From: Chaetoderma sp. LZ-2023a
Taxonomy: Eukaryota; Mollusca; Caudofoveata; Chaetodermatida; Chaetodermatidae
Reading direction: 5' to 3'
Length of the DNA stretch: 64,000 nucleotides
Assembly (NCBI GenBank): GCA_034401795.1
Contig: CM067359.1
Location: 142,792,233 to 142,856,232 of the forward strand
A program made the translations under genes and the position numbers. Of this stretch, positions 1 to 64,000 are shown piece by piece. Below the pieces are notes generated by a model. That model saw nothing but the letters and a program-made list of their open reading frames with translations, was not told the DNA's origin and did not search any database. Each line of letters begins with the position of its first letter. Position 1 is the stretch's first letter.

Positions 1-1
1 G

Positions 2-259
2 GTCCCCCCTCCGTCTGATGCTCAGATACTGGCTGCCATAGAGGAAGGAGCACCAGCTCGTAGTACAAAAGAACTCCTGACTCGGATACTTTACTGGAAG
101 TTTGACAGGACCCAGGGCAGCACACTCGACCTACCTCCTGAGGCCCAAACCAACAGTCCTGTTATTCTAGCTCTCCCAAGGGCGAGGGTCGACCCCAAAG
201 ATCTACTAACGGTCGGGAAGTGGGCTGCCGTATTTAGCCTCCATCGCCAGGAAGAGTGA
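2..259 (+). CDS. Partial ORF, C-terminal 85 residues, unrecognised
   Basis: The frame is open from the left edge to a TGA at 257-259 and is not interrupted. The visible part is mixed polar, with a Pro-rich stretch near its middle and no membrane segment. Its stop lies four bases before the ATG of the next plus-strand ORF at 263, the same tight packing seen through the rest of the block. I do not recognise the family. The start is outside the window. Confidence 0.4.
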   Translation, partial: VPPPSDAQILAAIEEGAPARSTKELLTRILYWKFDRTQGSTLDLPPEAQTNSPVILALPRARVDPKDLLTVGKWAAVFSLHRQEE

Positions 260-262
260 GAT

Positions 263-736
263 ATGCTGGATAGCCTCCAGTCTGGAGCAAATAACTACTT
301 CAGGGAGGAGGTCAGTGCTGCTGTAGCGGAGAGCCATGACACTGGTCATGCAGAAGGTACTCCGGAGGGGTTCACTGTTGGCTGGAAGGAGGCTGTTGAG
401 CACATCTTCAACAAAGAAGGGCGCAGGAGATTGGCCAGTGATCTGGCAGCATTTCTGAAATTCCCAGATAACTACCAGGACTACCTCATCAAATCCACTC
501 GCAGGTCAGATGCTAGTCGCGCATGAAAAAAGTGGATCTTCTGTGAGAAGTTCCAGAAGAAGAGAGCCCTAGACTCTGACCCGCAGTGGGTGGAGTTTAA
601 GCGACAGGCTTCTGACGAAACTGACGAAGTTCCTCAAGCTTCTGATGAAGTTCCTCAAGCTTCTGACGACGGTCCTCAAGCATGTGACGAAGTAGCCGAG
701 ACCACGGACGAAGTTCCTCAGCCTTTCGATGAATGA
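263..736 (+). pseudogene. Broken ORF with acidic C-terminal repeat, unrecognised
   Basis: An ATG at 263 opens a frame of 157 codons ending at a TGA at 734-736. It is interrupted by one in-frame TGA at 524-526 with no frameshift. The first 87 residues are soluble-looking. The part after the stop begins Lys-rich and ends in four or five imperfect acidic repeats of the DEVPQAS type. The break could be a CGA-to-TGA change. The downstream minus-strand ATPase gene ends at 766, so the two genes converge with about 30 bases between them. No family is recognised; an acidic tail is common in virion core or scaffold proteins, but that is only analogy. Confidence 0.45.
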
Positions 737-765
737 AAAAAAGTTGCGGCAGCTGTGACAGTCTT

Positions 766-1428
766 TCAGCGATGACGCATATAGCAGGCTAGTTTCCTTG
801 CTGGATTCAGCTTGTAGGTGAAGGTCTGCATCTTTTCCAGAGATGGCTTGAAATGTGACAGCTCACCTGTCTCCTTGTTGCTGTAGATGATGCGGTACAT
901 CTCAGCTGCCCTCTGTAAACCTGCGATAAAGTCCCCTTTGGTCTCCTTGAGGGTTAAGCTGTCATATATGGTCTCGAGCAGGGCACGTCCACACTTGGAG
1001 CTGAAGCATAGCAACCGGGCATTGTGGCGGATGTCTGGTGAGATCTCATGGGTGGACTTCTGAAAGAGGATGAAGACAGTTATCTTTGTGTGCCAGATGC
1101 ACCTGGTGATGTTGCTGAGGTAAGTGACTGTCTTCTGTTCCATTGCAGGGTCATCGATAACTAGAACAAGTGATTCCGTCAGTTGGGCTGCCAGCAGCTT
1201 CTCCATCAGTGCTTGCAGGTTCTGCATCTTGGTGATTGGGCCATTGTACCATTGATCATTACTGTCAACCTCCTCAGCAGTGGAGTCAGACACCAGAAGG
1301 ATATATTGAGAGTGTAGATGTTCGGCCAGGAGAGCCCGCAGCACGATGTTTTTCCCATGTTCTGACAGGGAAATGATCAGCACTACATGGCCAGCATCAG
1401 CCGGCCTACTGTCGAATGGTACAGACAT
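766..1428 (-). CDS. Packaging-type P-loop ATPase (A32/FtsK-HerA-like), degenerate Walker A
   Basis: An intact ORF of 220 residues, about the usual size for Polinton or adenovirus-like packaging ATPases. A beta-strand plus loop near residues 15-27 reads LIISLSEHGKN: the Walker A Lys is present, but the first Gly is replaced and the final Ser/Thr is Asn. Walker B is the hydrophobic run ending in DD (VLVIDD) near residues 88-94. A strand ending in Gln after VFILF near residue 123 fits the sensor position of this superfamily, followed by a segment like the 'unloaded' resistant region, RHNARLL. The family powers genome packaging into capsids. The start at 1428 lies inside the preceding minus-strand gene, a 23-base overlap. 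The eroded P-loop suggests lost activity. A distant unrelated NTPase is the main alternative. Confidence 0.6.
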   Translation of the reverse strand: MSVPFDSRPADAGHVVLIISLSEHGKNIVLRALLAEHLHSQYILLVSDSTAEEVDSNDQWYNGPITKMQNLQALMEKLLAAQLTESLVLVIDDPAMEQKTVTYLSNITRCIWHTKITVFILFQKSTHEISPDIRHNARLLCFSSKCGRALLETIYDSLTLKETKGDFIAGLQRAAEMYRIIYSNKETGELSHFKPSLEKMQTFTYKLNPARKLACYMRHR

Positions 1429-1684
1429 GCGTGCGGAGGATGGTTAGCACTTGGTCGGTGGTAGCCTCGTCTATATCTGGGAGACTAAACGGCAGTACTT
1501 CCTACACCAGCTCTTTTGCCTGCAGAGCGGGGAATCCTGCACCTCCGGTGGATACAAAGGATACGATGGAGGCGTCAAGCATGAAATCCCAGCAGCAGCT
1601 GAGAAGATAGTGTAGAGGGCCTGTGTCAGCACCCACAGTGTCTAGTACATCCAGTATCTGTATGATACTTGCACGGGAAGCCAT
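1406..1684 (-). pseudogene. Small virus-block ORF with one in-frame stop, unrecognised
   Basis: The frame runs from an ATG at 1684 to a TAG at 1406-1408, about 92 codons, and is split by a TAG at 1502-1504 (possibly from CAG). The first half is amphipathic with a Cys pair; the second half is acidic then basic. Its end overlaps the start of the ATPase gene by 23 bases and its start lies two bases from the end of the next upstream minus gene (stop at 1687). This chain of abutting minus-strand genes argues that it was once real. The product is not recognised. Confidence 0.4.
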
Positions 1685-1686
1685 GA

Positions 1687-2204
1687 CTATCCTGTGGTCT
1701 TAAATGGCAAACCAAATAATCCTGACTTCTTCACCTCTGGTAGCCGCAGTCTGTCGATAGCACCTGCACCTGTTTGGCTGTCGACAGTGATACTGTTTAG
1801 GCTGAGGGTGCCTATCTTGAGATTCTCTCCATCCTGTCGGAATGAGCTACGTGGTTTCAGGAGACCCTCACCAGGTCCTGTGCATAGGACTCAGCCATAA
1901 CCTTGATGGCTCCAGCCTCATCGACTCCGAGAATACCTCACATCGTCGCCCTCTCCTTGATGCCCATCCCCTTGTATACAGTCTTGGCTTTGTTAATGGC
2001 TGATTGTCCTACCGTATCAGTGTTCCCGATGAGATCTCAGGCTGGGATGGTAGCTCGGATCTCCCGCAGGTCTCCCTTCTCATCGAAGTCTAGGAAGGAG
2101 ATAGGGGCAACAGTGCCCTCTGAACCGAGGTGTGCCTCGCCCAAGTGAGCAAGATCACCTAGCGCTTTGCTTTCTAGGTCTGTGAGTGACAGAGTCATAG
2201 TCAT
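1687..2204 (-). pseudogene. Virus-block gene of about 170 codons with two stops and a frameshift
   Basis: A minus-strand ATG at 2204 opens a frame with in-frame TGA codons at 2037-2039 and 1938-1940, then a one-base shift near 1862-1866. After it the reading stays coherent to a TAG at 1687-1689. The predicted parts are acidic and soluble near the N-terminus, with a Lys-rich middle and a mixed C-terminus. None of it appears as a long ORF, so it is easily missed. It fills exactly the space between the genes ending at 2225 and starting at 1684. I do not recognise the product; a minor virion protein is possible but unsupported. Confidence 0.45.
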
Positions 2205-2224
2205 ATACAGATGGCTTACACCTA

Positions 2225-2449
2225 CTAGTCATACCCCCAGTGAAACAGTTGGGCATAGGAGGACCACGCAGTCGGCCAAGGGACTAGGCAGCAGTGCTCT
2301 GGGTACTGGCCCTCTCTGCAGGGGCACACCTTGTAGGCGGTCCACCATTCCCGGGCATTGGCGATCCTCAGTCCACATGCTTGACTATGGGCTACACACC
2401 GCCCTCCAGCACACCATGCCTCATATGCTGCGCAGGTCTCGTTATCCAT
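2225..2449 (-). CDS. Small Cys/Trp-rich protein, 74 residues
   Basis: An intact ORF between two other minus-strand genes, 20 bases after the stop at 2469 and 20 bases before the ATG at 2204. It has eight Cys in the first two-thirds, including a closely spaced CPC near residue 43 and a CC pair near residue 53. It is rich in Trp and Tyr, with no clear signal peptide. The spacing and intactness support a real gene. Whether the Cys bind metal or form disulphides cannot be told, and the family is not recognised. Confidence 0.35.
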   Translation of the reverse strand: MDNETCAAYEAWCAGGRCVAHSQACGLRIANAREWWTAYKVCPCREGQYPEHCCLVPWPTAWSSYAQLFHWGYD

Positions 2450-2468
2450 CTCTCACTATTCAGAGGGG

Positions 2469-2988
2469 TTAAACATAGGCGACGATGATCTCAGCCATTG
2501 CACTCATTGCTAGCCCTGGAACAGCGGCCTCCATTAGTGTGACACGTTCACCCATGATCTTGGCAGCAACAGTGTAGGAGGCACCACTGAGGGCGATCTT
2601 TGGGATGGGGTGAGTTATTCTGAGACAGTGCCCGGCCACCCCACTCACCACTGTAGCGAGGACAGCCGCAGTGGCGGCAGGAAGAACCTCATTTCCTCCT
2701 GTCATCTTCACCACAGCCACATTCGCCGCCACGTTACTGGCGACATGGACTGCCAGAGGTTTTGCTTTGGTCAGTATCTTCTGTGTCTTGGTTCGCAGCA
2801 GGTTCTCCACCTTTTGAAGACTCGCCTGGCTCTCGGGCAGTTGCTTCACGATCTGTACCGTTGACATCCTTGTTTAAGCACTGAGTATACAACACGGTTA
2901 AAAGTCTGCATCCCCTGTCGAGAGAGCTAATAGGATCTTCCCAGTCTGCATCTGCCAGGTAGCGGGGTTGGTACTCAGGAATATTCAT
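2469..2988 (-). pseudogene. Ala/Val-rich membrane-type protein, N-terminus in a second frame
   Basis: An ORF of 132 codons starts at an ATG at 2867 and ends at 2469. After a Lys-rich stretch it is strongly Ala/Val/Gly-rich from about residue 45 to the end, giving two or three possible membrane segments. A second frame starting at an ATG at 2988 gives 41 plausible residues and meets the first frame exactly at its ATG. Either this is one gene of about 172 codons broken by a one-base shift at about 2866, or two genes overlap. A minus-strand start at 2988 and a plus-strand ATG at 3025 leave only 36 bases for a divergent promoter. Confidence 0.4.
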
Positions 2989-3024
2989 CTCTCTATTGAG
3001 ACATCTTAAACATTGTCCGGGCTC

Positions 3025-3510
3025 ATGATATGCGAGAAGTACTATGATGTCTTCCGGAGGGATTTTAAGGACTACAAGAAGAAGACACCAGATGAGCTCG
3101 CTCAGCTCTCCAGTGCTGAGCTGACAGAGGAGCTGACAGCTGTGAAGCTCTATCTAGGATTTGGTAAGGGACAGATCTGCTTCATCGAATACATTATCAT
3201 GGGCGGGAGTATGGTCGAGAAGCTCCTGCGAGCTAAAGGTTTCTACAAGGATCGGGAGTATCTGTCAGATGTGTTCCAGCAGTTGCATACCACCATGACC
3301 TCACCGGACTCAGAGCTGAACAAGGCTCTGCGATACTACAAGCTGGAAAAAGGATGTGCTGCCGAACCCTCCAGCCCTTGGATGTGCATGTTGGCAGCGG
3401 GTCTAGGGGATGTAGGGAATGCCAAGCTGGTTCAGTGTCTCACTGTGGTCCCCACTGCTACTGTAGAGAGTCAGGATAGGCTTATAGCTGATTTGCTAGC
3501 GGCGGAGTAG
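3025..3510 (+). CDS. Alpha-helical protein of about 161 residues, unrecognised
   Basis: An intact ORF. The first in-frame ATG is at 3025, so that is the start chosen. The N-terminal third is charged and helical, with YKKKTPDELAQLSS followed by Glu-rich helices. The middle holds a conserved-looking GFGKGQICFIEYII stretch and the C-terminal third is more hydrophobic. There is no signal peptide. It is one of the few unbroken genes here. Its 3' end overlaps the converging minus-strand gene at 3496 by 15 bases. The family is not recognised. Confidence 0.45.
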   Translation: MICEKYYDVFRRDFKDYKKKTPDELAQLSSAELTEELTAVKLYLGFGKGQICFIEYIIMGGSMVEKLLRAKGFYKDREYLSDVFQQLHTTMTSPDSELNKALRYYKLEKGCAAEPSSPWMCMLAAGLGDVGNAKLVQCLTVVPTATVESQDRLIADLLAAE

Positions 3511-4762
3511 GCTGATCCCGAGCGCCACGATAGCTAGGCCTGACACCACACATAGAGCTACCATGGGAAGCGGTGTCGTGTCGACTGGCTGCAATGTCGG
3601 GGTGCCTGAAGCTGCCATGTCGACTGGCTGCAGTGTCAGGGTCAGAACGACTGTATGGCTCATACTACGCGTCGTTGCATTGATGGCTGTGTTGAAGCTG
3701 AAGTGGAGACTGGGGGAACTCCCTTCGGCTATCATGTTGTTATAGCCCCTGACTTGGAGGTCCTTGATGTCCACGATCATGCTGCTCGGAATCAACCATA
3801 GGTGTGGCGAAATAGCAAAGTCAAGTTTGTGATGGGCCTTCTGTAACCCCTGCGGGAACTTAGCAATAAGACTACTGGTGTCTGCCACGATGATCATATC
3901 CTCAACGAGACTGATGAACATGGCCTGGACCTCTGCTCCGCTGACACCATCTATGGAATGCCGCAGCTGGGTCTGTGCCGTAAGGAGGCAGTAGCACAGT
4001 GCTTCCAGGGACTGGTTGATCCGAACACTCCCTGCTAGTGTGAGGCCTGAGGTGGTGTGTGGGACAAAGTCCTGCCGCAAGCCAGTGATGTGCATATTTT
4101 GCACCAGTGCTCCAGGGTCAGAGTCTGGATCGAACAAGAATGTCACTGTCTTCCGCCGGCCTACTCGTCGGGGGTTTCGATAGTGGAATCCTGAGTAGTC
4201 ATGTCTCGGGTCACCATATATAAACCCTAGACTGCTGTTGTCACCACCATGCCACCGATAGTCTGGGTGAGTGCTGAACTCTCTCTCTGTAGTCTGCTGG
4301 CCGATGATGACTGTTGAGCTGTGGGTCGAAGGCGTTTGTATCAGGGAGGCTTGCTCCCAGCTCATGGAGGATTCGTCGCACCGTGAAGTACACTTGGAAT
4401 CTGAGACAGCTGGTGATGAGCACAGTTTCAGGAGTACCAGAATAGGAGTGAAGCAGGGTGGAACTTACTCCACATCCTGCCGTGGCACACCACGCGGCAA
4501 AGTTCAGCTGTTGATTCCAGCATGAAGGGGTTGGAGCAGCCATCCAAGTATGAGCTTGCTTCGCATCCTTGATGGTGATGGGGCGGTTGGTCAGTGGTCA
4601 TGGGTTGACAGAGAAGCTGGTTCGGGACTGTCCATCCACTGTGATGGAGAACGGTGTTAGCTCTGGTATATCATCCAGTAGACCTCTCAGGCCAGTCAAG
4701 GGTGTACCCATGAGGGGTGGTTGGCTCCGGATAACTGCCATGAGGTTCAGTGGGAAGGCCAT
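3496..4762 (-). pseudogene. About 420-residue protein with C-terminal membrane anchor, broken; candidate capsid or surface protein
   Basis: A minus-strand frame starts at an ATG at 4762 and is cut by a TGA at 4598-4600. It resumes through a Cys-containing stretch (AAWCATAGCGVSS), shifts by one base near 4260-4340, then runs open to 3496. The last part (from 4365, 289 codons) is intact. It contains an Asp/Gly/Tyr-rich region, a helical region around LLTAQTQLRHSIDG and a GYNN motif, and ends in a hydrophobic segment followed by LLRR, a tail anchor. It is the longest gene of the block. I have an unverified impression that multi-copy uncharacterised proteins of cnidarians and molluscs share this layout. 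A virion surface or capsid-linked role is inference only. The pieces are described separately and not rejoined here. Confidence 0.45.
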
Positions 4763-4816
4763 CTATACTGGTGTTCTTAAAGCTACCATACAGGCAGCAC
4801 ACTATTTGTAGTCGTA

Positions 4817-5428
4817 TCAACTCCAGAGACCAGCGAGGCGACCTCGCCATAACATCTCATTTTTTAACTCCTCCATATCAACCCACCCGCTGGAGCCTTT
4901 GAGGTATTGCTGTCGCACTTTAGGTTTCTCCGTGCGGTACAGGGCTTGGACCTTCAATATATGGTGGTACTCTTCATCGGTGACCTGGCCATCCTCGAGA
5001 GCTTTGCTGACAGACTCGTCGATAGTCTGTAGCATTCTCTGTGCCAGTGCCACGTACTTAGCATGCTTCTCCAGCCTCCTTGTGATCTGCCGCTGCCCCA
5101 CCCCCAAGCCCGTGGCCAAGACAGTGGCAGCTAGTGTCACGCCACCCAGCTTGATGGCGACGATGGCCCCAACCCATGTAGCGAGAGTGGCCACAGCTGC
5201 CACCCCAGCACTGGCTCCAATCATACCCGCAGCAGTGGTTGTACGCGCGAAGACGTTTTAGGCTGTCTTATATCACCTGCACATTCTGCTGTACGTTTCT
5301 GCCTCATGGCCGAGATTCTGTCTGATGGTATCTATCTGCTTGAGTCGCCAGCAATGGATGGTACCGCCCTCGTCAGCCATCAGGGAGGTGTATATTTCTG
5401 GTTGCTTCCGCCACTCTGATTTTGCCAT
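4817..5428 (-). pseudogene. 204-codon protein with Gly/Ala membrane hairpin and 'TDEEY' helical domain, two in-frame stops
   Basis: One continuous minus-strand frame from an ATG at 5428 to a stop at 4817, interrupted by a TGA at 5273-5275 and a TAA at 5258-5260 with no frameshift. The N-terminal 50 residues are polar and charged. A Gly/Ala/Val-rich stretch near residues 69-105 looks like two closely spaced membrane helices, followed by an Arg/Lys cluster. A helical C-terminus carries SKALEDGQVTDEEYHHIL, superficially like an EF-hand or helix-turn-helix edge. Similar proteins with a Gly/Ala hairpin followed by such a motif seem to be multi-copy in invertebrate genomes, but that is my unverified recollection. 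The stops fit CGA and CAA codons hit by C-to-T changes. Confidence 0.5.
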
Positions 5429-5442
5429 AGTATACCTGGAGA

Positions 5443-5984
5443 TTAAACCTGCATCACCTGCAGAATCTGCTCATGAGTCCTAGAAGGGTACATTTTGGAG
5501 AGCCTAGCGAACTGTGCCAGCTTGCTGGTTTCTAGACAGACATCTCTTAGACAGAGGTCATCCAGCACTATGTCGGGTGCCAGTAGCTTTCTGAGACCTG
5601 ACATCTGGAACTTCACCTTATGACCAAGATAGTAGGTCCGCCGCTGGATGGCTTTCTTGGTCTTACACATCTGCACCATCTCCTCTTCCCACTGGATGAC
5701 ATCTGGCTCATCCTCATCTGTGAAGACACCTGGCTCATCGTCATATGTGAAGACATCTGGCTCATCGTCCCGCTTACTCTCTGGCTCATCCTCGTCCGCG
5801 GTCTCCGCTGCATCGTCCGCCGTCTCTGCTACATCTGGCTCATCATCGTATGTGAAGACATCATCCCGCATACTCTCCTCCAGGGGGGCCTACCAGTATT
5901 GGGAACCTTCACTGTTCCTTCACCTCCTTGCAAGGCTTGCGTTCTGTTGATACGAGCTCTCCTGCTGTAGTCACTCTCCTTCAT
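5443..5984 (-). pseudogene. Acidic Asp/Glu-repeat protein, frameshift in a poly-C run
   Basis: The intact part (from an ATG at 5871, 142 codons) starts with about 55 residues of repeated acidic units such as FTYDDEP and ADEDEP, followed by a basic, helical C-terminal domain (KKAIQRR, LRKLLAPDIVLDD). An upstream frame from an ATG at 5984 supplies about 35 Arg/Gly-rich residues and joins it by a one-base change in the C-run at 5886-5890. The ATG at 5984 overlaps the end of the small gene before it by 14 bases. The acidic/basic layout would fit a DNA- or capsid-associated protein, but no family is recognised. Confidence 0.4.
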
Positions 5985-6105
5985 GTTGCAGTGCGAGCAT
6001 TTGTTTGTTTACGGCCTTTATCTGTGCAGGGGTCATGAAAGGGCAACCCTGTATCAGGCTCTTCATCATCTCGGCAAAGGTCAGATATTCCTGGTGTGAT
6101 ATCAT
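5971..6105 (-). CDS. 44-residue small protein between overlapping genes
   Basis: An intact short ORF from an ATG at 6105 to a TGA at 5971-5973, below usual length cut-offs. Its ATG shares the bases ATGA with the stop of the upstream gene (6102-6104), and its end overlaps the next ATG at 5984 by 14 bases. It is Met- and Gln-rich and helical in character, with no membrane segment. The exact 4-base junction and the absence of stops are the only support. The function is unknown. Confidence 0.35.
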   Translation of the reverse strand: MISHQEYLTFAEMMKSLIQGCPFMTPAQIKAVNKQMLALQHEGE

Positions 6106-6484
6106 GTTTTCGTCAGGTCAATGAGTAATAAGAGTGTAAACTCTAAATGGGCGTCCGATATCCCATCCGTGCTGCCATATATGTTAATGGAGGGGCTGTC
6201 AAACAGGTGATTTACAGGTGTGAACAGGCTAGGACTGATAGCTTTCCATAGGTTGCTGTTGGCACCTGGGAGATACTCTATCACGTCCCGGCTGACTTCT
6301 ACCAGTGAGCTGCTGTGTGCACTGCCCGGAGGTTGATGTAGCACATCGGCGTGTATGTATGTTGTGCCCCGCTGGTGCACCTCGAAGAGGACCCATCTAC
6401 ACGGTACTGTACCACCTGTCTCCCCTCTAGAGATGGTGAGATTACGTTCTCACCACCGGAGAGCAGCAGTCAGACAATCGGCAT
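6102..6484 (-). pseudogene. Virus-block gene of about 127 codons, one stop and one frameshift
   Basis: A minus-strand ATG at 6484 is followed after four codons by a TGA at 6470-6472. The same frame stays open to about 6390, then a one-base shift leads into a 92-codon frame ending at 6102. The product looks like a mixed beta protein with a His/Gly-rich segment (YIHADVLHQPPG) and a hydrophobic Leu run near the C-terminus. Its start faces the plus-strand gene at 6523 with 38 bases between the two ATGs, a second divergent promoter in this block. The family is not recognised. Confidence 0.4.
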
Positions 6485-6522
6485 GGTTATATGTCTTATT
6501 TAAACTCCTCCTATAGCGTGCT

Positions 6523-7325
6523 ATGGAACCCATATTTGCTCACTCGACTGGTCTTGCTGACCTGGCAGATGTGTACGCAGTTGATTCTGCCAAGGTAGAA
6601 GAGAGCGATGGCAAGTCATTCGCCCTACAGTACGAAGCAAGCTCAAAGGCATTCACCCTCCACCCCATTGGTGGTGATGGGGTGGAGCTGCTCACAGACC
6701 TCAAGGATGAGACGAACGAGTGCCTGGGTTGCAACATAGATGGCCACAACATCGTGTTTCTGTACGATTTCCCGAAGAGGAAGTACATCCTCGAGCCATT
6801 GATTGAGCTCTCGGATACAGAGGTGGCAGACATCAACACCCTAAATAACGACCTCAGCTTTCATCTGGTCAAACCCTATTCGAGCGGTGCCCTGCCAATG
6901 GACCATGATGGCCTGCTATTGACCTGGCCCTATATAGGCCTCCCGCAGTCATTGACATAGAGGTTACTCCCCTCTCCACTGTTTTGAAAAAGGATGGGAC
7001 AGTTCGAAAGCTCTACAATCGGGGATCATCCTTCCACACCTACATAGGTGAAGGTGCCTCCCTGACGAGGGTGGGTCACCGGATCGGGGTTACAGGTGGA
7101 AAGCTCCTGCTGCATCGTCCATTCGATGGACCAGAAGAAGCTGTTAACCTCCAGGAGGGCACCCTACGGGTAGATGCTTTGTCACATGTCTCCAAAGTCA
7201 AGGGTGCTGTTAAACTGCTTCAGCGAGTCAGACTCACTAGCCCGCAAATGACTCATATAGTCCTAGAGCTACGTTTCTTAGCCGGCGGCAGAGTGAAGCA
7301 ACTAGCCCCGCCCCTGAGGGGATGA
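6523..7325 (+). pseudogene. About 267-residue soluble protein, one frameshift
   Basis: An ATG at 6523 opens 145 intact codons of acidic, beta-rich sequence. Near 6920-6940 a one-base shift leads into a second plus-strand frame that is already open before 6960 and ends at a TGA at 7323-7325. The two parts are coherent and no other ORF competes. The C-terminal part is Lys/Arg/Gly-rich with repeated hydrophobic strands. Its stop shares the bases ATGA with the ATG of the next small ORF at 7322. Size and composition would suit a structural virion protein, but I recognise no family. Confidence 0.4.
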
Positions 7326-7417
7326 AGATCACTATAGATTCGGATGGAACAGGGCTCGATCTGGCACAGATATTTCTCGAGGGGTTCACTCTGTTCAGTT
7401 TAACTCTTCATATATAG
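7322..7417 (+). CDS. 31-residue peptide ORF
   Basis: A very short intact ORF whose ATG overlaps the preceding TGA (ATGA at 7322-7325) and which ends two bases before the ATG of the next ORF at 7420. It may be a real mini-gene, or the decayed remains of the junction between its neighbours. Only its position supports it. Confidence 0.2.
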   Translation: MKITIDSDGTGLDLAQIFLEGFTLFSLTLHI

Positions 7418-7419
7418 CA

Positions 7420-7818
7420 ATGATTCTCATCATACTGCTCGTGCTGGCGTCTACAGCAGTGGCACAGGGCACTGAGACTGCCATGATATTTGATGCCAAG
7501 TGAGCCCACTTCCTGGATGACCCCCAGTACAATCCTTGGGTCGACCCCTTACAGAGAAACATTTACGACCGCTTTCACCTACGTGATCTGTCTGCCACTT
7601 CCATGGGGTGGAGAGGGTAGGCTGTTGTTGTCTGCTGGAGACCCCTGCTCAGCACCAGATTTCTCTGCGTAACATGTGAACATGCCAGAGTCTGCCGTTG
7701 TTCACATGCTAATTACTTTAGCCTCCTCCCAGGTGAGCATTGTCAAGGTAGATGGAAGCCCCCATGGGTGGTCCCATCATGTCGATGCGACTCTGGAAGA
7801 GACTACGTGTTTGTCTGA
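7420..7818 (+). pseudogene. Secreted/membrane-type Cys-rich protein with signal peptide, two in-frame stops
   Basis: An ATG at 7420 starts a textbook signal peptide: a hydrophobic Ile/Leu run followed by ASTAVAQG, with likely cleavage after Ala at residue 15. The frame is cut by a TGA at 7501-7503 and a TAG at 7618-7620 but stays open otherwise to 7816-7818. The part after the second stop has about nine Cys, several in CxxC or CxC pairs, then becomes disordered. A secreted or envelope-type protein is plausible. Downstream of it the coding signal stops, so it marks the right edge of the block. Confidence 0.35.
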
Positions 7819-8239
7819 GCCTACACAGAATAGAGAGAGAGAGAGAGGCCGGCCCTGTGGTTGATGGCGATCAGTGGTGTATATCACTGTGGAGGCTTGT
7901 CTCTAAATGGGCGTTCAACCCCTGGTAGTAGTAGTGTCGGGATGATCCTACCTCCCTGGCAGCCGTTCGGCGATCCGTGGTGGCCCCCGCAAACTATGCC
8001 CCAGGGATTGAGAGGGCGGTGTGGGCTCATTTGTCAAAATGGAAATCCAGTTGAGGGAGTTGGGGGCTCATTGGTTTAAATGGAAATCCAGTTGAGGGAG
8101 GTGGTATCATTTTAATTCCGACACTACTACTACTCTTAGTATATCGTCATACACGATCCAGTCCCATCTTTTATGAGAGAAAGTTGCATGCTCTTTAGCG
8201 ACATGTCTAACTTCACTGTTCATCTTTAATATATAAGTC
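7819..8239. repeat. Inverted repeat and 42-bp tandem duplication at the right edge of the virus-like block
   Basis: No gene is seen. Arms at 7925-7955 and 8096-8137 are inverted copies (core GTAGTAGTAGTGTCGG, 16 of 16 matching) enclosing about 140 bases. Inside, a GGCTCATT...TTGAGGGAG unit of about 40 bases occurs twice (about 8023-8059 and 8064-8100). This could be the terminal or subterminal structure of the element to the left. It could also be an unrelated short foldback repeat. Confidence 0.4.
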
Positions 8240-8510
8240 TTAAAGGTGCATAGTCACACAAAATGCTTGAAAATAAAATTGATAAATTTGTACACTTTTA
8301 GAGGCTTACATTGTGTATCTAAATGTAAGGAAACGAAAAAAAATCTTAGCATATAATCATTTCATTTCATGGAAATTATTATATTTTTTTATCATCATAT
8401 GTTAAAATTTATTTCGTTTCCTTGCATCCAGGCACATAATTTACACCTCTAAAATTATATAATTTAACAATTTTATATTCAAGCATTTTGGTGTGAATAT
8501 GCACCTTTAA
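8240..8510. repeat. Foldback MITE with TTAA ends, copy 1
   Basis: Long imperfect inverted arms of about 115 bp, starting TTAAAGGTGCATA on the left and ending TATGCACCTTTAA on the right, with an AT-rich loop. TTAA is present at both outer ends (8240-8243 and 8507-8510), as expected for a TTAA target-site duplication. Two related copies lie at about 40845-41098 and 41181-41538, so this is a dispersed family. It has no coding capacity. A piggyBac-type transposase is the likely mobiliser, but that is inference from TTAA only. Confidence 0.65.
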
Positions 8511-8588
8511 ATGTATTAAATCTACTGGAATGTTCAAACCATTCTTGACAATCGATTTTTTTTAACATTAAACACTTTGGACCTGATA

Positions 8589-9195
<607 letters not shown>

Positions 9196-9346
9196 ACGTC
9201 TCCCTTCTCTTATCACAGAGAATATACGGATATTGTAGCATTAGCTTCGAAAAGCAGCATTGTCATCAGTTGATAGACGGTAAGTTCTGAATGTTCATCT
9301 ATCCTAACCGAACATTCAAACAGGCATCTATTGTGACAGATAATTT

Positions 9347-9924
9347 TTATGATTTGATTTGTAGGTCAGCTTTAGTCCCATCAAAATCTGGAATATCTTT
9401 CACTTTATGATCGCCATGGAATATGCATAGTGTTACTTCCGTTTCATCATACATATATCGGGTGTTCCAGTAACGGCTGCTAAACCATGCAATGAAGCCA
9501 GATGCTACTGTAATAATACAGAAACAGTACTTCATCATCAGTGCACAGGTGACTCTACTTCTGACTGATAAGGGACATGTCATTTGATACAATCTCAATG
9601 CGGCAAAGAACACGAGACGGTACTCACTAGCATACGCACCAATGCCCCAGAGAAAACCAATTAAAGTGCAAAGGAACTGAACGTCAGGAAACGTCACAGT
9701 TGGGAGTAGAAACGCAGCGAATCCGGCAGTAGTCAAACAAGTGAGCATATCCATTATCGCCAAGCTGGTTAGTATTGTGAATATTAGTGATCTGTATTGC
9801 TTGGATATGATAAAATACACGATTATCATTAAATTCGTTACCATGCCCATAAGAAAGCACACGATTGGCAGCTCAATACATGCTTAATTGAGCTCGAATT
9901 TGTGACGTTAACTCTTTCCATCAT
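9347..9924 (-). pseudogene. Rhodopsin-type (class A) GPCR fragment, TM1-TM4, with a frameshift
   Basis: The minus-strand frame ending at 9347 encodes four membrane helices. TM1 contains the GxxxN-like MGMVTN. TM2 carries LAIMD, matching the conserved LAxxD. A Cys before TM3 is present. The end of TM3 reads LRLYQMTCPL where DRY...P is usual, so the DRY motif is degenerate. TM4 follows, then a loop rich in charged residues and a stop. Upstream, a short frame from ATGs at 9919-9924 encodes an N-terminus with N-glycosylation sequons (NVTNSS) and needs a one-base shift near 9880-9895 to join TM1. TM5-7 are missing, so this is a retained exon or a truncated pseudogene. The ligand cannot be told. 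Confidence 0.55.
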
Positions 9925-10163
9925 CGCATCTACACTAAATACACAGGCATCTGTATGCATATGTGAAACAAAGAACCGAACAGTCTTTAATTGGTCTGAG
10001 TCGTGGTAACTGATTAGCAAATTATAGACAAAGTTTATACAGTGGATCATTGGACTGATAGGCATCTTCAATGCATAGTACAACCATTATTTGATGTTCT
10101 TTTAGCAACTCTATCTGTTATCGAATGTTGCTATTTAACAAGGCTTTTCACTATTCATCACGG
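9925..10163. other. Short unassigned stretch before the LTR element
   Basis: No gene, repeat or clear regulatory site recognised. It ends at the first base of the 5' LTR at 10164. Confidence 0.5.
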
Positions 10164-11374
10164 TGTAGATATGGGACTGTCTTGTGGGGAGGTCATGACC
10201 CCATTGGACATCTTATATGTACGAGGAGTAAGCCCGAGCACAATTCTTGTTTGGATACCAGGTGAGCTAAGAGACTATGTCACTGTGTATATTTAGATGC
10301 ACTGATCATCGTCTAGAGCATCTTATTATTTGGATATATATTATCAGCACTGGATGACTGGCAGCAGATACGTCAGCTAGTGCAGGTACAGTTTCGCCGA
10401 AACTGAATCGAGCATAAAAGATAATGGTTGGCACCAGGTTGGAATCAATCAAGGGATTAGATATAACAAACGGACGTAGTTAGAGGAGCATAAAAGATAA
10501 TGGTTGGCACCAGGTTGGAATCAATCAAGTATTAGATATAACAAACGGACGTAGTTAGAGACGTAGCGGTCTGTGTTCCCACTGAAGCGTGGGACCAGAT
10601 AAGCCGAGAATAACCCGGCTATGAGGAATGGTAACTCGTGTGCCGATTAACTCTAGCATTCTACAAGTTGTCGACTAATAGGCGATGAACATGACATGGA
10701 CATTGTAGCATCCTGTAGGCGGTAGGTACACAATCGAAAGTTATGTTAAAAAACATCAATTGTAGAGGCGTGCTAGGACACAATCGAAAGTTATTATCAA
10801 AAACATATAAATCGAGAGGTGTGCTAATCCACCAGCAAGCCTTGGTATCAAACCAGCATTCGTCATTTTGGGCAGGTCATTCGTCAGGAATGACATGGGA
10901 AGCCAGCTGGAATTCTAAAATACAGTTAGGGGAACGACAGATCCCATCACTCAAGAACCAGCCAAACCGCAGGTGCTAGGTACAAAGCACCCTCCCGGGG
11001 GCGGGGGGGGGGAGGGTCTGGGTCTTGATTGGTCAAAATGATGTCATAATCCAATGAGAATCAGAGCAACCTCCGGCGGTGCGAAACCAAGATGGAGGGA
11101 GAATAGAAACTGAGATAGTACATAAGGGGGACTTTAACTTTAATCGAGAGTTCGGTCCGCCTCGCACCTTGTGAAACTCTTGCTGAATGGTTTTAAGTAG
11201 GCAAGAGCTGGTCAAAGTGGGAAGCTTAGGAAACATTGAATTGTAATATTTAATGCTTGTGAATAGATCGCTAGGTAACAGTAAAAGTTACCAACTTTGT
11301 AGGTGTATTGTATGGTTAAAGTTAGCAAGTAAAACGATCACCTTGTGATATATACAAGGCAAAAGTTTGTCACA
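10164..11374 (+). repeat. 5' LTR
   Basis: About 1.21 kb, TG...CA ended. It matches 19456-20596. Inside is a direct duplication of a unit of about 75 bp (GAGCATAAAAGATAATGGTT... at about 10410 and 10486) and a second short duplication around ACACAATCGAAAGTTAT (about 10731 and 10777). A G/C-rich run lies at about 10993-11015. The primer-binding site should follow 11374, but I could not assign a tRNA to it. Confidence 0.85.
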
Positions 11375-11667
11375 TATTTGTTGTTATTCTGGAGAACACG
11401 GAAGACCACCATGTCGAACCAATAATACTGAAGCGCGCAGTTAGATCAGGCCCAGGCACTAATATAAATATCGTCAGGTCTCTGTACCTACGAGGCGAGC
11501 TAGTGTCACGCTCCATCTTCATCGGTGGAACCGGTTGTCGCAGCAACCATCCGTACAAGGTTTCATCGAATGGGGTAGAGCACACGTCATCAACAAGGGT
11601 AGACAACCCGAAATCTTCATTGGCGAGCCTGCCAGGATTCAGAGTGACAACAGTGGGTAGATAAGAT
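11375..11667 (+). other. 5' leader of the gypsy element
   Basis: Sequence between the 5' LTR and the first gag frame. No intact ORF on the plus strand. A 166-codon minus-strand ORF overlapping here is a shadow. Confidence 0.5.
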
Positions 11668-13158
11668 ATGGCCCAACCAGAAACACCGCTAACTAATTCA
11701 GCCATTGTACTGACCGACGTCACTGCCCGTGTACAAGCATTTATAAATGCTGCAAAGTTGTCAGAGAGCACCCGTATCATACAGCATCGTGAGTATCGCG
11801 TGGGTGCTACCGTGAAAGTAACCACAGAGGTAGTTTGCCCCGAGCAACCCCTTTTGCAGAGAGTGATCATAGCTTTACATTACCAGTGAAGATAGCATGA
11901 CAACGGGACCCAAGAGAACCGCTGACCCAGCTATGCCACCCATAGAAGTACCAGTAGCACACCAGCTTCGACCGGAAACCATCGCCGTGATGCAAACGAT
12001 GGGCATAGCGATGGCGGGGGCCATCGTCGACAACAGCAACCGTCGGGAGGCCGAGTGGGTATACCGCCGAGAGATCAGAGACACGATTTACCACATTCAG
12101 CCCTGCGACGGAGTGGTACCGGAGGAGGTACGAAATTTTTTGGACAAAACACGAAGAGCGTGGGTCGCAAACGAGGGGAGACTAGAGGGCATACCAGCCT
12201 ATGTCATCACCTGAGCTGCACGCGGCCAGCTATCAAGAGCCATTGACGGGTTTTTGATAGGCAAAGTCCGAGTTCTACAAATACATCACCGTAAACTTCG
12301 TATCAGCCAATGAAGGCGAACGCATCAAATACGGAAACGAAACCGTCATCACCTTCAACAGGCAGTTTAGAGAGATGAGCACTCAGGCATACCCTACGGA
12401 GAACGCCGACAACCGTCGGACCGTGTTAGGAATATACCTCAAGGGGTTGACCGACCACCGCCTCAGCAAGAGGATTGTACGAAAGAAGGCCAATACATTG
12501 GCCAGGGCGATCGAAATTGCAGAGGAGGAGGCTACATGTGATGACCTGCTCCGGGCGATGAAGATCGAGGATCGCCAGGAAGAGAATATGGAAGTGAATA
12601 TGTTAGGACCAGACGAGGAAAAAGAGATCTGGGGCATGGTGGGAACATTGAAAAAAACAGATTGCTCAACAGAGCAAGATGATTGAGTGACTCTGTGGCT
12701 TGGCCAGTGACATGCAGCTACAGCAGCAGAAGCCGGTGGCTGGGGCCACCCAGCCCATGAAGAAGACAGCCCTGCAGGCAAAGCAACGCGCCCCACCCTC
12801 GCCCCGACCTGTCAGAATGGGACGAGACTTGCAGCACATTACCTGCTATAATTGTGGCCGAGTCGGCCATTACAAAAGTGACTGTCGTCAAGCGGTACAG
12901 CCGAGGGAGAACGTCAGCAGACAGGCTGCCCAGCGACCCCGACAACCGCGACGGGTGCCGCCGATGACCTGTTCCCAGTGCGGGAGAGAAGGACACATGG
13001 CCCAGAATTGTTTTGGGGCATATATGAACCGGCAGACGACTCCTGCCGTAACGGTAAAGTGTTTTGGGTGTGGAAAGGATGGACATTTCATTCGGGACTG
13101 CCCAAAGAATGGACAGGCAGTAAGAGAGGGGCCACCAACTGGTCCCGCATGGGCCTGA
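11668..13158 (+). pseudogene. gag: gag-like gene with three CCHC zinc knuckles, several frameshifts
   Basis: Coding continuity passes through at least four plus-strand frames: 11668-11889, 11897-12214, about 12261-12686 and about 12700-13158. The early parts give a matrix/capsid-like helical protein. The last part has three CCHC knuckles, CYNCGRVGHYKSDC, CSQCGREGHMAQNC and CFGCGKDGHFIRDC, in a Gln/Arg/Pro-rich context typical of nucleocapsid. The product would package the element's RNA. The spacer 13159-13476 stays weakly coding in another frame (acidic, Ser/Asp-rich). At least three frame breaks show that it is dead. Confidence 0.8.
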
Positions 13159-13476
13159 TCAGGGGGTCCGCCAGCCCGATGCATGATCAAGCATCCTCGA
13201 TGATGATCTCGACATTGACGTCATCGACCGACGACAGCAGGAAAGAACCATCACACCACGCGACTGTTCCAGGAATGTCAGAAAAGACTTGAACAATCGT
13301 TTAAGAAGTAATGATGAATATGAAGACCGCGACAGTTTTGTGTTGACCGGTGAGGGGACGGATGAAATGGGCCGTTATTCATACGGTGTCCGACACAATT
13401 CATCCTCCTGCCAGAACAGCTATGCAGAAGTGGTTAGTGGACGGAGGAGTCCGTCAAACGACGACGGAGGAAACCG

Positions 13477-16400
13477 TTGGTGAATTCACCGACCGAGCGG
13501 TTTCTAATCCATCTGAAAATAGATAAAAACGGTCCAACGGATCAGGGTGAGTACTTGCATGCCTTAGTGGATACTGGTGCTAGTACATCCTTCATTCGCA
13601 AGGATATATGGCGTAGCATGTTGAATGCTAGGCCATTGAAAAGGGCGAAGACGCTCTTGGCAGTAAATGGTTCCCCGATAGAAATTTTGGGGGAGACCCA
13701 AGTAAAATTCAATAATGCCCAACCTATTCCAAGTACGGTAGTAGCGAGAATGAGGCATGAATGTTTGCTTGGAGCGGATGCTTTGCACTTGGGAAGTGCG
13801 AAGATTGACTATCAGGCCAAAGTTGTAGTATGGTTTGGCCAGATATATCCCTTTAGGTATCCCTATAGGGAACAGACAAATTATGTGTATGAGAGTTGTA
13901 AAGAAACGACCGGATATAAGGCTATCGACAAAGTGCTTGAGGACTTTGCAGATAACTTTGATACGGCTCGTCCAAACACTTTAGGATTGGTCCCCAAAGT
14001 GAAGTGTAAGGTACCAACAGGAGATGCGTTTCCTATAAGGCAGAAAGCCTACCGTCTACCGCTTGCCAAGCAGTATGTAGTCAAGAATCAAGTGGCTGAA
14101 ATGCTGGCAGTGGGCGTCATAAGACCATCGTCGTCACCCTGGGCGTCTCCCATTACGTTAGTGCCCAAGAAGGATGGGGACACGAGATTTTGTGTTGACT
14201 ACAGGAAGTTGAATTATGTATGTCGTAAAGACAGTTATCCATTACCAAGTATAACAGATATTTTTTACTCGATGCGTGGCGCAATGATATTTTCGACTAT
14301 GGACTTGAAGTCTGGCTATTGGCAGATACCAATGGACAGCCAAGACATAGAGAAGACAGCATTCGTCTGCAGTGAAGGTTTGTTCGAATGGATTCGGATG
14401 CCTTTTGGTTTTTGCAACTCAGGTGCCGTATTTCACAGGGCAATGAACGATATTTTCCGAGAATTCGTGTGAAAATATTTGCATGTTTTTGGCGATGATG
14501 TAGTTGTATATTCAAGAAATCCGGCTGAGCATGCACAGCATTTGCGTAAGGTTATGCGTAGGATTCGAGAATACAATTTACAGGTTAAGAAAAAGAAATG
14601 CGAGTTTGCCCGCAAGTCTGTGGACTTGTTGGGGTATCGTGTTTCGGCACAAGGAGTGGCTCCTCAGGTTCAGAAGGTCAAGGTCATAAGAGAGATGTCA
14701 CCGCCATGCGACGTGGGGGAGGTGAGAAGTTTTCTTGGAGCTACAGGTTATTACCGCTCTTGTGTGCAAGGCTATGCTGAAATTGCTAAGCCTTTGATCG
14801 AGTTAACTAAGAAATATAAACGTTTTGAATGGGGTAAGGAGGAACAGCAAGCGTTTAAGAAATTACAAAACTTGCTGTACAGTGAGACGGTTCTCACCTA
14901 TCCAAATCTAAATGCTCCTTATAAGCTTTATACTGATGCGTCTAGCTATGCGATAGGTGCAATATTGGTACAGGTGGATGGTAAGGGTGTGGAAAGAGTA
15001 ATACAGTATGTAAGCTCTACTCTGAAGGACAGTCAGCTAAACTGGCCTGTAATAGAAAAGGAAGCTTATGCTGTGATCTATGCATTGAAGAAGCTTAGGC
15101 CTTATCTATTTGGTGCGCGGTTCACCATGTATACTGACCACAAACCCCTAAAGAGTTTGTTTGTGGGAGAAGTTAAGAACACGAAAGTACAGCCCTGGGC
15201 GGTGGTGATTGCCGAGTACAGATGTAAGATTGAATACATCCAAGGCGCGAAGAATATTCGAGCGGACATGTTGTCCAGGTTACGTCATCCAGTGGAGATC
15301 GCCACCTTAGACACAGGCGATTTTGTCATAGCGGATGTGGATGAGGGTGCGTTACCGCATGTCCCTCTCGAGGTATTCGACATTCCCTACGACGAGTTGT
15401 GTGCCGAGCAGACCAAGGAATACCCGGAGTTGTTCAAGAACACCCCGGAGGAGTATATGGTCAAGAACGGTATTTTATATTCTTTAATTACGCCTTCAGC
15501 GTTGGACGCTGAGTACCCCAGAATCATGTTACTTACCCTGTTCCATGAGAAAGTGCTCCGGATGGCTCACGAACGAGCTGGTCACCAAGGTCTGCAGAAG
15601 ACCATCGGTAAGGTAAGAGATTCGTTTGTATGGACATCTTTAAGGAAAGACGTGGTACGTATGCTAGAGACGTGTACGACGTGCCAGGTCAACCGACCCG
15701 TCACTACCCGACCAAGGTACAGTGAGATGCCCATGGCTAATTATCCTAGTCAGATAATCGGCATGGATTTGATAGGTCCACTGTTAGAGTCGAGTAAAGG
15801 TAATGTGTATATCATGATGGTGATCGATCACTGTTCTGCGTGGGCAGAGGCATATCCGATTCCTGCTAAGACGTCTCAAAATGTTGAAGACAAGTTCTTC
15901 AACGAGTACGTCGCTCGTCATGGTGTCCCGGAGATCGTGATAACGGATCAGGGGAAGGAGTTTTGTTCTAAGTCGCCAGAAGAGCGGTTTAGAGAACATG
16001 GGATCGACCATAGAAGATCGAGTCCCTTCCACCCACAAACCAATGGGCGTACCGAGAGATTCAATCAGACCCTTAAGGACTTAATCCAAAAAGGGATTAA
16101 CAATGCTTCTCGCACGTGGGAGGATGAATTGGGTGCGGTGTTAACCGCGTATCGCAGTACTCGTCATTCCACGACAGGATATACGCCATTTTATCTGACC
16201 TACGGTCGACGGGCAAGACTGCCGTTTGCTATTCCAGTAGACGCATCGCAGGATCTGGGTGAGAGACTGACCTGTCTCAACAATGCCCTACTGCGCACTC
16301 GTATGGAAACGGCTAGGTCTCATGAGATCCACTGTGAGCAGATTGACAAGCGTGCAAACGCTGGTGTATTTAAGGTGGGTGATTCAGTGGTCGTAAAGGC

Positions 16401-16644
16401 GGAGGAACGCATGAAGTTGACCTCTCACAGTGACCCCGAATATGAGATCTTTAAGATCAATGGGCCAGTGGCTCATGTCCGGCATCAAAGGTCTGGGAAG
16501 GTGCGCATACTGAATATATCTAAGTTATGCGTAGTCGACTCAGAAATGTGCTGGGACAAGGTACAGCCACGCCCTGTTCGTAACCCTGCAAAGGGTACGA
16601 AAGACAGCCATCATCCAAGGGTGGTGATGCTCCCAAGGTCCTAA
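13477..16644 (+). pseudogene. pol: pol: aspartic protease, reverse transcriptase, RNase H, integrase; one in-frame stop
   Basis: A single frame with one TGA at 14470-14472 just before the RT active site. In order: protease with LVDTGAS (about residue 30); RT with typical VKNQVAEML, VPKKDGDTRFCVDYRKLN and STMDLKSGYWQI; RT catalytic box VFGDD instead of the usual YxDD; RNase H with YTDASS, EKEAY and TDHKPL; integrase HHCC zinc domain (HERAGH, CTTC); DDE core with GMDLIGPL, VITDQGKEF and NGRTERFNQTLKDL; and a C-terminal GPY/F-like region. No ATG lies near the start, as expected for a gag-pol fusion product. After the TAA at 16642-16644 the same frame stays open to 17061. Confidence 0.92.
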
Positions 16645-17061
16645 GAAGGGCCAGAATCCGACCCTAAGGCAACCCTTGGTAAGAGAGCTCGTAGGATGCG
16701 ACCAGCTTCTGATGATGAGCCGAGGGTGAGCAAGTGGGGTAGGATGGTTGATAATAACATCAGTCAACCTGTTACGAGTGAGACTCGAAACCATGAGTCA
16801 CCAATGGAAACTCACATGACTCCTCCACCGGTAGTGATGGGCAGTTCGGAGGAGGTACCCAAGAGTGTGCCAGAACCAATGAAAATGCTGCCAGTGCCAC
16901 GCTACTTTATGCGCAAGCGCAGTCACGTTCATGATGTCGAGTCTGACAGCAAGAGACTCAGGATTGGCGCGTTCGGCCGCGCCCTGTACGATGACTTCAT
17001 CAATCATATAGAGGCAGTTATAAGGCGATGTAGCCGCCACTCATTATCCTTCTGTCTATGA
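16645..17061 (+). other. In-frame open extension of pol after a TAA
   Basis: Directly after the pol TAA the same frame is open for 138 codons, including an ATG at 16696. The sequence is polar, Pro/Ser/Glu-rich, with a Lys/Arg cluster near the end. It may be the C-terminal tail of integrase cut by a nonsense change, or a spacer that happens to be open. No domain is recognised. Confidence 0.4.
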
Positions 17062-17088
17062 TTTGTAAACATCGCAGGGTGTGGAATC

Positions 17089-18981
17089 ATGTATATTTTA
17101 CGATTAGGTGTGGTGGTAGCTCTAGTGAGTTTAGTAAATGGACTGTGTAAAAAGTCTAGTGTACATAGATTACCGAACGGGGTAATGATAACTAACCCCG
17201 AGGATATATCTGTTATCAGGGCTGAATGGACCGTAGTGGTGTCTATCGACCACCCTTATTTGCCTGCCAAATTTCTTGAACGGTTAGTGCAATTTCGTGT
17301 TCTTATTGCAGACATCGGTCAAAAGACTTCGTTGAACAATCAAGACATTTTCGGTTTGCAACATCGTGTTAACAATATTAAAAAGATCGCTGTTAGGACA
17401 CAACAAACTATGGTGAGTAGGGACAGTATACGACGCAAACGTGGCTTATTTGACTTTGTCGGGGACAAAGCCTCGTCTCTATTCGGTACCGCTACCTCTG
17501 GTGATATAGATGCAATTAAAGAGGTAGTCAAAGTTGCTTTGAGCGACGTGAATCGTTTGGTACATTTCTCCAACAAACTAGCGTCCCACGTGAAACTGGC
17601 ATTCGTAGGGATCAATACCAACGTTGACCGTATCAACGAAATTACCGCTGGCCTAGTGGAATTAACTAGAAATGTGAGCGATATGTTTAAGTTGCACGCC
17701 GCCTGACAAGCCGACTTATACGCATTAGTGCGACTTGGACACATTATTGACTCTGCCGAAAGTGTGGTGTATAGCTACCAGAAGGCAGCAGCACAGTTTC
17801 ATAGACAAACTGCCTCCCTAGAGTTAGGAAGACTAACCAAGGAAATATTCGGTCCCGCCGATCTGACATCGGTATCGAAACATGTCAGAGTGGGGAATCA
17901 GCTGATATGTCCGTACCAGTGGTACTACCGGAATGTGGTAGTTTACCCGTTGTGGAAGAACGATGATATGTTGCACTACATAGCGATGTTACCGTTGATT
18001 GACGATGGCAATTATATAGAGTACGGTCTGCATTCGTGGCCCGAACTGTTGGCCACCGTGGGGTATTACGTGCAAGTAGAGTTAGGCCGGACTAGCATCG
18101 GTCTCGATACGAAGACTGGATGGTACTTCACAGCGTCTGGGTGTCGCGGTACCAGTCCTAGCGTGTGTGTATCAGGGACAGTTAAGGGTCGATAAGACCC
18201 ACGTGCCCTGCATAGTAAGCCTATTAACGAACACCACCGATAGTACGTGTAGCGTTCGTCTGTCGGAATCCAATGTAACCGCTAGTAAATTGTTCGCCCA
18301 TAAGAAAATAGGCATTGTGTTGCAAACATTCGGTGAAACAGTGGATATACACTGCGATGGACGACTGACCGACCAGTGTGTGGTGAGTAATGGAGTGTAT
18401 GCATTAATGTCTGGTGAATGTGGTTATAGCGGGAAAGGCTGGCAATTCGAGCCTGTTGCGTCTTACAGTAGGACGTACACTCGGGTTGAGATGCCCCATT
18501 TGGATGTGGTCGGAGTTCTGAACCAGTCCATGGTTGTGAATCACTTGAAGATGTAACCCTGGAACCATTTACAAAAATCCAGGTACGTGCCACTAGCACC
18601 GCTATCTGCGATCGACCCAGTGATGTCGATGGCATTGGAGTACGCTCTTTCGTATCATATGTGACGGGCTCCTCCGTTGTAGTAATTATTGTGATATTTA
18701 TCTTATATAAATGTGGCGTTCTACAATGCATGTGGACTTGGATCAAATGCAAGCCACCTGCGGCCCATAGTAGTGCGCCACGTCAGATTCATCCTCCGCC
18801 CCTGCCGGGAACTGCAGCCCTGCCGGTAATGGTGGAGATGTTGGCCGGGTCGTTGCCTAACGCTATTGCCAGGACTGAGATCGACCCGACGGCTGACCAC
18901 TGGATTGACATGGAGCTGTATGATGACATTGGTGAACCTCCTAACGTGGATCTTGGTGACCGATTAGAATCATCCCAATGA
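17089..18981 (+). pseudogene. env: env-like F-type envelope glycoprotein, one in-frame stop and two frameshifts
   Basis: An ATG at 17089 starts a signal peptide (ILRLGVVVALVSLVNG). A furin-type site RRKR followed by a fusion-peptide-like GLFDFVG occurs near residues 117-127, the hallmark of baculovirus-F/errantivirus-type class I envelopes. A helical stretch after it fits the heptad region. The frame is cut by a TGA at 17704-17706, shifts near 18165-18195 and again near 18540-18560. The middle is Cys-rich with N-glycosylation sites, and a membrane helix lies at about 18664-18705, followed by a Pro-rich cytoplasmic tail ending at 18981. All these breaks make it non-functional. The pieces are described only as they stand. 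Confidence 0.8.
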
Positions 18982-19455
18982 CATTTTGGAGTGAATTTCA
19001 TATGCTGTATGTGGAACACTTCATGGTAGGAAAATGACTTTATATTGTTGTTTATTATTGAACATGATTTGTAATGGTATTTGCACTATGGATTCGATAT
19101 GTTATTGCTGTTGTTATATTAAGCATATTATACCGTTATATTTAATGATGCTATTAATGTGTTTCCGGGGATGGTCATTTGCGCATGATATTCCATTACC
19201 CGGACAAGTTCGTACTTTGTATAGGATTATGCTGTTTTCCTGTGTTTCCGGGGACGGTCAATTGCGCATGATATTCTGTTACCCGGACATGTTTAATTAT
19301 TGTTGTTGGAGTACGTTTGACGTAATTATGGTGGCGACATGGTCTGGAGGCATCTGGTATGGCGTGGGTTGGAGTTGTTGATAGTGCACAACGAGTTAAT
19401 TATCACTCTCTGTAGGCCTTCAGAGACGGCTAATTCACTTCGGTTGAGGGGCATG
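18982..19455 (+). other. 3' untranslated region of the gypsy element with an internal duplication
   Basis: No gene. A segment of about 50 bp beginning GTGTTTCCGGGGA occurs twice (about 19159 and 19241). The bases before 19456 (TTGAGGGGCATG) are a weak polypurine tract. Confidence 0.5.
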
Positions 19456-20596
19456 TGTAGATATGGGACTGTCTTGTGGGGAGCTCATGACCCCGCTGGA
19501 CATCTTATATGTACAAGGAGTAAGCCCGAGCACAATTCTTGTTTGAATACCAGGTGAGCTAAGAGACTATGTCACTGTGTATATTTAGATGCACTGATCA
19601 TCGTCTAGAGCATCTTATTATTTGGATATATATTATCAGCACTGGATGACTGGCAGCAGATACGTCAGCTAGTGCAGGTACAGTTTCGCCGAAACTGAAT
19701 CGAGCATAAAAGATAATGGTTGGCACCAGGTTGGAATCAATCAAGGGATTAGATATAACAAACGGACGTAGTTAGACGAGCATAAAAGATAATGGTTGGC
19801 ACCAGGTTGGAATCAATCAAGTATTAAATATAACAAACGGACGTAGTTAGAGACGTAGCGGTCTGTGTTCCCACTGAAGCGTGGGACCAGATAAGCCGAG
19901 AATAACCCGGCTATGAGGAATGGTAACTCGTGTGCCGATTAACTCTAGCATTCTACAAGTTGTAGACTAATAGGCGATGAACATGACATGGACATTGTAG
20001 CATCCTGTAGGCGGTAGGTACACAATCGAAAGTAATGGTCAAAAACATATCAATTGTAGAGGCGTGCTAGGACACAATCGAAAGTTATTATCAAAAACAT
20101 ATAAATCGAGAGGTGTGCTAATCCACCAGCAAGCCTTGGTATCAAACCAGCATTCGTCATTTTGGGCAGGTCATTCGTCAGGAATGACATGGGAAGCCAG
20201 CTGGAATTCTAAAATACAGTTAGGGGAACGACAGATCCCATCACTCAAGAATCAGCCAAACCGCAGGTGCTAGGTACAAAGCACCCTCCCGGGGGCGGGG
20301 GGGGGGGGGATGGTTCGGGGTCTTGATTGGTGGTGCGAAACCAAGATGGAGGGAGAATAGAAACTGAGATAGTACATAAGGGGGACTTTAACTTTAATCG
20401 AGAGTTCGGTCCGCCTCGCACCTTGTGAAACTCTTGCTGAATGGTTTTAAGTAGGCAAGAGCTGGTCAAAGTGGGAAGCTGTGAATAGATCGCTAGGTAA
20501 CAGTAAAAGTTACCAACTTTGTAGGTTTATTGTATAGTTAAAGTTAGCAAGTAAAACGATCACCTTGTGATATATACAAGGCAAAAGTGTGTCACA
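19456..20596 (+). repeat. 3' LTR
   Basis: Matches the 5' LTR over its full length but lacks about 45 bp near 20325 and about 30 bp near 20480. The same internal duplications are present. It ends GTCACA. Confidence 0.85.
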
Positions 20597-20606
20597 TATT
20601 TTGTAT

Positions 20607-20663
20607 CTAATTTGACTGGGTGCTGTTGCTGCCTATGGCAGCAACAGCGCGCAGTCAAATTAG
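20607..20663. repeat. Strong 57-nt hairpin just outside the 3' LTR
   Basis: A 12-bp outer stem (CTAATTTGACTG / CAGTCAAATTAG), a small 4/4 internal mismatch, then an 11-bp inner stem (CTGTTGCTGCC / GGCAGCAACAG) with a 3-nt loop. It would be very stable as DNA or RNA. No gene is associated with it. Confidence 0.6.
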
Positions 20664-20694
20664 TTTCAAAATATTCAACAGAATATGTATTAAA

Positions 20695-20870
20695 TAGTAA
20701 AGACATACAATTTGTACAACAACGCATAAACCGGCTTCAAATATGCGTTCGTGACGTACTTATCGACGTCATTCATGGCATCATTGATTATGATGTCATT
20801 CTACACATCACGTAGTTGTTTATGACGTGATATGATGGGTGGAAATTCTGGAAAGGTGAATTCCAAACAG
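20695..20870. repeat. Dispersed repeat, copy 1 (partner at about 43263-43437)
   Basis: Shares runs such as CAAATATGCGTTCGTGACGT and TATGATGGGTGG with the segment at 43263-43437 in the same orientation. Non-coding. Both copies are rich in TGACGTCA-like palindromic steps. Confidence 0.55.
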
Positions 20871-20889
20871 TAGTACTGAACAGAGAATT

Positions 20890-21512
20890 CTGCAGTGTTA
20901 TGGTGATACAAGAATTGTTGTCTCTGTTGCAAAGTCCATTTCATTAATGGACTTTGTTAAAGCTATGAAAGTATTTCAGATGTATGAAAGAGCATCTGGA
21001 ACTAAAATAAATATGGATAAATCAAGTGTTTTATTACTGTTTCCAATAGAAATAAAAATACTGTTTTAGATAATCTATGCGTCTGATAAGGCAGAACAAG
21101 TTTGCAAAGTGTTAGTGTTGGAAAGCTAGACATTTAACTGTTAACAGTAAAAGTATGATAACAAACTGTTTAGCTATTAGAAAGCGATGGTATCTGGGAA
21201 CAATTGTTCCTGTTCCTGAGAATATTTGCCTTAGCATGGAAAGAACCATTTCCAATTTTATATGGTCAGACAAGCATTGGATAAGAAAAGAGATCTTGCA
21301 GAATCTATTTATTTTTATGGTGGTCTCAATTTAGCTGATATCCCTGATAAATTAAAATCAGTACAGATTAATTCTGTAATAAAATTTGCACTGACCTCAG
21401 AAAATGGGCATGTGTTCTTATTATATGAACTAAACACAAGTTTCACTATGATACATCGTTTGTATGTTTTGATCATGGAATGGATGGATACAATAAATTT
21501 GCAAAAAATCTG
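20890..21512 (+). pseudogene. Degraded LINE reverse-transcriptase C-terminal fragment
   Basis: Broken plus-strand frames read as RT thumb/C-terminal sequence: a GD-containing start (YADD region decayed), then ERASGTKINMDKS, characteristic of L1/Tx1-type elements. After a gap comes a GGLNLADIPDKLKSVQ stretch comparable to the GGLDLIDIKVK segment of the minus-strand LINE at 29.2-30.6 kb. Many stops and short frameshifts show an old 5'-truncated copy. Confidence 0.55.
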
Positions 21513-21641
21513 ATTAAATTATTGCATAAAACGTAGCTTGAGTTAAGCATTAAACGAAAACCAGAGCCTCTGAATAAAGTAGACATCTTAGAAGAAAACG
21601 TATTTATGAATACACATATAATCAGAGATAATAATGAACCT

Positions 21642-21828
21642 TTAACCCTTTCACCATGAAGCCGACCAACACCAGCCTCTGGAGTGGTCTTGTGGAATGT
21701 CCACCGATAACCGAGCCAGTCATTCCAGTTGTTAATTTTCAAATATAGTCTTCTCTTGTCCTGCAAATTGACATTCAATAAGCAAATATTTTAACTTCTT
21801 TGAACAAATTTAGGCATTAACGAGTTAA
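21642..21828. repeat. Possible piggyBac-type MITE with TTAA ends
   Basis: A 187-bp segment bounded by TTAA on both sides. The left end is TTAACCCTTTCACC and the right end, read inward, starts TTAACTCGTTAATGCC. A TTAACCC-type end is typical of piggyBac-derived MITEs, but the terminal repeats match only partly. Confidence 0.35.
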
Positions 21829-22279
21829 ACGTGTATTCTTTTATTAAGATCAAAGTAATATATATAAAAAATATGTTTGTCCAATAAGAAACCTCTTTCT
21901 ACCAATTGAAGAATTTTTTTATCAAATCTCATAATTCCTCAAGCAAGATTATGCTACTCTACTTAGATATATTCCAGTATGTTGGAAAATAAGACTTCAG
22001 CAGACTAATTATGTTTTCATGCCTTTAACCATGTCAGGTTTATATTACTGACAAAGAAGATGATGTGATGCAAATAAGTCGTTCGAGAAAAACAGGGTTT
22101 TATAGTTTGTAAAGAGAATATAATGGTATATCTGGCGGTAGTGGTGAATAAGTGAACAAGTCGATGTAATTTGAAGCTGCTATTTCTAGAGATTTTTCTT
22201 GTTTTAAGAAAGTGTTTCAGTCTATATTTGATACCAGTCGTTAGCTAAGATAGTAACGCGTATCGTGGTTTGATTTGAA
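21829..22279. other. AT-rich unassigned stretch
   Basis: No gene or repeat recognised. It may include the 5' UTR of the LINE that follows. Confidence 0.4.
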
Positions 22280-22657
22280 ATGGGGGAGACGAAGAAGTCA
22301 AAGCAGAAAAAGAGAAAGTTTTCTAGCAAGACAGACAGTGATATCGAATATAGTTCTAATGGCGGGCGGGCAGTTTATATTGGTCAGCAGTCACACAGCC
22401 GTGATTACCTTGACCTAGACAAGCAAAGTGACGCGCCCGTCGTTCCTGCCGTGGAGCATTTTGACACACAGTCCGGTTGAACGTTGCTGGACACCAGCCA
22501 AAGCAGCAGTGCTGCTGCTATTCAGTCCACTGGTCAGTCAGTGAATGACCACACTGATCACAATAGCCGGAGAGTCAATCATGCGTGGACAGTGATTAAT
22601 ATTGTGAGTAGAATTGCAGACACAGCTACTATTACGACTGCGTCTACTACTCCAACT

Positions 22658-22718
<61 letters not shown>

Positions 22719-23880
22719 CTACTACTACTACTACTACAACGACCACAACAACATATCCGTACCAAAATACAAATAGTTGTAGTTTACGCGACATGGGACA
22801 CGCGATACGAGATTCTATTGAGCAAGGACTACCCATGCTACACAATGCCAGTCAGCAGAAATGGCCGGGCCAGTTCAATGCGTCACCACCACCGTACCAA
22901 ACTTGCTCTTCTGTCCCGCTGTTACACAAAAGGTTTAATGAGCGTAACGATAATTATGCTGATCTATTCATAATTGTACCCAGTGGTTCAACATTGTTAG
23001 ACGATACAGAGGTACACGGAGGTATGGAGGACGCTGGCACTTTCAACCCTGAGAATGTGATGAAGCAATTGAATTTATTTAGCATGATGCTACGTAGCAA
23101 ACAGCCGAATTTGGACAAACTGGACGAAATAGAATCAAAGCTTGTAGAAATGAGAAAAGACATTAAAAATGTGAATATCGAAATTGTGACGATTAAAGAC
23201 CATTGGAAAAAAACAGACGAAAAGCTCACTACCTTAGAAAGTGCAGTAAAATTTATGAGCGACAGGTATGATGACCTATCCAGTGAGAGTGCGGTATTGA
23301 AGCGAGATGTACATTCATTAAAAATACAAACTGATGAGAATAATGATTCTGGACACAGCCGTATACGACAAGTAGAACTATCTGCTCTGAGCTCAGTGCG
23401 TCTAAACCGCAGGACAGCCGAGAAACTGAAAGCCTGTTCAAAGCATCACTCAACTACGAGAAGAGCATCTTGACTTACAAACCAGGAGCACGCGAAACAA
23501 CCTATTGTTTTCAGGCATCCCCGAGACAGACAGGAACGAAGATAGTGAGTTGCTAATAAAGTGGTTCCTTAAAGATCAGATGAAAATTTACCAAGACATT
23601 CAGTTCGAACGTGCACACAGGATAGGGCCACGCGAATCACAGTCAACCCATGGCCGACCAAGAATGATCTTTGCAAGGTTCAATTACTTTAAAGATCGGG
23701 AATTAGTGCTAAGAGTGGCACCAGGAACACTACGAGGAAGTGCATAAGGAGTAAACTTGCAATATCCACGTGAAATTGTAAATCTCCGTAAAATACTTAT
23801 GCCTGAATTCCGGAATGCAAAGTCCTGGAAACAATACAAACGCAGCCACATTGAATCGCAATACGCATATATAGAGGTGC
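22280..23880 (+). pseudogene. LINE ORF1: basic N-terminus, coiled coil, RRM-like nucleic-acid-binding domain
   Basis: An ATG at 22280 starts a Lys-rich tail (KKSKQKKRKFSSK). A TGA at 22478-22480 interrupts without a frame change. The frame continues from 22484 through a Thr run encoded by a CAA/CTA microsatellite (about 22656-22750). Near 23060-23330 comes a heptad-rich coiled coil (LDKLDEIESKLVEMRKDIKN). After 23473 the frame shifts, and GIPETDRNEDSELL plus FERAHRIG mark the RRM-like part of transposase_22-type ORF1 proteins. A short C-terminal domain ends near 23880. The known role is a trimeric RNA chaperone of the LINE RNP. Confidence 0.7.
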
Positions 23881-23939
23881 GTTAGTGGTAGTGCAAACCT
23901 TAGGCAGAAGACAAAACATGAGAGCGTTCATAGCAATAA

Positions 23940-24118
23940 AAATGGTGATAATTATAACAATGTAGATGACGATGATAATACATATAATTGTGATGATGAC
24001 AGCAACGCAGATAAGGATGACAATGTAGATAATAATTGCGTTAATAATAATAGTAATAATAATGAGGATGATGATGCGGATGATGATGATGATGATGATG
24101 ACGATGATGATGGCTTCA

Positions 24119-24181
<63 letters not shown>

Positions 24182-24287
24182 CACATACCACTAAACATAC
24201 TGCTGCTGCTGCTGCTATTATTATTGCAGAAGCAGCGGTAGCGGCAGCGGCGGCAGCAGCAGCGACAGCGGCGGCGGCAGCGACAGC

Positions 24288-24325
<38 letters not shown>

Positions 24326-24481
24326 CTACTACTACTACTACTACTTCTACCACTGCTACTACCGCTGTTGTTGCTGCTGCTGTGGCGGCGGCTGCTGCTG
24401 CTGCTATTGCTAACACCACTACAGCTGCTGCTGCTACTACTACTGCTACTACTACTACTACTACTACTACTGCTGCTGCTG

Positions 24482-24519
<38 letters not shown>

Positions 24520-24523
24520 ACTA

Positions 24524-24600
<77 letters not shown>

Positions 24601-24640
24601 GCCACCATCACTGATTCTGCTGCTGCCGCTTCTGCTGCCG
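23940..24640. repeat. Compound trinucleotide microsatellite (AAT, GAT, GCT, CAA, ACT)
   Basis: Runs of AAT (to about 24180), GCT/GCA with GCG (about 24200-24290), CAA (about 24290-24325), ACT (about 24325-24350) and mixed GCT/ACT to about 24600. It lies between ORF1 and ORF2 of the LINE. Long Ala/Thr/Val/Leu homopolymer ORFs on both strands are artefacts of it. Confidence 0.9.
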
Positions 24641-24750
24641 TTCCTAGTACCACATTTATTACTACAACTATCGTCCCTGCCATTTGTACTAATACAGCTA
24701 TTGCTGCTGGTGTCTCTAGAGGTACAGCAGTTGGTGGAGAAAGTAATGAA

Positions 24751-25627
24751 ATGTCTCGTGAACTTAAAATAGCATTTGTAAATGTATGCGGCTTAAAACA
24801 CAAGTTAAATTATCTCGAAATGATGGAATTTATACGGATCCATGATATTATTGGTATGGCAGAAACGAAACATGGGGAGTACGACCCATTCAACATACCC
24901 GGATATAGAGTTATGCTTAAAACAAGAACTAACACCGCACGTAAATCTGGAGGTATTGCCTATGTCCGGATATGTTGAAGAAATCCAATTAGATAATGAG
25001 GTAACTATGAGGATACAGATTGATAACACCTACAAACGGACCAAAACAATGTAATATTAGAAGTGATTTATATACCCCCTGAAACTTTCTTCCGATCAGT
25101 CATTTGACCTAGACCAGGAAATTACATCTCTAATGAGACTAATACTCACCGGAGACTTTAATGCTATGACTAGCAATTTAAATGAGATATTGGAAACTGA
25201 TCACCAATTGAATGATATCTGTCAATTGGATACTGATGATCAATATGCCTCAGTTGCCAAGATGTTACCAATACGCATAACACAAGACAAACATAAAGCA
25301 AACTCCTTTGGGCGTAAACTCATAGATATTTGTAAATACAATAATCTGTGCATCTATAACGGGAAGGACAATGGTATAGGAAAACGTACATGTAAAAACA
25401 GCAGCGTCGTAGATTACGCAATTTCGTCCTTTAAGTTAATTGAGAATGTGAAGGATTTTATTGTGCATGAATTCTGTCCTCTGCTGTCAGACGTACATAC
25501 AGCCCTGCACATTAGTTATGCGTTCACTAATACAACCGGTCAAAATGAACACACAGAAAACAACACACAGCAAAACAAAAAGAAATATAATGGAACAGCA
25601 ACAACCACACAAATGGAAAACAAATAA
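24751..25627 (+). pseudogene. LINE ORF2 endonuclease domain
   Basis: From an ATG at 24751 the sequence LKIAFVNVCGLKHKLNYLE gives the first strand of an apurinic-type endonuclease, with IIGMAETKHG carrying the catalytic Glu. A TGA at 24976-24978 and a shift follow. In a second frame, LTGDFNA (Asp/Asn catalytic pair), FGRKLIDICKYNNLCIYNGK and VVDYAISS...LLSDVHTAL complete the fold, the last His being the usual SDH motif. The enzyme nicks target DNA for target-primed reverse transcription. Confidence 0.75.
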
Positions 25628-25899
25628 AAGCTGTGAATTTAGGAGTTGTGTTGCAGATAACGCATTATTGCAAGTGCTAAAAACATATACTACTGATAAT
25701 AATTTTGGAGTGGACAAAATAGACCAAATTGTTTCTGATATTAATGACCTATTTAAAAATGCAGCAATTATGGCATAAGGAGTTAAGAAGGTAAACGGAA
25801 CAAATTTAGATTCCACGATAAGATTAGAGACCTTAGTATCAAAGATCCCAAATCCTATTGGAAACTTATTAAACAATGTGATCCTAAAAAGACAAATGT

Positions 25900-27235
25900 C
25901 CAATAAGTATAGAAAATATGTTTAATTACTTTAAAGCAATAAAAGAAAAATATACAATACCAGAAACATACGAAATTGAAGTAAATCAATATCAACAAAA
26001 TGCAACACTAAACAATGTAATTACAGAGCAGGAAATCTCTAAGAGTATCCAACGTCTAAAAACGGTAAAACTGCAGGATCTGACGATGTCCTGAATGAAT
26101 ACATCAAATCTACAGATATTATGGCACCCACCCCATCTATCACTATCTATTTAATAAAATACTTGACTCCGGCTATGTCCCTGATACTTGGACTGAAGGT
26201 TTGATCATACCAATATACAAAGGGAAGAGGGAAATAATTGATCCACAAAACTATAGGCCCATAACCGTGGTCAGTTGCTTAGGAAAGCTGTCTACTTCTA
26301 TACTAAGTGCACGAATCAGTAAATTCATGGAAGACGAAGAGATCCTAAACGAAAACCAAGCCGGGTTCAGAAGTGGGTATTCCACATCTGACCATATTTT
26401 TACACTCCACTCCTTAATTGAAATAGCAGCAAAACAAAAGAAACGACTCTTCTGTGCATGTATTGATCTGGAGAAGGCATTCGACACTATTTGGAGAGAG
26501 GCATTATGAGGGAAGTTGGTCGAGCAAAATTTGAATAGCAAGATTATAACAGTAATTAAAAGCATGTATAACAGTATAAAATCTAGAATATGCATTAATG
26601 GGCTTACATCTGATCACCTAATATGTAAATGGGGGAGGGGGGGGGGGGTACGATAAGGGGATAATCTTTCGCCTGTACTTTTCAGCTTATATTTAAATGA
26701 TCTAATTGAATATTTGAAAGGTAAGGACTGCAAGGAAATAATTGTAAGTGACAACGTAGAAACATACCTAAAAATCCTTGCTCTACTCTATGCAGCCGAT
26801 ACTGTAATAATGGCTAACCGAAAGGAAGATCTCCAGAAAATCTTGACTGAATATAATAATTACTGTATACTATGGAACTTAAAAATAAATCTTCATAAAA
26901 CTAAGATGGTCGTTTTCGGGATTGCACAAAATGTAACACAAACTTTTAATTTTAAATTAAATAATATACAAATTGAAATTATTGATAGTTATAAATATCT
27001 AGGAATTATGTTTTCAAAAAACAAAAAATACGGTGAGACAATTAAGCACCTTACACAACAATGCCGAAAAGCAATGCATTGCCTGTACCGCCGCACTTCC
27101 AACTTAAGCCTAACCATTGATTGCCAACTTAAATTATTCGATGCAATGATAGCCCCAATAGCAATGTATGGAAGTGAAATATGGGGTTTTGAAAAATATC
27201 AGTCATTAGACCAAGTCCACCTAGAATTTATGTGA
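25900..27235 (+). pseudogene. LINE ORF2 reverse transcriptase, active-site Asp lost
   Basis: Broken frames carry RT blocks in order: IPIYKGK...NYRPITVVSCLGKL, AGFRSGYSTSDHIFTLHSLI and FCACIDLEKAFDTIWREAL ending at a TGA at 26507-26509. A poly-G run (about 26632-26652) sits inside the conserved G(V)RQGDNLSP-type loop, followed by LSPVLFSLYLNDLIEYL. In the next frame the catalytic YADD box reads YAADT, with the first Asp replaced by Ala. The thumb (LWNLKINLHKTKMVVFG, SYKYLGIMFSK) is well preserved. Confidence 0.8.
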
Positions 27236-27238
27236 TAT

Positions 27239-27980
27239 GTGCTCAAAGTGAAACGTACAATACCATCTGCAATGGTATATGGTGAACTGGGAAGGTATCC
27301 TTTACAAATAAACGTACAATGCAGGATTTTAAATTTCTGGGCAGGACTTCTAACCGGTAAACATGATAAATTATCATATCAAATATACAAATATATGCAT
27401 AAACAGTACAATGAGGAGGGGGTTCAATACAAATGGGTTAAGTATGTCGAAAGAATCTTAAATAACGCAGGGTACAGTTACTTGTGGACCTCAACAAATC
27501 ATGGAAAAAAGAAGTACAATACATAATATAAAGTAAAGACTCATCGATCAGTTCAAACAAACATGGCAAGAATCATTAAGTAATTTATCTAGGGGCGAAA
27601 CATATAGAATATTTAAATCAGAAATCTGTTTAGAGCCATATTTATTAAAATTAATTGAAGCTAGTAGAAGAACTCTTACGAAACTTAGGACTGCCAATCA
27701 CCGCTTACCAATTGAAACAGGCCGCTGGACAGGAATACCAAAAATCAACAGAACATGTCCATTATGCAATAACAATGATATTGGTGACGAATACCATTAC
27801 TTGTTTTTATGTCAATATTTTGAAGAATCCCATAAATTATTCATACCTACTTACTACTCTACACGACCAAACTACTATAAATTTGAAAAACTATTGTCGA
27901 CGCCCAACTTGACATTGAAAAGAAAACTATGCCAATTTGCTGCAAAGTTTATAAGCGCACTTTGGGCAGAAATAGAATAA
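27239..27980 (+). pseudogene. LINE ORF2 C-terminal domain with Cys/His motif
   Basis: Continues the RT product in several frames: VKRTIPSAMVYGELGRYPL, a helical part, then a CPLCN...HYLFLCQYF zinc-type segment near 27750-27815. Such Cys/His tails end many LINE ORF2 proteins. Stops and shifts occur at 27235, about 27524 and about 27600. The 3' UTR is not clearly bounded. Confidence 0.65.
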
Positions 27981-28097
27981 TTTTTCTCATTTTGTATGCC
28001 GAGGTGTGCTATACAATTAGATCAGAAACACTAGTCGCAATAGTTATGACACTCTAAAATGTGTACTTATCCCTGACCTAGTACTGAATAACAGGAA

Positions 28098-28132
28098 CAA
28101 TGACGATGACGATGACGACGACGATGACTACC

Positions 28133-28177
<45 letters not shown>

Positions 28178-28216
28178 GCTGCTGCTTTTTTTTCTTTTTT
28201 TTTTCTTTTTTGTTTG
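28098..28216. repeat. GAC/ACT/GCT trinucleotide array with T-rich tail
   Basis: GATGAC repeats, then ACT, then GCT (about 28148-28185), ending in interrupted T runs. It may be the decayed tail of the upstream LINE. Confidence 0.8.
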
Positions 28217-28453
28217 GAAAACCGACACTGACGCAGTCGGACAAACTTCACGGAGGAACTCCTTTGAAAAGGCTTGCAAACCCCCAGAAAAAACCTGCTG
28301 AACTAGTAAGCCAGATTAATATTACACCAAAACAAAAGATAAATAATGAGCATTAATACAATCTATAAAAACATATGGCTTAAAAAGTTTAGATACAAAA
28401 CAATAGGCTGATAAAGCTCCGATAGCAAAACAAAACTTAACAAAGGCATACTA
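28217..28453. other. Unassigned AT-rich stretch
   Basis: Nothing recognised. Confidence 0.4.
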
Positions 28454-28957
28454 TTCAACCCAGGTGTAGTAGTAGACCCGTGTGGCGAGTGCAACTATCC
28501 AACAAATGAAAGGTGCCTCATCAATCAATAACAAATAAGTCAATCATTGATGCCAGTGGGCTGATTCTTTAAAGATCAGCGGGCGTAGTAGCATTTGGGT
28601 AGTATAATACATATAGTCGGCAGAAAAATTACAGAAAAATAGATGGCGCTCTTGTTTACATTTTCAATTTACTTTATTGTAAGGCTTTGTAAATTACCGT
28701 TCAATCCATGTGTGGTAGTAGGCCCGTGTGGCGAGTGCAACTATTCAACAAATGAAAAGTGACTCGTCAATCAATGACAATTAAGTCAATTATTGACGCC
28801 AGTGGGCTGATTCTTTAAAGATCAGCGGGCGTAGTAGCATTTTGGTAGCATAACATATATAGTCAGCAGGAAAATTACAGAAAAATAGATGGAAATAGAT
28901 GGTGCTCTTGTTTACATTTCTGATTTACTTTGTTGTAAGGTTTTGTAAATTACTCGG
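28454..28957. repeat. Direct tandem duplication of a unit of about 246 bp
   Basis: Copy 1 at about 28454-28699 and copy 2 at about 28700-28957 share GACCCGTGTGGCGAGTGCAA-like and CAGTGGGCTGATTCTTTAAAGATCAGCGGGC-like segments, diverging by scattered substitutions and small indels. Non-coding. Confidence 0.8.
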
Positions 28958-29198
28958 GAACAAATAACCCTATAAAACCCTGTGCAAGTTTCTAAAGTTA
29001 CCCGGGACAATTTTATAATTCAATGGCAACTTACTTTATCGATTGATTATTAAATTACCCCAGTCTGTTTATTTGTTAACATGAATTATTAAACATAACA
29101 ATATCAAAGTGCAGACTAAAATGAATTACAGGACACAGATTAATTAAAAGACACAGATAAATCAGCTGTAGTAATTAAATGATTTAAGCTAGTGCAGG
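28958..29198. other. AT-rich stretch, likely 3' flank or UTR of the minus-strand LINE
   Basis: No gene. It adjoins the 3' end of the L1/Tx1-like element. Confidence 0.4.
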
Positions 29199-30578
29199 CT
29201 AATTTATTTTTACAGTTCCCAACTCTAGTGAAACTATGTTTGTTTTGCACCATATGTCCTTGAATACTTTTTCTTTACCATGCTGCTTTAATCTAAAATA
29301 TTCGCAAGGAATATGATTCAGCAGCAATGAACGAAATATTGCCTTTATTGCTCTATTGTGATTGCCCATAGATGGATTTTTCGTCCGTGCACACCGATGT
29401 TTCCAAATGGCCCAAACACCTATGGTTAGCATTGTTATTAAAATAGTCCTTTCAGACTTTATGATATTTACACCGCTTGCTCCAAATTCTCTAAATAAGA
29501 CTACATGCGTTTCTAGAACAATGGGCTTCGCTCCAAATTGTGCCAAGATTTGGCTGATATAGTCCCAAAATTGTGACGATATTGGACATTCCACAAATAA
29601 ATGCTCGATTGTTTCCTCGTCTGTTTGACATAAGTAACACCTATCAGAAGTCGTAATGTTGCACTTGTATGTCAAGTGTCCCACCCATAGCCGTCGATGT
29701 AGTAATCGCCACAATAAATCACGACCCATATTTGGTATGTATGGAGAATGTAAGATTTTCCATACATTTTTCCAACTGGATGGTTTATAGCTTGAGTCAT
29801 CCCATCTCCTCATTGCTATGGGAGGTGTTACTTGTTTTCGTCTCATAATGTGGTACCATTCTTTGGATCTCATCTTGTATTTTAACATCTTATCATCAAG
29901 AACTAATGCAGGTTGTGGAGTCAAACTATTATTATTTACATTTGGCAGACGAAACCATTCAATTGGTACAGCATGTTTTATTTTATTTAGCAACCGCTGG
30001 ACATCTATATGCCTCATATGTGTTTTTCTAGTTACTTCTTGCATTGAAATCCATCTACGTGTTTGAGGGTGTATCATATCAGATAAACCTTGAATGCCAT
30101 ATTTTGCAAAGGACGGTAGATAAAGTACTGCATTGTTATAACATATATTACTATTGCCCCACAATTGCTGTTCTAGTACTTCCCTCCAGCACGTAGGTGG
30201 AGGCATGTATTTGTCAAATATTTCTAACTCCTTAACTTGATCTTTAAACACATATGGTATCATTTGGCTATTCGGATGTGGCTTCTTTGAGGTAAAAACA
30301 TGCTCCGCCAGAAATGGTTCTACAATTCTCTCCATGAGAGCTCGTGAAACACATGCCCACGTCTCATCTGATGTAATAAGATCATTAAAAAATGTTAACC
30401 TTAAAGAAACACATTTCACTTTAATATCAATTAAATCAAGTCCTCCTTCTAACTTAGCATTATTGAGAACACGATGGTAAACTAAATGACTCTTTTCTGC
30501 CCATATGAATGACAATATCAACTCATTAACCTCCTTTTCTACATGTTTGGCATGTGTACAACAGATGTTGTATACCAT
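29199..30578 (-). pseudogene. LINE ORF2 C-terminal part with CxxC...HxxxxC motif
   Basis: 459 open codons of the ORF2 C-terminus, separated from the RT frame by stops at about 30600. It starts with the thumb/connection (ELILSFIWAEK, LEGGLDLIDI) and includes a Trp-rich region (LLWRLLHRRLWVGH). A zinc-type CYLCQTDEETIEHLFVECP, about 300-320 residues in, is typical of the 3' end of L1/Tx1 ORF2 proteins. The frame itself is unbroken to 29199. Confidence 0.8.
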
Positions 30579-30625
30579 AGCCCAGATAATACCAAGTTGT
30601 TGATAACAAACACTCTACCAAAAAT

Positions 30626-31498
30626 TCAAAGACGACGACGCTTCCAATTTGCTAATATTCTCTTAAGCTTAGATACTCGTTCATTCCAATTTTGTGTTGT
30701 ATTCGGTTTCCTGCTAAAATAGATGCCTAAAATCTTAATGGTATCATTAAACCAATTGATTTCAAGTGGCTGGTCATTCCGTTCTTTCCATGGCCCTAAA
30801 AATAATCCTTTGGATTTTCCTTTATTGATTTTCAAACCAGATGCATTTTGGAACTTTTCTAGTACATGGTTTAAAATTGCAAAATCATTGTTTGAACTAG
30901 CAAACACAGTTGTGTCATCAGCATATTGTGACAGCTTAAGTGGTCTTTCTATGCCATGAATACATATGCCTTGAAAGTTATTATTTTGCCTCAATGCTAT
31001 GCCAAGTGATTCCATCACAATAACAAATAATAATGGCCATAGGGAACACCGCTGTCTAACAAAACGTTCTAAGACAATTTCTCTGGATAATTGATTGTTC
31101 ACTAAATAGCTACTCTTGATATCCGTATATAAAATCTTAACCCATTTAATAAAGTTTGAGCCTAACCCAAACGATTGCAAAGAATTAAAAAGAAAATCCC
31201 ATTCCACATGGTCAAATGCCTTTTCGTTGTCCAAGGCAATCACAGCTGAAGGGATGCTATCCTTCTCAACCAATTGTATAAGGTCTCTTATTAACATGGT
31301 ATTGGTTAAAATTGTCCTCCTAGGTACAGAACATGTCTGCTCTGTTCCAATGATTTCTCCTAAAACACTACCTAGTTTCAATGGTAGTGCTCTGGATATT
31401 ATTTTGTAGTCTACACATAGTAGAGAAATTCGTCTGTAATTCTGAATTAGACGTCTGTCATTTCGTTTATATATTAGCCTTACGTATGCCCTAGCCAT
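30626..31498 (-). pseudogene. LINE ORF2 reverse-transcriptase core (YADD intact)
   Basis: 290 open codons. RT blocks are visible as NYRRISLLCVDYKIISRAL, VIALDNEKAFDHVEWDFLF, a diverged VRQRCSLWPLLF (usually VRQGCPLSPLLF), YADDTTVFASS with the catalytic pair intact, ASGLKINKGKSKGLFLGPW and ILGIYF. The gaps to the neighbouring frames at 31499-31519 and 30579-30625 are short and contain stops or shifts. The palm is nearly intact, but the protein as a whole is not. Confidence 0.85.
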
Positions 31499-31519
31499 AG
31501 TTGGTGGTAAATGGCCTTT

Positions 31520-32320
31520 CTAAAGAATTCCAGTGGCTAATTCTTCCATTATTGGACCTACAAGGTGCCAAAACGTTTGGTAAAATTCAACTGGAAGGCC
31601 ATCACACCCCGGTGATTTTTCTAGTTTCATACCTTTAAGGGATTTAGTTAAATCTTCTAGTGTTAAGGGTTGATCACAAAATTCACTGCCTGTGTCTAAC
31701 ACCTTTTTGTCTATATTTGCTAACAAATCCAATTTTGCATCTTCATCAATTCCCTCTGCCTTGTACAATGACTCATAGTAATTGTATACAATAGTACTCA
31801 TTTCATTGTTGGTAAAGACGGTTGAACCATCCGGCATGTTTAATGAGCACATCACCTTATCTATTGCCCGTGCTTTTTCTATTGTGCAAAAATATCGGGT
31901 TGGCTTTTCCCCTTCTGCGTGCATCTGGGCTCTTGCTCTAATTTTTGCACCCTCAAACTCATATTGTTCTATATCTCTTATTTTACTTTTAATTTTAACC
32001 AGTAATTCATAATAATTATCTTCACCATTATTTACTTTAGCATTAATTTTCATCAGTGATCGATGAAGTGTTTTCTTGCGTTTGCGTATTTCCCATGCTT
32101 TTCTAATAGCGTACTTTCGGGAAACATACTTTAAATCCAGTTTTACATCCTCCCACCATTGCAATGTGCTCTTATATGATGATTTCCTATTAATCCAATG
32201 TTGCCAACAACTCTCTATATTATTCTTATAAAATTCTTCTCCCAACAATGTTGTGTTTAATTTCCAAAACCCAACCCCTTTTGTTACCCAATCAGCATTG
32301 GCAAAGGTTACACAATCCAT
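31520..32320 (-). pseudogene. LINE ORF2 linker and RT N-terminal region
   Basis: 266 open codons between endonuclease and RT core: a long basic helical linker (WEIRKRKKTLHRSLMKINAK), EGEKPTRYFCTIEKAR, typical of L1/Tx1 elements ('GEKPTKYF'), and ESLYKAEGID. It ends with LEKSPGCDGLPVEFYQTFW, the start of the RT domain. Confidence 0.8.
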
Positions 32321-32381
32321 GTTATGATCTGAGAATGCGACTGGCTTAATATTAACATCTCTTCAGAACCCAGTCAACAAA

Positions 32382-33020
32382 CTATTCACATAAATTCTTT
32401 GGACCAACTTTACCATCTGCCGAAAACCATGTAAGATCGTTACCATGATGGTTTGATATTCTATAGGTGTCAACTAAATTTTTATTATAACATATTTCTT
32501 TTAAGAGTCTATGTGATGTATCAGTATAAGTTGAAGTTGCATTCCTGTCATTTTCTTTGTCTACGACACAATTAAAGTCACCACCCATTATTAAGTTTTC
32601 AGTGATGTTATCTAGTGCTGTTGTAGACATCTCTTAAAAAAAATTACGACGTAGTTGATGAGATGCAGGTGCCTATATACACAGCAACGTGAAACGTGTT
32701 TGTTGTATATCTAGCGTGACTTTCACCCAGCGACCATTTGCACCTGATACTGAAGAGATTATATTTACATAGGCTGAACAACGAGGGATTATAACAATTG
32801 CTACGCCTGCACTATTATCTTGAGATAACGAATAGAATATTCTGGATCCAGAAATCTTTTCTAGATTATCGTATGAGTGTGACTTCTGAATTTTTTGTTC
32901 CTATATCAAAGCAATGTCAATCTGCTCGTTTTTCAGAGTCTCTAGTAAGTGATGTCACTATTTAAGCCTCTACAATTGAGTGTGCAAATTAGCATAAAAA
33001 GTAATAAAATGATGTGTATA
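32382..33020 (-). pseudogene. LINE ORF2 endonuclease domain, several stops
   Basis: From about 33020 downward, broken frames read like the N-terminus of an apurinic-type endonuclease (CTLNCRGLNS, then EQKIQKSHSYDNLE). An 82-codon frame at 32382-32630 follows, carrying LIMGGDFNCVVDKENDR (catalytic Asp/Asn) and a LTWFSADGK-like block. More decayed than the RT. Confidence 0.65.
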
Positions 33021-33035
33021 ACCGCCATTATTAAG

Positions 33036-34430
33036 CTAACTAGATTTTGGTCTTTTCGACCCTCTCTTAGACCATTTACCCATTTTACTCGCAAACGCTG
33101 CATTACTTAGCTCAACTTTTTCCAAATGCTTATATTTTAATATATCTGAATCACGACGCAGATGCCTATATTTAACCCTTTTTGCCGTCCCATATGGAAC
33201 TAACACCTCTCCTGCCTCTGACCTGTACATGACCATCTCGTCGGGTGATTTAGAACTCTGTGTTTGAATGGATATATCGGATTCAGCGACTGACATATTA
33301 TCGTCTTCTATATCACTTTCCTCTATTTCTGATTCAGAACTATCTCCATCTTTCAGTCGCTTTTCTTCCACTCAATCGGTCCGAGACACCAATTACTTTC
33401 TCTATATTATTTAAATCGTCTAGATTGAGTGTACTCAGTGGAAAATCTAAGTTAGTTTCAGTATCGTGCGACATGAATTTTACTTGTCCTAAATTAAAAC
33501 TCTCTTCCAGAGGGTATTGATCATCATCTTCAACTTGTGCGGAATTAGCCTCTCTGACATCAGACTTGGATTGACTTGTTACTGGAGTAAGACTTAGCCC
33601 CTCATCTAGAACCTCTATTTCATCGCCTGCAACTACAGCGATTGGATTCTTAGTTTTTTCACCATGGTTCTCATTAACATGGACTTCAGCTACAATCTCA
33701 GCAACTACTGGTTCGATGACATTTTCTTTAGCAACGTGCATCCCATTAAACTGGAGTTCAGCTACAATCTCAGCAGCTACCGGTTCTATGACATTCTCTT
33801 TAGAGACAACTTGCTCTGCACTTCTATCAGCACCCTTTTTGACATATTTGTTCTGCGGGCATCACCACTTAAAATGATCAGATGATCCACAAACTAGGCA
33901 TTTGTTTTTGTTAGGGCAATCTGTTGCAAGATGTTCTGTGCCTAAGCAGATTCTACAATCTTTGATTTGCCCCTGTACCATAATGGCAAGATAAATCGAC
34001 CATCTATCGTGACCTTACTTGGGAGAGGTTGTTCTACCTTTTCGAACCAAATTCTTCTGATGCCATTTTCTAAGGTTCGATCAAATGGATAGGTCTTATG
34101 TTCTACTATGCCCACTTTGCCATACTTGATCAATTCATTGAGAACCATTTCATCTGGGATCTCTAATGGAACCTTCATCTTGACTAATAGACGATTAGAA
34201 TCTATTTCCTCCACATTACACACCTCACCCTTCACGACAAGGACCTCGTCGAGCAACGTTTCCTTCACACTTTCATTAACTACGGTGACATGCCATACAG
34301 ATTTGTTAATGAGACCTCGAAGGACCCGTGGCCCTGCCCCAACTACATCCTTCAACCCATGATACACCTCAATTGCCGAAACACCCCAAGCCTTTGTCGT
34401 GATTTTAAGACTCAGGGTACGCTTATAAGA
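33036..34430 (-). pseudogene. LINE ORF1: RRM-like domain, two CCHC knuckles, acidic tail
   Basis: Minus strand, 5' to 3': an RRM-like domain (frame 33942-34367, with GLINKSVWHVTVVNE and LLVKMKVPLEIPDE). A one-base shift then leads to two knuckles at about 33945-33860: C-x2-C-x4-H-x4-C (CRICLGTEHLATDC) and CLVCGSSDHFKW, whose last Cys lies just after a TGA. A Glu/Val/Asp-rich region (33340-33741) and an acidic-then-basic tail (33036-33371) follow in further frames. An RRM plus knuckles fits Tx1-group ORF1, the RNA-binding partner of ORF2. Confidence 0.7.
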
Positions 34431-35120
34431 GGTTGCAATGGTGTTTTATTAAAAGAGGAAACACATACTACTACAATATATAAGGGGTAATACAAATATA
34501 TAATACCAAGACGTCAGGGAAAGAGCTAAACACTAAATAAATAGTGTCCCCTTTTGAAACCCTGACACCTACCAACAAATATACGAATAGATAGTACAGT
34601 CGTATATTTGTTAGTTTGAACCACTTTCTAAGTGGTTCACTAACACATAACCGATTAAAGTGGTTTCCTAATGCATACTAACATATTACAGTCATATATT
34701 TGTTAGTCTGTTCGAGTTGACCGGGGACAGCCAACTGACTATAAAGATTAATATAATCAAAGTACTAGGCTTGCGCTTACAAATTACAAAGGAATAAAAT
34801 CAACTCACTCAAGCGATCTTGCCAAAATATAATGCGCTAGCCAACGAACTATAGAAATAGCATATTGGCGCAGGAAGAAATGTATTGCATTGACCACAGT
34901 AAGAGGCGTCCTATTAAATGGCGGAATCCGCCAGCTAAGAGGAGTGCTTTTAGCAAATGGAGACACAAAATCCGCTCCAACCAAGACAAGAATTTACAAA
35001 GTAAACATAAGGTTTGAAAGGAAATACTAATACGAAATATATGCATAAAATTTATCTACATAATCGTGCTAGAAACTAGCAAATTCGGGCAGCAATTGCA
35101 GAGCTAAATAAACGCGTGCG
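34431..35120. other. Non-coding stretch with two adjacent hairpins
   Basis: Hairpin 1 pairs AACAAATATACGA (34574-34586) with TCGTATATTTGTT (34600-34612). Hairpin 2 pairs TGAACCACTT (34617-34626) with AAGTGGTTCA (34630-34639). A partial copy of the first arm recurs near 34692-34706. Nothing else is recognised. Confidence 0.5.
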
Positions 35121-35129
35121 TTCACTTCA

Positions 35130-35167
<38 letters not shown>

Positions 35168-35331
35168 AAATTCTACTAGCAGTAGTACTGTTATTGCTGA
35201 AACAACAAAAAAAACTGCGATAAACTTGTACACTTGTACACCACTAGTATATAGCTATATAAATGTCAATATGTTCCCCACATACTTTGTATAAAGTATG
35301 GGAGTAATAAATTGAATTGAATTGAATTGGT
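35130..35331 (+). repeat. (CTA)n microsatellite and (AATTG)n LINE/SINE-type 3' tail
   Basis: CTA repeats occupy about 35131-35166. At 35307-35330 AATAAATTGAATTGAATTG follows a polyadenylation-like context. Short AATTG repeats at the end of such a stretch are typical of CR1/L2-like 3' ends, so a truncated copy may end here. No coding part is seen. Confidence 0.45.
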
Positions 35332-36230
35332 ACGCATCAGAGCAATCCCTGATATTGCAGCATACTGGGCTGATGCTGAGCCGATACCTATCCGACACTG
35401 AGCCGATACTTAAAGTATAGGCCTGGTATCGGCCCAACATCGGCCGAGTAAGCTGTGTTGTCTGGGATGAATATTTTTATGGTCATCTAACTACTTTAAA
35501 AATAGGCACTGCTACTAACAAATTACTTTGGAAAATTAAAAATGAAATGATCCATTTTTGTGATTTCTGTCATATTGAGAAATTGTGGTTAAAGCTGGTA
35601 TGTCACAGTATTTCATTATTGCAAATCAGTTTCTAGGCGATATACATCATCTCATTGTGTCAGACAGAAGGTCATATTTGCACAATGCCACCAATAAAAC
35701 GATGTAATTCCATCGTTACCGCGATTGTCAAATAGTGCATTTTTACAGCGATTACTGATCTTATCTATCCATATATTGTATTCAGCAGACATCTCATAAA
35801 TATTCACGCCGGGAAATCCCTCTTATCGCGTGACATATTTTTGTTTCGCTTTCGGTGTCGACGGGTGCCAATCAGCCATTGTTATTAGATGGGTGCATCA
35901 TCAGTAAATACTATTAACGACTAAATTAAATGATAGGCCAGACTAAAATAGGCGAATTAGCTGTAAACAGGCCAACAATACTGATAACGCGCACTGCATA
36001 TACGTGAAGGTGGCTTGCGCTATCAGTTATCAGGTTCACAAGAGTTTGCAACCTATTGCAGTTATTATGAAAACGGGTAGCGCAACCCACGTTCATTCAT
36101 AAGTCTGTCTTACCAGTATTGTGGTATTTTCGTCATGTGACCTTCATTATGAAAAAGCAATCATATTTTGATCTCAGGCTACCTTGAATGGATATGGGAG
36201 GGGAAAGAGAGGGGTGACTAGTTGACAATT
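35332..36230. other. Unassigned non-coding stretch
   Basis: Contains short internal inverted runs (GCCGATAC...GTATCGGC near 35392-35425). No gene is recognised. Confidence 0.4.
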
Positions 36231-36235
36231 TTTGA

Positions 36236-39125
36236 CCGACCGCATAAGTAACAGATCAGATGGCCGACTGACTGCATGAGAGACAGATCGGATGAACGAC
36301 TGCATGCGTGATGGACTGCATGAGTGATAAATCGGTGTGAATGACGAACATGATGATCGGCCGACCGACCGACAGCATGAGTGACAGATTGGATGGGTGA
36401 CCGACTGCATTCGTGGCAGATCTGATGACCGACTGCATGAGTGATGGACTGATGGCATGCATGAGTGACAGAGCGGATTACTGCATGAGTGACAGACTGA
36501 CAGACAGGCCGAACGACCGACTGCACGAGTGACAGTTCAGATGGCCACCTGCATGAGTGACGGACTGACAGACTGCATGAGGGACAGCTCGATAGCTGTA
36601 TGAGCGATGGACTGACAGACAGGCCGACCAACCAGCCGACTGACAGACCGACTGCATGAGTGATAGATCGGATGAGGGACTGACTGCATGAGTGAAAAAT
36701 CGGATGACTGACAGACTGCATGAGTGATGGACTCACAGACTTCATGAGTGGCAGATCTGATGACTGCATGAATGACAGACTGAGGGACAGGCTGACAGGT
36801 CGACCAACCGATCGAATGACCGACCAACCGACTGACCGATCGATCGACTGCATGAGTGACAGTGCAGATGACCGACTGACTGCATGAGTAACAGGTCGGA
36901 TGACCGGCTGCATGCGTGGTGGACTGCAGGAGCTACAGCTCGGTTGAATGACGGACATGACGACTGACCTATCGACTGGCCGACTGACTGCATTAGTGAC
37001 AGATTGGATGACCGAGCGACTGCATAAGTGACAGATCGGATGACTACATAAGTGACAGACTGACGGATAGGGAGATTAACCGATTGCATGAGTGACAGAT
37101 CGGACCAACCGACCGAATGCATGGGATCAGCTCGTTGCATGGGTGACGAAATGACTGACCACATGAGCGACCAACTGCATAACTGACAAATTGGATGACT
37201 GCACGAGTGGCGGACTGCATGAGTGACAGATCGGAGGACTACATGCTTGATGGACTGACGGACAGGCTGGCAGACCAAACCACCCACCCAATGACTGACA
37301 AACCCACTGACCGACCAACCGATCGACCGGCCATCCGATCAACTGAATGAGTGAATGGCTGTATGAGCGACAAATCGGATGACAGCATGAGTGACAGAGC
37401 AGATGATTGCATGAGTGACAAACTGACTGACTGCTTGAGTGACATATCGGATGATTGCATGCGTGACAGATAGGATGACTGCATGGGTGATAGACTGACG
37501 GACTACATGAGTGACATATCGGATGAATGCATAGGTGACAGACTGACGGACTGCATGAGTGGTAGATCAGAGGACTGTATGAGCGACAGCCTGACCGACC
37601 GCATCAGTGACAGACTGATCCACTGCATGTGTGACATATCGGATAACTTCATGACTGAGAGATAGTATCACAGCATGAGTGACAGGCTGACAGGCTGTTT
37701 GAGTGACAGATCGGATTATTGCATTAGTGACAGATCGGATTACTGCATGCGTGAAAGATCGGATGAGTGCATGAGTGACAGACTGGTGGCACGACCGACC
37801 ACATGAGTGACAAATCGGATGACTGCATAAATGATGGACTGTCGGACAGGCCACAGACGAAACTACCCTGCGGCCGACCGACCGACTGCTAGAGCGACGG
37901 ACGGACCGAATCCATGAGTGGCAGATCGGCTGACTGCATGTGTTACGAACTGACCTACCACATGAGCGACCGACCTACCATGATTAACATATCGAATGAC
38001 TGCATGAGTGAGAGATCGGATGACTGCATAATTGACAGACTGACAGGCTGCATGAGTGACAGATCGGATGACTGCATAAATGACAGACTGATGGACCACA
38101 TCCGTTATAGACTGATGGATTGTATGTGTGACAGATCGGATAACTGCAACAGTGACAAATTGGCTGACTGCGTGAGTGACGGATTAACGGAATGCATGAG
38201 TGGCAGCTCGGAGGGCTGCATGAGATGTTTACAGACCAAACCACCTACCCAGAGATTAGCCAACCCACTGAGAAGCCGACCAACTGACCGCTTGAGTGAC
38301 AGATCGGATGACTGCATGACTGCTGGACTTGCGGACTGCATGAGTGACAGATCGGATGACTGCATGAGTGACAGACTGGCGGACTGCGTGAGTAACATAT
38401 CGGATGATGGCATGAGAGGCAGATAGGAAGACTGCATGAGGGGCAGACTTACAGACTGCATGGGTGACAGATCGGTTGACTGCATGAATGACAGATGGGA
38501 TGACTGCACGGGTGACGGAATGGAGGACTGCCTAAGTGACGCAACGGATGACTGCATAAGTGATAGACTAACGGGCATGCTGACAGGCCAAACCACCCAC
38601 CCACCGACCAACCAACTGCATGAGTGAAAGATCAGATGACTGTATGAGTGACAGATCGGATGACTGCATGAGTGACAGATCGAATGATTGCATGCGTGAC
38701 AGACTGACGGACTGCATGAGCGACATATCGGATGCCTGCAAGAGTGACAGATCGGATGACTGCATCAGTGACGGATAGGATGACTGCTTGAATGACAGAC
38801 TGATGGACTGAATGAGTGACAGATAGGATGAGTGTATGAGTGGCAGAATGATGGGCTGTATGAGTGACAGATCGGATGACTGCATGAGTGACAGACAGAT
38901 CGGATGACTGCATGAGTGACAGATCGGATGACTGCATGAATGACGGATCTGATGACTGCATGAGCGATCGATCGACAGACCATCCAACTACATGAGTGCC
39001 AGGTTTGATGAATGCATGAGTGACAGATCAGATGACTACATGCGTGACAGATCAGATGACTGCATGAGTGAGAGACGGATGACCACATGAATGACAGATC
39101 AGATAACTGCAGGTAGACTGATACA
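36236..39125. repeat. 2.9-kb degenerate minisatellite, 24-bp unit
   Basis: The consensus is close to GATGACTGCATGAGTGACAG plus ATCG. It is repeated over about 2.9 kb with many variants, interspersed with GACCGACC-type runs and a higher-order pattern in which CCAACC/CCACCCA blocks recur. Because 24 is divisible by 3 and the unit lacks stops in some frames, long ORFs arise on both strands (LMQSSDLS octapeptides on the minus strand, DDCMSDRS on the plus strand). I treat them as non-genes. Confidence 0.9.
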
Positions 39126-39349
39126 GTACATGAGGCTTCTTCAAAGAATCAGAATCAACCTAGGTCTAAAGCTCCCAGTAGAACCTAAGTTATTGAAGAA
39201 AAAAATGAAACGTTGTTACATTTTGACACATTCTGCAACTGCAAGATGAACGGACGGACAGACGAACGAAGACACTGATGGATGGAGAATCCGAGTGCAA
39301 ATTAATCACACGCGTTCTAATACGATAATGAAACCATAAAACACCTGTA

Positions 39350-39467
39350 AGTGGCGCCGCTGATGCTACATCTGTTGCTACAGCTGCTGCTATTGCCGCC
39401 GCCGCCGCTGCCGCCGCTGCTACTGTTACTACTTCTGCTTCTGCTACCGCTATGGCTACTACTACTG

Positions 39468-39564
<97 letters not shown>

Positions 39565-39738
39565 CAATACCACTACCACTACCACTACCACTACCACCAC
39601 CACCACTACCACTACCACTACCACCACCACCACCACCACCACGACCACAACCACAACTCCCACCACCTCCACCACCAACACCACCGTTGCCGTCGTCGTA
39701 CCCGCCCGATGTCGCTGCCACCACCACCACCACCACCA

Positions 39739-39829
<91 letters not shown>

Positions 39830-39840
39830 CGATGTCGCTG
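39350..39840. repeat. Compound trinucleotide array (GCT/GCC, ACT, ACC)
   Basis: GCT/GCC to about 39460, ACT to about 39562, ACC/ACT mix to about 39680, then CCA and ACT to about 39830. Homopolymer-like ORFs of Thr, Val, Ser or Tyr across it are artefacts. Confidence 0.9.
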
Positions 39841-39897
39841 CTGTTGTTGCTGTGTCTTTGAAACGCGGCTCGCCTACGGTAGTAATCGATCCGGTGG

Positions 39898-40255
39898 CAT
39901 TAAAATTATCTCGAGCGCTCGACATAATATCTCGAGCCCTTGACATAATTATCTCGAGCACTTGACATAATTATCTCGAGCGCTCGAGATAAAATTCTTT
40001 ACAGACATAGCCCTTCAGGTCTTACGGAAGCACTGAAGGGCTATGTATGAGAAAAAAATTGTCTCGCGCGCTCCACATACTATCTCGAGCGCTCGACATA
40101 ATTATCTCGAGCTCTCGACATATTAGCTCGAGCGCTCGACATACTATCTCGAGCGCTCGACATAATTATCTCGAGCGCTCGACATATTATCTCGAGCGCG
40201 ACATAATTATCTCGAGCGCCCGACATAACTATGTTGAGCGCTCGACATAATTTAT
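39898..40255. repeat. 22-bp CTCGAG palindrome array with a central hairpin
   Basis: About 13 units of roughly 22 bp, consensus CTCGAGCGCTCGACATAAT plus TAT. The unit at 39971-39992 is a perfect 22-bp palindrome. The array is split at 40005-40046 by a hairpin with 14-bp arms (ACATAGCCCTTCAG / CTGAAGGGCTATGT) that is not part of the repeat. Confidence 0.85.
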
Positions 40256-40318
40256 AATCACACGTAGGCGAGCTGCAGTTTAATGACAGCTGTTATTCAA
40301 TATTCTTTATGATGGTAT

Positions 40319-40365
<47 letters not shown>

Positions 40366-40844
40366 AGAGGTGATTCTGATGAATACGATGGTAGTTGACG
40401 ATATTTGTATGAAAAGACAATTCCCCCCCCCCCCGCCCGACTTGTAGCCTTCATATATGGCATAAAATTCATAACGACATTAAAAGCCTTTGAACATGAC
40501 CATGAATAGTTACGTAGTCACGCTGTAATCATGAATAGTTACGTAGTCATGCTGTAATGGCTTCGAATAAAAACCGACTGCGAGAAATTAATCATTATAT
40601 GTTATACCGATGAACGAACGAACTAAGGAACAAAGTGAATGAAGGAATAAATCAATTTAATGAAGGACACGCTGTTATACAATTAGATTTTGATAACACC
40701 GCCATTACCAACGGACTCGCATGTATCAAATTTGATATTGGTGTTCTGCGCAAATATCGAATTTGTTATTAGTCGATGTGTCAATGACCAACGTGTATAC
40801 CACTATCGATTTGGATATTGGGGTTGTGTTGTTAATGGCGCTCC
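40256..40844. other. Non-coding stretch with (GAT)n and a 27-bp direct repeat
   Basis: GAT repeats at about 40319-40362, a C-run at about 40423-40435, and two tandem copies of CATGAATAGTTACGTAGTCA... at about 40502 and 40530. No gene. Confidence 0.6.
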
Positions 40845-41098
40845 CTCACACCAGAATGCCTGAAAAATATAATTGTTAAAATTATATTCATTTACAGGCT
40901 TAAACAATGCAAAATTAAATAAATCTTAACATATGTAATAAAACAATTTAATTGTAAAATTGTAATCCACCATAATATAATGAAATTTATTTCGTTTTAT
41001 TACACCCAGGTACACAATTTAAGCCCCTAAAATTATGCGACTTCAATCATCTTATTTTCAAGCATTCTAGTCTGAATGTGCACTTTAGCCAATGTCGA
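40845..41098. repeat. Foldback MITE, copy 2 (diverged)
   Basis: Inverted arms resemble those at 8240-8510, with a right end TTTCAAGCATTCTAGTCTGAAT and a matching inverted left arm starting ACCAGAATGCCTGAAAA. The outer TTAA is not clear on either side, so the ends are decayed. Confidence 0.55.
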
Positions 41099-41180
41099 TA
41101 TCAAGTTCAACATTCGCCACTGCGCTATTGGTCAGTGGCACAGATTCGATATTAACACGTTCCAAAGAAAAATACTTTTC

Positions 41181-41538
41181 TTAAAGGCGCATATCCATAC
41201 CCATACCGAAATGCTTGAAAATAAAATCATTAACATTGCATACATTTAGAAGCTTAAATTATCTACCTTAATGTCAGGAAACGAAATGAATCTTAACATA
41301 AGCTTATATCCTTTCATGTAAATCAACATTTTTTTAGCTCTGAATTTGTAATAGACACACGAATCCTTATTGAATATTCATAACTAACAAAAGCTATATT
41401 AATTTATATCAAATGAAGTCATCATATTCTAAGTTTTATTTCGTGTTATTACATTGACGTAAACATTCTAAGCGTATAGCAGTATACCATTTTAGCAATT
41501 TGATTTTCAAGCATTCTGGTGTAAATCTGCGCATTTAA
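41181..41538. repeat. Foldback MITE, copy 3
   Basis: Starts TTAAAGGCGCATA and ends TCTGCGCATTTAA. The arms contain the family's AATGCTTGAAAATAAAAT and its inverted counterpart ATTTGATTTTCAAGCATTCT. TTAA is present at both ends. Confidence 0.6.
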
Positions 41539-41686
41539 CGTCTTTTTCCATGCCGCCATCTTACTTTAATATTTGTAGCCGGTAATCGTCTGTTGGCTTC
41601 TAAGGTAAGCCCATCTTTTTCGATAGCACATCTAGTCGTTCAATACTAATTGTGTATTGTCTATGTTAGAAGAGGAACATTCTAAG

Positions 41687-41727
41687 CCCCGACCCGACCC
41701 GACCCGACCCGACCCGACCCGACCCAA
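41687..41727. repeat. (CCCGA)n microsatellite
   Basis: About eight near-perfect CCCGA units. No gene nearby. Confidence 0.85.
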
Positions 41728-42019
41728 CCTGTAAAGAATGAGGTCACATGACCCTCGCAACCTGGGTTAATAAATGTATATGAACGTGTGACAAACCATA
41801 ATTTCCCCCAAGCTTTCTAAAACGTAAATAGGGTTTATAATCGTCACGATGAATTCAGCATACTTTTCGTCTGCGAAGTGCTTGTAGATCTCACTAACAA
41901 TGTGTACGTAAGAGTTATGAAACGTAAAGAAGAAATGGTAGCTGACATACGGGAATTTAGTGTTGGTAGCACCTATCCCACGCATATATTGTCAAAGCCA
42001 GCACAGGCATCGGCAGGCT

Positions 42020-42520
42020 AGAAACCAGCGTATGACAGCATGGGGCATAAAGCGTCCAACTAAGAGAGCCATCATTATGCCTACAGTTATGTACGCTTGG
42101 GAGACGTGGACACTACAGTTTGGACACTAAACAGCTGAATCGCCTTTACTTAACTTGAGTCGACTACTTAACATCACCTGCATGTTACAGAAGTGTTATC
42201 TCATGCCCACCTACCAAACATTCAAACTCTGCAGATGAAGGCACAGATCAGACGTGGCATGCGGCTACAAGACCAGATGAGCATTTACCTCAGAAACTCC
42301 TGTACGGTGAATTGTCAGAGAGGAAGGTTTGCAAGGTAGACAGAAGAGGCAGCTTGAGGCACACTGAAGATCTGTCTGAAGAGTTTCAAAATGGATCCTG
42401 AGACATGGAATGGCTAGGCACACGAGTGCTCTACATGACGCTGCCTAGCAAACAAGGGAGCCATTGCATACGAAATCAGCAGCGTCTCAAATGTAAAAGA
42501 GAATCGGGCAGATCACAAGC
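42020..42520 (+). pseudogene. RTE-like LINE C-terminal remnant
   Basis: A decayed plus-strand frame reads VMYAWETWTLQ, then LNRLYLT, then KLLYGELSERKVCKVDRRGSLRHTEDL and DMEWLGTRVLYMT. Together these follow the pattern of the C-terminus of RTE/CR1-type ORF2 proteins ('YGCETWTL...LFYGEL...W..LA'). Several stops (for example a TGA at about 42157 and another near 42398) show that it is old. A short AAT run at about 42705-42719 could be its tail. The RT core is missing. Confidence 0.5.
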
Positions 42521-42719
42521 CAGGTCCACCACTACCTCACAGCGCCCTTAGTCACCCTCACCCACATGCCCGACCGGTAATAGACTATTCCCAGCCAGGA
42601 TTGGACTCATCAGCATCACACACACAAATTTATCAACTAATGAATGACGACATAGTCATCTTCAAAACGAGAACGAACAACTAAGGCCTATTTATCATTA
42701 TTTCAATAATAATAATAAT

Positions 42720-43150
42720 ATAGCACATGACATTAGTTTTATTTTGCAACATATGGTGTTATATATTTTGAAACCAAAATAATTACCTTTGAAAACCGAC
42801 AGAAGCAAAATCCACAAAACTTTCCATTAGGCACTCACGAGATAGAAACAGTAGACGTTATATTCAAATATACTGGGAGTTCCCTTGCATGTAGAAAACA
42901 TCATTTAAACCAGGAAACTAAAGCCATGTTTGCTCGAATACAAAGAAAATTAAACACTTTAATATTCCAATAGATCTGCAATGTATATTTTTTATTCAGT
43001 ATAGCTCAAAATATGCTACTTTAGGTATCAGACGTATGGCGTTTGGAGAATGTAGACCTACTCGAAAACCGCCAAATAATATTGTTAAGTGTTACTAAAG
43101 CTGAAGCAAATTACGCCAAAATCCATGGTTTATGTTTAGTTAGGAAAATC
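42720..43150. other. Unassigned AT-rich stretch
   Basis: Nothing recognised. Confidence 0.4.
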
Positions 43151-43262
43151 CCGTTAAAATCATCATCCAGCGCAATATGATCCGATATTGGGCAAGTCTA
43201 GTTAATCTCGGATGCAGAAAACTTTCATCACTGCTCTACTTTTGCGCAGTAGAATACATGCA

Positions 43263-43620
43263 AACAAATACTATACAGATCAAATTAATACAACCGCGCA
43301 TAGACCGTATTCAAATATGCGTTCGTGACGTACTTATTGACATCATTCATGACGTCATTCATTATGACTTCAGTGTACACAATGCAGTTCATTATGCCGT
43401 CATATGATGGGTGGGTACTCTGGAAAGGTGAATTGGACAACAGAGAAGCTTTAGTTCTATGCCATCCAAGATCTCTAACCCATCACTTGGCAATAGATGA
43501 CAAACGCTAGAGCCTGGATGGGAACAGATACAATGGTGAGAGTATGCGAATGGACATATCCAGGTTATCCATTCATCATATGATGTCATATGACGTCATA
43601 ATCAACTACGTGACATGTAG
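43263..43620. repeat. Dispersed foldback repeat, copy 2
   Basis: 43263-43437 matches 20695-20870. At 43566-43615 a segment (CCATTCATCATATGATGTCA...) is an inverted counterpart of the TGACGTCATATGATGGGTGG end, so the unit folds back on itself. Non-coding. Confidence 0.5.
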
Positions 43621-45644
43621 TCCGTCTTAAACGCTTAATAGTCCCACACGTTGTACGAATTGTATGTCTTTGCCATTATAAACAAGCCATTAGCAGGGTA
43701 CCTTAGTGACGTCGGATGTTACATTCCAGACAAAAGCACCACATTTTCAGGGTTTGTACTTACACATATTTTGATTTTTTTCAATGGATCCAAAAATTTG
43801 GAACATTATTTTCTGGATTATGCAATATTTTCAAAATGGCTGCCAAAGTGCAATATAACGGCACTGTACAGTACAGTTCAAGAGCTTTCTAACCGTATAG
43901 ACTCTTCGAAATCAAAGCGGAATACATGTATAAATAGTGTACACATCCACGCTTGATTTTATGTTATGTTATTCATGATTCTAACAGCATTATTTACACA
44001 ACAGAGCAAAACCTGTCTAGTAAGACCACTTGTTTTGGGTCTGGAAAACGGTAGCTATTTAGTATTTATGGTCATAAGACTACACGTCTTAAATAGCCAC
44101 CATCTTGTAACCACAAACGAATTTTCCTAATTATAGCAACAAAAAAAGTAATAAATGTAATAAAAGATCATTTGCGTTTAATACTTACCAATTTGTATTA
44201 TCGATTAATGTCAGGAATGTGTCCGTTATAAACAGGCTTGTGTGGAGCGCTTACAACGATATTTGCCGTCGTATCGCACGACTGACCGGAGAGTATTACA
44301 ACTATGTGCAGTGGATGTATATATATATATATATATATATACATTGATGCCATATTATATAATTTTTTATTTGATTAATGTCAATCCACAAATACGGGAA
44401 ACCCTGCTTATAATGGCCACCTGTCTTTGGAGCCACAATATGATGGATGTTTAAGATTTGTGATTAAGAGTAAGGCATGTTAAAGCACAAATTCGAAAAG
44501 TTATATAAACTTATTCCTTAAATAAACACATATGCTTTATTATTAAGCGTATGAATTTGTGTTCCTCATTCATTTCAAATAATGGATTGGAACGTATGTC
44601 AAGTGTGCCAAAAGGATGGTGGGAAACCTCTTACGACATGCACAAAAGGCAGAAGACAAGATGCAAACAAAAAGGGTATTGGAAAGTGCCTGCGTTACTT
44701 TTATATGTGCGGTGTACACTCTTTTATGAGAAGTGGCTGATCAGTCTCCGCAGATACTGGTCAGGCCAAATCTCCAACTAATTAAGCTACGTCGATGCCA
44801 GGGTAGTTAGTGGTTCTTCAAGGATTCTATCTAGCGTTTAATAGAACACAGATATTAGTGCCACAGAGGCCTAACACCCTAGCCTATCGTTTATGAAGAG
44901 GTTTCGTCTGCTTGTCCAGGAATTCCTTTGGCCTCTCGTAGGATACGACCGGTGAGCAGGTCCAACAAACAGAGGGTGCGTAAAAAGTTATCAGGGCGAC
45001 CAGCACTGGAGCCGAAAAGCGACTCATAGATGAGTGTCTGACGTAATCACACAGAAGACAAGACAAGGACAAAACAATACAAATGCGTTAGAATCTTTAG
45101 GCTTGGCTTAAGAAACGCCTGACAGATCGGTGGAGACGTGTTTAGAAAGCATTCTACCCATCTAGTCACCACAGAATTGATCTGCCGAGTGTGTCTTTTG
45201 CCGCGAGCCGATGTGTCGGAATCAAGCCATATAGACCTGATTCATTGGAGTTAACGGTTACACCTGAAGTTAGGTTTAGATGCAATTTGGCCTAGATTCA
45301 CTGCTGAGGCCGATAATTAATTAGATATGTTTTCGCAGTGAGTTCCTTCATTGGCAGACATTTATCATCCTAATAGGTATCTTGAAATACAGGGGGGAAG
45401 TGTGATGCGTCCTCGTTACAATTGAGGCCACAGAGAAACTTATGCGATTTCAGCGATTGCGTAACCGAACCAAAGGAGGGACTTAGTATATATAAATGTA
45501 ATAAGCTTGGCCGAGGAAAGCCGAAGCCAATCACAAATTGAGACAGTTGCCGGTGGTTCTTTGGCTCTTTTATGGCACTTTTGGACTCGTTTGCAGGTAT
45601 AGCTACTAGCCATTGTAACAACTGAAGCTGGCTTTTGTAAATTG
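43621..45644. other. Two-kb unassigned stretch
   Basis: Only a (TA)n run at about 44317-44342 stands out. Short open frames occur, but none shows a domain, conserved motif or convincing start. A purine-rich GGGGGGAAG run at about 45402-45410 resembles a polypurine tract but has no matching LTR that I can see. Confidence 0.4.
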
Positions 45645-45838
45645 GATCACATGTCAGGCTCGAGCAATGTGAGCGTGAACAGTGACCTCAGTGTAAAATT
45701 GATGCTGGGGGGAAAGTGATGCAGATATAATGTTGCTGTATAGTATAGCCTAGCGTACTGCATCCTAGAGGGTTTTTTAATATAAACAAAACAAAATAAC
45801 TAGGATGGCTGCGTGCCATATACGTAACTAACTATCAC
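45645..45838. repeat. Inverted partner of 58249-58440
   Basis: The sequence from GATCACATGTCAGGCTCGAG to AACTAACTATCAC is the reverse complement of 58249-58440. It includes a GGGGGGAAAG run followed by TGATGCAGATAT, which looks like a polypurine tract and LTR start. A second partial copy lies at 58147-58243. Confidence 0.7.
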
Positions 45839-46967
45839 TAACCTGGCTATTCTAGCTCGATAGGATAGGTTTAAAGTAGAGACATTTGTGTACGCCTCTT
45901 TTCCAGCTGTAGCGGATATGTAACACTGCACACCAGCCAGATTGTGTAAAATTGGCCAAAAGCCTTAGTGCCTCTTATTATATTGAGGGATTGTCTCTTT
46001 CTACGCTCCTCCTGCCGCAAGGCTTAACAATTGTCTGGAACTCCCATCGACACGTTGGCATGATCTGGCTCTGAGAAACTATCGGTGTTTCCGAGCAGTG
46101 AAGACCAAACTGTCGATCTCGCATACATCCCCTCTGTATCTTCAGATACCAGTTAGCGTAGATAACCCCGCCAAAGTAGAAAGCACTGCGAGAAGATATA
46201 AATATTATGTAAAACTGGCCTGCAGTGCATCTCTGGACATTCTGAAACTTAAGCCTAACGACAGGCAAAACCTTAGTTCCTCAACACACGGGTGATGGTT
46301 GGGATGCAGATCTCCATCTAACTAATTCTTCGGAAATCATCTCCCCAATCTTCATGTAATACAGCGTGCATCACATTAATTTTAATTTCACTAGATTGAC
46401 ACACACTGCACATAACATTTTGTTTGAACAAGAGAGTGGCCATTTTTGCCAGCTCTCTTCTTCCGCTTCAGCGTTGAAGGCATTTTCCTGTGATGGAGGC
46501 CCGTGTGAAACACTTTCCTATCGCAACAATTATATTTGTGTTAGGGGTATAATGGTTTATATTAAACTACATAAGTAGCCTCGTTAGGACGCTCCCTTGC
46601 AGGGATACCTCACTGATATATACGGATCAGTGATGTACCTCTGACGAGCTCACGTAAACAAGACACCAACTTTGTTCTATGTACTGTATATTTTCTCTCG
46701 TCTACTTGCAAACGAGTACCACTGTTTGTATAGTGTTTACATTTTGATGACGTGTCATGTCCAGACTCCTAAATTAAGCTATGGACCATAATACCGGTAA
46801 TACCAATAGTTGGGATGAGACCATGAAGTTTAATCTCGGTGGCAATGGTCGCACAGCCCCACTGGAATGTTATCATTTCACCATCTCTAGAAGCTTGTCT
46901 TTGTACCTTCCGGCGAGTTGCGATACAGGATCCGTAACCCTAAGAGTCATAGGTAACCAGCCCTCCC
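45839..46967 (+). repeat. Long direct repeat, left copy (partner 58444-60056)
   Basis: About 1.13 kb starting TAACCTGGCTATTC and ending CCAGCCCTCCC, matching 58444-60056 in the same orientation apart from a 476-bp segment present only on the right. It contains the ATG at 46781 of a short ORF. It could be an LTR or a segmental duplication. The ends do not show clear TG...CA. Confidence 0.7.
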
Positions 46968-46975
46968 ATGCATAG
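46781..46975 (+). CDS. Short ORF inside the long direct repeat
   Basis: A 64-residue ORF with a good ATG, conserved in the right-hand copy (59870-60100) with many synonymous-looking changes, for example the shared SWDET and NLGGNGRTAP. The preserved frame suggests that it was coding before duplication. It is polar with Cys and no membrane segment. The downstream sequence (46990-47200, another frame) has YDGRTACVLTDCARNF and may be its continuation. Function unknown. Confidence 0.35.
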   Translation: MDHNTGNTNSWDETMKFNLGGNGRTAPLECYHFTISRSLSLYLPASCDTGSVTLRVIGNQPSHA

Positions 46976-47099
46976 ACAGTCAGAACTCCTTGGGTTTGGA
47001 AGTAGCATCATATGATGGAAGGACTGCATGCGTGCTCACCGACTGTGCTAGAAATTTCACCAGGGCGGAACAACCGGAACTGTTTCTACACAAGTATTC

Positions 47100-48520
47100 G
47101 TTGATCAGTGAGGGGACATTCCGTGATGCCTCGCAGGTGGGTACTCAATACATCACATTGTTGGATATCCACGACAGGCACCCAACACCTTTGCCAGATC
47201 GCTGTCGACCACGACAAAGACCCCTACGGGGGCATACTAATACTTCACAACCATTATGTTCACCAACGTCATCACAAGGTGACCAATGGCCTGCACCTCA
47301 TGCACCATGTCCCACATCTCCTCCAATACAAACGTCATCGCCGTGCTATCCTCCGGTACTACGATATGAATTGGGAGATGTGACACCTCCCTTCATATCG
47401 CGCTCAACACTATCGTCGGGAATCACCATCACGGATGCGGCATCGGCAGGAACACAATCAGAATCTACCACCAACACCACCACCAACACGCAGACCAGCA
47501 TCCACGTTTACGCCATTCTCCCCAGCAACAACACCTGGATTCGTGCCAATAACACCATATCATGGACATGGCCGGATCATTCTCCCTTCGGAATTTTGCG
47601 GGGAGATGATTGGGATAATTATAAGTGCCAATTTGAAATTATTAGTTATACAAACTAGTGGACGGATCAGCAAATGGGAGAGTATCTGGCCACTAAACTG
47701 TCAGGAAAAGCAAGTCCTGGCAGATTTAGGATCAGACTCCATGCCGATGTACACGGAACCGGAAAGCACGTTGTCGGAAAGATTCGGGGACATGGCCCTC
47801 AGTGAAACGAGTCATCTTCAGTTCAAAAATTTGTGTAGACGAGCTGGGGAGATCTTACCGGAATTGGCTAGTCATATTCGGTGACTAGTTACGCACGCCT
47901 ACCCCAGCACGAATCACGAGGGAGTCACGCATCTACATCCAGACACCTTCACCGATGCGTTAAGCGGAAAACCCGCCCTCAAGAAAAAATTATTCCTCAT
48001 AGAACACGGTAGCCTTCAGTCTTTAACAGCAACTGCAGTCTGGATTGAGAATTTCTTGGAGTGGGAGAAAACAAATCCCCGCCAATTGCATCCAATTAAC
48101 GAAGTGAACGATACAAACCTCCTAATCGCCACCGACAACACTTCCGCATCTGCATCCACATCAGCAACCGACCTGCACACCACACAAGTACAACACCCCA
48201 CAAGCCAGTCCCATCGGTGGGGAGGGGGGGGGGCACAACAACGCCCCAGGATGCGGGAACCAGCACAATAACAACAATCGACAAAACATGCACGATAGGT
48301 TAGAAGAGATAATGAAACAGATATCCGCACTCAGCAACTTAGTCACCACACTCAGCACCACCATCGCCACCCAATCGACAACATGACCAGCAACAAATAT
48401 GGTAACGCCTACACAGCGGCCAAACACATGTTTTGGATGTGGTCAGCCAGGCCACTGAAAGGGACAATGTCCAAATCGCCCTCCATCTACAACTCCTACC
48501 GCTGACCGACGTATACTGCA
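47100..48520 (+). pseudogene. gag: gag-like gene with CCHC knuckle
   Basis: A Pro/Thr-rich N-terminus (46990-47560) leads to the capsid-like core: GDDWDNYKCQFEI, a TAG at 47656-47658, WTDQQMGEYLATKLSGKA, a shift near 47715, ADLGSDSMPMY, LSERFGDMALSETSHLQFKN and RAGEILPELASHIR. A TGA at 47882-47884 and a further open frame follow. The knuckle CFGCGQPGH is followed by a stop and then KGQCP (near 48430-48475). This is the standard gag core of Mag-type gypsy elements. Confidence 0.7.
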
Positions 48521-49178
48521 ATCTGAGACCCCATTAAACTAGAATGGGCACCGATTATAGAGTCACCTCGGTGCCTACTCTCATAACCCGGCTCAACTGT
48601 GGCCTCTGGACAATAACGTCAGGTGGCCAACACAACAAATCACACTTCCATGACAGTACACAATCATACACACCCGGCTTCAAATATGTCGGTACCAATG
48701 ATACAGGGCATCCACGACACCGACATCTCCTTCTGCAAGAAGTTGTGACCCCGCAACCTCTGTCTCTCACAAACATTCTTTCCTATGTAAAACGGCAGTG
48801 GTTGGTTGTAGCACCTCCACTGAAACAACGTTTATACAAGCGCCATGACCCGCCGCCAAAGCACTTAACACCCAGTGCCCCCTGGTTGTATGCAACGCAC
48901 ACGTCCTGACAGCATCACCCACTGCATCCAGCAGCAGTAACAGTGACATGGACTGCAGTCAGAATTCGGCATCATGGATCCGCAAGCGGATGCATTATCT
49001 GAAGAACGGAAAACCACAGCACCATCACTGCTTCTTTTGCACCTCTACCAAAGATCCGATGATGCATTGCAAAAAGTGGCTCACACAGGTAGCCCTTATC
49101 CATGAACGCATCAGTCCTGTCCAGACTGCTGTTTACACATATTCACTGCACACCACACCAGCATAAACAACACCACCA

Positions 49179-50149
49179 TTGCTACCCCCAGCTCCGTCAT
49201 CGCCTAAGCAATCACAGCAGCGGCGACGACGGGTTGACCCCTTCCTCACTCAGCCACCAATTGCACTTACGGATGCTATTTGGAAACAGACAGACTATAT
49301 ACAGGATGACACTGTATCAAAAGCAATCCCTCAGTCAGTATCATTGGAAACTCTTCCACAGGCACACCGCAACGTAATATATAAGTGTGCTTGTCTGTTT
49401 AGTGGCGTTTCAATCAGTGCCACCGTTGACACTGGAGCTTCCATCTCCGTATTCATCAAGCGCTTGTATGAGAGCATCCCACCTCATAAGAAACTACCCA
49501 TTAGACCTACAAACATATTTTTGCAAACAGCTACTGGAGCCGATGTTCCTGTGGCTGGTACAGTAAATCCTGTAATACAGATAGAGGAAATGCCATTCAT
49601 ACATCGAGTTGTTAATGCCTCTATTCAAAACGATGCCCTGCCCGGTTCTGACTTCCTCAGTGCCAGCGAAGCTGTCATACATTGCAGACAACAGGAACTA
49701 GGCATACCCCTTGGACCGGAATCATCACTGTACGATACCTGCGCAGTGATCTTGGCATCTACGGCCACAGTTGAGCCGGGAAGGAGGAAATCTTATGGGC
49801 CACCGCACCACAGTTAGGAAATAGCACACACATACATATGCTGGAACCCAATTTTGATTATATGATCGTCTCACAATGCACCAGTCCCCGAATGATTGTG
49901 GACACCACCAATAAGGAGAACATACCATTTCGTGTATTCAATGTCACAGTGGACCCAATAACACTAATACCGGGAGTTCGTTGTGGCCATCTAGTGGATG
50001 TGATATCACAGCAGACACCCCCTACCACACCTACACCAGCAACAACTTCTCATGATTTACCGGAACATCTGCATGACATATATTTGCACATCACAGTTGA
50101 ATTGGTGCAATCTCATAAACGTGATATACGGAAATTACTATATAAGTAG
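49179..50149 (+). pseudogene. pol: pol: aspartic protease and start of RT
   Basis: The 49179-49817 frame carries ISATVDTGASISVF, the aspartic protease active site, then an ALPGSDFL segment like the GxDFL at the end of retropepsins. A TAG at about 49815 and a shift follow. The frame 49838-50149 is the protease-RT connector (PNFDYMIVSQ, VDPITLIPG). Confidence 0.7.
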
Positions 50150-50950
50150 CATGAAAGTTTCTTGCCTTAATGATCTTAGCATCAAAGACGCATATCCATT
50201 AGCCCGGATAGACCAGGCCTTAGATTCCTTCTCCGGAGCCAAGTGGTTTTGTACCCGTGATTTAGCTAGTGGATACTTGCAGGTGGCCATGGATCAGGCT
50301 GACAGAGAGAAGACCGCATTCGTATACAGAGAGGGTCTTTTCCAATTCCGCAAGATGTCCTATGGCTTGGGCAATGCTCCTGGAACATTCGAGCGTCTCA
50401 TTGACCAGATATTAACTAACCTGCAATGGGAGATCTGTCTCTGTTACATCGACGACGTAATCGTATTTGGCTCTTCGTTTGAGCAGACTCTGTCCAACTT
50501 GGACAAGGTCTTAATGTGGTTTCATAGCACCAACCTCAAGCTCAAACCCAAGAAGTGTCATCTTTTCAGACAGAGCGTCGAGTTCCTGGGACACATCATA
50601 TCCGGCAATGGAGTAGCTACTCAACCTTCCAAAACTAAAGCAGTGGTGGAGTGGCAAACCCCCACTATGGTCACAGATACCTGACGTTTCCTCGGTCTAT
50701 GCCAGTACTATCGTCGATACATCCATCACTTTAGTGAGATTGCATCATTTAGGATCACCGAGAAAGATCGACCATTCGAGTGGACGAGTGAGTGTAAAGG
50801 TTCACTAAATGTGAAGGAACATTTGACGACCGCATAAATTATTGCCCATCCTAACCCACACCTCGATTTCATCTTAGACACTGATGCATCTGCTTATACA
50901 ACAGGTGCAGTTCTATCTCGGGCCACAGAAGATGGAACGGAGCAGGTACT
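50150..50950 (+). pseudogene. pol: pol: reverse transcriptase and truncated RNase H
   Basis: RT blocks: IKDAYPLARIDQALDSFSG, FCTRDLASGYLQVAMDQADR, KTAFVYREGLFQFRKMSYGL and CYIDDVIVFG with the catalytic Asp pair intact, then LKLKPKKCHLFRQSVEFLGH. After a TGA at 50682-50684, FLGLCQYYRRYI (50690s) and FILDTDASAYTTGAVLS give the start of RNase H. The rest of RNase H is missing where the sequence jumps to integrase at about 50960. Confidence 0.8.
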
Positions 50951-50959
50951 GGGTTATGG

Positions 50960-51900
50960 TTCATGTACTCCGCACCATTACAAATTGTTTATGCACCATG
51001 GGCGCGAGTGGCTATTGATGTGCTCGGACCCTTGAATACGACGGATGAAGGAAACAAGTACATCCTCGTATTACAAGATTATTTTACTAAGTGGGTAGAA
51101 GCATTTGCTTTGCCTAACCAAGAGGCATCCACAGTAGGTCCTGGCTAGCAATGTGTTCTGCCGCTTCGGTATGCCCTATGAATTGCATTCTGACCAAGGA
51201 AGTAATTTTGAGAGCCGGCTAATCTCCGAGCTCTGCAAATTGTTCCATATAGTCAAAACTCGAACAACGCCCTATCATCTGAGAAGTGACGGGGATGCTA
51301 GAAAGGTTCAACTGTACAATGGCCGAGATGCTGACTAAGGAAACACACCTTGATTGTCGTGATTAGGTTATATGACTCCCATACGTGCTCATGGCATACC
51401 ACACTTAGATACATTCCAGCACAGGTTATACCCCTGCTCGGTTAATGTTAGGCCATGAATTAGCCATACCCCTGGATCTTGCCATGTCCAGAATTCCAAA
51501 GAGAAAAATTCACCATCTCTCTATGTAGAGCTCATGTGGCAAGGGATAGAACAGTCCCCTGAGCTAGTGAGAGCAACTTTATCCACTGCACACCGGCGTC
51601 AGAAAATGTAAACTGAGTTACCAGTGGAAAGACCCAGATGTGGTAGTAGGTAGGAAGTCGGATGTGACCTACCATATTCGCGCCTTGGATGGCCTGACCC
51701 CAGTCATCCACTTCGATCGACTTAAACCTTGTGTCAGTGATGACCCAGTATCACAGCTCAGACTGGGCATTCCACGTGACACAGTTACCCAGACAGATGT
51801 CTCTATGGAAACAAGTATTCCTGATGTTAGTCCTGGAGCACTGTGGCGCAAGGTCGACCCTTCTCCTAACAAGCCAGGAGTCCAGCGATCATATGACTAA
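50960..51900 (+). pseudogene. pol: pol: integrase core and C-terminus, broken
   Basis: WARVAIDVLGPLNTTDEGNKY carries the first catalytic Asp. In the next frame FGMPYELHSDQGSNFES carries the second. The expected Glu block is decayed (TPYHLRSDG is seen, but the Glu is not). The HHCC domain is absent. At about 51640-51760 VTYHIRALDGLTPVIHFDRLKP matches the GPY/F-type end. Non-functional. Confidence 0.7.
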
Positions 51901-51960
51901 GGCTGAAGACGATGACAAGATATGTACTTGCCCTTTCCCTCCTCAGAGCGGATCTACACG

Positions 51961-54587
51961 ATCTGGGAAGTCGTATCTGAAGACTTTCTTATTTGTGCTG
52001 TCCAATGGGAAGGACGGAAAAGTTGTTCCACCGACCTCTTCCCATTTCCACCCACTTCATGCTATTACCCCAATTATAGGGCTACCACAAGCGGAAGCTG
52101 AGGCTGCCCTGGGCCATGCTTCCTGTGGGGTGGAACATATAACAAATAGCATGGTGAAGATGCTTGATGGGGCCTTGGTCTGCGGCAGAGACCAGCAAAA
52201 CCGCACAACTCGGTGTACCCTTCCAATCATAAAATCGTGAACGTACCCCCACTCCAAGGTGCACCCCATCCATTAGCACCACCACATCCCACTCCAATTC
52301 GCGTCTCTCGTCTATGTACCAAGTTCGGACATCACTGGTGCTGTCCATTTCACACTCCACTCGTCGTCTGCTGACTGTCAATCTTCAGATATGAGAGAGT
52401 CAGCTGTTATAGAGGAGGTGGCATCCCGCACCACAGTTACTCCCCCCCCCACCCCCGCCCACCACACACCTGCTGGTGGTGGGCAGGGAAGCAGCCTGTT
52501 CAGCAGACTCTGGGCTCGAATATTTCTGGTACTTAAAAAACTATGACAGAGTACCAACCATCATGTAATGGGAGATGACCATCCCCATCCAAATGGCATC
52601 TTCAACCACAACCACCCAACCAAGCCTTCCGTGAGCAGTCAAAATATCACACCAAGACACAGAAAGCCAGGAACATACAAAACACACTTGCAAGCAAGGC
52701 TGGATACGTCAATTCATCATTACGCGAACACTACATACATACCCGGTTATATAGACGGTATAACGGAGATATCCAACATCACCAACAACATGGATATCAT
52801 GCACCTAGCTTTTGCAACAGAAAAAGTTACAGACACCTTTTTCTGCAACATTCCCGTCTGCACGAATGCGGTGAGTTCAGGACCCACCGCAACCCGACTT
52901 TTCCGCAACAGCAACAGACTCGGAATTCCCCAGCTTGGAAAACTGGATCTGCCCACCTCACACTACGCCAGCGTCACATGGTAACCCTGACTTCACTACA
53001 ACAGAACACCACCAGCATCAGCACAAGCCAACATTTTCCGCAACCACCCCCTTATCCGGTGTGCCGAAAACCGATCATATGGAAAGGAGGAACAGCATCG
53101 CAGCCATCTACAGTAGGCACTACATGGGATTCCCCCACTCCCCTCCAGAACCGTCGTACATGATCAAACAAATAAAGACACTTCAATCACACGTAATAAC
53201 AGTCAATAGTATTAAGAGAGCAAGATGCCTGCAGTCTGTCATCAGTATCAAGTAGGATTTTGCTACCGAACAGAAAATCGATAATGGTCTGATTCAAGTA
53301 CAACAGCACACATCTTGGTTATCCATGCTCTAAAGTAACTCTGTTCCATCTTAGGACTCAGCCATTACAGAGTGAAATACATCATGCCCGATAAAGTTGA
53401 CACCACAAGGATCACAGTATTCCCGCCCAACTGCAATAAAAGCTTTTCACACTTTACGACAGTGAAAGATTCATCCACAGATAAGCAGCCATGCGTATCA
53501 ATCAAATTTAACAACATGACAGAGACACAGACACTCAGGATGACTGTATCACAATCTCCATACGATGGTATTTTAAATTGTAAAACTGTGGCACACACTT
53601 TCCGAGCTGTACCATAATAATTAAGTTTGGTCTAGGTGAGGTGAGCCTAGTCCTACCCATATAGGAGGATGCTTGGCAGTCCACCCACACAGTAAATACA
53701 GTCCAGCTTGGCGGGGTCAGTAGACTTGGAATCTGCAATACGTCGAGCTGTTTAAACCAAACAATAAATTACAGTCAGCTGTACTGTCCTAATTTTGATT
53801 GAGAACATTACTGTTCTACCGCGTATACAAATCATTGACGAAGCAGCATCAACACTTAGACAGTATAACACCATGGAGAATTTCAAATATTCCCTTACCT
53901 ACATATTCCAGCCACTAATCAACATGGGCTGGAATAAATCTACTACACATAAGGGGCAGCGCATGTACAAGATCACGTGCATATAAAGGGACGCTGTTCT
54001 GAGGAACAGAATAAGGAAAACATATATTTCTATTTTTTGCATCAAATATGAACAAGTCAACAGCAACAAAACTCCACCCATATACAGATTACCTATGTTT
54101 CCGATCAACCACATGCTTTCAAAACAAGAATCACGTGATCATCACTTCTATTTTCCGAGAAATTGGATCAAAGGCTATAAACAAAAGAACCGCCCTTCAC
54201 GAATCTACCACCGCGTGATGGAAGAGGTGAGAAGTGGTGAGTCGGGACCACGGCCGCTGACGTCATCACGCTCTCCCACACCCCATTGGGCATTCCAGCC
54301 TGAAATTTGAGCAGGCGAGTTTATAAGCATCCAACTTGAAAACCGCATCACACTAATTGAAAGGTGAGCGCCCACAGGAATAAGTAGTTCCAGATTTTAA
54401 CGTTGATCGGAGACCCGATATTCCACTGAGTGGAGATGAAAGCGGCTGTCCTACCTTCCTATATTTATATTTACCTTCTTCTTACGAAGGAAATATATAA
54501 TCGGACTGCAGGAGAATGGAAGTTAAATAATTTCATATGTGGAATGACTCACTCAGAAACTTTCTGGCGTGGCCCTCCGCCCTCCTG
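51961..54587. other. Region with weak ORFs, function unknown
   Basis: Plus-strand ORFs at 52568-52984 (138 codons, His/Asn/Thr-rich) and 53372-53617 (81 codons, with VSIKFNNMTETQTLRM and YDGILNCKTV) have ATGs and mixed composition, but no recognised domain. A C-run lies at about 52441-52450. They could be remnants of a third gene of the gypsy-2 element or of the sequence flanking it. A CRE-like TGACGTCA also occurs near 54258. Confidence 0.3.
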
Positions 54588-54612
54588 TGACGTCACCAAA
54601 AAGTATAAAATG
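54588..54612 (+). promoter_or_regulatory. CRE-like site and TATA box upstream of zinc-finger-like ORF
   Basis: TGACGTCA (54588-54595) followed eight bases later by TATAAAA (54604-54610). The following gene starts at an ATG at 54832. The same order and spacing occurs on the minus strand before the paralogue at 63496 (CCTGTGATGT then TATAAAAGG, about 63693-63661) and on the plus strand at 57141-57164. A shared TTCTTCTTATTATT run occurs downstream in the first two. Confidence 0.55.
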
Positions 54613-54831
54613 AGGAAAGCGTGCACTGAAATTTCATCTTCCCTCCAAACTCAACACTACAGAAGATCAGGCATTAGGCCATTTTGGTGTCACAAACCAA
54701 ATTCTGCTGTTTTCTTCTTATTATTAGTTTATGTTATGATTGGCCAGGAAAGTATTATGAAGAGTTAGGAAAGTTAGGAAAGTTTAGTTAGGTACATTCA
54801 GTTCCACAAATAACCATCATACGGGAATAGT

Positions 54832-55893
54832 ATGTTGCTTGCAGAAGATCTTGCCTTGTCCGACCGCTCAGAAGAATCGGCACCTGCGAACATTGACAAG
54901 AAATATCCGTGTACGTCTTTATTATACGACGGACAGTCTTGCAAGCGTGCATTTTCCAGAAACTTGGACTTGAAACTTCACGTTAATCGTGACCATTTAC
55001 TTCAGAGAGCATTCTGTGTGGACTGCAAGTAGCTATATTCAGCCACGTGGTACGGTGTAACACATGCGTTATCATTTAAGCATCGTGTGTTGGTTGTAAC
55101 ATTAAAGGCTGGTGAGCAAAATGAGAACATAGATATCCTCGCACCATGCTTTGAAAATAGACTTCCAATTGTAGTAATTCCGACTGGGAAGATAGCCAAA
55201 ACTAAACGAATGAAAAGATGACAACCTGACTTTCCACAAGTAGCTTCAACATCCGCATCCGCAACACACCCAGCCAGCCCCAGCACTCCAGCAGCTATCA
55301 CCACAACAGCGGCAGCACCCACAAGAACAGCACCGGCAGTACCTGCAGCATCAGTATTGACACCAACTGCAACATCTGCACCTGCAGAACCCGCAGTGAC
55401 AACACCGGCAACACTCAGCATCATAACACCATCCACATCCGTGATAGGGCAGCCAATTTTGGTAGTGATAACAACTCCTGTGAAAAGACATGATCCAGTT
55501 TTACAGGACATTTCAGACAGTTCAATATCTCCACTCAGCTTAGTTATCGACGAGGGGATAAGTCTCACGGAAGCCGCCATCACCACTACAGCACCGCATA
55601 CAAGCCTGCTGACATCCACGCACAGCACTATCATTCCATTAGATCCTGCTGTCAGAAAGTCTACCACGCCGGACCGACCATATGCGGGGGAACAACGCAT
55701 AGCTCACCAACCCGAGATCTGAGTGATACCCAGAAAATCTACGAGTAGAATTGTTCAGGCTGTAAAAATTAGGAAAAAATCCGTAAAATTTAAACCCCGT
55801 CCCTTGGCTGACTATGGTCGTTCAACACAGCTACGCAAATTATTGCATAGCTGTGTCTCACCAAAACAATCACTGCAGATTCCTGTGTTGTAA
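54832..55893 (+). pseudogene. Zinc-finger-like protein (C2H2 plus second Cys/His unit) with Pro/Thr-rich tail, three in-frame stops
   Basis: One continuous frame of 354 codons from an ATG at 54832 to a TAA at 55891-55893, cut by a TAG at 55030-55032, a TGA at 55219-55221 and a TGA at 55720-55722 but with no frameshift. An acidic start (LAEDLALSDRSEES) precedes YPC...CKRAFSRNLDLKLHVNRDH, a C2H2-type finger. FCVDCK and YGVTHALSFKH may form a second Cys/His unit. A basic stretch (KIAKTKRMKR) leads to about 130 Ala/Thr/Pro/Ser-rich residues and a Lys-rich end. The region around RDH...GVTH aligns without gaps to the minus-strand copy at 63.5 kb. Role unknown; a DNA-binding regulator of a mobile or viral element is one guess. 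Confidence 0.55.
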
Positions 55894-57129
55894 ACACATC
55901 GTGTGTGATGGAGGTACATAATACAACATCGCAGCGAATATGTCTTTATTCCTGTCACGCTGTCCCAGCTATTGCTGGACTGCCTGATGAACCAGTTTTA
56001 CTTATTATTATATACTATTTTTCTTATTATTTTTCTTCTCGCGTTAGAACGATGAGATGTATTTGGGATAGCGAGAGCTATCCATGCGGACCTGCCAAAA
56101 TGGGCCGCACTGTATGCATACCTTCATATACTCGTTATGCATATGTAATTACTGGTACATTTACTGTGATATTACTACTGTTTATTTTAGATATATATGT
56201 TTTCTTATATTATATGTTTATAACTTAATTCAGGTACGTTGGAACTTGGAAATTTAATTATCCATCACCAAGAGAACGCCCATGCAAGCTATTGTTTTAG
56301 CCATAATCATGGTATTAACTCAATAAAAGGGCACGCACCACAATATGAAACAAAAAAAAAGAAAAGACCTGGACAAACAAACACCAGGCCAAAAATCAAA
56401 ATTAAAACTATGCCTCCCTCGCAAACTCTTTCGCACCTCTATGTGCTCTTCTCTGATTAAACTACACATCTCTCGCGTCACTAATCCTCTCAGCTACATG
56501 CCTACTCGAGAAGTCTATAATTCTCGCCTAGTGTGCCCCTGTGCTCTCGATCCGCGATGCATTATCATTTGTCGCAGGTGTCAAACTAGGAGGGGGTGGT
56601 GTAGCGCAAATCAGCCAGACGGGTATGCGCCATCCCAGCTAGGCTGGGTATGGAGCAACCGCTCCGGGTACATTCCGAGCACGCCCCCTTTGGTAGGATA
56701 GTATGCGTGTATAAAGCCATATGGGAGAGGTTTCCTAAGGAATGGCTAAGTCCCTGAGATTGCATAGCGCGCCTGCACGTGCGTCAGATCTTCCCTGACA
56801 ACACGTGTCAGTGTTGGGAGAGAATGCTTACATAAAGTGGACCGAATTGGTACACGTGATTTCTTTAAATCACTACATTCTTGTCGTTCTTGGTACCAGT
56901 CAGGACCGGAATGAGACGAGGATTCAAAACGGTTTACCATTTTAAAATCGGACTAGAAATGGCCGAGTTATCCTTAAATGGCTCATAGAAATTATTTTCA
57001 AAATATTACTGGGACGTCATAATCGTGTGTATGTATTAAATGAATGGGGAATGCGCCTATTACGTGATAGCATCGTCACCCTTTCTAGCTGCACGCTGAT
57101 TGGCTACAGATCGCCAGCTGATTTGCGGG
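55894..57129. other. Unassigned stretch with a possible small membrane protein
   Basis: The plus frame 55905-56228 ends in a long hydrophobic segment (YVITGTFTVILLLFILDIYVF) with several Cys before it and an ATG at 55908, so a membrane peptide is possible. Its relation to the zinc-finger-like gene just upstream is unknown. A weak tRNA-like stretch near 56600-56680 was considered and rejected. Confidence 0.25.
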
Positions 57130-57480
57130 GCGTCCTGCCTCTGATGTCACGAGTAGTATAAAAGGAGCGAAAAATCAAGAATTGAGACCACACTTTGGCG
57201 AGAGACAGCCAGTGGTAGGTTGTTGGACAAGTGCAGTGCTAGACGTGGGAAACTGCGTACTGACTGTGGTACCCTACACTGCAGGAATTTAGTTCTCCTG
57301 TGCTGGTCAACAATCGACATCCGCAATCACTAAATTTTTGTAAGCCCTCAGACGGCCATCTGGGGGCAACTAAATAAATAAGAAGAGACTACCTCACTAC
57401 CAAGACTTCAAGAGGACCCCTCCTGCGAATGGGCCTCGTGGCCTCGCTGTAATCTCTACAGCATCTATAACAAGTGGTGA
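57130..57480 (+). repeat. Possible LTR 3' part with TATA box, polyadenylation signal and primer-binding-site-like end
   Basis: CTGATGTCAC (57141-57150) and TATAAAAG (57157-57164) are followed by a GC-balanced leader, AATAAATAAG at about 57374, and a CATCTATAACA end. Next to it AGTGGTGATTCTTGG (57475-57489) resembles a tRNA primer-binding site (TGG start). A following ORF at 57484 stops soon. It could be a 5' LTR of a truncated element. I found no second copy in the window. Confidence 0.35.
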
Positions 57481-58146
57481 TTCTTGGTGGATAACTCATC
57501 AGATCTTCCGGATCATGCTGAAAAGTGGTCTTCAAACTTCCGCACAGCATGTTGTGTGATTGATCAACTTTTAGGCCACAGTCTGGTGGGACTCTGCCTG
57601 GTACACCGCAAGAGTTATATGATGTACCATGTACGGTGTACCAAGTTATGTACATGCATTGTTTAATTACAACTGTAACCCTTTATGTTACGGGCAACTT
57701 TCAAACTACCGTCACCGGATGGACACTTTATAACTTACTGTTTAAATTAATATATTAGTTATTATGACTATCTAATGGACATCCATCTACAGTCGTTCTT
57801 CTTCAACGTCTTGAGAGTGAGCTGCATCAACAGTTCGCCCGCAGAAATTGCCCAGGAACTTCAGGATCATGCCACCTCATGCTACTCATTTGTAGCGCAG
57901 TCTCCACAGTGATTTATGAACACATTCCGTACCGATGACCAAAAAGTACTCAAGTAGCTATACTATTGTATTATTGTATTTATTCATTCATTCCGTTATA
58001 GGTACTGATGACTAATAGGTACCTTCAAGGTCGTCTGAGATCGCATTTTATAATTTCTATCTTTTTACTGTATATATTATCCTTATATTTGTGCTTACAA
58101 CTAACGAGCACCGCAGGGTCCTATGACCTGAAATACTGTTAGCACT
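57481..58146. other. Unassigned stretch
   Basis: No gene or repeat recognised. A short plus frame at 57484-57666 shows no domain. Confidence 0.4.
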
Positions 58147-58440
58147 GTGATAGTCAGTTATGTATATGACAAGCAGCCATCCTAGTTATTTTGTTTTGTT
58201 TATATAAAAAAAACTGTAGGACGCAGTACGCTAGGCTATACTATAAATGTGATAGTTAGTTATGTATATGGCAAGCAGCCATCCTAGTTATTTTATTTTG
58301 TTTATATAAAAAAACTCTAGGACGCAGTATGCTAGGCTATACTATACAGCAACATTATATCCGCATCACTTTACCCCCAGCATCAATTTTACACTGAGGT
58401 CACTGTTCATGCTCACATTGCTCGAGCCTGACATGTGATC
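58147..58440. repeat. Tandem partial copies inverted relative to 45645-45838
   Basis: 58249-58440 is the full inverted partner. 58147-58243 repeats its first 95 bases (GTGATAGT.AGTTATGTATAT...). The motif CAGCCATCCTAGTTATTTT occurs in both. Confidence 0.7.
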
Positions 58441-58443
58441 GAC

Positions 58444-60056
58444 TAAACCTGGCTATTCTAGCTCGATAGGATAGGTTTAAAGTAGTTATGGACAATCTCT
58501 CCATAAGAGACATGTATGTACGCCTCTTTTCCGGCTGTAGCGGATATGTGACACTACACACCAGCCAGATTGTGTAAAATTAGCCAAAAAACTCAGAGCC
58601 TCTTATTATATTGAGGGATTGTCTCTTTCTATGCTCCTCCAGCCGCAAGGCTTAACAATTGTCTGGAACTCCCATCGACGCATTGGCATGATCCGGCTCT
58701 GGGAAACTATTGGGGTTTCCGAACAGCGAAGACCAAAGTGTCGATCTCACATACATCCCCCTCTGTATCTTCGGATACAAGTTAGCATAGATAACCCCAC
58801 CAAAGTAGAAAGCCCTGCGAGAAGATATAAATATTATGTAAAACCGGCCTGCAGTGCATCTCTGAAACTTAATGACAGGCAAAACGTTAGTTCCTCAACA
58901 CACGGGTGACGGATGGGACACAGATCTCCATCTAACTCTGTACTGTGACTGGGTGCGGTCTTGGACCCCCCCCATGCACCCCCCACCCCACCCCACCATC
59001 ACGGGAAGGTCACTGGAGATGGATATCTGTCTCTTAATCCCTGCCATAAAATACTTATGCGCTTTCTAAATTGCTTATGTGAATGATAACTTGTCCTGGT
59101 GATGTTATATGTGGTTGCAGGGTGATATGTAATCAGAATCGTTATGTGATTCTGAAACTGTCACTCTGTAACATGTCCGCATGCTGCCTTTCTGAGGGAG
59201 ATGCTATGTGGCATGACCTTTGGGAAACCAGGCATATTCGCCAGTTAGACTCATGTGTCAAAAGATAGCTAGGAATACCTGCCACTTGCGGCCAAAACTT
59301 GGAAGCGAATCTAACAACTAAATGGTAGGTTAGAAATTAGCAGAAGGCCCACATAAATAAAGCGGCAACTACCAATGCAGTATCTTTAGACCTACATAAG
59401 ATAATGGCCTTTGAATTCTTTGGAAATCATCCAACGCATCTTCACGTAATACAGCGTCCATCACATTAATTATAATTTCACTAGGTTGACAAACACTGCA
59501 CATAACTTTTTGTTTGAGCAAGAGAGTGGCCCTTTTTGTCAGCTCTCTTCCTCCGCTCGGCATTGAAGGCATTTTCCTGTAACAGAGGCCCGCACGAGGC
59601 ACTTTCCTCTCGCAATAATTATATTTGTGTTAGGTGTACAAGGGTTTATATTAAACCACATAAGTAGCCGCGTTATGACGCTCCCTTGCAGGGATACCTC
59701 ACGGATATATAAGGATCAGTGAGGTACCTCTGTTGAGCCCATGTAAACAAGACAGCAACTTTGTTCTATGTACTGTATATCTTCTCTCGTCTACTTGCAA
59801 ACAAGTGCCATTGTTTGTATAGGGTCTATATTTTGATTACTTGTCATGTCCAGACCCCTAAATTAAGCTATGGACCATCATACCAACGATACCAATAGTT
59901 GGGATGAGACCGTGAGGTTCAATCTCGGCGGCAATGGTCGCACGGCCCCACAGGAAAGTTATCATTCCACAAGCTCTAGAAGCCAGTCTTTGTACCTTCT
60001 GGCGAGTCGCGATACAGGATCCGTAACCCCGAGAACTGTAGCTAACCAGCCCTCCC
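58444..60056 (+). repeat. Long direct repeat, right copy (partner 45839-46967)
   Basis: Collinear with the left copy. It contains an extra 476 bp at 58938-59413 that starts with a C-rich run (CCCCCCCATGCACCCCCCAC) and shows no coding signal. The ORF with NLGGNGRTAP at 59870-60100 corresponds to 46781-46975. Confidence 0.7.
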
Positions 60057-60100
60057 GATCACATCCTGTGCATGCGGTGCAATGGAGTGGAGCAACATAA
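59870..60100 (+). CDS. Short ORF, paralogue of 46781-46975
   Basis: 76 residues from an ATG at 59870. It shares SWDET, NLGGNGRTAP and LYL.AS.DTGSVT with the left copy, then diverges after NQPS. Same unknown function. It is extended by 12 residues because the downstream sequence differs. Confidence 0.3.
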   Translation: MDHHTNDTNSWDETVRFNLGGNGRTAPQESYHSTSSRSQSLYLLASRDTGSVTPRTVANQPSRSHPVHAVQWSGAT

Positions 60101-62145
60101 CGGACCAGCGCATATCCCCGTCAGCTACACTTTACAGTACCTAACCGCTTTTATTACAGCAACATGCTCCGCGTATTAACAGAATTCTAATGCAAATAGC
60201 TGGGCTACCACCTATGCTAGATATGTATACTGTACCTATGTTGCATTTCGGCACAAGAGGGTTTTCCTAGTGTGGAGTGTTACTATAAAGAATATGCTTA
60301 ATGTTAATGCGCTATTGTTGGTGTGTTATTTAGAACGGCGTATGCAAGTACAATATATAACATACAATGATTGGTGGCAAAGTAATTATATATATGTTCT
60401 AAAAAGAATGGCACAGGCCGTGGAAAATATTATAAACAGAAAGATAGCAATGGGCCGAAACTGGCCGTAATATACGCCTAATAGTCGTCGGTGTAATTTA
60501 AACAAAGAGACATGTGATGACTTGTATGCTCGCCTAATAGTCGTCGGCGAGAGAAAAATATGCAAAAGGAAAATGATAAACTTTCAAATTGGCCTATTAG
60601 TCGTCAGCACTAGAAAGCGAAAATAGGTGCCAGGTTACAATCGGCACAAAACATGTGTACACTAAAAGATGACAATAAAGTATGATGGTTGTGGAACTTT
60701 TTAAACGATCAGAGTGAAAAGGTCTGTATCTGTTGAATGACGCCGTAGAAGATGTTGGACATAGTGTGAGATTCGGCGAAGAAGTACGAAAGCTTCACGA
60801 AGTGGATGAAGTTCGGCACAAGATGAACGTTGCAGCAAGTGCAGGTGCTGCACAGGAGGCAATGTTCAGGACAGGAATATAGTTGCAACAGTGTCACAAG
60901 TTCACCCTAGAAAGTATCAGCTTGACCGTATGTATGTTTCGAGTGATTTTGATATTTCGGGGTAACCGGAAACAGTTTGACACAGTCCTTGCTGCGAGCT
61001 GTAAGCGAGATGGCATGGTTTTTCGGCGTTACTATAAAATGCAATGTTATACCACTTTTAGGTTGTGGTACGGATAAGTAATGGCGAGATAATGTTCGTG
61101 GCTATAGGACGGCAAACGAGTCTATTCACAATGTTGGTTTGAGAACGAATGTTTACCGATTTGAGATGTATTTTTGCGCTGACCAGTGGATTCTGGTGCG
61201 CTTTTGGCTAACCTACAGTGCGGCTCTGCTGATTTATACAATTCAGTTTTTATCCTGAGTTTGGTCCGCAAAATTGTTTTAGGAATGGCAACGAGTGGCT
61301 TCGGAAGGCACAAGGATTTACTGGTAGTACCACGTTGTTGTAGATTCTTACAGGGGTGCAAACGTGTGCTGGATAGCTTTTCATATATGCCTGCATACTG
61401 AACGACCACTCCTTGCTGATTTTTATGGGTCGAAGTGGTCCCTTTTATAGTTTTGCGTGACCAATGAAATTCCGTTACTATCACGGTACTACGGGGTTAC
61501 TGACAGTGCGGGCAGTAGTACATGCACCTTTCCTATAGTGAACAATATCTCTGTCATTCTTCTCCGATTTAATTTCTGATTACATATTTGGATTTCTGAC
61601 AGAATTTTGGTTTAGATTTGCCCAAAGATGGAGGGAAAAGAACCCGTATTAACAATTTAGAAAACACGTGAAATATATACATTAAAAGATGCCATCTCCA
61701 TTCCTACAGTACTGTGCGCTTGGCCTATTGATATTGTTCAACATGTGCGATAGGCCATCATATGGACTTTAAGTTTCTTGAGCGTGTTAGTACACACGCG
61801 CTATGCATACGACCCTGATGGTCGTATTAGGGAGGTGAAGGTGAATGCACAGGTACGGGCCATTCTAGCCTGCACCACGGGATCTATGCTAGACCACCAC
61901 CCTCCTAGCTTGGCACCATGGGCTGGGCGATTCCGAGTAATTCCGATGAATAGATCGCGACCTGCATGGCGGTCACTAGGTGAGAATTATAGACTTCTCG
62001 TAGGTACATAGCCGACAGATAGAGAGACGTGAGAGGCATGTTGATATAAGAGATAGGAACAAGAGGTGTGCTGAAGGTTTGGAGTGGGGAGGCATACTTT
62101 TGGTTTATTTTTGGCCCGAGTTTCTTAGACCTGGGTGCCTTATAT
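60057..62145. other. Two-kb unassigned stretch with a three-fold motif
   Basis: GCCTAATAGTCGTCGG occurs at 60476-60491 and 60532-60547, and GCCTATTAGTCGTCAG at 60592-60607, spaced 56 and 60 bases. Open frames at 60290-60470 (+), 60709-60897 (-, Cys-rich with CPEHCLLCSTCTCC) and about 61778-62011 (+) have no recognised domain and are not called as genes. Confidence 0.35.
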
Positions 62146-62151
62146 ATATTT

Positions 62152-62182
62152 ATGTTGTGTGTGTGTGTGTCTGTGTGTATTT
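62152..62182. repeat. (GT)n microsatellite
   Basis: A short GTGTGTGT run with interruptions. Confidence 0.7.
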
Positions 62183-62245
62183 GTGATTTGCGATCGCGTT
62201 ATCAACAATAAATAGGTAATTATTCCCTAGAACAATTGCGCGCGA

Positions 62246-62295
62246 GGACGTCTTCCTTCAGCCGAAGATTAATTACTCCATGGCTGAAGACGTCC
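62246..62295. repeat. Hairpin with GACGTC-containing arms
   Basis: GGACGTCTTCCTTCAGCC (62246-62263) pairs with GGCTGAAGACGTCC (62282-62295), with four extra bases in the left arm and an 18-nt loop. It may be the end of a small foldback element or a regulatory stem-loop. Confidence 0.5.
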
Positions 62296-62607
62296 AGGCT
62301 CCTGTACATATATACATTTACAGTTTGAATGTTACAGTAATTGTGACTTTAAGCCACACAAACGATCTCTCATTCAGATATTATGCGTGTGTTTTCAGTG
62401 CCGCATAATAATATACATAGATGTATTAATATATAAAATAATAACAAAAATAATTAGTAATATATGTTATTAGATATCCAATCTTCCTATAGACCGGACA
62501 CAGCTGGTTTCATCGGCCAGTCATGGATGGTAATGTCTGTAAGAGTAGATTGGTCCGAAACTTATTTAGGTATAAACAAAGTGTAGCCCAGCTGAGCATC
62601 GCTAATT

Positions 62608-63496
62608 TTAAGCACTGTTGATGCCGAAGCCAAAATTTCCGCATGCGTTGCCATTGGTGTAAATGTTATTATTGGTGTGCCGATGTCCATTGAAGATGCA
62701 CGTGAATGAGACACCGTGGGTGCCGGAAAATGTTGCCGAGGCCGACGTATTTGTGAGTTTCTGCAAGCCACTATATACGAGGGTGGGTGCAGTTTTTGTT
62801 CTTACACACGATGGGCTGAGTTCTCCAGCAAATATACGTTTTGGCGTCTTAGGTGCCGAAGTTAATGCTAGAATCGACGCTGATGGTGAGTCAACTGAGG
62901 TCGATCTTTCTGGTCTGATGGATGGTGGTGCGATGGATTGTTCATGTAATGGTGTAGTCGGCACCGATGTTGCCGAACCGTCCAGTGATACTTGATGCCA
63001 TTTGTAAGCAGTCTGGGTCATCCGAAGACAATGGCTGGAACTGGGACACAGTCACCGGACTGACCTGAGTTTGCATAAGAATGAGTGGAGCAGAATCAGG
63101 TGGAAATACCGCCAAAGATGATTTCGCGGGCGCCGATTTTCGTTTCTTGGATTTCGTGCTCTTTTCACCGAGAACTGATAGAGGAGGCTGAATGGCTAAT
63201 ATGGCCCTGAGTTCGTCCGTTCTCATATGGAGTTTGCTGGGAAATAAGTTTACTATGACACGATGATTTTCAATAGCCGAATGTGTGACGCCGAATCACT
63301 GAGTGGTGAATAATTTATTGCGCTGAGTGCAATAAGCTCACAGGAGCTTATGATCTCGGTCGATATGACACGTGAGTTCATCTTCCCTGGATTCCCATGT
63401 ACACCTAAGTTTAGGGGTTGACGTTTTTTCATCAGAAGAGTCTGACATGGCTAACTCACCTTTAGCTTCCGCCAACTGTTGAGGCGTTAGTGGCAT
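62608..63496 (-). pseudogene. Paralogue of the zinc-finger-like protein, minus strand, two in-frame stops and a frameshift
   Basis: An ATG at 63496 opens a frame with in-frame TGAs at 63338-63340 and 63296-63298 and no shift down to about 63010. There it shifts into a Pro/Ser/Thr-rich frame ending at 62608. The start has LAEAKGELAMSDSSDE and RCTWESREDELTCHIDRDH, where the finger has lost its second spacing. Between RDH and GVTH both copies have the same length. The first TGA stands where the plus copy has Arg and the second where it has Trp, as expected from CGA and TGG changes. A basic patch (KSKKRKSAP) follows. This copy is opposite in orientation to the one at 54.8 kb. Confidence 0.55.
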
Positions 63497-63660
63497 AATA
63501 AGAATAATAATGTTCTCGGCTTTGCCGAATTTATACCTTGAATAAAATAATAAGAAGAAAAACACAGTTCGGCTGAAGTTTTGCTTAGAGCATGAAAGGG
63601 GGCCTATTGCCTGATGACGCCAAGCTAGAGAAGATGGCTTTTCGGCGACATGCTACATCC

Positions 63661-63700
63661 TTTTATAGTTTCTGGACCACATCACAGGATGGAGGAACAC
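63661..63700 (-). promoter_or_regulatory. TATA box and upstream CRE-like site for the minus-strand paralogue
   Basis: On the minus strand, CCTGTGATGTGGTCC is followed by CTATAAAAGG (near 63669-63660), about 165 bases before the ATG at 63496. Order and flanking bases resemble 54582-54612. The start region also contains TTTTTCTTCTTATTATT (near 63563-63547) as in the plus copy. Confidence 0.5.
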
Positions 63701-64000
63701 CAATTTGTCCTTCCTCGGAGTCCACCTGTGTTATACGACCATACCTATGTAGGTATCTTCCTATAATTGGTTAAAATTCTCCAGTCCGCTGTACAGCCAC
63801 GTGATAAGTAATAACCAGTTGAAAATAAGGAGCGTTGCACAGAATCGTGTCTGCGTTGCTCCTCGTATATATGGGCCATGTCATGTGCTTGGTGCGGATC
63901 ATCCAGATGGTTAACCTGGTTAGATCTTGGGGTTTGCCATTCATGTGAGGTGCGAGTCAAGACGCTCAGAAAAATGTTCGTTATGCACACGGTCTGAGTT
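63701..64000. other. Window end, nothing recognised
   Basis: No gene, repeat or regulatory site that I can support. Confidence 0.4.

Follow-up and report, generated by a model that had tools for sequence, protein, structure and literature searches.

A decayed, very probably Polinton/Maverick-like element with 5-bp target-site duplications in the genome of Chaetoderma sp.

We found that the beginning of the window (the whole stretch of DNA analysed, 64,000 nucleotides of contig CM067359.1 of Chaetoderma sp. LZ-2023a) belongs to an element of 16,290 bp, which starts 8,159 bp to the left of the window, ends at window position 8131 and is very probably an endogenous DNA virus or transposon of Polinton/Maverick-like type, present here in decayed form. 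Inverted AGTAGT...ACTACT termini, a 5-bp target-site duplication (TSD), a family-B DNA polymerase, an rve integrase, a unit size of 16.15-16.88 kb across four copies and dispersed copies in the genome were all observed directly. We class the element as a Polinton/Maverick-like variant in which 5-bp duplications are combined with an uncharacterised virion-type module; it may be viral in the sense of particle production. The features of the window copy are as follows:

1..8131, no strand: right-hand 8.1 kb of the element; the rest, L009:1842-10000, lies left of the window
2..733, plus strand: 3' part of a gene with two in-frame stops here (same-frame pieces 2-256, 260-523, 527-733) and a 7-aa acidic repeat at its end
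766..1428, minus strand: P-loop, probable packaging ATPase, 220 aa, open frame, 90% identical to P0001
1502..1684, minus strand: 60-aa gene piece; 92 aa and overlapping the ATPase start in three other copies
1690..2204, minus strand: broken gene, pieces 1690-1890 and 2037-2204; 167 aa in two other copies, 113 in a third
2225..2449, minus strand: Cys-rich 74-aa frame, sub-threshold Ldl_recept_a (0.033)
2469..2867, minus strand: hydrophobic 132-aa protein, open frame; 133 aa in three copies
3025..3510, plus strand: 161-aa protein, open frame, overlapping the end of gene 3496..4762; 158 aa in three copies
3496..4762, minus strand: gene of the 424-aa family with a hydrophobic C-terminus, broken by an in-frame stop and a frame change; pieces 47% and 50% identical to P0002
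4817..5428, minus strand: broken 206-aa gene with a hydrophobic stretch, pieces 4817-5224 and 5273-5428; a single 206-aa gene in three copies
5443..5871, minus strand: acidic 142-aa frame with repeats
6523..7322, plus strand: two overlapping frames, 6523-6957 and 6909-7322, perhaps one broken gene, judged from the window copy alone
7420..7500, plus strand: short, putatively signal-peptide-like frame
7871..7921, minus strand: subterminal inverted repeat, 88% over 52 columns to L009:3099-3149 inverted
8089..8131, minus strand: right terminal inverted repeat, ending ...ACTACTACT, 97.7% over 43 bp to L009:1842-1884 inverted

The left terminus at L009:1842 and the right terminus at window 8131 are inverted copies of each other (42 of 43 bases), and in the window copy the same ACTCT stands directly before the left end and directly after the right end. 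All four copies examined start with AGTAGT and end with ACTACT, and all four have a TSD of exactly 5 bp (6 bp fails in each). Among the best 40 matches to the right end, all 39 non-self ones stop at window 8129-8144, a spread of at most 16 bp; the original prediction had closed the block at 7818, and the end must be moved to 8131. Windows of 2 kb had a GC content of 0.51-0.53 where they lay inside 1-8000, against 0.40-0.45 between 7001 and 12000, and the value rose again further right.

The element is an interspersed repeat with many dispersed copies in the Chaetoderma genome: at least 150 scored matches were obtained with the ATPase gene and 41, itself included, with gene 3496-4762. The gene order of window 8-5742 recurs at 88-89% identity in three of three other stretches of the same genome (L014, L015 and L016), and therefore it is not due to chance. 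The gene at 2..733 corresponds to a frame of 289-291 aa in these three stretches. The window copy is decayed, with broken genes, which bears on the earlier description of a compact two-strand block of about 16 genes: the packing on both strands holds for window 1-8131, while the number of separate genes was too high, several being pieces of broken genes. The gene overlaps noted earlier were also seen in L014, where neighbouring frames overlap by 9-20 bp (INT/p93, p124/p411, ATPase/p92, p158/p431), and the predicted membrane and acidic proteins were borne out by hydrophobic frames (2469-2867 and 4817-5224) and an acidic one (5443-5871). Absence of co-occurrence, or strong matches to host families, would have spoken against a viral block; within the Chaetoderma genome, the genes co-occur in other copies and few of the scanned frames reach a Pfam cut-off.

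The original prediction had reported neither polymerase nor integrase, which were hidden by the window edge; on extending leftwards, both were found within 8.2 kb of the window together with the left terminus. Its guess that the window held only the structural half was thus essentially right, with the qualification that a capsid candidate also lies to the left. Its other guess, a lineage outside the usual Polinton searches, may also apply: capsid and protease genes were not recognised, and one conserved protein family did not appear in the virus collections searched. The family-B DNA polymerase (L009:5282-6688) matched Pfam DNA_pol_B_2 at 5.8e-9 (35.8 bits, curated cut-off 25.8) and the integrase (L009:7151-7696) matched rve at 2.8e-8 (34.4 bits, cut-off 32.6). 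The integrase of a second copy (L014:499-1494, 332 aa) also scored above the rve cut-off (5.5e-8), with a sub-threshold TipAS match besides. Among the scanned frames, curated Pfam cut-offs were reached by the polymerase, the integrase and one small frame of Rho_N type located ahead of the polymerase, and by no others. The N-terminal frames on the polymerase side (L009:3237-3758, 3762-4091, 4003-4248 and 4352-4930), broken in the window copy, gave no Pfam match when an OTU-like domain, as in the N-terminal part of adintovirus PolB, was sought.

The packaging-type ATPase predicted at 766-1428 is indeed a 220-aa P-loop protein, encoded on the minus strand and not on the plus strand as first placed. 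P0001 matched a PHROG terminase large subunit (1.1e-5), and the Walker A motif of the window ATPase is unlike that of P0001. All Pfam scores of the ATPase were below cut-off (AAA_33 1.4e-4, nSTAND_NTPase5 1.7e-4, AAA_16 1.3e-3, Pox_A32 1.6e-3), the general NTPase models outscoring Pox_A32, and its structure model (pLDDT 41) was too poor for use. Some dispersed copies carry near-identical open ATPase genes.

Gene 3496-4762 has open counterparts of 429-431 aa in three other copies, and its 424-aa family has at least 99 further members in metagenome data, most of them hydrophobic at the C-terminus; a hydrophobic stretch lies within the last 45 residues in 44 of 56 members. The structure model of the family (pLDDT 84.3, pTM 0.81) has a C-terminal helix at 392-423 and found no counterpart among PDB and BFVD structures at E <= 0.001. 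No relatives were found in scans of Pfam, PHROGs, PDB, IMG/VR and GTDB, and one of 56 members touched Sputnik_MCP_1st (E 0.1), too weakly for use. A prokaryotic origin of the family was rejected, the GTDB genome scan having confirmed no relative.

Capsid, penton and protease genes were not recognised by sequence among the scanned frames (Pfam, PHROG), an adenain-type cysteine protease being among those sought, and the IMG/VR scans confirmed no relative. These results count against the Polinton/Maverick-like reading, as do the 5-bp TSD and the sub-threshold Pfam scores and poor structure model of the ATPase. A beta-strand-looking protein of 377-435 aa (L014:2583-3815), which matched nothing significantly by sequence in Pfam, PHROG or PDB, is a capsid candidate.

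A host gene cluster or a chance run of frames would agree with the small number of matches to named families among the genes; against it stand exact inverted termini with a TSD, dispersed copies, a polymerase of viral/organellar type and an rve integrase. We give this explanation practically no chance, and a host cluster in particular is ruled out by the termini, the duplication and the copy number. A retroelement was likewise rejected, since no reverse transcriptase was present among the frames scanned. The element could also be a Polinton without a virion, a plain transposon in which the small genes would have a role in replicating or in persisting in the cell. A 2014 survey found a full major capsid gene in 46 of 72 Polintons and a split one in 13 (PMC4028283), so that some Polintons do without, and broken copies of the 424-aa gene that are 98.7-99.4% identical (L003, L004, L006) lie on three chromosomes. 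However, in nine elements of the survey that had no capsid gene, protease and ATPase were missing as well, whereas here 139 of the 150 ATPase copies with the best scores were free of stops (a ranking biased to intact ones), and pN/pS among three copies was 0.32 for the ATPase and 0.47 for the 411-aa gene, based on few changes. We consider a virion-less transposon unlikely.

A somewhat better, though still doubtful, candidate is an adintovirus proper. This known group of animal viruses carries PolB, integrase, hexon, penton, adenain and a packaging ATPase, and the virion proteins of the element would in that case have diverged beyond the reach of the libraries used; this is a sub-case of the Polinton/Maverick-like reading, and the two probabilities overlap. 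The replication and integration genes are the same, and adintovirus virion proteins are described as varying widely, some being membrane-active core proteins with holin-like hydrophobic domains (PMC11071296). However, the definition given there includes hexons mutually recognisable by BLASTp and a chromodomain integrase, whereas the largest virion-type frames in the stretches examined are 377-435 aa and the 332-aa integrase shows no chromodomain in Pfam.

For the Polinton/Maverick-like element, we propose that the polymerase would copy the linear element, probably with a protein primer as in Polintons, that the integrase would insert it with a 5-bp stagger, and that the P-loop ATPase may pump the DNA into a particle whose parts are encoded in the block of small genes, with the 377-435-aa protein as putative capsid and the 424-aa family protein as a possible tail-anchored membrane component of the particle or assembly site. 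More speculatively, and with little probability, this may be a Maverick-like lineage whose usual virion parts were replaced, its particle or assembly site being centred on a mostly helical, tail-anchored protein whose fold is unseen in solved or viral structures; such a lineage would have spread to many genomes of eukaryotes, probably animals, and be missing from virus databases because hexon and penton are the starting points of searches. According to PMC8097293, Mavericks are regarded as old animal viruses whose particles have not been seen. The present case is of interest for its many dispersed copies, its different insertion stagger and a family of at least 99 further members unnamed in the libraries searched. 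Should that family mark a branch of the Mavericks, it would offer a handle for finding viruses missed by capsid-gene searches, and its hydrophobic tail would allow a direct prediction about the particles.

Compared with known systems, the element shares with Polintons/Mavericks PolB, an rve integrase, a P-loop ATPase, genes on both strands, (AGT)2//(ACT)2 termini, a size of 16-17 kb and inverted repeats (PMC8097293, PMC4028283); vertebrate Mavericks are reported with the same end motif, a mean size of 16,862 bp and a 6-bp TSD (PMC8097293). It differs in its 5-bp TSD, in having no recognised capsid, penton or protease and in its unmatched, conserved 424-aa family. The integrase and ATPase are on one strand and the polymerase on the other, whereas in the vertebrate Mavericks described in PMC8097293 polymerase and ATPase share a module. 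Adintoviruses and other meldviruses have in common with it PolB, an integrase, a probable packaging ATPase and a set of small, highly variable genes of virion type (PMC11071296), and differ from it in that here no hexon, penton or adenain was recognised, Pfam gave no chromodomain and IMG/VR no confirmed relative. With Polinton-like viruses it may share a packaging ATPase of the A32/FtsK kind; according to PMC11071308, these viruses mostly lack pPolB and the rve integrase, whereas the Chaetoderma element has both.

The window start falls inside the gene block, and when the contig (C1 of a source assembly of 2.44 Gb and 2,753 contigs, with the window at 142792233-142856232) was extended leftwards, as the original prediction had proposed, the polymerase and integrase that it had not seen were both found, together with an inverted terminus, within the adjoining 10 kb (L009, whose position 10000 abuts window position 1). 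The + strand encodes a family-B DNA polymerase, with its best piece at L009:5282-6688 (Pfam DNA_pol_B_2, E 5.8e-9), and the - strand encodes an rve integrase at L009:7151-7696 (Pfam, E 2.8e-8); both matches exceed the curated cut-offs. Directly before the polymerase frames, a 56-aa frame at L009:3146-3313 (+) matched Rho_N (Pfam, 1.2e-7, above the cut-off); because it ends at a stop in the window copy of the element, it may represent the first domain of the polymerase gene, severed from the rest.

For the right end, the genome was queried with window 7600-8200 and 40 matches were scored among 2,753 first-look candidates. All 39 non-window matches of these best 40 end at query 530-545 (window 8129-8144), and a 31-base terminus with at most 5 mismatches was present in 20/20 fetched loci including the window, with different DNA beyond. 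The left terminus, at L009:1842, is an inverted copy of the right one (97.7% over 43 bp), and additional inverted pieces pair L009:3099-3149 with window 7871-7921. Since the right terminus is at window 8131 and its inverted copy at L009:1842, the window copy measures 8,159 + 8,131 = 16,290 bp; three other copies measure 16,368, 16,154 and 16,877 bp from their end coordinates. Both flanks of the window copy share the five bases ACTCT, and the three other copies, whose ends were fetched separately, have exact 5-bp duplications (ACTTG, TGTTG, GGAGT); when their ends were compared, a 6-bp duplication failed in each. Two sets of termini were seen, the window 8101-8131 type AGTAGTAGTGTCGG versus AGTAGTATAGCCGGG in the three other copies (L037-L042), and these sequences suggest subfamilies. 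At the left end, the stretch that separates the inverted-repeat pieces (L009:1885-2960) has lower GC and microsatellites and is perhaps a later insertion into the window copy.

Three other stretches of this genome (L014-L016) surround ATPase copies 99-100% identical to P0001, a protein 90% identical to the 220-aa product of window 766-1428 (-). They align with window 8-5742 at 88-89% and further, to 6100-6509, at 76-87%, and with L009 at 84-89% identity from 6196-6769 to 10000.

Gene order in the other copies (lengths from L014, strands in window orientation)
Integrase, 332 aa, - (206 aa in L015; 291 aa in L016, at the stretch edge)
93-aa frame, -
143-aa frame, -
124-aa frame, +
411-aa frame, - (377 and 435 aa in other copies; counterpart, broken, at L009 about 9990-8736)
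291-aa frame, +
Acidic 7-aa (21-nt) repeat ending the 291-aa gene, copy number differing between element copies (window 620-733; around 3850-4240 of L015 and of L016, window orientation)
ATPase, 220 aa, -
92-aa frame, -, next after the ATPase
167-aa frame, - (113 aa in L016)
133-aa frame, -
158-aa frame, +
431-aa frame, -
206-aa frame, -, last in order

Compared with L014-L016, the window copy has breaks in the 291-, 92-, 167-, 431- and 206-aa genes but keeps open frames for the ATPase and for the 132-aa and 161-aa proteins.

For the packaging-type ATPase of the original prediction, P0001 matched PHROG_2666, terminase large subunit (1.1e-5, residues 3-196); its Pfam matches were all below curated cut-offs (AAA_33 1.4e-4, nSTAND_NTPase5 1.7e-4, AAA_16 1.3e-3, Pox_A32 1.6e-3) and by themselves would not single out a packaging ATPase. 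The Walker B-like LVLVIDD and a glutamine that follows a later strand fit the A32/FtsK group, and the product of window 766-1428 is a probable packaging ATPase. The window copy has SLSEHGKN where both P0001 and an identical genome copy read APSGHGKN, a difference that has probably damaged its nucleotide-binding loop.

By size and look, the best capsid candidate would be the 377-435-aa gene, open in L014 (411 aa) and L016 (435 aa); its L015 frame starts 79 residues later and overruns the usual end. We read the protein as beta-rich; Pfam gave no match, the best PHROG value was 0.17, and a PDB search by sequence returned nothing convincing.

The window gene 4762-3496 (-) belongs to a 424-aa protein family of metagenome data, and two of its pieces are 47% and 50% identical to the member P0002; the third, the N-terminal 54 residues, had no significant match in the sequence search, and the MAFP opening the frame at 4762 recurs in P0002 at residue 27. 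A profile search (E <= 10, best 7,993 candidates scored) gave at least 100 family proteins including P0002, the weakest listed at 7.7e-6. Many of the 100 listed are fragments under 250 aa, and 28 have a longest contig of more than 100 kb (up to 4.3 Mb), a length suggestive of assembled eukaryotic chromosomes. Among 56 aligned members nine positions are invariant, several within the QLNFAVWCATAGCG block, and 44 have a hydrophobic stretch within the last 45 residues. Eight members (P0003, P0004, P0006, P0007, P0010, P0014, P0020, P0026) reach a total of 533-599 aa through N-terminal extensions that may be a second domain. Pfam and PHROGs yielded stray weak matches only, a PDB sequence search nothing convincing, and scanning IMG/VR and GTDB confirmed no relative. 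AlphaFold gave a confident model (pLDDT 84.3, pTM 0.81) that consists mostly of helices, the last of them at 392-423; at E <= 0.001 its structure search retained 0/57 in PDB and 0/91 in BFVD, and by predicted secondary structure the protein is not a jelly roll.

When eight copies of the 424-aa gene were compared, changes unique to one copy were spread evenly among codon positions (43, 40, 41), the pattern that decay following insertion should give. In L014-L016 the ATPase had a pN/pS of 0.32, on 12 changes in the three pairs together; the 411- and 431-aa genes had 0.47 and 0.63, and two small genes reached 1.02 and 1.43, all from small numbers. The 4762-3496 gene had 41 genome matches listed, self included (best 40 scored of 4,353 first-look candidates, a number that is not a copy number), the non-self ones 85-91% identical to the window. 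For the ATPase, the best 150 of 7,105 candidates (again no copy number) were scored, and 139 of these matches lacked a stop, a share biased upward because the scored matches are the best ranked. The two genes lie near each other, as in the window, at C11:173.46 Mb and C12:58.35 Mb. At C2:90076032-90089251, five ATPase matches spaced regularly at ~3.12-3.15 kb form a tandem array of an ATPase-bearing element piece. Three 424-aa gene copies on three chromosomes (L003, L004, L006), 98.7-99.4% identical, have common frame breaks, which suggests that copies already broken were able to spread, possibly with the help of intact ones.

Elsewhere in the window, 12261-18981 (+) holds a Ty3/Gypsy-like element that has a CCHC gag frame and pol frames; the frame after them contains RRKRGLFDFVGDKASSLFGTAT, which resembles the cleavage site plus fusion peptide known from envelope proteins of the F type. 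Two regions at ~24700-27980 (+) and 29199-34445 (-) are LINE-like reverse transcriptases by frame appearance.

Because of its polymerase, integrase, termini and size, the element works like a Polinton/Maverick. Vertebrate Mavericks, in the account of PMC8097293, average 16,862 bp, have (AGT)2//(ACT)2 as commonest end motif and make 6-bp duplications, whereas those of the present element are 5 bp. Since it lacks the 6-bp duplication, and capsid and protease were not recognised in it by sequence, the most fitting name for it is Maverick-like variant, not strict Maverick. An ATPase accompanied by no recognisable capsid is less usual, judging from the counts in the 2014 survey (PMC4028283), where 59/72 Polintons carried a capsid gene, full or split, and nine without capsid were also without ATPase and protease. 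Divergence is the simplest reason for an unrecognisable capsid, and the work of Buck and others (PMC11071296) describes animal elements whose virion genes are unrecognisable or have been exchanged.
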